Assembly: GCA_007130045.1 (NCBI GenBank)
Contig: SLTG01000143.1
Location: forward strand, 1 to 48,273
Direction: 5' to 3'
Origin: Opitutales bacterium
GTDB taxonomy: Bacteria > Verrucomicrobiota > Verrucomicrobiia > Opitutales > T3Sed10-336
DNA: 48,273 nt
The stretch's first letter is position 1. Each line of letters opens with the position of its first letter. Under the pieces are notes generated by a model that was not told the origin of the DNA, ran no database searches, and was given only the letters and a program-made list of their open reading frames with translations. The position numbers and the translations under genes are program-made. Of this stretch, positions 1 to 48,273 are shown in pieces.

Positions 1-116
1 GCTGAAATTGCCCACCCGCCCAAAAATCATCGAAAATGTAGTGGAGAAAAATCAGTGAAATCTTCAGGAAACCCGCTTGAACAGCTAATCGTTCTTTCGG
101 AACTGTCGAAGATGGG

Positions 117-752
117 TTAAGGCGCCAGGCGCTCCCGGGTCCATTCGGAACCCTTGCGGGTGTAAAGAAACCGGTCGTGGAGGCGGTTGGGACGTCCCTG
201 CCAGAATTCGATCGATTCCGGGCGAAGCCGGAACCCGCCCCAGAAATCCGGCAGGGGAATCTCCTGATTATCGAACCGTTTCCTGATTTCCGCAAGGCGG
301 TCTTCGAGAAAACGGCGGTCCGGAATCCGACGGCTCTGTTCCGAAACCCACGCTCCAAGCTGGCTGCCTGTTGGGCGGCTGTGGAAGTAGATTTGGCTTT
401 CCTCGCGGCTGATTCGTTCGACGAATCCGTGGATCCGCACCTGGCGTTCGAGTTCTTTCCAGAAAAAGACGAGGCACGCGCGGGGATTCCGGTCCAGGTT
501 GCGCGCTTTCCGGCTCCGGTAGTTCGTGAAAAAGGTAAACCCGTTCTTGTCGAAACCCTTAAGCAGGACAATTCGCCCCGACGGATCGCCGTCTGGCGAG
601 GCGGTTGCGAGCGTCATCGCGTTCGGCTCCGCCACGTCCGCGGTAAGCGCCTGTTTGAACCATTTGGAAAACTGGCGGATCGGATCGGCGTCGAGGTCCT
701 CCTCAAGGAGTCCGCTCTTCGTGTATTCCCGTCGTAGATCGGCAATGGACAT
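117..752 (-). CDS. pdxH: Pyridoxamine 5'-phosphate oxidase
   Basis: FMN-dependent oxidase that turns pyridoxamine/pyridoxine 5'-phosphate into pyridoxal 5'-phosphate, the last step of vitamin B6 salvage and synthesis, in the cytosol. The 211-residue product matches the usual length (about 215). Seen: an FMN-binding stretch VLLKGFD..GFTFFTNYRSRKA, then ERQVRIHG, AWVSEQSR, and the C-terminal signature RLHDR...W..ERLAP. The open frame extends upstream to 812 but those residues are not conserved; the ATG at 752 (MSIADLRREY) is where similarity to the family begins. The next gene upstream on the same strand is the receiver-domain regulator, with a gap of about 190 bp from this start. Identification is by motif recognition and is firm. 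Confidence 0.95.
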   Translation of the reverse strand: MSIADLRREYTKSGLLEEDLDADPIRQFSKWFKQALTADVAEPNAMTLATASPDGDPSGRIVLLKGFDKNGFTFFTNYRSRKARNLDRNPRACLVFFWKELERQVRIHGFVERISREESQIYFHSRPTGSQLGAWVSEQSRRIPDRRFLEDRLAEIRKRFDNQEIPLPDFWGGFRLRPESIEFWQGRPNRLHDRFLYTRKGSEWTRERLAP

Positions 753-856
753 TCCGCAAAGGATAGCGCTAAAACCCCGAAAGGAAAAGAATGGAACCCG
801 CCGGTGTCCCACTCCTCACGGAGCGGCCTGCATGAAGCAGCGGATAGTGCAGGTCC

Positions 857-876
857 GCGCATGAGCGCGCATGAGC
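857..876. repeat. Tandem 10-bp direct repeat
   Basis: CGCGCATGAG occurs twice in a row and is followed by CGCG, in the gap between pdxH and the response-regulator gene. No function is evident; it is too short to call an element. Confidence 0.4.
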
Positions 877-944
877 GCGGATTAGCGGTGCATGGACGCC
901 GCTCTTAAGGTTTATTCGCGCGAGCTGATCCATTTCCGGCGTTA

Positions 945-1343
945 TTATTCGTCGAGCAGGACCTCGACCTTTTTGAGAAACTCCCTCGGGCGGAAAGGCT
1001 TGGCGATGAAATCGGTCCGCCCCTGAAAGTCTTCTTCCGGATCAAGACGGTTGTCAACATAGCCGGACATGAAAAGAATTCCGATTTCCGGCGCGTCGGT
1101 TCGGCAGTAGCGGCCGAGATCCTTGCCGTTCATCTCCGGCATCACCACGTCGGTGATCAGAAGGTCGATCTCCGACGGACGGTCCTTGAAGTGTTCGTAT
1201 GCCTCGGTACCGTCGGCGGCGCTGATAACGTCATAACCGTCCATAGCGAGCATTTCGCCGACCATTTTCCGCACCGTGCGGTCGTCTTCAGCGAGCAGTA
1301 TGGTCTTATTCCGTTTCTTGATTTTCCCTGGAGCCCCCCGCAT
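945..1343 (-). CDS. Stand-alone response-regulator receiver domain (CheY-like)
   Basis: A 132-residue single receiver domain without an output domain. Seen: the acidic pair E19-D20-D21 in LLAEDD, the phospho-acceptor D65 in LLITDVVMPEMNG, the switch serine S93 in LFMSGYVD, and the conserved K115 in IAKPF. Known for the family: phosphorylation of the central Asp by a histidine kinase alters partner binding. The sequence style (LITDVVMPEMNGKDL, FMSGY) resembles receivers at the C-terminus of hybrid PAS-histidine kinases, so it may be derived from one, but there is no kinase in the window. It lies divergent to miaB with a 204-bp shared upstream region. Its partner and process cannot be read from the context. 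Confidence 0.9.
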   Translation of the reverse strand: MRGAPGKIKKRNKTILLAEDDRTVRKMVGEMLAMDGYDVISAADGTEAYEHFKDRPSEIDLLITDVVMPEMNGKDLGRYCRTDAPEIGILFMSGYVDNRLDPEEDFQGRTDFIAKPFRPREFLKKVEVLLDE

Positions 1344-1547
1344 TGTATCTTGTCCCTGACAAAGTTTTTCGACTTTACAACAACATAAGGCATACGAACG
1401 AAGCCGGGTAAAGGCTAGCCCGAAGTTGCCGCCTTACGAATTTTTACGACCGCTTGATGCATGTTCTGCTTCCGTGCGCGGCCTGCGTGGGCAGGCATTT
1501 CCCGTTTGACCCTCCTTCGGTCTTGATCCAACGTTAAAAGTTTTCCC

Positions 1548-2909
1548 ATGAACCGGGTCTACATTAAAACATACGGTTGCCAGATGAACGAGCGGGACTC
1601 CGAGGCGGTGGCTTCTCAGCTCATCGAGCGCGGCTACCGGATCGTGGGCGGCGAAGACGAAGCGGACATCGTTTTGCTGAACACGTGCAGCGTGCGCGAC
1701 CAGGCCGAGCAGAAGGCGATCGGGAAGATGGGCTACCTCGCCAAGCGAAAGCGGAGTGACCCGCACTTCGTGATCGGGTTCATGGGGTGCATGGCGCAGA
1801 ATCGCGGGGCGGGGCTCCTCGAATCCCTCCCCGACGTCGATCTTATCATCGGGACCCAGCGTTTTCACCATGTCCCGGACTACCTGGACCGGTTTGTCGC
1901 GCCGCGGGAGGCCGGCATTGCCGTGCCGTCGTCCATTGTGGACATCGAGGAGGAGCCCGGTTCGCAGAACACCATTCGCGAGCACCTCCCCGACCGGCAG
2001 GGAGTGTCCGCGTTTGTTTCGATCATGCAGGGTTGCAACATGGCCTGCACGTTTTGCATCGTCCCGAAAACACGCGGTCGCGAGCGGGCGCGTCCGATAG
2101 ACGAAATCGTGGAGGAAATCGAGGGACTCGCCGCCCAGGGAACGCGCGAAATCACGTTGCTGGGCCAGATTGTCACCAGTTACGGACGGGGTGAAATCCC
2201 GGTCAGGGACGGCAAGTCCCCGTTTGTCCAACTTCTGGAACGGGTCAACGAGATCGCCGGCATCGAGCGGATCCGGTTCACCTCCCCGCATCCGCGCGGG
2301 TTCAACCGGGACCTTGCGGAAGCCTACCGGGATCTGCCGAAGCTCTGCGAATACGTTCACCTTCCGCTCCAATCCGGATCCGACCGCATTCTCAGGAGCA
2401 TGAACCGCCCGTATTCCAGGAGAAAGTACCTGGAGATCGTCGCCGGCCTCCGGGAGAACGCGCCGGGGATGTATTTTTCGACCGACATTATCGTCGGGTT
2501 TCCCGGTGAAACGGAGGACGACTTCCGGCAGACCTGCGAGGTCTTCGACGAGGTCGGCTACGACATGGCGTATATTTTCAAATTCAGCAAACGCTCCGGC
2601 ACGCCGGCGGCGGAGATGGACGATCAGATTCCCGCGGAGGTCAAAGAGGCCCGCAACCAAATACTGCTGGAGGTGCTGCAACGCCAATCCGAGCGCCGCA
2701 ACCGGGCTCTGATTGGAACGACCGAGGAGGTCCTTGTGGAAGGACCCGCGCGCAAGGGAGATTACTTGACCGGTCGAACCCGCGGCAATCGCGTCGCGTT
2801 TTTCAAGGGAAGCGAACGGCTGATCGGAGAATTGGTTCCGGTGCGGATTGAACACGCGACTCCGAGCTCGCTATACGGCTCGCTGGTGCTTGCCGGAGTG
2901 GAGAACTAA
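1548..2909 (+). CDS. miaB: tRNA-2-methylthio-N6-isopentenyladenosine37 synthase MiaB
   Basis: Radical-SAM methylthiotransferase that adds a methylthio group to i6A at position 37 of tRNAs reading UNN codons. The 453-residue length is typical. Seen: the N-terminal UPF0004 domain with cysteines C11 (YGCQMN), C47 (NTCSVR) and C81 (GCMAQ) that bind the auxiliary 4Fe-4S cluster; the radical-SAM CxxxCxxC at C163, C167, C170 followed by IVPKTRGRERAR; and a C-terminal TRAM-like RNA-binding region. All cluster ligands are present. The ATG at 1548 lies directly before the conserved start of the family (RVYIKTYGCQMN). The following membrane-protein gene starts 21 bp downstream, so co-transcription is likely. 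Confidence 0.97.
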   Translation: MNRVYIKTYGCQMNERDSEAVASQLIERGYRIVGGEDEADIVLLNTCSVRDQAEQKAIGKMGYLAKRKRSDPHFVIGFMGCMAQNRGAGLLESLPDVDLIIGTQRFHHVPDYLDRFVAPREAGIAVPSSIVDIEEEPGSQNTIREHLPDRQGVSAFVSIMQGCNMACTFCIVPKTRGRERARPIDEIVEEIEGLAAQGTREITLLGQIVTSYGRGEIPVRDGKSPFVQLLERVNEIAGIERIRFTSPHPRGFNRDLAEAYRDLPKLCEYVHLPLQSGSDRILRSMNRPYSRRKYLEIVAGLRENAPGMYFSTDIIVGFPGETEDDFRQTCEVFDEVGYDMAYIFKFSKRSGTPAAEMDDQIPAEVKEARNQILLEVLQRQSERRNRALIGTTEEVLVEGPARKGDYLTGRTRGNRVAFFKGSERLIGELVPVRIEHATPSSLYGSLVLAGVEN

Positions 2910-2930
2910 CCAACCAAGGATGCCTAAAGG

Positions 2931-3467
2931 ATGGACCTTTTTCTTGCAACAATATTGACCGGTCTGGTGCTTCTGTTCACGGGAGGGGTTCTCCTGTGGA
3001 ACGCCCATCCCGTGGCCGTCATGGCCAAACGGTTTCCCCGTTCACGCGCGGCGGCATTCGTCGGGATGACGCTGGCGACGGCGTGGTTCCTGTATCTGGT
3101 CACCCAGCTCACCGAGGCGGATTTCGGCGCCTATAAGCGCCCTCTTTCAATCGGATTCGGTACGCTCGCGGTACTTTCGTTTTTTTATGTGAAGGAGTTC
3201 CTGGCGGTGCGGAGTTTCTGCATCGTCTATCTTCTTGCTGCCGCCGTGCTTTTGGGCGCGGCCTGGATGCAGGAACCCGCGAGCCGGCTTTTTCTTGTCA
3301 CGCTGGTCTACATTGGGATCGTTCTCGCGCTGTACCTGGCTGTGGTTCCGTATCGCTTCCGCGATTTTCTCGACTGGTTGTTCGCCAGGGAGATCCGAAC
3401 GCGGATACTCGGGGGAATCTTCCTGGCCTACGGAACCCTCCTCAACGTTGTCGCAATCACCTACTGA
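2931..3467 (+). CDS. Small polytopic inner-membrane protein, function unknown
   Basis: I do not recognise the family. The 178-residue product is very hydrophobic with about six predicted transmembrane helices (roughly residues 2-24, 42-63, 68-86, 90-108, 118-138 and 157-175). The only notable charged elements are an ERxRxR-like loop before the last helix (AREIRTRIL) and a WNAHP motif after the first. The gene is 21 bp downstream of miaB. Its TGA overlaps the ATG of gmk by one base (TGATG), so translation of gmk is probably coupled to it. The context (tRNA modification, nucleotide kinase) gives no functional hint. A CAAGGA before the ATG is a plausible ribosome-binding site. Confidence 0.75.
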   Translation: MDLFLATILTGLVLLFTGGVLLWNAHPVAVMAKRFPRSRAAAFVGMTLATAWFLYLVTQLTEADFGAYKRPLSIGFGTLAVLSFFYVKEFLAVRSFCIVYLLAAAVLLGAAWMQEPASRLFLVTLVYIGIVLALYLAVVPYRFRDFLDWLFAREIRTRILGGIFLAYGTLLNVVAITY

Positions 3468-4093
3468 TGGTTTTTATGACCCCTCCAGGTGATACTCCCG
3501 CCCTGCTGATCATCGTATCGGGTCCCGCCGGCAGCGGCAAAACCACTCTCTGCGACCGGATGCTTGCCGGGATACCCCGTATTCAGAGAATCGTTACGGC
3601 GACGACCCGTCCGCCCAGACCGGGAGAAACGGACGGCGTGGATTATTACTTTCTGAGCGTAGATGAGTTCGGGAAGAGGATCGAAGCCGGAGAGTTTTTC
3701 GAATGGGCGCGCGTGCACGGTCGCCTCTACGGCTGCCTCAAGGCGGAAGTAAGGGAGAAGCTGTCGCATGACATCGATCTCATTTTGAATATAGACGTGC
3801 AGGGCGCCGGGACTTTTCGCCGTGCGATCGAAGACGATCCGGAACTCAAGGACCGGGTGGTGTCCATATTTGTCACTCCGGAGACGATCGACGTCATCCG
3901 CGAACGTCTGGAGGCTCGCGGGCAGGACGATTCCGAGGAGATCGAGCGTCGCCTGAAAAACGCGAAGGACGAGATCAGTCAGTGGATACATTACGACTAC
4001 TGCCTGATCAGCCGCGACCGGGAGAACGACTTTATCTCGATCAGCAGCATTTACCGCGCGGAGAAATTGCGAAACCGAACGAAAACGAGGTGA
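3467..4093 (+). CDS. gmk: Guanylate kinase
   Basis: Catalyses ATP + GMP to ADP + GDP, needed for GTP and dGTP synthesis. The 208-residue length is normal. Seen: the P-loop GPAGSGKTT at residues 19-27; the GMP-binding block VTATTRPPRPGETDGVDYYF; the EFFEWARVHGRLYG segment; NIDVQGAG (Walker-B like); and the lid region with a run RLEARGQDDSEEIERRL. One small oddity: the residue after the LYG segment is Cys where many family members have Thr. The ATG at 3467 overlaps the upstream stop codon; a second in-frame ATG at 3476 (MTPPGD) is an alternative start. Confidence 0.95.
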   Translation: MVFMTPPGDTPALLIIVSGPAGSGKTTLCDRMLAGIPRIQRIVTATTRPPRPGETDGVDYYFLSVDEFGKRIEAGEFFEWARVHGRLYGCLKAEVREKLSHDIDLILNIDVQGAGTFRRAIEDDPELKDRVVSIFVTPETIDVIRERLEARGQDDSEEIERRLKNAKDEISQWIHYDYCLISRDRENDFISISSIYRAEKLRNRTKTR

Positions 4094-4243
4094 CTCGTGA
4101 GCGGCGGAAGTGAGCAACATGGGGAGAAGATCGGAATTCCTTTGCTTGTCGGACGGGGCTTTTTTTGTACAGTGGGATTTGTCAACACGAGCGGACCAGT
4201 TCCGCAATGACATCGAGAATAACATTCAAACGCAGCGAGCAGT

Positions 4244-4741
4244 ATGAAGATCAAAGAAAACGTAGAAAAGGCGATCAACGACCAGATCCGGATGGAGCTT
4301 GCCTCCGCATACACTTATCTTTCCATGGCGGCCTACTTTGAGACCAAGGCATTCAGTGGGTTCGCGAGTTGGATGCGGTTGCAGTGCCAGGAAGAGGAAG
4401 AGCACGCCATGCGCTTCTACAACTACCTGCACGACCGCGACGGACGCGTCGAATTGCAGGCCCTCGAAAAGCCGGCCCATGAATTCGGGACACCGCTGGA
4501 GGTTTTCGAGCAGAGTCTTGAAAGCGAGCGACAGGTCACCGCCAGCATCCACGCCCTCTACGATCTCGCGGTGAAGGAAAAGGACCACGCGACCGTCTCG
4601 ATGCTCAAATGGTTTGTGGACGAGCAGGTTGAAGAGGAGAAGAGCGCTCTTGATATGGTCGACAAACTGAAACTCGCAGGCGATCATCCCGGCGCGCTTC
4701 TGATCCTCGACAAGGAAGCCGGGCAGCGTTCTTCTGAGTGA
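4244..4741 (+). CDS. ftnA: Ferritin (non-heme iron storage)
   Basis: A 165-residue four-helix-bundle ferritin that oxidises Fe(II) and stores it as a ferric core in a 24-mer. Seen: ferroxidase-type ligands E18 (RMELASAY), the EEEEH cluster giving E51 and H54, glutamates near residues 93-95 (ESERQ), and the Q128 region DEQVEEE. There is no N-terminal Met/heme pattern typical of bacterioferritin, so the FtnA type is preferred. The gene stands alone: 150 bp after gmk and 185 bp before the large secreted protein, so it probably has its own promoter, although no clear Fur box was recognised. Start ATG at 4244; the ribosome-binding site is weak. Confidence 0.95.
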   Translation: MKIKENVEKAINDQIRMELASAYTYLSMAAYFETKAFSGFASWMRLQCQEEEEHAMRFYNYLHDRDGRVELQALEKPAHEFGTPLEVFEQSLESERQVTASIHALYDLAVKEKDHATVSMLKWFVDEQVEEEKSALDMVDKLKLAGDHPGALLILDKEAGQRSSE

Positions 4742-4755
4742 GGCCGGCCGCGCTC

Positions 4756-4774
4756 TCGCATCAGTGGGATGCGA
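4756..4774 (+). terminator. Hairpin after ferritin, possible weak terminator
   Basis: TCGCATC pairs with GATGCGA around a 5-base loop, 15 bp after the ferritin stop. There is no T-run behind it, so intrinsic termination is uncertain. Confidence 0.35.
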
Positions 4775-4926
4775 AGGCGTGCAGTCCTGTTTCAACAAGC
4801 ACGCTTTGAGCGCATTCGCTGATTCATCGAAATACTTTCCCGAATTGGTGAATGTGAGACGGGGCGATTAACGGTTCTTGAACTGAGTTTGTCCCACGGT
4901 TTTAAACGCGTTCCCGCAAACGGAGC

Positions 4927-7653
4927 ATGAGAGGGTTATTGAAAGCAACGTTCGGGTCATATGTTTTGAGCCGATTGGCGGCGTTGAGTTGGGTTTTCGT
5001 GCCGCTATTCGCGGGTGCGCCTGCCTATGGCGGGGTCGTCATGTTATTCGATTTCAGGGAGGGCGATCACGGGTGGCACGGCAATTCGCGGATCGAAAAC
5101 CTTCGGCAGGACCCGGCGGAAGGTCTGGTGTTTGACAGCGTGGGCCACGATCCTTGGATCGAGGGACCGCCGCCCGACAACCTGCCCCTGGGCGAGAATA
5201 TACGGCTTAAGATCCGAATGCGCTCAACCGGCGATCCGGCGGGCGAGGTGTTCTATGGCCATCGCTTCCATGCCGGTCAAAGGGCTGACTTCTTTGTGCG
5301 GCCCGACGGCGAGTGGCATGAATACGACGTCGTGATTCCGCCCCAGGAGGAAGGCAGCCGGTTGCGGATCGATCCGGCCGCCGATGTCGGCGGTTTCGCA
5401 ATCCAATGGATCGCGGCGGAGCCGCTCGCCGCAATGGCCGATATCGTCCTGTCCGCTCCGGAGCCGGTGGAAATTCCCGAGGATGCCGGGGCCGTCGAGG
5501 CGGGGGACTTGACCGTTCGGCACGGTGGCGAATACTGGAACGGCTTCGAAATCCGGGTCCGCGGCGAACGCATGGCGGCGAGCCTGATCAACGACCGAAT
5601 CGGCTACGCGATCGAAGGCGAATCCGCGTTTCTCGAGCTGCGCGATGCGGTCGTTTTCATGGACATTGACGGGCCGACTTTGACCGTGGAAGCGCGTGCT
5701 GAGGACGGCCACGGGGCGCAATGGAAGTTCCGCCGTCTGTTTCGTCCCCATCCCGAGGGGCTCGGAGTGGAAGTCGAAACGACCGTGGAAGTGGACCGGG
5801 AGCGTGAGGTCTTTCATCTTGCGTGGATCACGCTGTTCCCAGGATTGGGAACGTTCGGGGAAAGAAAAACCCAGGCGGTCCTGCCGGGGGTTGAGTATCT
5901 TGGCGAGGACGAGCCCGGCAGCAGTGAGAGGAGCTTTGAAGGGGACCTGGCCATACGCCGGATCGTCGATGATTATAAGCTGACCTCGCCCTTTATGGCG
6001 CTGAGCCATCGGGACCGTTATCTCGGCCTTGCCTGGAACAGGGACGATCATCCGGCGCCGGTGTTCGATTCGCCCGACCGTCTGCACGACAGTGGATCGC
6101 ATCTGATGGCGCTCTGGCATCCGGGCGTCGGCGCCGGGCGTCTGGAGAACGAGGTTAATCCGATTTTGCCGGTCAGCCTGGAAGCGAATACTCCCCGAAC
6201 CCTAACCGTCCAGCTATTTGGCGGCCGGGGGAATACGGTTGCCGCAGCGGCGCGGCACTACGTCTCGTACCGCGGCGGTTTGCCTCAAGTGCCGGAGGTC
6301 GCGGGCGGCGCGCAGCACGCGATTCGCCTGATGGCGGCGGGATGGCTGGATTCGGATGGGCATCACGACGGCCTCTGGAGGCACGCGGTGTGGCCGGGGT
6401 TCCGGCCGCAGGCCACCGCCGAAGCCCCGGCCCAAATGCTCTGGCTCGCACGGCACACGGACGACGAGGCTTTGGCTGTCCGCCTGCGCTCCGGGGCCGA
6501 GCGCGGTCTCGGGCGACTGAGACCGGGAAGCAATTACACCGAGTCGATCGGGCACGTGAACCGTCCCGCGGCACCCCTCCTGTTCGGGCGAATCGATGGT
6601 TATGTCGAGGACCGGGTTGCGAGTGCTCGAAACAGCCTCAAACAGTTCGACGAAGAGGGATTGCGCCGGTACATACCGCCCGACGACGGACCGGACTACG
6701 GCCGGACCCATTGGGAGGATCATGCAAACGGGCACGGCTTTCTCGTGATCGAATCCATCCTGGAGGCCGCTGCGTTCTCCGGAGATGAAACGCTGATCGA
6801 CGATGCTCTTGACCTGTTGGACAAACAGGCCCGCCACTATGCGCGTACGGTCCCCCGCGGCGCCCAGACATGGGAGATGCCCCTTCACACGCCGGATATC
6901 CTGGCCTCCGCACGTATGGTCCGCAGCTACGTTCTGGGCTATAAACTCACAGGCAATGACGCCTACCTTGACGAGGCCCGCTATTGGGCTTGGACGGGAG
7001 TGCCGCTGGTGTACCTGGACAATCCAACCGGCGGCTCCATCGGCCCTTATGCCACGATCGCGGTGCTGGGCGCGACGAACTGGGTGGCGCCGAACTGGAT
7101 CGGACAACCCGTTCAATGGTGCGGCCTGGTGTACAGGTCGGCGATCCAGGAGTTCGCCGAGGTGGACGAGCGGGAAGGGGCGTTCTGGGAGCAACTGGCG
7201 CGCGGAATTACGGCGAGCGGTTTGCAGCAGACCTTTCCCCTGGACGACGCGGAAAGGCAGGGCCTTCTGGCGGACTTCACCTTGCTGAAGCCCCAGATCC
7301 TCGACGGGCCCGCAATTTCTCCCGGCACCGTGCAAACGCACCTGGCCGAACTCTTCGGCCTCACTTCATGGTTCCAGAGCAGGCGGGTAACCGATGGAGG
7401 TGTCCTCGCCTTTGTTCCCGGCGCCATCACGGCGGTGGAACATGAGAACGGCGTTCTCCGTCTCGACATTGAAGGCTGGCCCGGCGACAAATACGCGGTC
7501 CGCCTCTCCCGGCTGCCGGTCGAACCGGTACGGATAACGTGGAACGGAGAAGCGGCCGAGGCAAACTTTGACGATCAACGTATGAGCGCCACTATCACCG
7601 TGGAGGGAAGCGGCACACTGCTCGTCGAGGGAATCGGGACCGATTCAGATTAA
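4927..7653 (+). CDS. Large secreted protein, probable glycan-active six-hairpin (alpha/alpha toroid) enzyme
   Basis: A 908-residue exported protein of no family I can name. Seen: an N-terminal signal peptide (about residues 1-35, hydrophobic core then APAYG); a beta-rich region to about 180 that resembles a carbohydrate-binding sandwich (FDF.EGDHGWHG...); a second beta region to about 440; then a helical stretch of about 450-800 with repeated A-x-x-L hairpins and aromatic/acidic motifs such as HWEDHANGHGFLVIES, W.MPLHTPDI and WAWTGVPLVYLDNP; and a beta-rich C-terminus. This order is like that of polysaccharide lyases and glycosidases of the six-hairpin superfamily, so a periplasmic or surface glycan substrate is inferred. 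No SusCD, transporter or regulator lies nearby. The start has GGAG just 1 base before the ATG. Confidence 0.6.
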   Translation: MRGLLKATFGSYVLSRLAALSWVFVPLFAGAPAYGGVVMLFDFREGDHGWHGNSRIENLRQDPAEGLVFDSVGHDPWIEGPPPDNLPLGENIRLKIRMRSTGDPAGEVFYGHRFHAGQRADFFVRPDGEWHEYDVVIPPQEEGSRLRIDPAADVGGFAIQWIAAEPLAAMADIVLSAPEPVEIPEDAGAVEAGDLTVRHGGEYWNGFEIRVRGERMAASLINDRIGYAIEGESAFLELRDAVVFMDIDGPTLTVEARAEDGHGAQWKFRRLFRPHPEGLGVEVETTVEVDREREVFHLAWITLFPGLGTFGERKTQAVLPGVEYLGEDEPGSSERSFEGDLAIRRIVDDYKLTSPFMALSHRDRYLGLAWNRDDHPAPVFDSPDRLHDSGSHLMALWHPGVGAGRLENEVNPILPVSLEANTPRTLTVQLFGGRGNTVAAAARHYVSYRGGLPQVPEVAGGAQHAIRLMAAGWLDSDGHHDGLWRHAVWPGFRPQATAEAPAQMLWLARHTDDEALAVRLRSGAERGLGRLRPGSNYTESIGHVNRPAAPLLFGRIDGYVEDRVASARNSLKQFDEEGLRRYIPPDDGPDYGRTHWEDHANGHGFLVIESILEAAAFSGDETLIDDALDLLDKQARHYARTVPRGAQTWEMPLHTPDILASARMVRSYVLGYKLTGNDAYLDEARYWAWTGVPLVYLDNPTGGSIGPYATIAVLGATNWVAPNWIGQPVQWCGLVYRSAIQEFAEVDEREGAFWEQLARGITASGLQQTFPLDDAERQGLLADFTLLKPQILDGPAISPGTVQTHLAELFGLTSWFQSRRVTDGGVLAFVPGAITAVEHENGVLRLDIEGWPGDKYAVRLSRLPVEPVRITWNGEAAEANFDDQRMSATITVEGSGTLLVEGIGTDSD

Positions 7654-7772
7654 AGGATCGATATGAATCAGCCTAGGACACGGCCCCACAGGCACGACCA
7701 CTGTGCTTGAGCTACCGACATCGTCGACGTTCGATAGCACATTACTCGTGGCCCCACAGTACCCGACGTTCC

Positions 7773-8990
7773 TTATACGCCCGTTTCGGGCATCAGTTGC
7801 ACCACCTGTTGCAACATGGTCAAGTCCTCGCGTGCGGCAATCACCAGAATACGCGCTGCCCATCCCTGTGCCGCGATGTCGGCGTCAGGCCCGGCGGCCG
7901 CATTGGCCTGCCGATCCAGCTGCACTCCCAGGCACTCCAGCCGCCCACAGGTTCTTTCTCTGACCTCCGGGGGATGTTCCCCCACACCGCCGGTAAAGAT
8001 CAGCGCATCGAGCCCGCCCAGCGTCGCCGTCAGTGCGCCGATCGTTTGCCGGAGGCGATGGACATATATGTCCAAAGCGAGCCGGGCTCGCTGGTGGCCG
8101 TCGTTGGCGGCCTGCAAGATGTCGCGCATGTCGGCAGAGAGGCCGGAGACGCCGAACAATCCCGATTCGCGGTACAGGATGTTGTCCACTTCGTCTGCAC
8201 TCAGGCCGTGCTTTTGCTGCACGTACAAAACGATACCAGGATCAAGGGAACCGCTACGGGTGGCCATCATCAGTCCATCAAGCGGTGTAAATCCCATCGT
8301 GGTGTCGATGCATTCACCACCCAGCACTGCTGATGCGGAACAGCCATGTCCCAAGTGGCAGATCACCAACCGCAATTCGGATGAAGATGAACCCGGCCCC
8401 TCCCGCGGTTGCAGCATTTGAGCCCCGCGGCGGGCGCACCAGGCATGGCTGAGGCCATGAAAACCGTAGCGGCGAATGCCCCATTCTTCGGTCCACTGCC
8501 GCGGCACCGAATAGCTGTAGGCATGCGGCGGCAGTGTCGTATGAAAGGCAGTATCGAAGCAGGCAATGTGCTGCGTCTGGGGGAGGGCCTGTTGAGCGGC
8601 GGCCAGCGTTTCCAAGCTGGGCGGATTATGCAGCGGCGCAAGATCCTCCAGCGCCGTGAGCTGCGCCTTGACGTCGTCCGTGATCCGCGTACTGCCGGTG
8701 AAATCGCCGCCGTGAACGATTCGGTGCCCAACGGCCGCCGGCTCGGACCGATCGTGCCAGGCGCCCGCGTTTGTCAAATCATTCAAGGCCCGCTGCACGG
8801 CTTCGCCATAGCCGCGCCAAGAAACCGCTTCCCGCCGGTCGCGGCTTGGATCGTCTGCTGCCCGAAAAGCATATTGAGTCGTCTCCCTCGCCCAATCCGC
8901 TCTTCCTTCGGCAAGCGTTCTTTCTCCCTCCGATTCCAGCAGAGAAAACTTCAGGGAACTGGAACCAGCGTTGAAGAGCAGGATTTTCAC
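7773..8990 (-). CDS. ackA: Acetate kinase (GTG start)
   Basis: Catalyses acetyl phosphate + ADP to acetate + ATP. From the GTG at 8990 the product is 405 residues, the normal length. Seen: ASKHA-fold signatures LLFNAGSSSLKFSLLE at the N-terminus, VGHRIVHGG, CFDTAFH, RRYGFHGLSH, the second signature TMGFTPLDGLMMATRSGSLDPG, and FTGGVGEH near the C-terminus. The frame continues upstream to 9059, but the GTG at 8990 is preceded by GAGGGA at 6-7 bases and begins exactly at the conserved start. It lies 155 bp downstream of xfp on the same strand, so the two form a metabolic pair: the kinase uses the acetyl phosphate made by phosphoketolase. Confidence 0.95.
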   Translation of the reverse strand: MKILLFNAGSSSLKFSLLESEGERTLAEGRADWARETTQYAFRAADDPSRDRREAVSWRGYGEAVQRALNDLTNAGAWHDRSEPAAVGHRIVHGGDFTGSTRITDDVKAQLTALEDLAPLHNPPSLETLAAAQQALPQTQHIACFDTAFHTTLPPHAYSYSVPRQWTEEWGIRRYGFHGLSHAWCARRGAQMLQPREGPGSSSSELRLVICHLGHGCSASAVLGGECIDTTMGFTPLDGLMMATRSGSLDPGIVLYVQQKHGLSADEVDNILYRESGLFGVSGLSADMRDILQAANDGHQRARLALDIYVHRLRQTIGALTATLGGLDALIFTGGVGEHPPEVRERTCGRLECLGVQLDRQANAAAGPDADIAAQGWAARILVIAAREDLTMLQQVVQLMPETGV

Positions 8991-9145
8991 GGCGTCCCTC
9001 CAGGTCACCCTGACGTTGCAAAAGCAATGATCATATTGCGGAATTTCTTCCACGCGCATCGCGCATGCAGAGGCGAACTACTTCGGTTCGAGCGATGAAG
9101 CGCGATACACCGATCGGAATAAATTCCGCTCTACAACGACAAAGG

Positions 9146-11545
9146 TCACTCATACGGCCAACGCCACTCGCGAATCTCCGGCATATCTTCCCCATACTTG
9201 TGGATGTAATGTTTATGCTCGATCAGCTTGTCGCGCATCATCTGCTTGGCGTAGGCCGCGCGCGGTCCTAAGTGGGGTACGCGGTCGATGACGTCCTGCA
9301 CCAGGTTGAAGCGGTCCAAATCGTTGAGCACCACCATGTCAAACGGCGTCGTCGTGGTGCCTTCCTCTTTATAGCCGCGGACGTGCAAGTTCTTGTGGTT
9401 GGTGCGGCGGTACGTGAGCCGGTGGATCAGCCAGGGATAGCCGTGAAAGGCGAAGATAATCGGTTTACTGGTAGTAAACAGGACGTCGAATTCCGGGTCG
9501 CTGAGGGCGTGCGGGTGTTCATTGGGCGATTGCAGCCTCATCAGGTTGACGACATTAATGACGCGGACCTTGAGTTCGGGCAAGTGCTTTCGCAGCAGAT
9601 CGACGGCGGCCAGTGTCTCGATCGTCGGCACATCGCCGCAACAGGCCATGACCACATCCGGCTCGCCGTCCTGGTCATTACCGGCCCAATCCCAGATGCC
9701 AACTCCCGCCGTGCAATGCTTGATGGCGGCGTCCATGTCCAGCCATTGGGGTTGCGGCTGCTTGCCCGCCACAATCACGTTGACATAATGCCGGCTGCGC
9801 AGGCAGTGATCGGTCATCGAGAGCAGCGTGTTGGCATCGGGGGGCAGGTAAACACGGATGATCTCGGCCTTCTTGTTGACCACGTGGTCGATGAAACCGG
9901 GGTCTTGATGGCTGAAGCCGTTGTGGTCCTGCCGCCAAACGTGCGAGGTCAGCAGGTAATTCAAGCTGGCGATGGGCCGCCGCCAGGGAATGTGCCGCGT
10001 GACCTTGAGCCACTTGGCGTGCTGGTTGAACATCGAGTCAATGATATGGATGAACGCCTCGTAACAATTAAAGAAACCATGCCGGCCCGTCAGCAGGTAG
10101 CCCTCCAGCCAGCCCTGACACTGGTGCTCGGAAAGTATCTCCATGACCCGCCCGTCGGGCGACAAATGCTCATCCTCTTGTAGCGTCTCGCCCATCCAGC
10201 AGCGACCGGTCGCTTCGAAGACGGCATCCCAGCGGTTGGACGCGTTTTCGTCGGGGCTGAAGACGCGAAAGTTCCGCGTTTTCATGTTCCGCTTCATGAC
10301 GTCCCGGATGAATTCTCCCTGAATGCGCGTCGCCTCGGCATAGACCGAGCCGGGTTTGTCCACCTTAACGGCGTATTGGCGGAAGTCAGGCATCCGCAGC
10401 TCTTTCAGCAGCAGTCCGCCGTTGGCATGCGGGTTGGCCCCCATCCGGCGGTCTCCGTGCGGAGCCAGCTCGCGCAGCTCTTCAACCAGCCGGCCTTCTT
10501 CATCAAAAAGCTCTTCCGGCCGGTACGACTTCATCCACTCTTCCAGCCGCCGGACATGGTCCGGGTTCTTGTGCATCTGCCCCAACGGGACCTGATGCGA
10601 GCGCCAAAAATCCTCCACCTTCTTGCCGTCCGCTTCGGCGGGACAGGTCCAGCCCTTGGGCGAGCGCAGGACGATCATCGGCCAGGCGGGGCGCTGCAGC
10701 TTTCCATTGGCACGAGCTTCTTTCTGGATGCACTGGATTTCTTCAATGACGCGTTCCAATGTCAGGGCCATCCGCTGGTGCATTTCTTCCGGCTCACGCC
10801 CTTCAACGTGGTACGGTGTCCAGCCATAGCCGCGCAGTAAGCTATCCAATTCCTCACGGCTGATGCGCGCCAACACCGTGGGGTTCGCGATTTTGTAGCC
10901 GTTCAAATGCAGGATCGGCAGCACCGCGCCGTCATGCACCGGATTTAGGAACTTGTTGGAGTGCCATCCGGCCGCCAGAGGTCCGGTTTCCGCCTCCCCG
11001 TCACCGATGACGCAGGCCGCGATCAGATCGGGGTTATCGAAGACCGCGCCGAATGCGTGCGCCAGGGCATACCCCAGCTCGCCCCCTTCGTGAATCGAGC
11101 CGGGCGTCTCTGGAGCGGTGTGGCTGGGAATGCCGCCGGGAAAGGAAAACTGCGTAAACAGCCGCTTCATGCCTTCTTCGTCTTCGGAGACGTTCGGATA
11201 GAGTTCGCTGTAGGTCCCTTCCAGATAGGTCTGGGCCACCAGTGCGGGACCGCCATGTCCCGGGCCGGTGATGTAAATCATGTCGAGATCATATTTCTTG
11301 ATCAGCCGGTTGAGATGCACGTAGGGGAAGTTCAAGCCGGGCGTCGTGCCCCAGTGGCCCAGCAGCCGCGGCTTGATGTGCTCCTGACCGAGCGGCTTTT
11401 TTAGCAGCGGATTGTCGTACAAGTAGATTTGTCCGACGGACAAATAATTGGATGCCCGCCAATAGGCATCGACCTTGCGCAGCTGCTCGGCGTCGAGCGG
11501 ACCTGCGGCCATTTCCGTTGCGGTGTGCGTTCGTACTTCGTCCAT
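9146..11545 (-). CDS. xfp: Xylulose-5-phosphate/fructose-6-phosphate phosphoketolase
   Basis: Thiamine-diphosphate enzyme that splits xylulose 5-phosphate (or fructose 6-phosphate) with phosphate into acetyl phosphate plus glyceraldehyde 3-phosphate (or erythrose 4-phosphate). The 799-residue length is typical. Seen: [67 protein letters not shown], and the ThDP motif [11 protein letters not shown]...WHSNKF; the C-terminal half has [12 protein letters not shown] and [17 protein letters not shown]. The ATG at 11545 follows AAGGGAGAACGCC, a good ribosome-binding site. With ackA downstream it gives ATP and acetate from sugar phosphates without pyruvate. This pair has a patchy distribution in Gram-negatives, so transfer is possible, but I see no mobility genes beside it. 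Confidence 0.97.
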
Positions 11546-12093
11546 GGCGTTCTCCCTTGGTGCAGCCAGGTAAGTGATAAGAAATCGCTTTTTTGGGGCC
11601 GCGGACGCTCAGCCGCTGGTACGGGTCTGAAGGAGCGCTCTCATGTAAAAAGGTGTGCCAAATCGGTGCGGCGATGTCAAGTCCGGCTTCAGAGGCGCCT
11701 GGAACGTTCTCAAGGCGTGGGTGATACAGACCCAGTGGCCGCAAGACTGCCCGATGAAACGCGTCCGGCACGGTCCGGTGGCACAGCGGTTCTGTCGTGA
11801 GCGTTCAGGCTTTCGCCCACATCATCACAGGCTCGGTGTCGTAATCGGGGAATGGGTCATCGCGACGGGGCTCGATGACGCATTCCGAAGGCTCCGGCGG
11901 CGCCCTCGCCGGTGCAACGCGCACGCCCTGTTTGTTTTTGAACACGTGCGCCGCGGGCCTTGCGGTGAGGGACGCTATATAATCCGCCCAATCCGGGTTC
12001 AATGAATGGCGGGCTCCATCCCTTTATCTGTGCGCCCTGAAGGGTGTTCGACGACGCGTATCGCGTGCCGTCGGGACTCCGGAATCCTAGGTT
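11546..12093. other. Intergenic region between divergent xfp and amtB
   Basis: About 650 bp lie between the xfp and amtB starts; this entry covers the part outside the sigma-54 site. On the minus strand there is a perfect TTGACA (complement of 11674-11680) in the upstream region of xfp, but no good -10 at 16-18 bp. On the plus strand TATATAAT (11976-11983) lacks a matching -35. Open frames here (for example 11805-12002 minus) have no recognisable family and no ribosome-binding site, so I call no gene. Confidence 0.5.
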
Positions 12094-12110
12094 TGGCACA
12101 GGTCGTGCTT
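12094..12110 (+). promoter_or_regulatory. Sigma-54 (RpoN) type promoter upstream of amtB
   Basis: TTGGCACAGGTCGTGCTT contains the invariant GG (12095-12096) and GC (12107-12108) separated by exactly 10 bp, and the -24 box TGGCAC is a full match to the RpoN consensus. The -12 box is GTGCTT against TTGCW. The predicted start would be near 12120, leaving a leader of about 75 bases before the amtB ATG at 12195. Known: amtB-glnK operons in many Gram-negatives are driven by RpoN with NtrC under nitrogen limitation. I could not find a convincing NtrC binding palindrome upstream. Confidence 0.7.
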
Positions 12111-12194
12111 ACAGCAGTTCGCCGGTATTCATCGCCGGTGTGTGTTCAGAATTCAAACCCAATTCCAGAGAGAATAAAGCAAAGGAATGATAAT

Positions 12195-13685
12195 ATGAAA
12201 TATTGGTACAAAATCGTTTTAATCATGTCGGGGGCGCTCGCCTTGACTCTGGCTCCGGCTTTCGCCCAGGAGGAGGACGAGGCGCCGACACGTGAAAGCC
12301 TGATTGGGACCGGGCTGATAACCGAGGACGAGTTCGCCGCCTTTGAAGACGACGGGCTGTCGGTCGAGGAGATTGCCGATCAGGTTGGTCTCAAAGCCGA
12401 GTACATGGAGATGGTCGAGGGACACGGTTTCCACAGCTATGCCTTCGACTTCTTCGTCGTCAGTATGCTCTGGACGGTCATGGCCGCCGCCCTGGTCTTC
12501 CTGATGCACCTGGGCTTTGCGACTCTGGAAACGGGAATGACTCGTCAGAAAAACGCGGTCAACGTGCTTTTCAAGAACGTATTCATTATTTCGATTGGAA
12601 TCGTCACCTACGCCCTGATCGGATTCAATATGCACTACCCGGAAGGGGATTGGATCATTTCGAACGTCTTCGGACTGGGTAGCCCGATCGCCGATCTGAA
12701 TGCCGGTCTCGGTGGCACCTTCGGTTACGGGGGGGTCGGTCTCGCGATGACCGGATACGGCGACTTCATCTTCCAGGCAATGTTCGCCGCGACGGCGGCA
12801 ACGATTGTTTCCGGGGCCGTGGCGGAGCGAATCAAGCTTTCGTCCTTCCTGATTTTCACTCTTGTGTTGGTTGCCTTGGCCTACCCGATCGCCGGTTCCT
12901 GGCACTGGGGCGAAGGTTTCCTCGCGCAGCTTCCAACCGGAGCCTTCTACGACTTTGCCGGGTCCTCCGCGGTGCACGGTTTCGGCGGGTTCGCCGCGCT
13001 CGGCGCCGTGCTGATCCTCGGACCGCGCGCCGGGAAGTACCTATCGGGCGGGAGAATGCGTCCGATCCCGGGACACAACCTGCCGCTGGCGACCATCGGT
13101 GTGTTCGTTCTCTGGTTCGGTTGGTTCGGATTCAATGGCGGGTCGGTGCTTTCGGCCGAGCCGCAGGACCTCGGTCTTGTGTTCACGACCACGGCGATCT
13201 CCGCCGCGATGGGGGCGCTTGCCGCGATGATGACCTCGTGGATGCTCCTGAAAAAGCCCGACATCACCATGGCGCTCAACGGTGTCCTGGGTGGCCTGGT
13301 CGGCATCACCGCCGGCGCCGACGCGGTCGGTCCATGGGGGGCGCTCTTTATCGGACTGGTGGCGGGCGTCATCGTCGTCTTCTCGATCATCTTCTTTGAC
13401 AAGGTGAAGATCGACGACCCTGTCGGAGCCATTTCAGTGCACGGAATCTGCGGGATATGGGGAACGGTTGTACTGGGCTTTATGGTCGAGGACATCAGCA
13501 TCGTTTCCCAGGTGATCGGCACAGTGGCGTTCTGTGGATTCGCGTTTGTCGTTGCGGTTGTGATCGCGTTGATCCTTAAAGCCTTAATGGGCTTCCGGGT
13601 AAGCCCTGAAGAGGAGGAAGAGGGACTGGACCTCTCCGAACACGGTGAGGAAGCGTATCCGGACTTTGGAAAGGTCACCGGCTGA
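12195..13685 (+). CDS. amtB: Ammonium transporter with signal peptide and N-terminal extension
   Basis: Inner-membrane ammonium channel. From the ATG at 12195 the product is 496 residues; AAAGGA at 12181-12186 gives a well-placed ribosome-binding site, so the longer frame to 12006 is rejected. Seen: a cleavable signal peptide (residues 1-22, ALTLAPAFAQ), then a 55-residue acidic linker (EEDEAPTRES...FEDDGLSVEEIADQVG) before the first channel helix; the ETGMTRQKNAVN motif; the two pore histidines in DFAGSSAVHG (about residue 260) and VGAISVHG (about 415); and FGWFGFNGGS. The C-terminal cytoplasmic tail (LDLSEHGEEAYPDF) is the part that docks P-II. It is followed by glnK 99 bp downstream, the usual pairing, with a sigma-54 promoter in front. 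Confidence 0.95.
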   Translation: MKYWYKIVLIMSGALALTLAPAFAQEEDEAPTRESLIGTGLITEDEFAAFEDDGLSVEEIADQVGLKAEYMEMVEGHGFHSYAFDFFVVSMLWTVMAAALVFLMHLGFATLETGMTRQKNAVNVLFKNVFIISIGIVTYALIGFNMHYPEGDWIISNVFGLGSPIADLNAGLGGTFGYGGVGLAMTGYGDFIFQAMFAATAATIVSGAVAERIKLSSFLIFTLVLVALAYPIAGSWHWGEGFLAQLPTGAFYDFAGSSAVHGFGGFAALGAVLILGPRAGKYLSGGRMRPIPGHNLPLATIGVFVLWFGWFGFNGGSVLSAEPQDLGLVFTTTAISAAMGALAAMMTSWMLLKKPDITMALNGVLGGLVGITAGADAVGPWGALFIGLVAGVIVVFSIIFFDKVKIDDPVGAISVHGICGIWGTVVLGFMVEDISIVSQVIGTVAFCGFAFVVAVVIALILKALMGFRVSPEEEEEGLDLSEHGEEAYPDFGKVTG

Positions 13686-13698
13686 TTAACTAACAAAC

Positions 13699-13739
13699 GG
13701 CCGGTGCGGGAGGTGCGACAAGATCTCCTTGCACCGGCC
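13699..13739 (+). terminator. Intercistronic hairpin between amtB and glnK
   Basis: GGCCGGTGC (13699-13707) pairs with GCACCGGCC (13731-13739); an inner GGAG/CTCC pair extends the stem. The following bases are ATTTAAAAA rather than a T-run, so it may be a partial terminator or a stability element that sets the amtB:glnK ratio. Confidence 0.55.
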
Positions 13740-13745
13740 ATTTAA

Positions 13746-14123
<378 letters not shown>

Positions 14124-14150
14124 GGCCGCTCGCCCGAAACAAAATTCAAC

Positions 14151-14189
14151 ACCGGCTGCCGGATTCGTGTCCGGCAGCCGGTTTGTTTT
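14151..14189 (+). terminator. Rho-independent terminator after glnK
   Basis: ACCGGCTGCCGGA (14151-14163) pairs perfectly with TCCGGCAGCCGGT (14170-14182) around a 6-base loop and is followed by TTGTTTTTG. It closes the amtB-glnK operon. Confidence 0.9.
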
Positions 14190-14662
14190 TGATTCGCACC
14201 GGTCGTGAGGCTTCCATCGCGGCAGGAGCATGAGCGGATCGAAAATGAAGGAATGAAATAGCCCTTTCGACCTGCGAATTGCCCGCACAATATCAGCGCA
14301 ACAATTCAAATTGATGCGAATCTATGATTATTTCTGATGCCAAGGTTCTTCCATTAACGGGATTTGGCAACCGCTCCTAGCGGAGTGTTTGATGCGTATG
14401 ACTTTTAATAAAAGAGTTCCCTTTGTTGGGATATGGATACTCTGAGGAGAGACAAACCGTGGAGGTTGTCTTGTGTGTTTTTGTAAAATGAATAATATAA
14501 ATCAGTTATGACTACAATAATTCCCGGGGGAATGGGGAAGCCGGCGGATCGGTTTTCCTGTTAAAAAAAATTTTTCGCAATAAGTAAAAATTTTTTCTTG
14601 ATTTCTCGTGGGCTCAATGATTTTTATTAATGCTAAAAGTTTGACTTAAACCCATAAGAGCT
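14190..14662. other. AT-rich intergenic region before the PEP-CTERM gene
   Basis: About 470 bp without a supported gene. The last 150 bp are much richer in A/T than the rest of the window (runs of A then T near 14562-14596). Small features: the palindrome TTCCCGGGGGAA near 14521 and CCGCT/AGCGG around 14372-14384. This is probably the promoter and leader of the 14663 gene; no regulator site is recognisable. Confidence 0.5.
14598..14627 (+). promoter_or_regulatory. Possible sigma-70 promoter of the PEP-CTERM gene
   Basis: TTGATT (14598-14603) and TTTTAT (14622-14627) are 18 bp apart, 35 bp before the ATG at 14663, within an A/T-rich tract. Boxes are imperfect, so this is tentative. Confidence 0.3.
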
Positions 14663-15460
14663 ATGAAATTCAAAACCATCCTGGCACTCCTGATAATGTC
14701 TCCCGCCCTCGCCATCATGCCAGCGAGTATTAATGCGCAGAACATTATTTTTAATTCGGGCGGGGCAGACCTGACTTTCTTCTACGACAGCAGCGACGAG
14801 GGTTCGTTTGATGTCGTGTTCCGGAACAAAGGGAATACGAATGCGGACGGATTGACCAACCCGTATCCCGGCCCTCCGGGAGGGGTGGGCGCCGGCGACG
14901 ACTACCAATACGACTCGCTGCTGGTGCAAACTTCGGGATTGCCCTCGCGGGAACTCAACGGGGTGAATTACTTCGTCACTCCGGCCGACGGCGCCGGCGC
15001 CGGATTCGAGTTGGAAGACTTTCCCGATCAGCCCGACTTCGGCGTGCGCACCCGCTTTCGCGAGCTGGACAACGGAGACGTAATCGACCAGTTCGAGAGC
15101 TTCACGCTGACGCTGAATTGGGATGCGTCGGACAAACCGGCGGGAGCGGAGTTCGCGATGTGGAACTTCACCGGCGATGCGGGTCAGCTGGAAGTTCTCT
15201 ATGAAACGCTCGCTTCGGATTTCAGTCACGACTGGCCGGCCTGGGGCCACACCCATTGGCATTGGGGATTTACGGAAGTCGGCGACTACACGCTCGCGTT
15301 CGATTTTGCCGGGAACCTTCCCGGAGGCGGTCAGACCGACTTCGGCGCGACCAGTGTCGATTTTGTTGTGGTCCCCGAGCCGCGGACCGTCGGCCTGCTG
15401 GCGGGCCTGGGGGCTTTCGGCCTCGTGTACCTGCGTCGCCTTCGCAGGAACCGCAGTTGA
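14663..15460 (+). CDS. PEP-CTERM sorted protein with choice-of-anchor M-like motif
   Basis: A 265-residue exported protein. Seen: a signal peptide (residues 1-24, ASINAQ); a beta-rich body; the motif GHTHWHWGFTEVGDYTLAF at about residues 195-214, which fits the H-x-H-x-x-W-x-F-x(4)-G-x-Y-x-L core of the choice-of-anchor M / actinobacterial surface-repeat domain; and a C-terminal PEP-CTERM tail VVPEPRTVGLLAGLGAFGLVYLRRLRR (VPEP box, one helix, Arg-rich end). PEP-CTERM tails are processed by exosortase and the proteins go to the outer surface or exopolysaccharide. The His/Trp cluster suggests metal or heme binding, but that is inference. The same domain occurs in the protein at 18279-19391, and a Zn/Mn-type ABC importer lies 9 kb away. 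Terminated by a hairpin at 15484. Confidence 0.75.
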   Translation: MKFKTILALLIMSPALAIMPASINAQNIIFNSGGADLTFFYDSSDEGSFDVVFRNKGNTNADGLTNPYPGPPGGVGAGDDYQYDSLLVQTSGLPSRELNGVNYFVTPADGAGAGFELEDFPDQPDFGVRTRFRELDNGDVIDQFESFTLTLNWDASDKPAGAEFAMWNFTGDAGQLEVLYETLASDFSHDWPAWGHTHWHWGFTEVGDYTLAFDFAGNLPGGGQTDFGATSVDFVVVPEPRTVGLLAGLGAFGLVYLRRLRRNRS

Positions 15461-15483
15461 CGAATCTCCGCGGAAACGCGAAG

Positions 15484-15517
15484 GTGCGGGCCGGCCGGAA
15501 CGGCGGCCCGCACTTTT
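15484..15517 (+). terminator. Rho-independent terminator after the PEP-CTERM gene
   Basis: GTGCGGGCC (15484-15492) pairs with GGCCCGCAC (15505-15513), directly followed by TTTT. It separates the PEP-CTERM gene from the downstream spermidine-synthase-like gene. Confidence 0.8.
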
Positions 15518-15587
15518 CGTGCCGCTGGCGGCGGGTGGTTCAGGGCGCGGGAGCGTTTCGGGATAATCCGGCGAAGGGACGACGAGC

Positions 15588-18158
15588 ATGACTTCCGAGG
15601 AAAGTTGGGCGACACGAGAGGAAACCGGTACCGGAGATTTCGATACGAAAATCTGGCGGATGGCGGTTTCCCTCGGGTTGCTGAGCGGCGCCGCGGCGCT
15701 CGGACACCAGCTCCTTTGGACCCGCCGGATGATCGATTTGCTCGGCGCGGGAGCCGAATCGACCTCGCGGGTGTTCGGGGTGTTTTTTCTCGGCCTGGCG
15801 CTCGGTGGCGCCGCCGCTTACCTGCTGGTCCGCCGAATCCGCTCGCCGTGGCTGTGGCTCGCTGGGGCCGAAATCGCAATCCTTCTGCTCGCGCTGCCCA
15901 TCTACCTGCTCCCCGCCTGGAGCGGCGCGTTATGGCCGTGGCTGGGTCCCGAAGCGCTGGCCGGACCAGCGGGGGCGGCGGTGAGACTCCTGCTTTCGGT
16001 TCTGCTGCTGCTTCCCCCCGCCTTTCTTATGGGCTGGTTCCTTCCCGTGATGGCCGCCGCGCTCCTGGACGGGCGGCGAACCCTGCAGCGGCATGGTGTG
16101 CGGCTTTACGCCTGGAACACCTTGGGCGGGGTAGCCGGGTTGGGGCTCACCGCCGGTGTGACGCTGCCGGTTATGGGCGCCCCTGGCGCGTTCGTGTCGG
16201 TCGTGCTGCTGAATGCCGTCGTTGCGGCGGGGTGTTGGACCCTGCACCGAAGGTCCGGGCCGATGGTTCCCGCGCGTCCGCCGCACTGGGACCGCAGGGC
16301 GTCGCGCGCAACCCGATCCCCCGAACGGATGCTCCTTATGGCGCTCGCGTTTCTATCCGGTTTCGGCATCCTCGCCCTGGAGGTTGCGTTTCTGGAAATG
16401 CTCATGCTCGTGGCCCCGCTTTCGTTCTACGCGCCGGCGGGCGTCTTGTTCTGTGTCATTCTCCTCCTCGCCCTGGCCGCGTTCCTGGCGGGATCGCTGC
16501 AGCGCCGCATAGGGACGGGCGAGGTGCTCGTCCTTGCGCTCGCCGGGACTGCGGCGGCCGCCGCGGTCGCTCCGCTGGTGTTTTTCGGGTCCGCCTACCT
16601 GACGGGAGGTCTGCCGCCCTCGGAATCGTTTTCGCTTTTCCTGCTGCGACTGATTCTGTTTGCGGTGCTGGTGACGGGGCCGGCCTTTCTCTGTGCGGGA
16701 CTGGTGTTTCCGGTGATAACGGCCCGCCGGGGCCGGACCGGTGATCCGCGGGGAACCGAATGGGGCATGCTCCTTGCGGTCAACGGCGTCGGAGGACTGG
16801 CCGGCGCGGAGCTGACGTATCGCTTCCTGTTTCCCCGGTTCGGCCTTTACGGCGCGTGCCTGGCGGTGGCCGGGGTTTACGCCGGGGCGGCGTTCCTTGT
16901 CGCGGGCGGATTGATCGAAGGCGAACGGCGTCGTTCCGGTTATCGGATTGCGGCGATCGGCGTGGCCGCATTCATCCTCCTGTGTATCGAGCCCGTGCGC
17001 GCCGTCGCCGTCGTGAATCCGTTCATGCGCCTCTCCGTGCTCGAACACTGGAGCGGGCGCGAGGGTACCCTCGCCGTTGTCGAACGCCCCGATTTTGGAC
17101 GGGGGTTGCTTTCCTACAACCAGTACATGCTGGGGACAACCGCTGCTCGGCACGACCAGGCCCGGCAGGCACACCTGCCCCTTATTCTGCACCCGAATCC
17201 GAAGCGAGCGGCGTTCATCGGTATGGCCACGGGAATCACGCCGGGCGCCGCGCTCCTGCACACCGATCTCGAAGAAGTGATTTCAATCGAGCTTTCCTCG
17301 ATGGTGGCGACCGCCGCCGAAAAGTACTTCGTCGATTACCAAAACGGACTTTTCTCCGATCCCCGCTCGCGGGTCGTGGTTGAAGACGGGCGAACCTACA
17401 TCGTCGCGGGCGCCGGGCGATTCGATGTCGTCGCCGGAGATCTCTTTCTGCCGTGGGGACCCGGCGAAGCGCGCCTGTACAGTGTCGAACACTTTCGGGC
17501 GGTCCGCGAGTCCCTCAAGCCGGGAGGGTTGTTCTGCCAATGGCTCGCGCTTTATCAGCTCCGGCCCGAGGACCTGGAAATCATCCTTCGCACCTTCGGG
17601 CGCGTCTTTCCGGAGACGCACCTGTTTGTGAACGGATTCGGTTCCGAATCGCCGTCGCTTGCGGTGGTCGGCTTCGCCGAAGGAGGCGGACTCGACTGGG
17701 AAACGGTCGGAGCGAGGACCCGCGAAGTGCGCGATCAAGGGAGGGTGAGGGACCTGTTGATGCGCCACCGTGCCGGCCTGGAACTCCTTTACCTCGGGCA
17801 AGCTCGGACGGATGATCACGGGCCGGTCCACACTTTGAACAACATGCTCATCGAGCTCGCGGCCGGACGGGAGCGGGTCACCGGGAACCCGTCGCAAAAG
17901 TACCTGAGCGGCGTGCGATGGGAAAGCGTTGTCGCGGAGCGCAGGGAGAGTATGCGAGGCTCTTTCGATTCCGTTTCGGAGGAAATGATCGAGCTCGCGA
18001 CGCTGTTGACCGAGCGCGGACGCCGCATCCGTTACAATCAACCGCTCTCGGCAGGCGACGAACGCCGTATCTCCGAACTCTTCCCCTCCGAACTCCGCGA
18101 CGACCGTAATTTCGACCCGATCGCCTGGCCCGGGACGCTGCCGCCGGCTCTGAGGTAA
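15588..18158 (+). CDS. Membrane-fused spermidine synthase-like protein
   Basis: An 856-residue fusion of a polytopic membrane region and a soluble aminopropyltransferase-like domain. Seen: about 12-14 hydrophobic helices between residues 20 and 490, starting with a conserved block (GAAALGHQLLWTRRMIDLLGAG, FFLGLALGG) typical of the fused SpeE family; then a Rossmann-type domain from about 510 with FIGMATGITPGA (SAM/dcSAM-binding loop near 540), SIELSSM, VEDGRTYI and GDLFLPW, followed by SVEHFRAVRESLKPGGLFCQWLALYQL. Members of this family are widespread in PVC bacteria and delta-proteobacteria; whether they make polyamines or modify another substrate is not established. AAGGGA 8 bases before the ATG supports the start. 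It lies between the two anchor-M proteins but has no clear tie to them. Confidence 0.8.
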   Translation: MTSEESWATREETGTGDFDTKIWRMAVSLGLLSGAAALGHQLLWTRRMIDLLGAGAESTSRVFGVFFLGLALGGAAAYLLVRRIRSPWLWLAGAEIAILLLALPIYLLPAWSGALWPWLGPEALAGPAGAAVRLLLSVLLLLPPAFLMGWFLPVMAAALLDGRRTLQRHGVRLYAWNTLGGVAGLGLTAGVTLPVMGAPGAFVSVVLLNAVVAAGCWTLHRRSGPMVPARPPHWDRRASRATRSPERMLLMALAFLSGFGILALEVAFLEMLMLVAPLSFYAPAGVLFCVILLLALAAFLAGSLQRRIGTGEVLVLALAGTAAAAAVAPLVFFGSAYLTGGLPPSESFSLFLLRLILFAVLVTGPAFLCAGLVFPVITARRGRTGDPRGTEWGMLLAVNGVGGLAGAELTYRFLFPRFGLYGACLAVAGVYAGAAFLVAGGLIEGERRRSGYRIAAIGVAAFILLCIEPVRAVAVVNPFMRLSVLEHWSGREGTLAVVERPDFGRGLLSYNQYMLGTTAARHDQARQAHLPLILHPNPKRAAFIGMATGITPGAALLHTDLEEVISIELSSMVATAAEKYFVDYQNGLFSDPRSRVVVEDGRTYIVAGAGRFDVVAGDLFLPWGPGEARLYSVEHFRAVRESLKPGGLFCQWLALYQLRPEDLEIILRTFGRVFPETHLFVNGFGSESPSLAVVGFAEGGGLDWETVGARTREVRDQGRVRDLLMRHRAGLELLYLGQARTDDHGPVHTLNNMLIELAAGRERVTGNPSQKYLSGVRWESVVAERRESMRGSFDSVSEEMIELATLLTERGRRIRYNQPLSAGDERRISELFPSELRDDRNFDPIAWPGTLPPALR

Positions 18159-18278
18159 CCGGAGACGGGCATCCAGGTGCCGGCCCACGGATTGGAGGTG
18201 TGGAAGAGATTCTAGCCCGATGGCGCTCCAGACCCGAAGATCGCATCCTGCGTGCGAAACTCATGCTGGAAGAGTGAG

Positions 18279-19391
18279 CTACTCAACCATCTCGACCTCC
18301 AGTCGAATGAAGCGGTGCTCTGAAACGCCGAGGGGTATCGGATCGACGGCGCGGAAGCGGCGGGTGCCGTCTGCGTCCGGCGCGACTTGCTCCAAGGATT
18401 CGAGGCCGTCGTTTTCGAGATCCTCCCAGGTTTCGAGATCCGTGCTCACCTGGACGCGGTAAATCAGATCGCTCCGGTCGTCGAGACCGGCGCTTCCTTC
18501 AGGCGCGCGGAAGACCAACGAGAGGTGGCGGCTCTCGTCCCGCTCAACGATCTCGGGAAATGGAAGGTAGCGATCGGCCGGTTCGAATGGCGAATAGTCC
18601 AGCGCGTAGGCAAGAAGATTGGGGCGGCCGTCGCCGCCGGCGTCCGCCGTCAGGGCGGCGTGCGGTTCCTTGGCCTCGGTGCGGAAGGTGTCCAGACGCC
18701 ACCAGTGGACCGGTTCCGGATCGACCAGGAAATAAAGAGGAACCGGCTCCTCCGAGCGCGTGATCGAGCCGTCCGCGGCAAGTTCGGCGTAGGTTTCCAG
18801 AAAAAGGATGTAAATGCCCCGCTCGCGAAAGAACCAGGTGTGATGGCTGTGGCCGCCGAGCGGTTCGGAGCGTTCGCCGAAGGGCGGGTTCTCCGCCCGG
18901 GTATCCATGAAAATGGTGGGTTCGGAGCCGCGATAGAGCACGAAGTCGTCCTTTCCCCGGAAATCGACCAGTTCGAAATGGACGCGGTCGTCGGCGAAGT
19001 GGTCGAAGTCGCTGGAGAATCTTTCGGCGTTGAAACCGAGATCGAGCACGTTCTCTTCGACTCCGAATGGAAGCCGGTAATAGCTGTCGCCTTCTTCTCC
19101 CAGAAACGAAAAGTTGGGAGGGATGTCGGGAGGAACCTCGCGCCTGGTGTGATGCGGCACGAGCAGGATCGTTTCCAGCGGATCGAGCGCGGCGTCGGTC
19201 GGATCCTCAAAGTCGCCCCGGTCAACGGTCAGGGTCCAGGCGTCTTCGGCGGGATCGTAATCGGCGGCGATGTCGGTGTGATCCCGCCAGATAACCTTCC
19301 ACTCTCGCCAGTGCTGATCGACCTGGGCTTGGATCGGAGCGCCCGCGAACAGTAACGCGGTCAGAACGACGAGCGGCCGTCCGGCGGTCAT
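18279..19391 (-). CDS. Secreted protein with choice-of-anchor M-like domain
   Basis: A 370-residue exported protein from the ATG at 19391, which gives a signal peptide (MTAGRPLVVLTALLFAGAPIQAQ). An ATG at 19439 would give a longer n-region; neither has a good ribosome-binding site. Seen: beta-rich body; the motif GGHSHHTWFFRERGIYILFLETYAEL near residues 174-200, matching the H-x-HH-x-W-x-F-x(4)-G-x-Y core of choice-of-anchor M proteins; and a C-terminal region with GGDGRPNLLAYALDYSP and RVQVSTDLETWEDL, common in verrucomicrobial secreted proteins. There is no PEP-CTERM tail. It lies 121 bp downstream of a pseudopilin on the same strand, so they may be co-transcribed. Metal binding by the histidines is inferred, not shown. 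Confidence 0.7.
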   Translation of the reverse strand: MTAGRPLVVLTALLFAGAPIQAQVDQHWREWKVIWRDHTDIAADYDPAEDAWTLTVDRGDFEDPTDAALDPLETILLVPHHTRREVPPDIPPNFSFLGEEGDSYYRLPFGVEENVLDLGFNAERFSSDFDHFADDRVHFELVDFRGKDDFVLYRGSEPTIFMDTRAENPPFGERSEPLGGHSHHTWFFRERGIYILFLETYAELAADGSITRSEEPVPLYFLVDPEPVHWWRLDTFRTEAKEPHAALTADAGGDGRPNLLAYALDYSPFEPADRYLPFPEIVERDESRHLSLVFRAPEGSAGLDDRSDLIYRVQVSTDLETWEDLENDGLESLEQVAPDADGTRRFRAVDPIPLGVSEHRFIRLEVEMVE

Positions 19392-19512
19392 TCGGTGCCG
19401 CGGGTTTGGCGCTTTTCTTAATGATAATCTGCCTGGCATGCGCGGCGAGGTCTTGTGGTTGTCCGGGTTGACGGGAGCGAGCAATTCCGGCGAATGCGGG
19501 TCGGGTGGGGGA

Positions 19513-20226
19513 TCATCGGAGTTCCGGCGGAAATGCGATGTTTTCGCCCGATTCGATCCGGTTCTTGATTTCCTGCGCATTGATGCTTGATACGTGGCCG
19601 TCGGCGTAAAGGTAGTTCGAACGGCCGTGCGTGCGGTCGCTGGATTGGCTTCCCGCACGGTGGCGGTCGGGCGCAACGTCGTGAGTGAACGCGCCCCAGT
19701 TGTTCCGCCACAGCCGAGCGTGCGTGTGGTCGTTCGCGATGTTCAGACCCCGCCGTTCATTCTGAATGAACGCGAGTTTGGTCCCCGAGGGATTCTGCAA
19801 ACGGTCGATCTGGCGGAAATCCTCGCCGACCGGCCGGAAGAAATCGTCGAATTCGGGCGTGAAGATGATGTCGTTGACAATATAGCTGGTCGATTCCGGG
19901 CGGCGGCGCATCTCGTCGATTCGGGGATCCACCGGACAGATTCGAATCTCGTCGACATCGTCCAAATACGGGCGAAGGGCGAGGATCCAGGAATCCTCCC
20001 GCCCCAGGTGCGCGGTCGAAGGCAGCCATCCGTCGTTTTCGTCCGCATAAAGCCGCAACCCCATGCCGATCTGACGCATATTCGACGCGCACTGCGATTG
20101 GTAGGCGGCGGCGCGAACATTCGAGGCGACTGGGATCAGGATCGCCATGAGAATGCCGATAATCGCAATTACCGCGAGCAGCTCGATCAGATTGAACCCG
20201 GCCTGCTTATTGCAAAATTGCTGCAT
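19513..20226 (-). CDS. Type II secretion/type IV-like pseudopilin (prepilin-type N-terminal domain)
   Basis: A 237-residue protein with the class III prepilin signal: a short basic leader MQQFCNKQAG, then F-x-L-I-E-L-L-A-V-I-A-I-I-G-I-L, with cleavage expected after G10 and the conserved Glu at +5. The body has SQCASNMRQIGMGLRLYADENDGWLP and the C-terminal NYLYADGHVSSI, the pattern of the large pseudopilin family (H-x9-DG type) found in tens of copies per genome in Verrucomicrobiota and Planctomycetes. Probably periplasmic and membrane-tethered. It lies upstream of the secreted anchor-M protein on the same strand, so it may help to export or display it, but this is inference. Confidence 0.88.
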   Translation of the reverse strand: MQQFCNKQAGFNLIELLAVIAIIGILMAILIPVASNVRAAAYQSQCASNMRQIGMGLRLYADENDGWLPSTAHLGREDSWILALRPYLDDVDEIRICPVDPRIDEMRRRPESTSYIVNDIIFTPEFDDFFRPVGEDFRQIDRLQNPSGTKLAFIQNERRGLNIANDHTHARLWRNNWGAFTHDVAPDRHRAGSQSSDRTHGRSNYLYADGHVSSINAQEIKNRIESGENIAFPPELR

Positions 20227-20530
20227 CGTTCCAACATAGTCGTTTTCGGGCTCTCTTCAAGAAACTTTGTCAAGACGGGCAGCGGGCCGTCAGGTGTCGG
20301 GAAACCCATCCAAGCGTTTGATGATCTGAATGTTATTGATTGTAGAAACGAAAATCCGGCTTCAGCACTCGGTTTTTGTGTCCCGGTTTCGCGGTTATTC
20401 AGTAACGGTCCAGCGGCTGATTATGCGCAGGACAAGCCCCGCCGTTCGGGTCGGTATTGCCTTGGATCCGGTGGGCCGGGGCGACGGGAATACCCCTCGA
20501 CCGAATCGTGCAAATCAGATAAGTTTGCAA
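20227..20530. other. Intergenic region upstream of the pseudopilin
   Basis: About 300 bp between the pseudopilin start and the stop of the yyaL-like gene. On the minus strand a perfect TTGACA (complement near 20269-20274) and TTGAAG with TATGTT at 16 bp could form the pseudopilin promoter. Nothing coding is supported; the rest shows no structure I can name. Confidence 0.4.
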
Positions 20531-22561
<2,031 letters not shown>

Positions 22562-22567
22562 AGGAGC

Positions 22568-22596
22568 AGTATACGTTCGGGATGGCGGGAGATAAA
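22568..22596 (-). promoter_or_regulatory. Possible leaderless promoter of the yyaL-like gene
   Basis: Reading the minus strand, TTTATC, 17 bp, TATACT, then 6 bases and the ATG at 22561. A start point about 7 bases after the -10 would fall on or next to the A of the ATG. The -35 match is only 3 of 6, so this is tentative. Confidence 0.35.
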
Positions 22597-22900
22597 GAGG
22601 AAATCCGGATTTTGGAGGGCTCTGACATCGCTGAAGGAAGCGTTTGCAATCAGACGCACCACAGGCCGCTCCTCTTCCCGCCGGCGATCCGAACCCCCGT
22701 GGCGTGCTTGCTGGCAAGCGCTCATCCCGATCGCGCGAGACCGGTTCCGCCGCGTCGGGGTGTGTACTCGTCGAAGCAAGTTCGAACGGGGAACCGTAAA
22801 TGCGAAATGGGAGCAACAATGCGCCTTGTCGAAATTCCCTTGCATCTGCTCGATTCAGACTTATTTCATTCTCAGAAGTGTTACTTGAAGCCTCCTCTTT
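22597..22900. other. Divergent intergenic region before the porin gene
   Basis: About 340 bp between the divergent yyaL-like and porin starts. TTGCAT (22840-22845), 16 bp and TATTTC (22862-22867) could be the porin promoter. A Zur or Fur operator would be expected here if the metal-uptake reading is right, but I see no convincing inverted repeat. Confidence 0.35.
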
Positions 22901-24265
22901 ATGAAAAATTACCTATCACTCCGGACCTTCTTTGCGGTAACGAACGTTTATGTTATAGCAAGTTTGCCGCTACAAGCGGCCTTGCTGGATTCCGGCGCCT
23001 TCGCCCAGGCCGATCCCGGTCCGGCGAGTCCCGCCGCGCAGCCCGGGGCGACTGCGTTCCCGGTGCAGCGGGCTCTCGGCGCCGGGGGACGCGAGGCGTT
23101 CATCGATGTTTCCGTGATCGGGACGTTTTCAATCGGAACCTCGACGGAGCAGGATGTGGGGTCTCTCCAGAAGGCGGATCACGACCCGGGGAAGCGCGGA
23201 TTCGACCTCCAGAGCCTCGAACTGGCGCTGTCCGGTTATGTCGATCCGTACTTCCGGGCTCAGACGAACCTGATTTTCGATTTCGATCCGGAGGAGCACG
23301 GCGACCGCATCGAAATCGAAGAGGCATTCATGGAAACCCTGGCCCTGCCGGCGAACCTTCAATTCCGCGTCGGACAGTTTTTCACGGAGTTCGGGCGTCA
23401 CAACATCCAGCATCTCCACACCTGGGATTTCGTGGACGCGCCGGTGGTGCAAACCCGCATGTTCGGTCCCGACGGCCTGCGCAATCCCGGGGCCCGCGTT
23501 TCCTGGTTGACCCCGACCCCGTTCTATTCGGAGCTGTTTTTCACGGTGCAGGACAGCACCGGGGAGACCGCCTACAGCTTCAGAAACGAGGAAGGGTTTC
23601 TCGACAGCCACGTGCAGTTCAATGAGCGTGCGCGAGTTGACAGGGATCGCGGAGAAGAGATCCGCCGGATGCGGGATCTCCTTTATGTCGTTCGTTATGC
23701 GGCTTCGTGGGATCTTACCGCCAACCAGACCGTGCTGGCAGGAGTGTCCGCAGCCACCGGCCCGAACGCGAGCACGGAAGATACGTTTGATAATGAGGAA
23801 CCTCCCAATCAGATCGGAGTAGGTCGTCCCTCAGGCCGGACGGACATCTACGGGGCGGATTTTTACTGGAAATGGGTCCCGCCGCACCAGACGCGGGGAT
23901 TCCCGTTCGTTTCGTTTCAGACGGAAGCGCTGATGCGCCGGTTCGAGATGCGCCGGCCGACGGAGACGTTCGAGGATTACGGGCTCTATGCCCAGGCACT
24001 CTACGGGTTTCGTCCGATGTGGGTGGCCGGCCTGCGGTATGACGGGGTCCGCGGCGACATGAACGATGTCGTGGACCGTGACGGCGACAATCTCAACCTG
24101 GCCAATCGCACCCGCATTTCTCCGAATCTCACCTGGTACCCGTCGGAGTTCTCGAAGATCCGTTTTCAGTACAACTACGACGACCGCAGCGGATTCGGGA
24201 AGGACCACTCGGTCTGGCTCCAGTTCGAGTTTTCCATCGGGCCACACGGGGCGCACGTATTTTGA
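22901..24265 (+). CDS. Outer-membrane beta-barrel porin-like protein next to metal ABC importer
   Basis: A 454-residue outer-membrane protein. Seen: a signal peptide with a long hydrophobic core (residues 7-35, then GAFAQA); a Pro/Ala-rich linker; then alternating beta-strand pattern to the end with a C-terminal aromatic residue (HVF). Diagnostic blocks are [47 protein letters not shown] and a final [12 protein letters not shown]...[10 protein letters not shown]. This resembles the phosphate/OprO-like barrel family that is often encoded beside ZnuABC-type importers in Gram-negatives. Its gene ends 99 bp before the binding protein of the importer on the same strand, so it probably provides the outer-membrane pore for that system. 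Substrate is not shown. Confidence 0.75.
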
Positions 24266-24364
24266 GGCGGCCAACCCGAATCGGACGCGTTCGGGAACAC
24301 CTCCCGGTCATGGGGTCTTAATAAGAAAGGAAATCGTTAATTCAGGATGAGAAAGGACCGGAAA

Positions 24365-25300
24365 ATGACTTTACAGAAAACATTCTTGGCGGGGCTGATC
24401 GCGGTATTCACTTTGTTTGGGAGCAGTACTCTGGACGCGCGGCTCAACGTCGTGGCCACCACCCCGGATCTGGGATCGATCGCGGAAGCGGTGGGCGGCG
24501 ACCGGGTTTCAGTGACAAGTCTCGCCCGCGGAACCGAAGATGCGCATTTTGTCAGTCCGCGGCCGAGTTTCATACGGGTTCTGAACCGGGCGGACGTCCT
24601 GATCGAGAACGGCGCGGAGATCGAGATCGGCTGGCTTCCGCCGCTGATCGCGAACGCGCGCAACCGGGACATTCAAACCGGACGGCCCGGTCGCGTGATG
24701 GCTTCCGAAGGGGTGTCCCTGCTCGACATTCCGTCGGGACCGGTGGACCGCACGATGGGCGACGTCCATGTTTCGGGCAACCCGCATTTCCTTCTGGATC
24801 CCCTCAATGCGAAGATCGTCGCCGAGAACATCGCCGCCGCGTTCATCGAGCTCGATTCGGAGGGGGCGGACGATTACCGGGCGGCGATGGAGGCATTCAA
24901 GGAACGGATCGACGAAAAAATGGAGGAGTGGACCGCCGCGATGGAGCCCTTTGAAGGAACGAAGGTCATCGCCTATCACGCGACCTTCCGCTACTTCGCC
25001 GAACGGTTCGGATTCGATGTGATCGGATTGATCGAACCGCTTCCCGGGATCGAACCGAGTCCGCGACACCTCCAGAGCATCATCCGGAAGATCGAGAACG
25101 AGGATGTCCGGATGATCTGGGCGGAACCGTTTCGGCCCTCGCGGACGGTTCAGCGCGTTTCGACGGCCGGCGGGGTCCCCGTGCTGCGGCTTCCGGAGTT
25201 GGTCGGGGGCGTGCCGGAGGCTGAGGATTATTTTTCGCTGATCGACTACAACGTGCGGCGGATCGTCGCGGCGCTCGATACGAATTCCGCGGACGCATGA
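24365..25300 (+). CDS. znuA: Zn/Mn-type ABC transporter substrate-binding protein (ZnuA/MntA family)
   Basis: Periplasmic metal-binding protein of cluster A-I, 311 residues from the ATG at 24365, which has AAAGGA 7 bases upstream; an ATG at 24347 is the alternative. Seen: a signal peptide (MTLQKTFLAGLIAVFTLFGSS), LNVVATTPDLGSIAEAVGGD, and the metal-ligand positions H61 (TEDAHF), H141 (VSGNPHFLLDP), H205 (AYHATFRYF) and a C-terminal acidic residue in the WAEPF or later region. There is no long His-rich loop of the classical ZnuA type, so Mn rather than Zn is possible. Its stop overlaps the ATG of the ATPase gene (ATGA). The symbol names the family only. Confidence 0.9.
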   Translation: MTLQKTFLAGLIAVFTLFGSSTLDARLNVVATTPDLGSIAEAVGGDRVSVTSLARGTEDAHFVSPRPSFIRVLNRADVLIENGAEIEIGWLPPLIANARNRDIQTGRPGRVMASEGVSLLDIPSGPVDRTMGDVHVSGNPHFLLDPLNAKIVAENIAAAFIELDSEGADDYRAAMEAFKERIDEKMEEWTAAMEPFEGTKVIAYHATFRYFAERFGFDVIGLIEPLPGIEPSPRHLQSIIRKIENEDVRMIWAEPFRPSRTVQRVSTAGGVPVLRLPELVGGVPEAEDYFSLIDYNVRRIVAALDTNSADA

Positions 25301-26010
25301 GCGAACCCGAAGAAGATGGAGGGAGCCTGGTCAGCATACGCGGCGGTGTTCTCGGGTATCGGGATTCACCGGTATTAAGGGATGTCGATTTCAAGATCTG
25401 CCGAGGAGATTTTTTTCCCGTTTTGGGAATCAACGCTTCCGGGAAATCCACGTTACTCAAGACCGTGGTCGGGATTCTCAAACCGCTTGGAGGCACCATC
25501 GAATCACTCGAGCCCGCCGGCCGGCCGCTGCGCGTCGGGTACATTCCTCAGAGCGAAACCCTCGATCCCATCTTCCCCCTGACTGTTCTCGAAGTCGTGT
25601 TCATGGGCATTTACGGAATGCTCCGGCCCGGCCGTCTCCTGCGGCGCGAGCACCGCGAACTCGCCCTGCGCTGTCTTCGGGAAACGGAGGCCGAGGACTT
25701 GGCGGGCAGCCGCTTTTCAATCCTTTCCGGAGGACAAAAGCAGCGCGTCCTGCTGGCCCGCGCGCTCGCGACGCAACCGGACCTGCTCGTGCTCGACGAA
25801 CCGACCGCGGGAATTGACGCCCGCGGCGAAAAGCGGATCACCGAACTGATCCGCCGAATCAACGCCGAGAGCGGCGTTGCCGTGCTCATGGCGAGTCACA
25901 ACCTGAAGATGATCGGTGAGTTCACGTCCCGGCTGGTCTGGATCCACGACGGCACCGTCAGCATCGAGGAGGCGGGAAAGGTGCTTCCGGAATACGGGTT
26001 GTCACTGTAA
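25297..26010 (+). CDS. znuC: Zn/Mn-type ABC transporter ATP-binding protein
   Basis: A 237-residue ABC ATPase. Seen: Walker A GINASGKST at 44-52, Q-loop in GYIPQSE, the signature LSGGQKQRVLLARALATQPD, Walker B LLVLDEPTAGID, and the switch His in MASHN. The Walker A has Asn-Ala in place of the more usual Pro-Asn, which is tolerated in the family. The start ATG overlaps the stop of the binding-protein gene by four bases and the permease gene follows 8 bp later, so the three are one operon. Confidence 0.93.
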   Translation: MSEPEEDGGSLVSIRGGVLGYRDSPVLRDVDFKICRGDFFPVLGINASGKSTLLKTVVGILKPLGGTIESLEPAGRPLRVGYIPQSETLDPIFPLTVLEVVFMGIYGMLRPGRLLRREHRELALRCLRETEAEDLAGSRFSILSGGQKQRVLLARALATQPDLLVLDEPTAGIDARGEKRITELIRRINAESGVAVLMASHNLKMIGEFTSRLVWIHDGTVSIEEAGKVLPEYGLSL

Positions 26011-26018
26011 CCTGAATC

Positions 26019-26915
26019 ATGAATTGGATCGATGAACTCATCGTGATCGTGAGGATGTTCCAGGGGCCCCTGATTATGGGCCTCCTGGTCGGGGCGGTTT
26101 GTCCGTTGATCGGGGCGTATTTTATTCTTCGACGCATCGTTTTTCTCGGGGTCACCCTTCCACAAATCTCCGCGGTCGGCGTCGCTTTTGCGCTGCTCGC
26201 GCAGGGATTGGGCTGGTTCGGGCTTACGGCGCCTCACGATCATGAACTGGGCATGGTTCCGCTCGCGGGCTCCGTGCTGTTCACGCTTGCGGGTATCCTC
26301 TTCATCGCGTACATGGACAAGCGCGCCGGCGGCCGCATCGATGCGGGGATCGGCGTCATCTACGCGCTCGCCGCCGCCTGGAGCATCCTCCTTCTGGCCA
26401 AGGCGCCGGTCGCCGAAATCAGCATGCTCAACCTTCTCAAGGGCGAGATTATCGCCGTCTCCTCCGTCCAGGCGATTTCAACGGCGGTTGTTTTCGCGGT
26501 TGTCGTCGGGGCCGTTCTCTTGTTTCAGCGCGAGTTTCTCCTGATCTCCTACGACCGGGAACTCGCGATCAGTCTCAAGAAGAACGTCGCGCTTTGGGAT
26601 GTTGTTTTCTACGTGGTGGTCGGACTGCTCGTGTCGGTCGCTGTGCTCGGCGTCGGCCCGATCACAACGTTCGGCTACCTCGTGATACCTCCGATGATCG
26701 CCCACATGCTCGTTCAGGGGATGCCCCGCTTCCTGCTGGTCGCCAGCGCGGTCGGAGCGGTTTCATCGGTCGGCAGTTTTTTCGTCTCCTACGTTCTGGA
26801 CCTCCCTCTCGGGCCGACGAGCGTGGCGGTGCTTGGAATCGTTTACCTGATCGCCGCGATCGTTCAATGCGTGGTTCGTGGAGTGTGGGCGCCCGGCGCG
26901 GTCAAAACGCGATAA
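26019..26915 (+). CDS. znuB: Zn/Mn-type ABC transporter permease
   Basis: A 298-residue inner-membrane permease of the ABC-3 family. Seen: about eight hydrophobic helices; the typical N-terminal block MQGPL-like FQGPLIMGLLVGAVCPLIGAYFILRRIVFLGVTLPQIS; the EAA-like loop ...LKKNVALWDVVFY; and GVGPITTFGYLVIPPMIA near the C-terminus. An inserted stretch GLTAPHDHELGMVPLAG with an HDH triad after the second helix could meet the metal on its way through. It converges with and overlaps the PagL-like gene by 14 bp at its 3' end. Confidence 0.93.
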   Translation: MNWIDELIVIVRMFQGPLIMGLLVGAVCPLIGAYFILRRIVFLGVTLPQISAVGVAFALLAQGLGWFGLTAPHDHELGMVPLAGSVLFTLAGILFIAYMDKRAGGRIDAGIGVIYALAAAWSILLLAKAPVAEISMLNLLKGEIIAVSSVQAISTAVVFAVVVGAVLLFQREFLLISYDRELAISLKKNVALWDVVFYVVVGLLVSVAVLGVGPITTFGYLVIPPMIAHMLVQGMPRFLLVASAVGAVSSVGSFFVSYVLDLPLGPTSVAVLGIVYLIAAIVQCVVRGVWAPGAVKTR

Positions 26916-27480
26916 CCACCCCGGCGGAGTGGATGTTGAGACCGGGGTTGGGGGAAGCCATTCGCGCGTTCGACATGTGCTGGATGTGGTAACGAAGGCC
27001 GACCTCGGGCGTAATCATCCAGGTCGCCGTCGCACTGCTGGTGAATTGGAGGCGCTGCCCGAAATCGACGTCGCCAAACCTCCGTTGGGTCAGGTAGGTC
27101 GGGGCGAATCCGAGTGTCAGGTAAAACGGATACGGCGGCGGAGTGAGGCGAACCGCCGGGCCGAATGAAAAGATGCCGGCTGTGTTGTCCGGGTTGCGCA
27201 GGACGCCGGCGGTCGCCTGAAAATCCAGCCGGGCGGCGAAGCGGCGCTTTTCGTCCATCCATCCCCAAGGCGTCGCCATCGTCGTGAAAAGTTCGAACTG
27301 CGTGAAATCGTCGCCGCGTGAAATGCTGCTGCCGGCGCGAAACCCGAACTCATACGGTTGAAGGAAGAACCGCTGTTCGGATTGGGCGCGGACATCCGCA
27401 ACCGGCAAACCCGCCAACCCGGCGGTGAGGATTGTCAGATAAAAGAGGATACGGCGATGATAGGACGGGAAGCGGTACAT
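26902..27480 (-). CDS. PagL-like lipid A 3-O-deacylase / acyloxyacyl hydrolase
   Basis: A 192-residue outer-membrane protein from the ATG at 27480: signal peptide about 1-32 (LTILTAGLAGLPVADVRA), then an eight-strand-barrel pattern. The diagnostic feature is the C-terminal block GLRYHIQHMSNARMASPNPGLN with the catalytic His-x-Ser pair (H168, S170) of PagL and acyloxyacyl hydrolases, followed by the last strand ending in F. These enzymes remove the 3-O acyl chain of lipid A. The frame extends to a TTG at 27537, but the ATG gives a better signal peptide; neither has a ribosome-binding site. It overlaps the permease gene tail-to-tail. Confidence 0.78.
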   Translation of the reverse strand: MYRFPSYHRRILFYLTILTAGLAGLPVADVRAQSEQRFFLQPYEFGFRAGSSISRGDDFTQFELFTTMATPWGWMDEKRRFAARLDFQATAGVLRNPDNTAGIFSFGPAVRLTPPPYPFYLTLGFAPTYLTQRRFGDVDFGQRLQFTSSATATWMITPEVGLRYHIQHMSNARMASPNPGLNIHSAGVVIAF

Positions 27481-28010
27481 CGTTATAAACGGAATAAGCA
27501 CACCTGAAATAGCCGCGAAAGAACGCAAGGAACGCAAGGAAAAGTTGCGGAGTGATCAAGACACCCAAGGACTCCGCCACATCGCCATGGGTGTGGAAAC
27601 CTTCATTGCAGGCCTGTCCGTGAGGACGGGGAACGCACCACATAACGTCGCTGGGTTTGTACCTGGGAGTCCTTTTCCCTCAAACGAAATCCCCGCCCGG
27701 CGTGATACCAAGTTGGTGTCACAAGCTGTGATACCACGAACACAGGCTGTGATCTTGAACGCTTCGAATCGATAAGTGGAGCGCCCTTGCAGCTATGTTG
27801 CGGCGGATGATGAAACGCGGACACGAAATGCGTACCAAACTCTTCCGACTGGACGGGTCAGGTGCCACTCCGAACGGGGGGAATCGATGGCGATCCGGCC
27901 TTTCCGGCAACGAGAGTTGGCTTGCCCTAAGCATCCGGGCATGAATAGATTGGTGCCGATTTTCCCGTGCGGGGAGTCCTGAGTGGTTTTCCAAGGCAAA
28001 AGGCAAGCGA
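27481..28010. other. Intergenic region at the left edge of the defence island
   Basis: About 530 bp with no supported gene. It contains a tandem GAACGCAAGGAACGCAAGGA (27531-27540 region) and a cluster of related GTGATACC motifs (separate entry). No tRNA gene or attachment site could be recognised. The promoter for the plus-strand operon that starts at 28011 should be in its last part, but no clear boxes are seen. Confidence 0.4.
27702..27755. repeat. Palindrome and GTGATACC repeat cluster
   Basis: GTGATACCAA (27702-27711) faces TTGGTGTCAC (27713-27722) with one mismatch. Directly after it come AGCTGTGATACC and GGCTGTGATCTT, two imperfect copies of the same unit. This is the look of a REP/BIME-type or degraded mobile repeat; it sits just outside the defence operon. 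Confidence 0.5.
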
Positions 28011-28310
28011 ATGAGTTCCGGGGAGCAATGGGTCAAGGTGCGGGATGAGGTTTGGCGAGTTGGCGGGCGTGTTCCCGGCAACGACGGGGATCTCTATACC
28101 CTTCGGTCGGTGTTGGGAGGTGAAGAACTCCAGGTGCTTGCTTCGCCGGACGAGGTGGAAGTGCTCCCGTCCGGCAGTCCTTCGTTTTTCAGGAACCAGC
28201 GCGCGCCGTGGGGGGTGTGGAAGAACGCCTGTGATCGGTATCGGCCGGGGAGGGATTCGACAGTGAAGCGGAGCAGCATCAGGAAATTGTCAGAGAGGAT
28301 TTTTGGATGA
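28011..28310 (+). CDS. Small protein at the head of the BREX-like operon, SH3-like N-terminus
   Basis: A 99-residue protein I cannot assign. The first 55 residues (W.KVRDEVWRVGGRV...LYTLRSVLGGEELQVLASPDEVEVL) have the rhythm of the SH3-like nucleic-acid-binding domain that often precedes defence helicases. The rest (FFRNQRAPWGVWKNACDRYRPGRDS) is basic and aromatic. Its stop overlaps the ATG of brxF (ATGA), so it is the first gene of a coupled operon. AAAAGGC before the ATG is the only ribosome-binding-site candidate. A DNA-contact or regulatory role is inference. Confidence 0.65.
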   Translation: MSSGEQWVKVRDEVWRVGGRVPGNDGDLYTLRSVLGGEELQVLASPDEVEVLPSGSPSFFRNQRAPWGVWKNACDRYRPGRDSTVKRSSIRKLSERIFG

Positions 28311-28795
28311 CTCACATCGTTCATGAACCGGATTGGGAGTCGATCCTTACCGAGGCGGGGGAAGCTTACTTTAAGCTTGTTTTGATTATCGGTGCCATCG
28401 GATCCGGGAAATCGGCGGCGCTTAAGACGGTTTCGGAATCCTACAGTGTTGGGCATTTGAATTTTGGTGAGGAATTCAGCCGCCGGCTGCTGAGGAAGCC
28501 GGTTCGTTTGCGGGGGGCGGAGGCCGAGGAGGTGGCGGTGGATTTGGTCGGGGAGGTGGCCGGCACACGTCTGGCCATTGATAATACCGAGGTCTTGTTT
28601 GAAGCGCCCGTCCGCCTGAACCCGTTGGCTCTGTTAAAGAAGCTTTCCCGCCACCGGGTCATCATCGCTACCTGGACAGGAAGTCATGATGATTCCAGTC
28701 TGACTTACGGCATTAAGGACCATCCCGCCCACCGGGAACATCGCTTCACCAACGACGATACCTTTATCATCGTCCCTACCCGGAATGTCTCATGA
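28307..28795 (+). CDS. brxF: BREX-3 type P-loop protein BrxF
   Basis: A 162-residue P-loop protein. Seen: Walker A GAIGSGKSAALK near residues 31-42, and LAIDNTEVLF as a Walker-B-like strand, then ALLKKLSRHRVIIATWTG and a C-terminal DTFIIVPT strand. In BREX type 3 loci, BrxF is the small P-loop protein next to the large BrxC-type ATPase; here the order (BrxF, then the 1243-residue ATPase) is the same, with ATGA overlaps on both sides. The exact role of BrxF is not known; it probably works with the large ATPase. Confidence 0.82.
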   Translation: MTHIVHEPDWESILTEAGEAYFKLVLIIGAIGSGKSAALKTVSESYSVGHLNFGEEFSRRLLRKPVRLRGAEAEEVAVDLVGEVAGTRLAIDNTEVLFEAPVRLNPLALLKKLSRHRVIIATWTGSHDDSSLTYGIKDHPAHREHRFTNDDTFIIVPTRNVS

Positions 28796-31700
28796 AATAT
28801 CGCGACCTTATTGAGTTCGAGCCGATCGAGCGGATCATTCAGCTCCGTGACGCCAACAAGGCCGACCGGGCCAAGACCTTTGTGAGCACCTATGTGATCT
28901 CGGACATCATGGCCGAGCGATTGAGGGATCTTGTGCTGCCGCAAATGCGGTTCGACACTCCCGGTGACGCCAAGGGTTTGATGGTGGTCGGCAATTACGG
29001 CACCGGGAAAAGTCACCTGATGTCCGTCCTTTCGGCGGTTGCCGAACATGAGGAGGTGGTGGAGCACCTCACGAACGCCAGTGTTCGGGAAACGGCTGCT
29101 CCTATCGCGGGGGCGTTCAAGGTTATCCGGATGGAAATTGGCGCCGTCGAGATGGGTCTGCGCGAGATCATTATCCGGAACATCGAGAAGCAACTTCGCG
29201 AATGGGACATCGATTTCTCTTTCCCGAGTGCGGACCAGATTACCGAGAACAAGTCGTCCTTCGAAGACCTGATGGCCGAGTTCGAAAAGCGCTTTCCGGG
29301 GAAAGGCCTTCTGATTGTCGTGGATGAGTTGCTCGACCACCTGCGCTCTCGCAACCAGCAGGCGCTGACTCTGGACCTCGGCTTCCTTCGGGAGATCGGT
29401 GAAGTGTGCAAGGACTTGCGGTTCCGGTTCATGGCAGGGGTCCAGGAAGCCATCTTCGACTCGGACCGCTTCGCCTTCGCCTCCGAGAGTCTGGCGCGGG
29501 TCAAGGACCGGTTCGATCAAATCCGGATCCAGAAAACCGACATCACCTACGTGGTGGCCAACCGGCTTCTCAAGAAGACCGAAAACCAGAAGGAAAAAGT
29601 CCGGGAGTACCTCCAGCCATTTGCGAAGTTCTACGACGGCTGGACCGAACGGCTGGCAGAGTTTGTCGATCTGTTCCCGGTTCATCCCAATTACATTCAG
29701 ACCTTCGAGCGCCTGCCGATTGTCGAGCAGCGGGGCGTTCTTCAGGTGCTTTCGTTGAGTTTTAACAAGATCGCCGACCAGGAACTGCCTCAGGACTATC
29801 CCGGCCTGCTGGCCATGGACAGCTTCTGGGCCTTTCTCAAGGACAACCCGCACTTTCGAGCCAACGACGATATCAAATCCACCATTGAGTGCAGCGATAC
29901 GCTGGTTGCCAAGGTGGAGACTGGATTTCCGAAAAATCGCCGGCAGTATCAGCCGATGGCGAAGCGAGTGGTCGAGGGCCTTTCGGTCCATCGGCTCACG
30001 ACATCGAATGTTAATGCCCCCATCGGAATGACTCCCGAGGAAATCCGCGACCAGCTCTGTCTCTATCACCCATTCGTGGCGGAGATGGGCGGAGAACCCT
30101 CGGAAGACTTGCTGACCCTGGTGGACGTAACCCTCAAGGAGATCAATGCCTGCGTCAGCGGGCAGTTTCTCTCGCAGAATAGCGACAACCGGCAGTGGTA
30201 TCTGGACCTCAAGAAGACCGAGGACTTTGACGCGCTCATCGAGAAGCGGGTGGACAGTCTGAACGATGAAGACCTGGACCTCGCCTATTTTCAGGTGTTG
30301 TCCCAGGTGATGGAAGTCACCGAGCCATCCGAGTTCACCGGCTTCCGTATTTGGGAGACCGCGATGCCCTGGAAGGAGCGTAACGTCACCAAGCTAGGCT
30401 GGCTGTTCTTCGGCGTTCCCAGCGAGCGATCCGCCGCCCAGCCGCCCCGGGATTTTTACGTCTATTTCCCGCAGATCGTGCATCCGCCCTCCTTCAGGGA
30501 TGAGAAGAAACCGGACGAAATCTTTTTCCGAGTTGATGCGACCGACGAGAAATTCCGCCATTCCCTGGGGCTCTATGCCGCGGCATTGGCCCTGCGATCC
30601 AGTGCGAGCGGGAGCAAGAAACAGGAATACCATCGCAAGGTTGAAAAACACTTCAGCGACCTCGCGCGCTGGATGAACGAGAACTTCCTGAGCAAGGTTA
30701 CCGTCACTTACCGAGGCAACAAGAAGCCGCTCTCCCAGGCGCTGGCCGGGGAGAACGCATCGGGCAAGACGACCCGCGAACAGGTCTTCCTCGCGGCCTC
30801 GAACCACCTCAACGGTCATTTCGAGGAGATTTGCGGGAACTACCCGAAGTTCACCCGTCAGATCACCTTTGGCAAGGACGGGAACGCCACTCAGGCGGTC
30901 CAGGAGGCATTGAAGGGATTGCACACGACGCCCTCCCAGACCGGAGCGGCTCTCCTCGATGGGCTGGGTCTCTACGAAGGGGAGCGCATCGACCCGCGAC
31001 AAAGCCCCTATGCCGCCTACGTGCTCGAACTCATGGCCCAGAAAGGGCACGGTCAAGTGCTCAACCGAGGCGAGTTGGTTCACAGTATCGATGGGGTGGA
31101 GTACTTCGTGGCGCCGGGCAAGTTTCGCCTGGAGGTCGAGCTGCTGATCGCTGTTCTCGGCGCCCTGGTCCATTCCGGGGAAACCGTCCTTTCGATACCC
31201 GGAAAAGAGTTCAGCGCCACGGATCTCGCGGATCTATCGGCGCGGCCCATCCGCGACCTGATGGATTTCAAGCACCTGAAGAAACCAAAGGACTGGAATG
31301 TTTCGGCGATCAAAGCCCTGTTTGAGCTCCTCGGACTGTCCCCCGGGCTCGCGGTTCAGGTCACGCAGAACGATGCCGGAGCGGTCGTTCAACTGAACAC
31401 GGAACTCAACAAACAGGTGGAGAAACTGGTCTCGCTGCGCCAGGAGTTTTCGGCCGGTATTCCCTTTTGGGGTACACGCCTGATTGGCGACGACGAGGTG
31501 GCGGAGCTTTCCTCCCAGGTCGATGGGGTGAAACAATTCCTGGAGAGCCTCCAGGCCTTCAACACCCCGGCGAAACTGAAGAATTTCAAATACTCCGAGC
31601 AGGAGGTGCTCGCCCACCGACCGACCCTGCAGTGCGTCAAGGAACTGGAAGAACTCAAGGCATTCGCCGACTCGATCGCCGACTTCACCGGCTACCTGAG

Positions 31701-32523
31701 CAACGCCCAGTCTATCCTGCCGCCCGAGCACCCCTGGTGCGGGAAGTGCAAAGAGCTGAGAAAGAAAGTCTCCCAGGAAGCGATGAAGCCGGAGAACCGC
31801 AGTTCACCCGAGTTTCGCCAGCGAGTGACCCGGCAACTCGAAGAGCTCAAACGGGAATACATCGACATTTACCTGAAGCTGTATCGGCACAGCCGGTTGG
31901 ATATCCAGCAGGACCAGCGCAAGAACCGCCTGCTCAACGACACCAGGATGGACCACCTGAAGGCGCTGGCTACCATCCCCACCATGAACGTCTCCCAACT
32001 CAAGGAGATACAGAACGAATTCGGCCGCCTGAAAACCGGCGAGAACCTGACGGCTGCGGACCTGAAGGAAAACCCGGTAGCCGGAGATTTTTATCCGGCC
32101 ATGGAGAGCGCCGGGGACGTTTCGGCGGAGCAGCGGCTCAACAACCTGGAAGAACGCATCCAGGAAACCCACAACTCCTGGACGAAAGCCCTTCTGGGGG
32201 AGTTCGAGGATCCCGTGACCAAGGAACACCTCAAGTTGCTGGAGCCCAAGGGCCGCGAGCTCGTCGAATCATTCCTCGGAGCAAGAGAACTTCCCGACGA
32301 ACTCACGAAAGACTTCATCGCAGCGGTCCGCCAGGCCCTTTCCGGGCTCAGCCGCGTGGTGGTATCCCGCCATGAGCTCGAAGAAGCCCTGTTCCCCGGC
32401 GGCACCGCCACAACTGTCGAGGATTTCAAGGAGCGCTTCGCCGGTTACCTGGACAAGCTCGTCAAGGGGCAGGATCGCGCCAAAGTGAGGCTGGTGCTGG
32501 GGGAGAAGGAAGGCGGGGAATGA
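28792..32523 (+). CDS. Large DUF6079/BrxC-like ATPase of the BREX-like system
   Basis: A 1243-residue P-loop ATPase. Seen: Walker A GNYGTGKS at residues 67-74, a Walker-B-like LLIVVDELLDHL at about 173-184, and QEAIFDSDRFAFAS and DRFDQIRI further on; then a long helical region. The N-terminal block (FEPIERIIQLRDAN, FVSTYVIS) is typical of DUF6079 proteins, which take the BrxC/PglY place in some PglZ-containing loci. In BREX, BrxC is thought to work with PglZ and the methyltransferase in recognising or acting on phage DNA. The frame is fully open over 3.7 kb, so this gene is intact while its partners downstream are damaged. Coupled to its neighbours through ATGA overlaps on both sides. Confidence 0.82.
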   Translation: MKYRDLIEFEPIERIIQLRDANKADRAKTFVSTYVISDIMAERLRDLVLPQMRFDTPGDAKGLMVVGNYGTGKSHLMSVLSAVAEHEEVVEHLTNASVRETAAPIAGAFKVIRMEIGAVEMGLREIIIRNIEKQLREWDIDFSFPSADQITENKSSFEDLMAEFEKRFPGKGLLIVVDELLDHLRSRNQQALTLDLGFLREIGEVCKDLRFRFMAGVQEAIFDSDRFAFASESLARVKDRFDQIRIQKTDITYVVANRLLKKTENQKEKVREYLQPFAKFYDGWTERLAEFVDLFPVHPNYIQTFERLPIVEQRGVLQVLSLSFNKIADQELPQDYPGLLAMDSFWAFLKDNPHFRANDDIKSTIECSDTLVAKVETGFPKNRRQYQPMAKRVVEGLSVHRLTTSNVNAPIGMTPEEIRDQLCLYHPFVAEMGGEPSEDLLTLVDVTLKEINACVSGQFLSQNSDNRQWYLDLKKTEDFDALIEKRVDSLNDEDLDLAYFQVLSQVMEVTEPSEFTGFRIWETAMPWKERNVTKLGWLFFGVPSERSAAQPPRDFYVYFPQIVHPPSFRDEKKPDEIFFRVDATDEKFRHSLGLYAAALALRSSASGSKKQEYHRKVEKHFSDLARWMNENFLSKVTVTYRGNKKPLSQALAGENASGKTTREQVFLAASNHLNGHFEEICGNYPKFTRQITFGKDGNATQAVQEALKGLHTTPSQTGAALLDGLGLYEGERIDPRQSPYAAYVLELMAQKGHGQVLNRGELVHSIDGVEYFVAPGKFRLEVELLIAVLGALVHSGETVLSIPGKEFSATDLADLSARPIRDLMDFKHLKKPKDWNVSAIKALFELLGLSPGLAVQVTQNDAGAVVQLNTELNKQVEKLVSLRQEFSAGIPFWGTRLIGDDEVAELSSQVDGVKQFLESLQAFNTPAKLKNFKYSEQEVLAHRPTLQCVKELEELKAFADSIADFTGYLSNAQSILPPEHPWCGKCKELRKKVSQEAMKPENRSSPEFRQRVTRQLEELKREYIDIYLKLYRHSRLDIQQDQRKNRLLNDTRMDHLKALATIPTMNVSQLKEIQNEFGRLKTGENLTAADLKENPVAGDFYPAMESAGDVSAEQRLNNLEERIQETHNSWTKALLGEFEDPVTKEHLKLLEPKGRELVESFLGARELPDELTKDFIAAVRQALSGLSRVVVSRHELEEALFPGGTATTVEDFKERFAGYLDKLVKGQDRAKVRLVLGEKEGGE

Positions 32524-32729
32524 AGCCGAGAGTCCTCAAAACCGAACAAGACTACGCCGCCGCCTTGGCGAAGGTAGGCGGGCTCATGGACGCGCATCCC
32601 GGCTCGCCGGAGGAGGACGAACTGGAATTGTGGTCGCTACTGGTCGAGCAGTATGAAAAGCAGCACCATCCCATCGACCCCCCGGATCCGATTGAAGCCA
32701 TCAAGTTTCGCATGGAGCAGGAACAATAG
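32520..32729 (+). CDS. Truncated HigA-type antitoxin: N-terminal domain only
   Basis: A 69-residue protein that matches the N-terminal part of HigA-family antitoxins (IKTEQDYAAAL-like start, LMDAHPGSPEEDELELWSLLVEQYE, PIDPPDPIEAIKFRMEQ). In full-length members a helix-turn-helix DNA-binding domain follows directly; here the frame ends at MEQEQ with a stop. The HTH is missing and a hairpin element starts 20 bp after the stop. No HigB toxin is present. The ATG overlaps the stop of the DUF6079 gene (ATGA), so it is translated as part of the operon. It may be a decay product, or a stand-alone dimer/contact domain kept by the system. Confidence 0.75.
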   Translation: MKPRVLKTEQDYAAALAKVGGLMDAHPGSPEEDELELWSLLVEQYEKQHHPIDPPDPIEAIKFRMEQEQ

Positions 32730-32751
32730 AGACGAGGGAGAATATTCTTAA

Positions 32752-32840
32752 ACCACGGATTTCACCGATGACACGGATACTTTGCAACCGCGACCGATCA
32801 ACCTCTTTTCCCTATCCGTGTAATCCATGCCATCCGTGGT
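32752..32840. repeat. ccacggat hairpin element 1 (upstream of sbcD)
   Basis: An inverted repeat with 28-base arms (32752-32779 and 32813-32840) built from the units CCACGGAT, ACCGATGA and CACGGAT; the right arm is an imperfect complement. The loop is about 33 bases. A similar element lies at 38463 and a third at 40018. It fills the gap between the HigA fragment and the SbcD gene. Confidence 0.85.
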
Positions 32841-32856
32841 AAAAAAACCCGTGCCC

Positions 32857-33981
32857 ATGACCGTCCGTTTCATCCATACCGCCGACTGGCAGATCGGCAT
32901 GAAAGCTTCCGGAATTGGACCGGTGGGGCAACAGGTGCGCGAGGCGCGACTCGATACGATCAACCGGGTTTTGGGTGTCGCCAAAGAAAGAGGGATCAAT
33001 CTGCTCCTGATCACCGGGGACGTATTCGAGGATAATGCAGTGGACCGCTTTCTGGTTCGGAAGGTGGGGGACAAGCTTTCACGGTTCCCGGGCCGGGTTT
33101 ACATTATCCCCGGCAATCACGATCCGCTCGTTCCCGGTAGCGTGTGGGAGCATGCGGTCTGGGAGGAGGCTTCGAATGTTTCGGTCATTCGCGAACCTGA
33201 GCCTATCGAGCTGGATGATTGTATCCTCTATCCCTGCCCTCTGGAGGAGAAATATTCCACCCGGAATCCCACATCGTGGATTGATGCGGGTGAATCCGAA
33301 AAGATCGCCATAGGGCTTGCCCACGGGAACGTCGAGGGACTTCCCGACGCGGATCCCGATTTTCCGATTCCGAGAGACGCCGCCGGGCGGGCCGGACTCG
33401 ACTTTCTGGCCGTCGGGCACTGGCATTCTTTCGCGACCTATCCGGGAGCGGACGGCGCTGTTCGACTGGCCTACTCCGGAACCCACGAAACGACCAAATT
33501 TGGTGAGCGAGACAGCGGAAACGTTCTTGTCGTCGAAATCGATGAGCGCGGAGCCGCTCCGAAGTTGGAATCGGTCCCCGTCGGGCGGCTTCAATGGCAA
33601 ACAGAGGAGACAAGCCTGGAGAGGGAAGGCGCGCTCGATTCGGTCTTGAGTGGCCTGAACGAGATCCCGGCACCGGAATCCACCTTATTACGTCTGCGGT
33701 TGAACGGCCTGCTCTATGCCTCGGATCGTGCGAAATTGGCATCCGTTGAGGAGATTGTCTCCACCCGATTCCTCTACGGAATAGTTGATGGGCAATCGCT
33801 CGTCCCGGCGCCGGAGGACGATTCCTGGATCGAGTCACTGCCCGTAGGACCGGTCCGCGAAGCGGCTGAAAAAATACGCGAGCAAGCCCTTCATGCCTCG
33901 GACGAGGAGAAGAAGGCAGTCGCCACGCGAGCGCTCATTCAGCTTTTTGAGATGAACGAAAAAAATCATGAAGGGGAGTGA
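32857..33981 (+). CDS. SbcD/Mre11-like metallophosphatase nuclease
   Basis: A 374-residue calcineurin-fold phosphoesterase, starting at the ATG at 32857 (MTVRFIHTADWQIG); the upstream frame is repeat sequence. Seen: motif I HTADWQIG, II ITGDVFED, III PGNHDP, IV GLAHGN, V VGHWHS. In Mre11/SbcD motif I is normally D-x-H; here the His is Gln, so one metal ligand is changed, which is also seen in other bacterial members and may not abolish activity. The capping domain continues to the end. SbcD works as a Mn-dependent exo/endonuclease with an SMC-like ATPase (SbcC); a candidate for that partner is the 35751 gene. Its 3' end overlaps the AlbA_2 gene by 14 bp. Confidence 0.85.
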   Translation: MTVRFIHTADWQIGMKASGIGPVGQQVREARLDTINRVLGVAKERGINLLLITGDVFEDNAVDRFLVRKVGDKLSRFPGRVYIIPGNHDPLVPGSVWEHAVWEEASNVSVIREPEPIELDDCILYPCPLEEKYSTRNPTSWIDAGESEKIAIGLAHGNVEGLPDADPDFPIPRDAAGRAGLDFLAVGHWHSFATYPGADGAVRLAYSGTHETTKFGERDSGNVLVVEIDERGAAPKLESVPVGRLQWQTEETSLEREGALDSVLSGLNEIPAPESTLLRLRLNGLLYASDRAKLASVEEIVSTRFLYGIVDGQSLVPAPEDDSWIESLPVGPVREAAEKIREQALHASDEEKKAVATRALIQLFEMNEKNHEGE

Positions 33982-35371
33982 GATTGAGGTCATTGCCCGG
34001 GAGGGTGAATCGGAAGTTGTGGAACTGAAGAAATCCACGGCCCAATTGCGGCGGGCTTGCGAAACACTGTGCGGGATGCTCAATGGTAGTGGCGGCAAGG
34101 TTCTGATTGGTGTTACTCCGTTGGGGCGTGTCGTGGGGCAGGAGATTTCCGACAGAACGCTTCGTGATGTGGCGGACATGCTTCGACGATTCGAGCCCCC
34201 GGCGCCAATTGAACAGACTCTCGTCAAAATTGAAAACGATCGAAGGATTCTGGTGCTTTCGGTACCGGCCAGTCCGGAGTCGCGCCCCTACGTGTTTGAC
34301 GGTCGCCCGTATCAGCGACTCGGAACAACCACCTCGTCGATGCCTCAGGAAGTGTATCAACGGCTGCTGAGTGAAAGAGCGCACAGTCGGGTGAGGTGGG
34401 AGAATCACCCTGCCGAAAGCCACTCTGTATCCCAATTCGATGAAGAAGAGATTCTAAAAACCGTTCGCATCGGAATTGCGGCGGGCAGACTGCCGGAATC
34501 CACGGGGACTTCCGTTCCTGATATTCTGGAACGACTTGGCCTGTGGCATGACGGGAACCCAAACAACGCGGCAATCGTACTTTTCGGCACACAATTTGTC
34601 CCTGACTACCCGCAATGCCAATTGCGAATGGCGCGATTCCGCGGAGTCGGCAAGTCTGAATTTATAGACCAACGCCAACTGGAAGGGCATGCCTTTGACC
34701 TTCTCGACGAAGCCATGTTCTTCCTGCGCCGCCACCTGCCCGTCGCCGGTCGTGTCATCCCCGGCCTTTTCGAACGCGAAGACGAACCCCTGTTTCCTTT
34801 GGAAGCATTGCGGGAGGCATTGGTCAACGCTCTCTGCCATCGCGACTACTCCATTGCAGGCGGTGCGGTGAGCTTGGCGATCTTCGATGATCGACTCGAA
34901 ATCTGGAGCGACGGAACCCTCCCATTCGGCCTGAAGCCGCAAGACCTGAAACGAGAGCATCCCTCGCGCCCCAGAAATCCACTGATCGCAAAAACCTTCT
35001 ACCTGCGCGGCGTCATCGAGCAATGGGGTAGGGGCACGCAAAAGATCGTCGAACTCTGCGTGAAGGCCGGTCACCCCGAGCCCGAATTCGGCGAACAAGC
35101 CGGCGCCGTCTGGGTCCGCTTCCTGCCCAGCGGCTACATCGCTTCCCACCGGGTTGCGCACGATCTGACAGAGAGGCAACGGGAGCTTCTGCAAATCCTC
35201 GCCGATGAAGGGCCTATGCCACTTCGAACGATTCGTGACCGCTTGTCGGCTCCACCGTCAAACCGAATGATACAAGGGGATTTGGCGCACCTCCGGAGAC
35301 TTGATCTCGTCCAGTCAAATGGCCGTGGACGTGGCGCGGTTTACGGATTGCGAAGGAATAGTGAAGAATAA
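33968..35371 (+). CDS. AlbA_2/Schlafen-type ATP-binding protein with GHKL-like and winged-helix domains
   Basis: A 467-residue protein. Seen: an N-terminal AlbA_2 domain (EVVELKKST...TLCGMLNGSGGKVLIGVTPLGRVVG...RPYQRLGTTT); a middle ATP-binding region with FPLEALREALVNALCHRDYSIAGGAVSLAIFDDRLEIWSDGTLPFGL (HATPase_c_4 type, with N, D and G boxes) and GRGTQKIVELCVKAG; and a C-terminal winged-helix region (LTERQRELLQILADEGPMPLRTIRDRL). The family is common in defence islands, sometimes as a transcription regulator and sometimes as an RNA/DNA-targeting effector. It overlaps sbcD by 14 bp and the next gene by 1 base (TAATG). A regulatory role is possible. Confidence 0.85.
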   Translation: MKGSEIEVIAREGESEVVELKKSTAQLRRACETLCGMLNGSGGKVLIGVTPLGRVVGQEISDRTLRDVADMLRRFEPPAPIEQTLVKIENDRRILVLSVPASPESRPYVFDGRPYQRLGTTTSSMPQEVYQRLLSERAHSRVRWENHPAESHSVSQFDEEEILKTVRIGIAAGRLPESTGTSVPDILERLGLWHDGNPNNAAIVLFGTQFVPDYPQCQLRMARFRGVGKSEFIDQRQLEGHAFDLLDEAMFFLRRHLPVAGRVIPGLFEREDEPLFPLEALREALVNALCHRDYSIAGGAVSLAIFDDRLEIWSDGTLPFGLKPQDLKREHPSRPRNPLIAKTFYLRGVIEQWGRGTQKIVELCVKAGHPEPEFGEQAGAVWVRFLPSGYIASHRVAHDLTERQRELLQILADEGPMPLRTIRDRLSAPPSNRMIQGDLAHLRRLDLVQSNGRGRGAVYGLRRNSEE

Positions 35372-35721
35372 TGAAACGAATAGTGAAACACCATTGCACT
35401 ATTGCGCTGCGAATTATTCGGATGGACGCCGCCCTTCCGAAAAGCACCGAAGCGCAGGTTCTTGGGACACAGGCGTTACGCTCCGGAATGTCAGTCGGTG
35501 CAATTTTCCGGGAGGCATGGCACGCTCGTTCGAAGGCCGAGTTCATCTCCAAGCCCGGTGACTGCCTCAAAGAGATCGACGAGTCCGCCTATTGGCTCGA
35601 ACTCCTAGCTGAAGCAGAAATTGTCCCCGCCCAGCGGCTCGCGTCCCTTCACGACGAAGCCAATCAGCTCACGGCAATATTCACGACCATTTCCAAAAGC
35701 ACCAAGTCCAACCCCTCATAA
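35371..35721 (+). CDS. Four-helix-bundle protein of the 23S rRNA intervening-sequence family
   Basis: A 116-residue protein close to the usual length. Seen: FALRIIRMDAALPKS-like start (here CTIALRIIRMDAALPKST), then the block SGMSVGAIFREAWHARSKAEFISKPGDCLKEIDESAYWLELL, a clear match to the S23/IVP four-helix-bundle family (TIGR02436). Genes of this family recur, scattered, next to short repeats in many PVC genomes. Here it is followed by TTCATAATTCATAATTG-type repeats (separate entry) and preceded by GAATAGTGAA repeats. It sits between the AlbA_2 gene and the SMC gene. It may be a passenger element and not part of the defence system. The function is unknown. Confidence 0.8.
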   Translation: MKRIVKHHCTIALRIIRMDAALPKSTEAQVLGTQALRSGMSVGAIFREAWHARSKAEFISKPGDCLKEIDESAYWLELLAEAEIVPAQRLASLHDEANQLTAIFTTISKSTKSNPS

Positions 35722-35745
35722 TTCATCCTTCATAATTCATAATTG
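35714..35745. repeat. ATTCAT-rich repeat after the four-helix-bundle gene
   Basis: An imperfect direct repeat of the unit ATAATTCATCC / ATAATTCATAATTG, directly before the SMC gene. Its reverse complement (CAATTATGAATTATGAAGGATGAAT type) resembles 38871-38910 on the other side of that gene, so the SMC gene lies between related sequences in opposite orientation. Confidence 0.6.
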
Positions 35746-35750
35746 TCCCC

Positions 35751-38441
35751 ATGCTTCTCCACAAAATAACCGTTTCCCATTGGCGCAGCCTTCTGAACGA
35801 GGTGGCGATGGGACCGTTTTCGGAGCGGGTCAATGTCGTGCATGCTCCCAACGGAACGGGAAAGTCCGCCATGTTCGAGGCGATGCGCCGGGGGCTCTTC
35901 GATGCCCACCACGTGACCGGAGGAGAGATCGAAGCGGTGCGTCCGTGGGGACGTGATCTGTCTCCATCGGTCACCGTGGAATTCTCGGAGGACGACCAGA
36001 CCTACCGGGTCGAGAAGATCTTTCTGTCCGGTTCGTCGGCGAAGCTGTCCAGACTGGAGTCAGGGAGTTTTCAACCCCTTGCCACGGGACGCGATGCCGA
36101 TGCCAGGATCCGGGAGATTCTCGCGGCCGATGCACCCGGACGCGGCCTCTCCCGGCACGAACACTGGGGACTGGCGCAAATCCTGTGGGCGCCGCAGGGC
36201 GCGCTGCACCTCGAAGCCATCAGTGAAAACGTGGCGAAGAACGTTCGGGCGGCACTGGGCGTGCAGATTTCCGGGGAGACCGGCGGTCAGTTGGAGGAAC
36301 GGATTGCCCGGCGTTACCTGGATTACTTTACGAAAACGGGAAAGCCCAAGACCGGGAAGAATGCGGCGCCGGTTACCGGATTGACCGAGCGGCGCGAGAG
36401 ATTGAAGGCGCAGTTGGTGGAGCTCCGGCAGAAACAGCAGGGGTTCGAGGAAGCTTCGCGCACCGTTGAAGACGCCCGAAACCGACGCGACCAGGCACGC
36501 CGAGAGGCCGACTCCCTCCGCCAGACCCTTGGCGGCTTGCGAAAGCAGGCGGAAGAATACACGAGGCTCAAATCAGACCTGAAGAACAAGCAGGAATCCG
36601 AATCTCTGGCCAAAGAGCGTTACGAGAACCTGAACGCCGCCAAGGAACGCATCGAAGCCACCCGGAAGGAGATTACCGAGCTGGAAGAAAAGGTCAAACA
36701 GGCGGCGAAGCGTGAAGGGGAATTCAAAACAGAATGGGAGACCGCCAAGGAGTTGCTGGAAAAGCGTCGCTCCGAACGCGAGACCGCCCGCGCCCGCAGC
36801 AGTCAAACGAGCGATCATCTGAAAAAAATCGAAACCGCCCGGCAATTCCTTTCGGATCAATCCGATTCAGAATCCCTTCGTACCCGCCTGGACAAGATCA
36901 CCAACCTGGAAGCCGAATTGCAGAAGGAGCGAAAAAAGCGGACGGAAACCGTGGCGCCGGATGCCAAGACGGTTCGTGAGGCTCGGAAGCTCATCGGTGA
37001 GCGCGATACGGCCGTGGCTTCGCTCGCGGCTTCCCAGGTTCATCTGACCCTGACTCCGGAAACGACGGTTTCCGTCCACAACCTAACGGAGGACAGCTCC
37101 CACCAAGCGTCTCCTTCCCATCCGCTCAAGCTCTCCGGGGATGCCATGGTTGAGGTGAAAGTGGAGGGCTTCGGAGGGATCCGAGCCGCCGGACCCGAAG
37201 GCGGAGCGGAAAAGCACCGGGATGCCATCAGGGAGGCGAAAGACAAACTTGAAAAGCTCTGTGAGCCCTATGGGAGCACCGACCCGGACCGGCTCGACGC
37301 GCTTCGTGAAAAAGCCCAGGAGCTCGATCAGTCGATCAAAGCGATCCAGCAGAAGACCGAGACTCTCCTCGACGGCACGACGACCGACGCGCTGTCCTCA
37401 CGTCTCGCGGAGATCAAAGCGCGGCGGAAAGCCACCCTGGAAACCTATCCCGACTGGGAGCAGAATCCTCCCGTCCTGAGTGAGCTCCAATCGGCCTTCG
37501 ATCAGTTCAATAACGAAATCCGCGATACGGTTCAGAAAGCCGAAGACGCCTTCGACAAGCAGCAGGGAGTCTGCACCACCGCCGAAAACCAGCTCAACAC
37601 CCACATGGCGCAGCTCAAGGCGGATCGGAAAAACCTGGAAAGCGCACGGAAACGTCTTGAAGAACTGACCCAGGATGGCCTTTCGGACGAACATCGGACC
37701 AAGGCGATCTCGGAGGCTTTGATGAACTGGAAAGCGTCGAAGGAGACCGCGGGTCAATTGGAGGAACAGTTAAAGGCAATCCCCGGTGACCCGGCGAAGG
37801 ACCTGGAGAAGTTGGAACGTCAACTCGGCGCCCACGAAGATACGGAGAACAAAGCCCGGGACGACGAAAAGACCGCGGAGGGCCGCCTCCAGGGGCTGGC
37901 CGCGGAAGGCGCCTACTCGAAGCTGATTGCCTGTGAGGAAGAATTGGAGAACGTTGACGAGCAAATTGGCCACGAGACTACCAAAATGGAGGCGATTCGT
38001 CTTTTGCACGACACCGTGACCGAATGCAAGCAGGCGGTGGTCGCCAGTGTTGCGGCGCCCCTGGAACGCAGCGCCACGCAAATGCTCTCCCGGGTCGTCG
38101 GACCCCGCCTCGGCCGGCTCCGGCTCGACCAGAACTTCGTCCCCGAAGCCATCCACCCGGACCTCGCCAGCGAGCCGGTTAAACTCGACAACCTCTCCGG
38201 AGGAGAGCAAGAACAGCTCTTCCTGATCACCCGCCTCGCCCTGGCCGAAGTCCTGGCGAAAAGCGGACGCCAGCTCATTGTCCTCGACGACGTCCTCAAC
38301 GCCACCGACAGCGGCCGCTTGGCCCGCCTCCTCACGCTCCTGGAGGAAGTTTCCGACCGCCTCCAAATCATCATCCTCACCTGCCACCCCGAACGCTACC
38401 GTGGCTTGGGCGGGGCGGAGTTTTTTGAACTCAATCATTAG
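35751..38441 (+). CDS. SMC/SbcC-like AAA ATPase of the BREX-like locus
   Basis: An 896-residue ATPase. Seen: the Walker A APNGTGKS at residues 32-39, the ABC signature LSGGEQEQLFLITRLALAEVL at about 813-833, the Walker B QLIVLDDVLNATDSGRL at about 840-856, and between them (about 200-750) a long coiled coil of E/K/R-rich heptads. The middle of the coil has no CxxC zinc hook as in SbcC/Rad50; the few cysteines are isolated, so dimerisation would differ. It is the natural partner of the SbcD-like nuclease two genes upstream (with an AlbA_2 gene and an IVP-type gene in between). This is the classical nuclease/ATPase pair; in this locus it would deliver the DNA cleavage step. Role is inference. 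Confidence 0.85.
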   Translation: MLLHKITVSHWRSLLNEVAMGPFSERVNVVHAPNGTGKSAMFEAMRRGLFDAHHVTGGEIEAVRPWGRDLSPSVTVEFSEDDQTYRVEKIFLSGSSAKLSRLESGSFQPLATGRDADARIREILAADAPGRGLSRHEHWGLAQILWAPQGALHLEAISENVAKNVRAALGVQISGETGGQLEERIARRYLDYFTKTGKPKTGKNAAPVTGLTERRERLKAQLVELRQKQQGFEEASRTVEDARNRRDQARREADSLRQTLGGLRKQAEEYTRLKSDLKNKQESESLAKERYENLNAAKERIEATRKEITELEEKVKQAAKREGEFKTEWETAKELLEKRRSERETARARSSQTSDHLKKIETARQFLSDQSDSESLRTRLDKITNLEAELQKERKKRTETVAPDAKTVREARKLIGERDTAVASLAASQVHLTLTPETTVSVHNLTEDSSHQASPSHPLKLSGDAMVEVKVEGFGGIRAAGPEGGAEKHRDAIREAKDKLEKLCEPYGSTDPDRLDALREKAQELDQSIKAIQQKTETLLDGTTTDALSSRLAEIKARRKATLETYPDWEQNPPVLSELQSAFDQFNNEIRDTVQKAEDAFDKQQGVCTTAENQLNTHMAQLKADRKNLESARKRLEELTQDGLSDEHRTKAISEALMNWKASKETAGQLEEQLKAIPGDPAKDLEKLERQLGAHEDTENKARDDEKTAEGRLQGLAAEGAYSKLIACEEELENVDEQIGHETTKMEAIRLLHDTVTECKQAVVASVAAPLERSATQMLSRVVGPRLGRLRLDQNFVPEAIHPDLASEPVKLDNLSGGEQEQLFLITRLALAEVLAKSGRQLIVLDDVLNATDSGRLARLLTLLEEVSDRLQIIILTCHPERYRGLGGAEFFELNH

Positions 38442-38462
38442 AATAAATAACCAAGCAATTTA

Positions 38463-38550
38463 ACCACGGATTACACCGATTACACGGATACTCCTCCACC
38501 AGAACCACCACCCATCATCCTCTATCCATGAAATCCATGACATCCGTGGT
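38463..38550. repeat. ccacggat hairpin element 2 (upstream of the methyltransferase stub)
   Basis: Inverted repeat with 28-base arms (38463-38490 and 38523-38550), same units as element 1: ACCACGGATTACACC... on the left, ...CATCCGTGGT on the right. It fills the gap between the SMC gene and the methyltransferase stub. Confidence 0.85.
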
Positions 38551-38566
38551 CAAAAAATCTACACCC

Positions 38567-38863
38567 ATGAGCAATCAATCCAATTTAGAATTTACAACCG
38601 ACAAGAAATCCGGTCCCGTCGAATGCCTCGGCCAGACCTTTCCGTCCGAGGAAGCTCGGCGGGCACATTATACGGAACTCTTGCGTGAGAAGCTGAAAGA
38701 TCCGGAGTTTCGGAAAATCGAGGGGTTTCCGATTGGGGAAGATGAGGACATCTTGGCTCTATCGGATCCCCCGTATTACACCGCCTGTCCGAATCCGTGG
38801 ATTGGGGAATTTATCAAACAAATGATCTACGATATGGCGGAGATGAGGGGCGGGGAAGGGTGA
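38567..38863 (+). pseudogene. N-terminal stub of a large adenine-specific DNA methyltransferase
   Basis: A 98-residue fragment. The sequence LREKLKDPEFRKIEGFPIGEDEDILALSDPPYYTACPNPWI matches the very N-terminal region of the long DNA methyltransferases of PglX-like loci (the pattern G-F-P-x-G-x-x-x-D-I-x-x-L-S-D-P-P-Y-Y-T-A-C-P-N-P). Full-length members continue for several hundred residues; here the frame ends at 38863 after FIKQMIYDMAEMRGGEG and only repeats follow. The SAM-binding domain is not seen anywhere downstream. The ATG at 38567 follows element 2. Without the rest this protein cannot methylate DNA. It shows that the ancestral operon carried a methyltransferase at this place. Confidence 0.7.
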
Positions 38864-38870
38864 CGGTTGA

Positions 38871-38910
38871 AGGATGAGGGATGAATTATGATTTATGAGG
38901 GATGAGGGGG
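38871..38910. repeat. ATGAGGGATGAATTATG-type repeat
   Basis: Units of GGATGAGG and GATGAATTATGATTTATG in a 40-base tract after the methyltransferase stub, similar to the reverse complement of 35714-35745. Confidence 0.6.
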
Positions 38911-38919
38911 GAAAGGAGA

Positions 38920-38947
38920 ACCACGGATGACACGGATTGCACGGATG
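38920..38947. repeat. Single arm of a ccacggat element at the stub/helicase junction
   Basis: A lone arm (ACCACGGATGACACGGATTG and the following CACGGAT unit) without its inverted partner. It lies exactly between the methyltransferase N-terminus and the helicase C-terminus, where the missing sequence would have been. Confidence 0.75.
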
Positions 38948-39015
38948 AGGGATATTAATGAATGCGGAGTCGGTGGGGCCAGTCCCTGGTGTGAAGCTCT
39001 GATGGGCGATGATCA

Positions 39016-39999
39016 GTGGTTTGGCGACGGGGCTATGATAGGAGGTTTATATTTATGGGCTCGGAGGCGGGTGCCCATATTTTCGACAAGCTCTTTATCG
39101 ATGCCCTGCTCGATCCTGAAAAGATCCCGGGAGAGGTGGAGGAGGTGGCGCAGGTCGTCAAACAGGAGGCCGAGTGGAACCGGCGGGAGCTGAGCATCCT
39201 GGGCGGTGACCAATCCGAGGACGTTCAATCTTTCGAGCAAGATATTTCCACCCAGCCCCTGCCCGACTACTTGGAGATTCTGGTGCGCTCCCACCTGGAA
39301 TCCTGAGGAGGCGAGTGCCGGAAGACGGCCTCCGGGATCGCGGTTCGGTGGCCGGATGAGGAAACAGCCAGAGAATATGGGTTTGCCGGGGCCGGGGAAG
39401 AGCGGGTCGGCGAACTGCTCACCCTCGATCATCCCAAGATCCGGCAATTACTCGACCATGTCCCGCGCTACATAAAGGGAGACCCGGTTCCAAAGGTCGG
39501 AATTGACGAACTACCGGGGGAGAACGGCGGTTTCTGGTCGTTGTGGCACCTGGGGTGGGTGACTTCGGAATCGACATTTCAGGAGTTTTTTCCGGTGTTT
39601 ACCGATTCCGACGGGAGGTCGTTCGACCGCACCGCCCATTTCCTATGGGATCGATTATTGAGCGGTGCTTTGGAGATTGATACCGTGTGGAGGCGGGATG
39701 ACCGGGAAAATCTCTACGAGCTTCACGAGGCCACGGCTCAGAAGGCGGGGCTCCCGGTGTTTGAGAGACTGAAGGCCAAACACGAGCAGTTTCTCGCCGA
39801 GCGGGAGAAAAACGGGCGGCATCATTTCGAAGTGCGCTTGCAGCAACTCAACCAGATCGGGTTGCCTGAAGTCAGGCGATTCCGTCAAAGGCAGCTGGAA
39901 TTGGAGCGGGCGACCTGGCAACAGGAGATAAAAGCCCTTCACACCGTACGTCCGAGCCTGAATCCGGTCATTCTGATTAGGATCGAATCTTCGCGATGA
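39016..39999 (+). pseudogene. C-terminal remnant of a DEAD/SNF2-type helicase with in-frame TGA
   Basis: Two stretches in the same frame: up to 39306 (MGSEAGAHIFDKLFIDALLDPEKIPGEV...HLES) and after the TGA at 39304-39306, from GGECRKTASGIAVRWPDEETAREYGF to LNPVILIRIESSR. The second part has FWSLWHLGWVTSESTFQEFFPVF.DSDGRSFDRTAHFLWDRL and a Glu/Arg-rich coiled tail, as in the C-terminus of BrxHII-type helicases. The helicase motor (DEAD box, motifs I-VI) is absent. The first part has a strong AGGAGG (39040-39045) 9 bases before the ATG at 39055. Either the gene is dead, or the 83-residue head is still made. It would correspond to the helicase of the BREX-3 order. The family call rests on weak sequence memory. 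Confidence 0.55.
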
Positions 40000-40017
40000 A
40001 AAGGGCTGGAATGGGAG

Positions 40018-40085
40018 ACCACAGATGACACAGATTTCACAGATATTTTCTTTAATCAATCGGTGTAATCCGAGCCATCCGTGGT
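40018..40085. repeat. ccacggat hairpin element 3 (upstream of pglZ)
   Basis: Arms at 40018-40045 (ACCACAGATGACACAGAT..., with A for G changes) and 40059-40085 (...GAGCCATCCGTGGT); the loop is only about 13 bases. It fills the gap between the helicase remnant and pglZ. Confidence 0.8.
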
Positions 40086-40110
40086 TAAAAAAGAGCCTCT
40101 TAAAACGCTG

Positions 40111-42092
40111 ATGGATTGGAAACAGGAATTGGTCGATAAATTCATTCCGGAGCTGGAATCCAAGGTCTGGGCGGTCTTCGATCCGGATGCGATTGTGCGG
40201 AATGAGCAGATCCTCGGCCCGCTTCAGGCCAAGGGCTTCGACGTGGTCTTTTTTGACGATCCTCTCGCGTTTCGCTATGAATATGAGAGCCGGATAAGGC
40301 GGGAGTGGGAGCGCGGGGAAAAGACTCCGTTGGTTTTGATTTTCGACGATAGGGCGGGCGGATTCAATGGACTGCCCTCGGATGTTCTCGCTTCTGCTCA
40401 TCTGCTTGAGTTTGGGCTGGAGGACCTGTTTTCAAACCTCGATCCCGACGTGCTTCGGGAGCTCGGCCCCGATACGTGGACGACCTTGAGCCACCAGGCT
40501 GCCAAACACCCCGGTAAGAAATTCCGGGCGAGCGAGACCGAGGAGCTCTCGATGAAGGTAGGTTATCGGCTGGTGCCGGAGTTGATCGATTCACCGGTCG
40601 AATTGATCCGGCGGCTGATCGATCTGCACCGTGGCGGTCTCGAACTGCCTGAACGGCTCTGTTTGCGCCTGGAGCGTGAGTTGTGTGGGCAGGCACCGTT
40701 CGCGCATTGGCCGGTTCGGGATCTCGCCGGTAATCCTGGGCTCTTCTGGCAGTTTCTCCAGGAGCGATGGACCCGATTCATCCGTAGCAAAGTCGATGAT
40801 GGCGATCCTGCAGAAGTAAAGGAGATGTCGATTCAGAGCGTCCCGGACCTTCCGTTCGATGATCCCGCCCTGAAGATTTACATCGATACCCTGTTTACCG
40901 ACGGATTGCTGGATCGGGTTGATGTCGGAGGGATCCAACCGGGCTCGGGGCAGTGGTGGATGGTGGGCGTTTCCGTCCCGGACACACCACCGGCGCCCGA
41001 TCCTGAGCGTGTGACTAAGCTCTTGGACGAAATACCCAGCGAGGATGGAAACCATAGGGATTGGATTCGGTTTGGAATAAACTACAGCCGACTGGCGGGC
41101 GAAGTATTCCGGTCGGGCGAGACCGAGTTGATCGATGCTTTCTGGAGCAACCTTTGGCCCGAAGTGGACCGCAGGTTTTCACGATGGTTGGAAACCGGGT
41201 ACACGAGTTTGCACAGCCTGCCGGCGTCGCCCCCGGCAATGGTTCGCCATGTGCCGAAACAGATGGGCAGGTGGCTCAAAGACGGTGGGAAGGTTGCGCT
41301 GATTGTCCTGGATGGATTGTCGCTGGCGGGATGGTTTACCGTCCGGCAGCACCTGTTAGCGGAATTGTCGGAAAAGGTCAGGGTTGAGGATTCGGCAGCG
41401 TTCGCCTGGTTGCCGACGTTAACCCCCGTATGTCGTCAGGCTCTGTATTCCGGGTTGCGCCCCGGTTGTTCCCGGAATCCATTAAGCGGACCGATCTCGA
41501 CGCTTCGCGATGGAAGGAATTTTGGGTATCGCAGGCTTCTCTCCTGCCTCGACGGATTCACCACCAGCTCGTAAAGGGGGCGACCGCGGAGTTGAATGAA
41601 CTCCCAGACCTCCAGGCTGGCGGAATCAACGCTTTCGGCCTTACCGTGAGCCAACCCGATGAGATTATGCACGGGGCGACCCTCGGGTGGCCCGGATGGC
41701 ATCAGCAGTTGGAACTGTGGATGCGGACCGGGTTTTTAAGCCAATTGGTTGACCGATTATTGGCGGGCGGGTTTACCGTCTGCCTTTCCGCCGACCATGG
41801 AAACCTGGAATCGATCGGTATAGCGGCGATTCAGGATGGAGTTCTGGCGGAAAGGAAGGGCCAGCGTGTACGCGTGTATCCGAATACCACACTCCGCAAC
41901 CGTGCCCATGAAAGTACGGGCGAGGCGGGCAAGGTGTGGGACTCGGCCTTGCTGCCCGAGGGATTCTTTCCCTTGTTTGCGGCCGGTCGTGGCGCCTTCG
42001 TCACGAAAGGGGATAAAGTGGTCGCTCACGGAGGGGCCAGCCTGGATGAATTGCTCGTCCCGTGGGTCACTATTCGAAAAGGCGATCTATAA
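40111..42092 (+). pseudogene. pglZ: PglZ phosphatase-like protein, split by a one-base frameshift
   Basis: About 660 residues in two frames: 40111 to about 41463, then to 42092. The shift lies in the C-run of CGCCCCGG (41458-41465): frame one goes off at the end of ALYSGLRPG, while the frame with RLFPESIKRTDL..WKEFW continues one base off. One extra C would restore one frame. Catalytic blocks of the alkaline-phosphatase fold are present on both sides: VALIVLDGLSLAGW (metal Asp), PTLTPVCRQAL (Thr nucleophile), LSADHGNLE (metal His) and VAHGGASLDELLVPWV. So the ancestor was a complete PglZ. The ATG at 40111 (MDWKQELVDKF) starts where similarity starts; a GTG at 40081 lies inside the repeat arm. 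It overlaps the next gene by 1 base (TAATG). Confidence 0.85.
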
Positions 42093-42814
42093 TGCACCGG
42101 ACCAAGATCACGTTTAATCGGACGATCCGTGCTTCCTGGCTTTGTGAGGCTTTGCGCCTCAAGGCCGACGGCCTCGAGGATGCTGAAGCCACAAGCAGAT
42201 TGAAAGAATTGATGGCCGCCGATGTGTCCGGCGAGGAATCGCTTCGCAAGTCACTCCGTTATCTCCGTCGTATTTGGATGAATCCGCATGAGGACCTGAT
42301 TCCACTGAAGGACGAAGGCCTTGGTCTGTACCGGAAAAATCCATCCCCTGACACAGCAACGACTCTGTCCTTCTTCATGCTCATAGCGACTTACCCATTC
42401 GTTCGGGAAGTTGGGGAGGTTTGTGGACGGCTCTATCGCCTTCAGGGCTCGGTCAAATCCGAGCAGATCAAGCGCAAGATAGCCGCTATGTATGGGGAGC
42501 GTGAACCTGTCTTCCGCTCAGCCCGATACGCCATCTCACTCCTGGCAGATTTTGGATTACTCAAAACAACATCGCGGAAGGGCACTTACGATGCCGGAAA
42601 AACCGAGATCAAGAATCCCGGGGTCGCCGCATTCGCCATTGAGGCCTTTATGCGATCATTATCCAAAGAGGCTGGAATCCGCCGATCCGAGCTGGAAAAC
42701 CACCCCGGCTTTTTCGCCTTCAATCCCCACACCCTAACCGAATTGGCCTTGCTCGATCAACGTTTCTCAGTCTCAAGGGAGTCAATCAGCACGGAGGTCA
42801 TTTCGCTTGTATGA
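42092..42814 (+). CDS. Small protein in the BrxA position, family uncertain
   Basis: A 240-residue, mainly helical, soluble protein following PglZ with a one-base overlap (TAATG), so it was translated together with it. In BREX type 3 order the gene after pglZ is brxA; length and helical nature fit roughly, but I do not recognise the DUF1819 pattern with certainty. Seen: KITFNRTIRASWLCEALRLKADG near the start, RKSLRYLRRIWMNPHEDLIPL, FFMLIATYPFVREVGEVCGRLY in the middle, an Arg/Lys-rich winged-helix-like part (AARYAISLLADFGLLKTT, approx.), and a C-terminal SVSRESISTEVISLV. The frame is open and complete. Possible DNA-binding role; not firm. Confidence 0.6.
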   Translation: MHRTKITFNRTIRASWLCEALRLKADGLEDAEATSRLKELMAADVSGEESLRKSLRYLRRIWMNPHEDLIPLKDEGLGLYRKNPSPDTATTLSFFMLIATYPFVREVGEVCGRLYRLQGSVKSEQIKRKIAAMYGEREPVFRSARYAISLLADFGLLKTTSRKGTYDAGKTEIKNPGVAAFAIEAFMRSLSKEAGIRRSELENHPGFFAFNPHTLTELALLDQRFSVSRESISTEVISLV

Positions 42815-42955
42815 AGGGAAGTGTGAAAGGCTTTACGAAACGCTGTACCGAGGCGTACGAGGCATTGAACTCCGCCGCCTTCAACTAGATTTTGTGGATC
42901 CTCGCCGCCGCTGTACTGCCTCACTGATGAATGCCCACGTCGAATCGTGCAATCT

Positions 42956-43545
42956 TTAGCCTTTTGCTTCGTACGCGATCTGTTCGCCGCGTTGCCGGTA
43001 GGCTTCTTGGAGGCGGTCTTTGGAGGAAGTAAAAAGGTCCTCGTTATCCAGGCCGGTTTCCCGCATGAGGCGGGCGTCGGCCTGGGTGCCGGTTTCGACC
43101 GAGCCGTCGGTGAGGATGTGCCGGATTTTGGCGAAGCGGGGGCGGGCGTAATGAGCGACGAGAATCGTGCGGTGGCAGGTGAGAGGATCTTTTTCGGCAC
43201 ACATGATCGCGACTCGTAGCTTTTTTGCCCCTTCTTCGAGACGGTGGAGACCCTGCTTGAAGGAGGTGGTCTCGGCGACGCGGGAATATACGACTTTTCC
43301 GTCGATATAGCATTCCGGTTCCGCCCGCCGGGCGCCGAGTTCCCGGCCGAGGAAGACGTAACGGATTTCGTGTTTCCGGAGCGCGGATTCCAGGTTTTCG
43401 CGCTTGTACTGGGGGTTGAACCGGCTGTAGGGCGACGAGCGGACGTCGGCGATAGCCTCCTGTGCATTTTGAGCAATTCGACGAAGTCTTCGATGGGGTG
43501 AGTTGAGTGGCCGATGGTGCAGAGGACTGGATTCTGTATGCTCAC
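42956..43545 (-). pseudogene. DUF488 family gene, frameshifted near its start
   Basis: From the GTG at 43545 the frame gives SIQNPVLCTIGHSTHPIEDFVELLKMH, the typical DUF488 start (IGHST). Then the shift: the family block AIADVRSSPYSRFNPQYK is found in another frame from about 43460 and runs to 42956 with LGRELGARRAEPECY, AIMCAEKDPLTCHRTILVAHY and an ordinary C-terminus. Joined, it is about 195 residues, a normal DUF488 length. The change lies between about 43458 and 43470 (CACAGGAGGCTATCG on the minus strand). DUF488 genes occur beside defence loci and have an unproven role. Opposite in strand to the BREX-like operon and 141 bp after its last gene. Confidence 0.8.
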
Positions 43546-43561
43546 TGAGCCAATCGAACTT

Positions 43562-44194
43562 TCAGGATGTTGCCGAGTCCACTGAAACCCAGTCGGTTGT
43601 CAAAGAGAGGAAATCGGAATAGGGCAGTGAGTGGGCGTCCAGGTGGACCTCTTCGCACAAAGGCGGCAGTTCCTCAAGAAAACGCTGATACCTCTTGGTC
43701 AGAAAACGCGCTCCAGGAGTTTGATCATTGCCGGAGGCCGAACGGAGCCAGTTGCGTACAACTTTGATGACGCGTTCTACATCATCCCCGTACGCTTGAA
43801 TGTCCTGGCCGGCAATATCGGAGATGAATTTCTAGTAACGATAGGGTTCGCGGTCAAGAATCAGGCAATGCTTGGAGCGGAATCGTTGTTCACCGAGATA
43901 GCGTGCGCCGAGAAAAAGACCGAGTTCGAACGGCATGTTGAAGCGGGGCAGGGAATTATAGTGATCCAGTTCCGTCCGCGATAGGTCGTGAATCCCGCAA
44001 CCGCATGATGCGATGATATCGAGGAGTTTTTCGAAACGAACTCTGCCCGAATCATTGCATTCGAGGCTGGCTCGTGGCCGAAAACCGCAATAAATTGTTG
44101 TAAAGAGGAGGGCGTGGAAAATCGGCTGATATTCCTCATCAAAGGGGCAGTTGATGAAGATATCGGATTTTCTTTGCCGTACTCGGCCAGGCAT
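43562..44194 (-). pseudogene. Conserved 'FINCPFD' protein gene interrupted by an in-frame amber codon
   Basis: A 210-residue frame read through one TAG at 43832-43834. Seen before the stop: SDIFINCPFDEEYQPIFHALLFTTIYCGFRPRASLE, IASCGCGIHDLSRTELD, LPRFNMPFELGLFLGARYLG and CLILDREPYRY; after it KFISDIAGQDIQAYGDDVERVIKVVRNWL. In related proteins the stop position is a Gln (RYQKFISD), so one C-to-T change (CAG to TAG) explains it. The family is widespread and unnamed; the alpha/beta pattern looks like a TIR- or nucleoside-deoxyribosyltransferase-like fold, which I only suggest. The ATG at 44194 overlaps the TGA of the small upstream gene (TGATG). A read-through product cannot be excluded. Confidence 0.72.
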
Positions 44195-44484
44195 CAGTCA
44201 CGGGTTCGGTGGGGTGGGGAAACTCTGATGGTTACCGGATGCTGGCTGGTGGAGGCACGTTTGAGACTCTTGACGCGGGGCGATCCTGGCCCTGTCTTCG
44301 TTGCGTGATGTGCTCCCGGTTTGCTGCGTCGGTGAGTCTTGACGGGGACAGTTTTCGGGCCGGGTTGTTCTGTTGCAGAACGAGCCGAGCGCGAACGGAT
44401 GACCTTCCTAACCGCAGCCCTTATCGTCTTGCGGTTCGTGCTCGGCGAGACAGCCGGTTCCCTGATTGTCGGTGCTTTGGCCAT
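44194..44484 (-). CDS. Small basic protein coupled to the FINCPFD gene
   Basis: A 96-residue, Arg/Lys-rich protein (MAKAPTIREPAVSPSTNRKTIRAAVRKVIRSRS...) with the motif PGPKTVPVKTHRRSKPG in the middle and a basic, Ser/Thr-rich end. I do not recognise a family. ATAGGG about 6 bases before the ATG is a possible ribosome-binding site. Its TGA overlaps the ATG of the next gene by two bases (TGATG), which indicates that the two were translated together. The motif is repeated twice in the small ORF 44638-44799 on the same strand. DNA or RNA binding is suggested by charge only. Confidence 0.55.
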   Translation of the reverse strand: MAKAPTIREPAVSPSTNRKTIRAAVRKVIRSRSARSATEQPGPKTVPVKTHRRSKPGAHHATKTGPGSPRVKSLKRASTSQHPVTIRVSPPHRTRD

Positions 44485-44598
44485 TACAACCCTATCGTAA
44501 GGATCCCTAAACAATTGTCCAGATTATGGAAATGAATTTCAAGCATATGACTCTTGATTGGTGCCTTGCATCGTGCGGATGCGTGAAAACAGGGAATA

Positions 44599-44627
44599 GC
44601 GCCCCCAGAGACACGCTCCGGGGACGC
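44599..44627. repeat. GC-rich imperfect hairpin
   Basis: GCGCCCCCAGAG and CTCCGGGGACGC pair with two mismatches around ACACG, just 11 bp beyond the stop of the 44638-44799 ORF. There is no T-run; it could still stop or stabilise that transcript. Confidence 0.4.
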
Positions 44628-44637
44628 ATCCGTTCGC

Positions 44638-44799
44638 TTACGGTTTCGACCGCCGGTGACGTTCGACGGAAACCGTCTTCGGGCCCGGTTTGCCCGGTCC
44701 GTAGCACTGGTCGCCGGGGGTGGAGCGCAAGTGGCGTCGGACCGGCACGGTCTTCGGTGCGCTCCGCGTCGGTCCGCCGCAGTGTTTGCCTTTTGCCAT
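44638..44799 (-). CDS. Very small basic protein with two PKTVxVxxHxRSxP repeats
   Basis: A 53-residue protein: MAKGKHCGG, then APKTVPVRRHLRSTPG and GPKTVSVERHRRSKP at the end. The two repeats are 23 residues apart and share the core with the protein at 44194-44484. The ATG at 44799 has AGGTGAG about 5 bases upstream, a good ribosome-binding site. Net charge is strongly positive and there are two Cys. I know no assigned function; similar short basic repeat proteins occur in environmental bacteria. Its upstream region is the truncated end of the ImmA/IrrE fragment on the other strand, so the ribosome-binding site may be fortuitous. Confidence 0.5.
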   Translation of the reverse strand: MAKGKHCGGPTRSAPKTVPVRRHLRSTPGDQCYGPGKPGPKTVSVERHRRSKP

Positions 44800-44805
44800 A
44801 CAACT

Positions 44806-45279
44806 CACCTGCTTACCTGGCAGACCCTTCCCCCGGAGAGAATCGACGACATGCGGGGGAAGGGCACGAAGGCGAGACGAGTGGAGCAGTTGGCCAACAC
44901 GTTTGCTTCGGCCCTCCTGATGCCCGAGGCCGCGGTTCGGGATGCCTGGGCGAAGCGGTCGGAGTTTTCCGATACGGTCGATTGGTTCGACCGGACGGCG
45001 ACCCTGTTCCAGGTAAGTGGACAGGCTTTGTACTACCGTTTGAAGAATCTGGATATCGATACAAGTGAGGTGCTGGAGGGGCAACTGTCAGGGCTTGGGT
45101 ATCGGGAACAGGCAGTGGAGGAACCGCCGTACCCCCGGCGTTTTATGGAACTCCTGCATTCCGCCCTGGAGCAGGGGAAGATTTCGGCGCGCCGGCTGGC
45201 GCGCAGCCTGGAGTGTTCCCTGGACGAACTCGCCGAACTGTTCCGGCGTAACGGGATGTTCGCTCCGTTTGAACTGTGA
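44806..45279 (+). pseudogene. C-terminal remnant of an ImmA/IrrE-type peptidase (XRE-linked)
   Basis: 157 residues starting at HLLTWQTLPPERIDD, then RVEQLANTFASALLMPEAAVRDAW, TATLFQVSGQALYYRLKNL and a C-terminal ...ARRLARSLECSLDELAELFRRNG. This is the second half of ImmA/IrrE metalloproteases: the HExxH helix would end at the first His (H-L-L-T-W fits the second His of HExxHLLTW), and everything before, including the catalytic Glu and usually an XRE domain, is missing. Upstream sequence belongs to the repeat-peptide ORF on the other strand. Such proteins regulate mobile elements or act as antitoxins of the DarT/ImmA type. It is a remnant. Confidence 0.7.
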
Positions 45280-45374
45280 TGGTGGAGGAAAGTGAGTGTG
45301 TATGAAGGGTGACCGGACATATCGAGACGGAGCGAAAGGGAAATCGTCCAAGCCTGCGGTTCCTGTGGAACCGA

Positions 45375-45390
45375 CGAGGCTGTGGCCTCG
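45375..45390. repeat. Small hairpin between convergent genes
   Basis: CGAGGC, TGTG, GCCTCG: a perfect 6-bp stem in the gap between the ImmA remnant and the primase-helicase. No T-run on either side. Confidence 0.35.
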
Positions 45391-45468
45391 AAAGGGGAGG
45401 CGTTAGCCCTGCTGTCGGCTTTGGTAGTGGCTGGTGCGGGCATCATCCTGAACCCTTCCTCGTCATCA

Positions 45469-47910
45469 CTACCGGAGATACTCCGATCCGATTGGGTCAT
45501 GAAGGATCCGGTATCCAAGTTGCCGGTAGCCTGCGGATCGCTTCCGGTACATGCTGGCTGTGAGGGCGAGTTGCTTGTCGAGGTAATCGTAAATCGTAAC
45601 CGTCTCCTTCCCTTCATGTTTTCGGTGCAAACGACCGACATATTGAATGAGACGTCCCTTGAAGGAGACCGGCATGGCCAGAAAGAGGGTGTCCAGCATG
45701 GGGAGATCGAATCCCTCGCCGAGGAGGGACGCCGTGGCGAAGAGGCAGGCGGGTTTTCGCGATTTAATTGCAGAAGTAAAGCGATCGAACTCGGCCGCAC
45801 GTTGTTTCGGAATCAGCGAGCCCTCAACTGAGACCAGACAAAATCTTTCCTGTGTATCCAGGTTTTCCACTTCTTTTTTTAGCGTTGCCAGGTGCTCCTT
45901 CCGGTCAGAGAGGACAATCGGTTTTCTCCCTTCGTTCAGAGCTTTTTCGATGTCTCCTGCGATCAATCCGTTCCGCTCGGGCGAGCGAATCAATGCCTGC
46001 CAGATCAGATGCAAGGGCAACACCTGTTGGTTTGGCGCGGTCGGTGGTCTAAATGGCGTGTTGCGAATGATGACCTGTTTCGTCAGAGATGTTTCCGAAT
46101 CCTCCGCGATTGCATGGCGAATCGGACCGCATTGTTGGTACAGGAGGCGTTCCAGTCCGTCTTTTCTTTTTGGTGTGGCGGTGAGTCCGGTTATGTGACG
46201 GCTTTCGCACTCCTTCATCAGGGCTTCCAGCGTGACCGCCGGAATATGATGGCATTCGTCCACAATCACCGAACCGTAATTGCGAAAGAACGCCTTCGGG
46301 TTTTCCGTTTTGGCAAGACTCTGGAGCATGACGACATCGATCTTTCCGGTGAGTTTCTTCCTGGTTCCGCGCCATTGACCGATCTGATTGTCCTTCGCAG
46401 AGAGAAACTCGTTCAGTCGTTTCAACCATTGTTCCAGGAGTGTTTGGCGGCTGACAAGGATTAGAGAAGTGGTTTTTCTCGACCCAATTAGGGCGCATGC
46501 TATCACGGTTTTTCCGGCTCCGGGGGGAGCCACGAGCACTCCCCAGTCGTGATCCCGCAATGCCTTTAACGCCTGTGTTTGGGGATGGGTTAGACGCCCG
46601 GTGAATTTTAGCTGAATCCGATTGGCCCGCAGGCGTCGGTCCTCAGTTTCGATGCGGGAACCGCATTGGGCGAACAATTCCGTGACGTCCTCCAGGCAGC
46701 CTCGGGGCAACACGATCCGGTCCTCATTAATTGCACCGGAGAAGATGCAGCGTGGAATGTTGTAGGTCGGGAATCGCTGTCGTTGCTTCTCGAAGAATAT
46801 CGGATTGGGGATCGTAGCCAGACCTTTCAATCTGGCGAGGAAACCATCGGGCAAGTTCGTCGTGGGGATGATCACGGCATCGCTCAGATAAACTTTCCAA
46901 TCGGGCAGCACCGGAAGGCTCAGGGGGTCGTCCCGGCTTGATTCCAGGATCAGCTCTTCCCTTTCAATCGTCGGTGTTTCGTCGGTAATTGCTTCACCAA
47001 CGTGTTGTTCCAGCAGGTTCCGTACATCTTCGCCGGAGAAACGGGGGATCTCGGAGAGAATCTTCCATTGGTCGGGAAAGGGGGCGAGGGACTCGTCCAC
47101 GTATTCGGTGAATCCCTGAGTCCGGCGATCCTTTTGAAGCGGCAACGCGATCAGGTTTCCGAATCCGCTTTTGGGGAGAGTGTCCTGGTTCGGGAAAAAG
47201 CGGTCGTAAGTGTCGAGACGAATGTGCGGATTGTCGCGTGCAGCCCTGGCCAGAATAAGACTGCCCAGGGCTCGCGCATGAGAACCCTTTACCGGTTCGG
47301 AGAAGAAGACCCAGGCATGGGCGCCGTTGCCCGACCGGGAGATTTCCGCGAGACAGGAAACACCCAGGGAAGCAGCGGCGTCTCGATAGGCGACGACGTC
47401 GCTTTGCCAACCGTCGCCGTCGAAGTCCGCCGCTAAGAAGACGCAGCGGTCGTCCTGACGGAGCGCGTAGGTCCCGATCACCTGTTGTCCGCGCAAATGC
47501 GATTCGATGACATCGGCGGAAAGGGGGACGAAGTTTTTTGGCCCGTATTTGGCGTAGTTCTCCGTCGGCTTCAATCGGCGGCCGTTTCCCCAAACCGCTC
47601 GGCAGACGGGCGAGTAGCCTTTGCGGCCCGTTTGCTCATTCACCCAGAGGCGAGGGTAAACATCCCTTCGCGCCACGAACATCCTCTGGAACAGGGCGAC
47701 CTTTTCTCCGGGCGTTTCCGGATACTTTCGATCATCCAGCGACGGAAGCGTTCCTTCCCGGAGCGCGGCGTGTTTGATCTTCCGCAGATCGTCCAAGAGT
47801 GCTCGGCGTTCGGCCTCCAAATCAGCCAGCCGCTCCTGAATGGATTCGAGACGGGAAGCGGCCGTATTGGACTGGACCTCCTTTGGCTCCATATCCGGAT
47901 CATTTTCCAC
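45469..47910 (-). CDS. TOTE-type primase (AEP)-superfamily 2 helicase fusion
   Basis: An 813-residue fusion, GTG start at 47910 with AAGG 7 bases upstream; an ATG at 47892 is an alternative. Seen: an N-terminal coiled coil (18-50); an archaeo-eukaryotic-primase domain with FLAADFDGDGW (D162 and D164 metal ligands) and SGNGAHAWVFF (S193-H198), then HIRLDTYDRFFPNQDTLPKSGFGNLIALPLQ; and a superfamily 2 helicase from about 440 with Walker A APPGAGKT (about 460), VDECHH (about 549), TGLTATPKRKDG, LLGEGFDLPMLD and QYVGRLHRKHEG. The AEP-TOTE domain marks the TOTE conflict-system class; other partners of that class are not seen in the window. Reads toward the BREX-like block; intact. Confidence 0.9.
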   Translation of the reverse strand: MENDPDMEPKEVQSNTAASRLESIQERLADLEAERRALLDDLRKIKHAALREGTLPSLDDRKYPETPGEKVALFQRMFVARRDVYPRLWVNEQTGRKGYSPVCRAVWGNGRRLKPTENYAKYGPKNFVPLSADVIESHLRGQQVIGTYALRQDDRCVFLAADFDGDGWQSDVVAYRDAAASLGVSCLAEISRSGNGAHAWVFFSEPVKGSHARALGSLILARAARDNPHIRLDTYDRFFPNQDTLPKSGFGNLIALPLQKDRRTQGFTEYVDESLAPFPDQWKILSEIPRFSGEDVRNLLEQHVGEAITDETPTIEREELILESSRDDPLSLPVLPDWKVYLSDAVIIPTTNLPDGFLARLKGLATIPNPIFFEKQRQRFPTYNIPRCIFSGAINEDRIVLPRGCLEDVTELFAQCGSRIETEDRRLRANRIQLKFTGRLTHPQTQALKALRDHDWGVLVAPPGAGKTVIACALIGSRKTTSLILVSRQTLLEQWLKRLNEFLSAKDNQIGQWRGTRKKLTGKIDVVMLQSLAKTENPKAFFRNYGSVIVDECHHIPAVTLEALMKECESRHITGLTATPKRKDGLERLLYQQCGPIRHAIAEDSETSLTKQVIIRNTPFRPPTAPNQQVLPLHLIWQALIRSPERNGLIAGDIEKALNEGRKPIVLSDRKEHLATLKKEVENLDTQERFCLVSVEGSLIPKQRAAEFDRFTSAIKSRKPACLFATASLLGEGFDLPMLDTLFLAMPVSFKGRLIQYVGRLHRKHEGKETVTIYDYLDKQLALTASMYRKRSAGYRQLGYRILHDPIGSEYLR

Positions 47911-47988
47911 AGCGGGACCTTGAAATCAAATCATGGTTGTTTCCCGGAATTGGCAGGGGAGACGGTGGGGTAGGATTCTGCTACTGAT

Positions 47989-48144
47989 ATAAAATCGCTT
48001 CATATTCGTGATCTGCCGGAAGAGACTCTTGCGGGTTTGAAACGGCGGGCGGAACGCCATCACCGGTTGGTGCAGAAGGAGGTGCGCCTGTTTCTGGAGG
48101 AGTTTTCACGCTTGTCCGCATATTGGACGAGGGAGAGTCCGTGA
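47989..48144 (+). pseudogene. FitA/VapB-type ribbon-helix-helix antitoxin without start codon
   Basis: 51 residues: KSLHIRDLPEETLAGLKRRAERHHRLVQKEVRLFLEEF, the ribbon-helix-helix pattern of FitA/VapB antitoxins. The place of the start Met is ATA (47989-47991, in GATATAAAATCG); the frame upstream has a TAG at 47971 and no ATG, GTG or TTG before the second helix. A G-to-A change at the start would explain it. No PIN-domain toxin follows: the sequence after the TGA at 48142 is short and out of family. An orphan remnant or a gene using the rare ATA/ATT start. Confidence 0.6.
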
Positions 48145-48208
48145 GCCGCAGCCTCAGAGATCTTGATCCGCTTCCTTGGGTTTGATAGCTGTGATCTGGC
48201 GTAACTCT

Positions 48209-48240
48209 CCTACTTACAGTAGGTTGCCTACTAGAGGCAA
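48209..48240. repeat. Two adjacent short hairpins at the right edge
   Basis: CCTAC-ttaca-GTAGG is followed at once by TTGCC-tactaga-GGCAA. Possible attachment-site-like or terminator structure, but it lacks a T-run and the window ends 33 bp later. Confidence 0.35.
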
Positions 48241-48273
48241 GGCGCTGCCTTGAAATTGCCCTGTGAAAACAAA

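Follow-up and report, generated by a model that had tools for sequence, protein, structure and literature searches.

The Type-3 BREX locus in the window, by which we mean the whole 48,273-bp stretch of Opitutales DNA analysed here (SLTG01000143.1, contig C114 of a 3.4-Mb, 146-contig metagenome bin that is 96.7% complete and 0.7% contaminated), has very probably decayed, most likely as a redundant defence island that lost genes to illegitimate deletions and to point lesions. Profile searches place the locus at 28.3–42.8 kb, where brxF, brxC, a set of cargo genes, pglXI, brxHII, pglZ and brxA follow one another. All six genes of the Type-3 set, as given in PMC12839542, are present, some of them in remnant form, and they follow the usual order with the cargo in between; their family matches are those of intact loci from Verrucomicrobiota and from other phyla. 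However, three of the six core genes are broken: pglXI is internally deleted, brxHII is down to its 3′ third, and pglZ is frameshifted. The island was probably acquired. Its left flank (23077–26855) is also found, at 74% identity, in a genome of the same genus (G002), where BREX is absent after it, and brxC was not found in either of the two other genus members. Adjoining the island on the minus strand is a gene for a primase-polymerase and SF2 helicase protein (45469–47910), probably another defence gene.

The remaining core genes and the cargo are open, all of them on the plus strand. brxF (28307–28795) is an intact ORF of 162 aa (PADLOC BrxF, E = 2.5e-36), brxC (28792–32523) encodes an intact DUF6079 ATPase of 1243 aa (PF19557, 1426.8 bits; PADLOC BrxC, 1531.8 bits), and brxA (42062–42814) is likewise an intact ORF (PADLOC BrxA, 6.1e-41); the locus has the DUF6079-type BrxC ATPase, the BrxF and the BrxA of a Type-3 system. 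The cargo comprises a metallophosphoesterase (32827–33981; PF00149, 4.6e-10), a Schlafen/AlbA_2 protein with a RecG C-terminal ATPase-like domain (33968–35371; PF04326, PF13749), a 23S rRNA intervening-sequence (four-helix bundle) protein (35371–35721; PF05635) and, by its profile matches, an SbcC/LmuB-like SMC-type ATPase (35751–38441). Its pairing with the SbcC-like gene suggests that the metallophosphoesterase is SbcD-like. A 69-aa ORF following brxC (32520–32729, plus strand) matches only the first 71 positions of the 402-position PD-Lambda-2_B family; it stops just 5′ of the repeat element E1, described below, and represents another gene end in the operon that has been cut short.

Four further contigs of this assembly (C66, C11, C43 and C84) carry parts of another, diverged Type-3 BREX locus, namely brxF, brxC, the 5′ and 3′ ends of pglXI, the 5′ end of brxHII, the 3′ half of pglZ and brxA, and we infer that the four contigs represent one locus. 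The brxC copies of the window and of C66 are 80% identical. C84 is 109.6 kb long and carries ordinary chromosomal genes, so that it is not a stray short contig. Because synonymous sites are near saturation, the two loci are either old paralogues or separate acquisitions. The initial annotation had named an intact methyltransferase with the same motif, supplied from elsewhere, as evidence that would speak against its reading; both ends of another pglXI do lie on contigs of this assembly, but its middle is absent from the assembly. On C66 (L013, 735–972), the C-terminal end alone of the SbcC-like ATPase is kept as a fragment (81.6% nucleotide identity) beside the four-helix-bundle gene and the start of pglXI.

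What remains of pglXI in the window? The 98-aa ORF at 38567–38863 is recognised as the PglXI N-terminus (PADLOC PDLC02541, profile positions 11–87 of 919, E = 3.5e-37) and is followed at 39052–39990 by a match to BrxHII. This agrees with the initial annotation, which had described a methyltransferase N-terminus and a helicase C-terminus side by side, with the methyltransferase body and the helicase motor missing; both gene bodies are indeed absent. The same annotation took the entire 98-residue ORF to be a methyltransferase head. That description fits the first 84 codons (38567–38818, plus strand, to ...PNPWIGEFIK), which match PDLC02541 and share 80.7% nucleotide identity with the pglXI 5′ end on C66, but the last 14 codons and the stop (38819–38863, plus strand) are the 3′ end of pglXI. 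Their translation, QMIYDMAEMRGGEG, matches QMIYDMAEMRAGE, the end of the pglXI fragment on C11, and also the C-termini of relatives, such as LQMIYDTAV in the PglXI of genome G405. Furthermore, the similarity continues beyond the stop codon (window 38819–38885 versus C11 603–677, ~75% nucleotide identity over 75 bp). Since it matches the C11 end, also past the stop, the tail of the stub is a real PglXI C-terminus and not random read-through.

In the relatives, PNPWIGEFIK is followed by ~830 more codons and then by the same C-terminus; the stub is therefore a PglXI that lacks its middle, the two ends being fused in frame at 38818/38819. By this comparison, it is an internal in-frame deletion, with ~2.5 kb, or ~830 codons, missing. 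The sequences share a few bases at most at the join, and a join made by accident has a one-in-three chance of being in frame. The family identity of the remnant is clear, and it is far from a full-length PglXI-type methyltransferase: the SAM-binding motif, the catalytic core, the second DPP motif, the Zn-finger target-recognition insert and the C-terminal HTH (DNA-binding) domains are all lost (domains after PMC12839542). Between the two loci, dN is 0.23 versus a dS of 1.4 in the head and 0.13 versus 1.7 in brxC; as dS is near saturation, the constraint seen in the head predates the deletion.

The brxHII remnant (39052–39999, plus strand) covers profile positions 617–930 of 933 (PDLC02500) and carries an in-frame TGA at 39304–39306, so this gene, too, falls short of a full-length helicase; BrxHII has been reported in 77% of Type-3 loci (PMC12839542). 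Its first two thirds, ~616 codons at the 5′ end, are missing, and homology starts at ~39055, an end point that is precise to ~15 bp, with a best BrxC identity outside this assembly of 51–52%. The interval from the pglX stop to the first brxHII homology had been described as a 150-bp gap holding repeats only. It measures ~190 bp and consists of one repeat arm (E3) and ~108 bp of other sequence (38947–39054), for which no other match was found in the assembly; the brxHII deletion begins, on its left side, in or near this segment. Downstream, pglZ (40081–42092, plus strand) is split by a 1-bp frameshift near 41454–41466, at about profile position 460, with profile positions 2–460 in one frame and 457–663 in the next. 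Comparison with the copy on C84 suggests that one base was lost in a short G run. The pglX and brxHII lesions are distinguishable and represent two separate events, and the pglZ frameshift is a third lesion.

Could recombination between two ccacggat elements have removed the middle of the locus, as was proposed initially? These elements are intergenic palindromes of two arms, and pattern scans place them at 32753–32839 (E1), 38464–38549 (E2) and, in a ccacggat-like form, 40019–40084 (E4). E3 (38921–38946, plus strand) is a lone arm with 0 mismatches to the pattern, and a facing arm was not found nearby. The window contains 7 matches to the arms with up to 3 mismatches, versus 0.00 expected; with up to 2 mismatches allowed, the whole assembly has seven copies, six of them in the BREX locus and one at G000:C115:26984–27009, and none were found in the BREX loci of relatives. 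That material was deleted is borne out. The density of four elements or arms within 7.3 kb of the operon, one of them the lone arm beside the brxHII remnant, would also suit the proposal, and the brxHII deletion may have its left border at or just past that arm. On the other hand, the arm, real as it is, does not sit at the junction: it lies 57 bp 3′ of the pglX stop and 102 bp 3′ of 38818/38819, and the pglX break falls inside the reading frame with no ccacggat element on either side. Nor is there an element near the right end of the brxHII deletion (~39055). Two recombining palindromes should leave a whole one, but E3 is a single arm, and the same repeat is not found at both ends of the deletion with one whole copy remaining. 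The pglX end points thus fall outside the elements to which they had been assigned, and we regard the recombination proposal as very unlikely. E3 could be where the brxHII loss begins on the left, but it does not mark the pglX deletion. The octamer ATCCGTGG at 38793–38800, 18 bp 5′ of the pglX break, falls within the codons for the conserved PNPWIG motif and recurs in the diverged pglXI of C66, and it is therefore coding sequence rather than an element.

The pglX junction and the pglZ frameshift are known from one metagenome assembly, and the deletion might accordingly be a misjoin, or might occur in some cells only while others keep an intact locus. The bin is in 146 contigs, some of which break inside pglXI and brxHII, and the overlapping ends of C11 and C43 differ in a way that hints at mixed strains. 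However, the window sequence contains no N letters, and the sequences joined at the pglX junction appear to have too little in common to have been misjoined on shared k-mers. Moreover, the tail and its C11 counterpart are different alleles, which means that the second locus was not the source of the tail. Consequently, we consider an artefact or a mixed population improbable. That C84 starts at PglZ position 458, near the frameshift of the window, might have pointed to a misjoin, but we set this reading aside, as the two copies are only ~66% identical in DNA.

Relatives' loci came from 384 genomes in the class, 388 in the phylum and the best 80 in GTDB, and the same pglX stub was found in none of those searched; the initial annotation had named a relative sharing it as evidence that would speak against a deletion scar. 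In the 32 loci that hold brxC, pglX and pglZ together, pglX has its full span in every case (cut down in 0 of 32), one of these genes being frameshifted near codon 128 (G405, L040). By comparison, brxHII is full or near full in 17 of the loci, a fragment in 3 and not found in 12. In this family, brxHII loss is common and pglX loss is not. The three fragments stand beside intact pglX and pglZ: L126 (18452–19069) retains a brxHII motif and the tail, L148 (19550–19726) the head only, and L142 (20826–21174) a short head fused in frame with the final 66 residues, which makes it a direct parallel, in brxHII, to the remnant in the window. Contigs that reach pglX end in it in 13 of 19 cases, a count confounded by the size of the contigs. 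The pglXI frameshifts of two relatives nearly coincide (L040 near 10795 and L151 near 15910, at about codons 127–139).

Extra pglX 3′ ends of 29–59 codons lie just 5′ of further cargo genes in six relatives (L093 11596–11881, L098 21485–21607, L115 14435–14683, L123 21175–21351, L137 20093–20179 and L145 20066–20158). In L093 and L115, the extra end is directly preceded by a brxHII 5′ fragment, and in L115, a single 86-aa ORF consists of a BrxHII head and a PglX tail. These duplicated ends point to an exchange of cargo modules bordered by the ends of core genes. The tail of the window stub might likewise be a duplicated gene end that arrived with a cargo module and to which the head was then joined, and the L115 and L142 fusions lend this some plausibility. 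In the window, however, neither a cargo gene nor a second pglX follows the tail, and a simple internal deletion gives the same sequence in one event and with fewer steps; we think such an exchange unlikely here. A broader version, in which head-plus-tail remnants recur in Type-3 BREX islands as a by-product of cargo turnover, with modules bordered by pglX 3′ and brxHII 5′ copies being joined and excised between core genes, is a tentative idea that we rate as doubtful.

We therefore return to decay by illegitimate deletion and point lesions. In this account, a deletion of ~2.5 kb within pglXI, apparently closed by illegitimate end joining inside the coding sequence, left the 98-codon head-plus-tail remnant in frame; a separate deletion removed the first two thirds of brxHII, whose remaining tail acquired a stop codon; and pglZ gained its 1-bp frameshift. 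The second locus may have relaxed the need for this one. As for the order of the lesions, in the Pgl system of Streptomyces a PglX that lacks its PglZ partner is toxic (PMC4365076), and if this holds for Type 3, loss of PglZ could plausibly have made an intact PglX harmful and favoured the loss of pglX. In Type-1 BREX, methylation requires PglX, PglZ, BrxB, BrxC and BrxA (PMC9122589); the need for PglX and PglZ was established by measurements on systems of Types 1 and 2, whereas the window locus is Type 3.

Might the remaining genes still work? The initial annotation held that the rest of the locus must be inert or must function without methylation. The first is very probably correct. The second is weakened by the damage to PglZ and BrxHII, since a BREX system in which three of the six core genes are broken is unlikely to work without methylation. 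A reduced system, in which the 98-aa protein acts with brxF, brxC and brxA, perhaps through the Schlafen and SbcCD-like cargo, could draw on the fact that these genes are open and the remnant is in frame, and a Type-1 system has been reported to retain some resistance independently of PglZ (PMC12839542). Yet no relative searched shares such an arrangement, and with PglZ and BrxHII broken as well, we find it extremely improbable. A residual role is possible for the open brxF, brxC, brxA and 98-codon remnant, but as a BREX system, the locus is most likely inert.

Natural disruptions of pglX are known from phase variation in Streptomyces (PMC4365076) and from a truncation in an Antarctic cyanobacterium (PMC9716671), and pglX disruption in BREX has been noted as frequent (PMC9122589). 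As in the window, an intact pglX is lost from an otherwise recognisable BREX locus; those cases, however, are homopolymer slips or truncations, some of them reversible, whereas the window pglXI cannot switch back because ~830 codons are gone. The Klebsiella plasmid pSTW0522-44-3 (AP022422.1) similarly carries brxC followed by a pglXI 5′ stub (~150 aa), but its gene is cut off at an arsenic-resistance operon and the pglX 3′ end is absent. The scar in the window is a new, irreversible example of an already known kind of pglX loss. It illustrates how BREX islands decay, with core genes failing singly while the cargo and some core genes remain open, and it indicates that loci scored as BREX by gene content can lack a functional methyltransferase, helicase and PglZ. 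The gene ends duplicated in relatives, in turn, offer a lead on the route by which cargo enters BREX islands.
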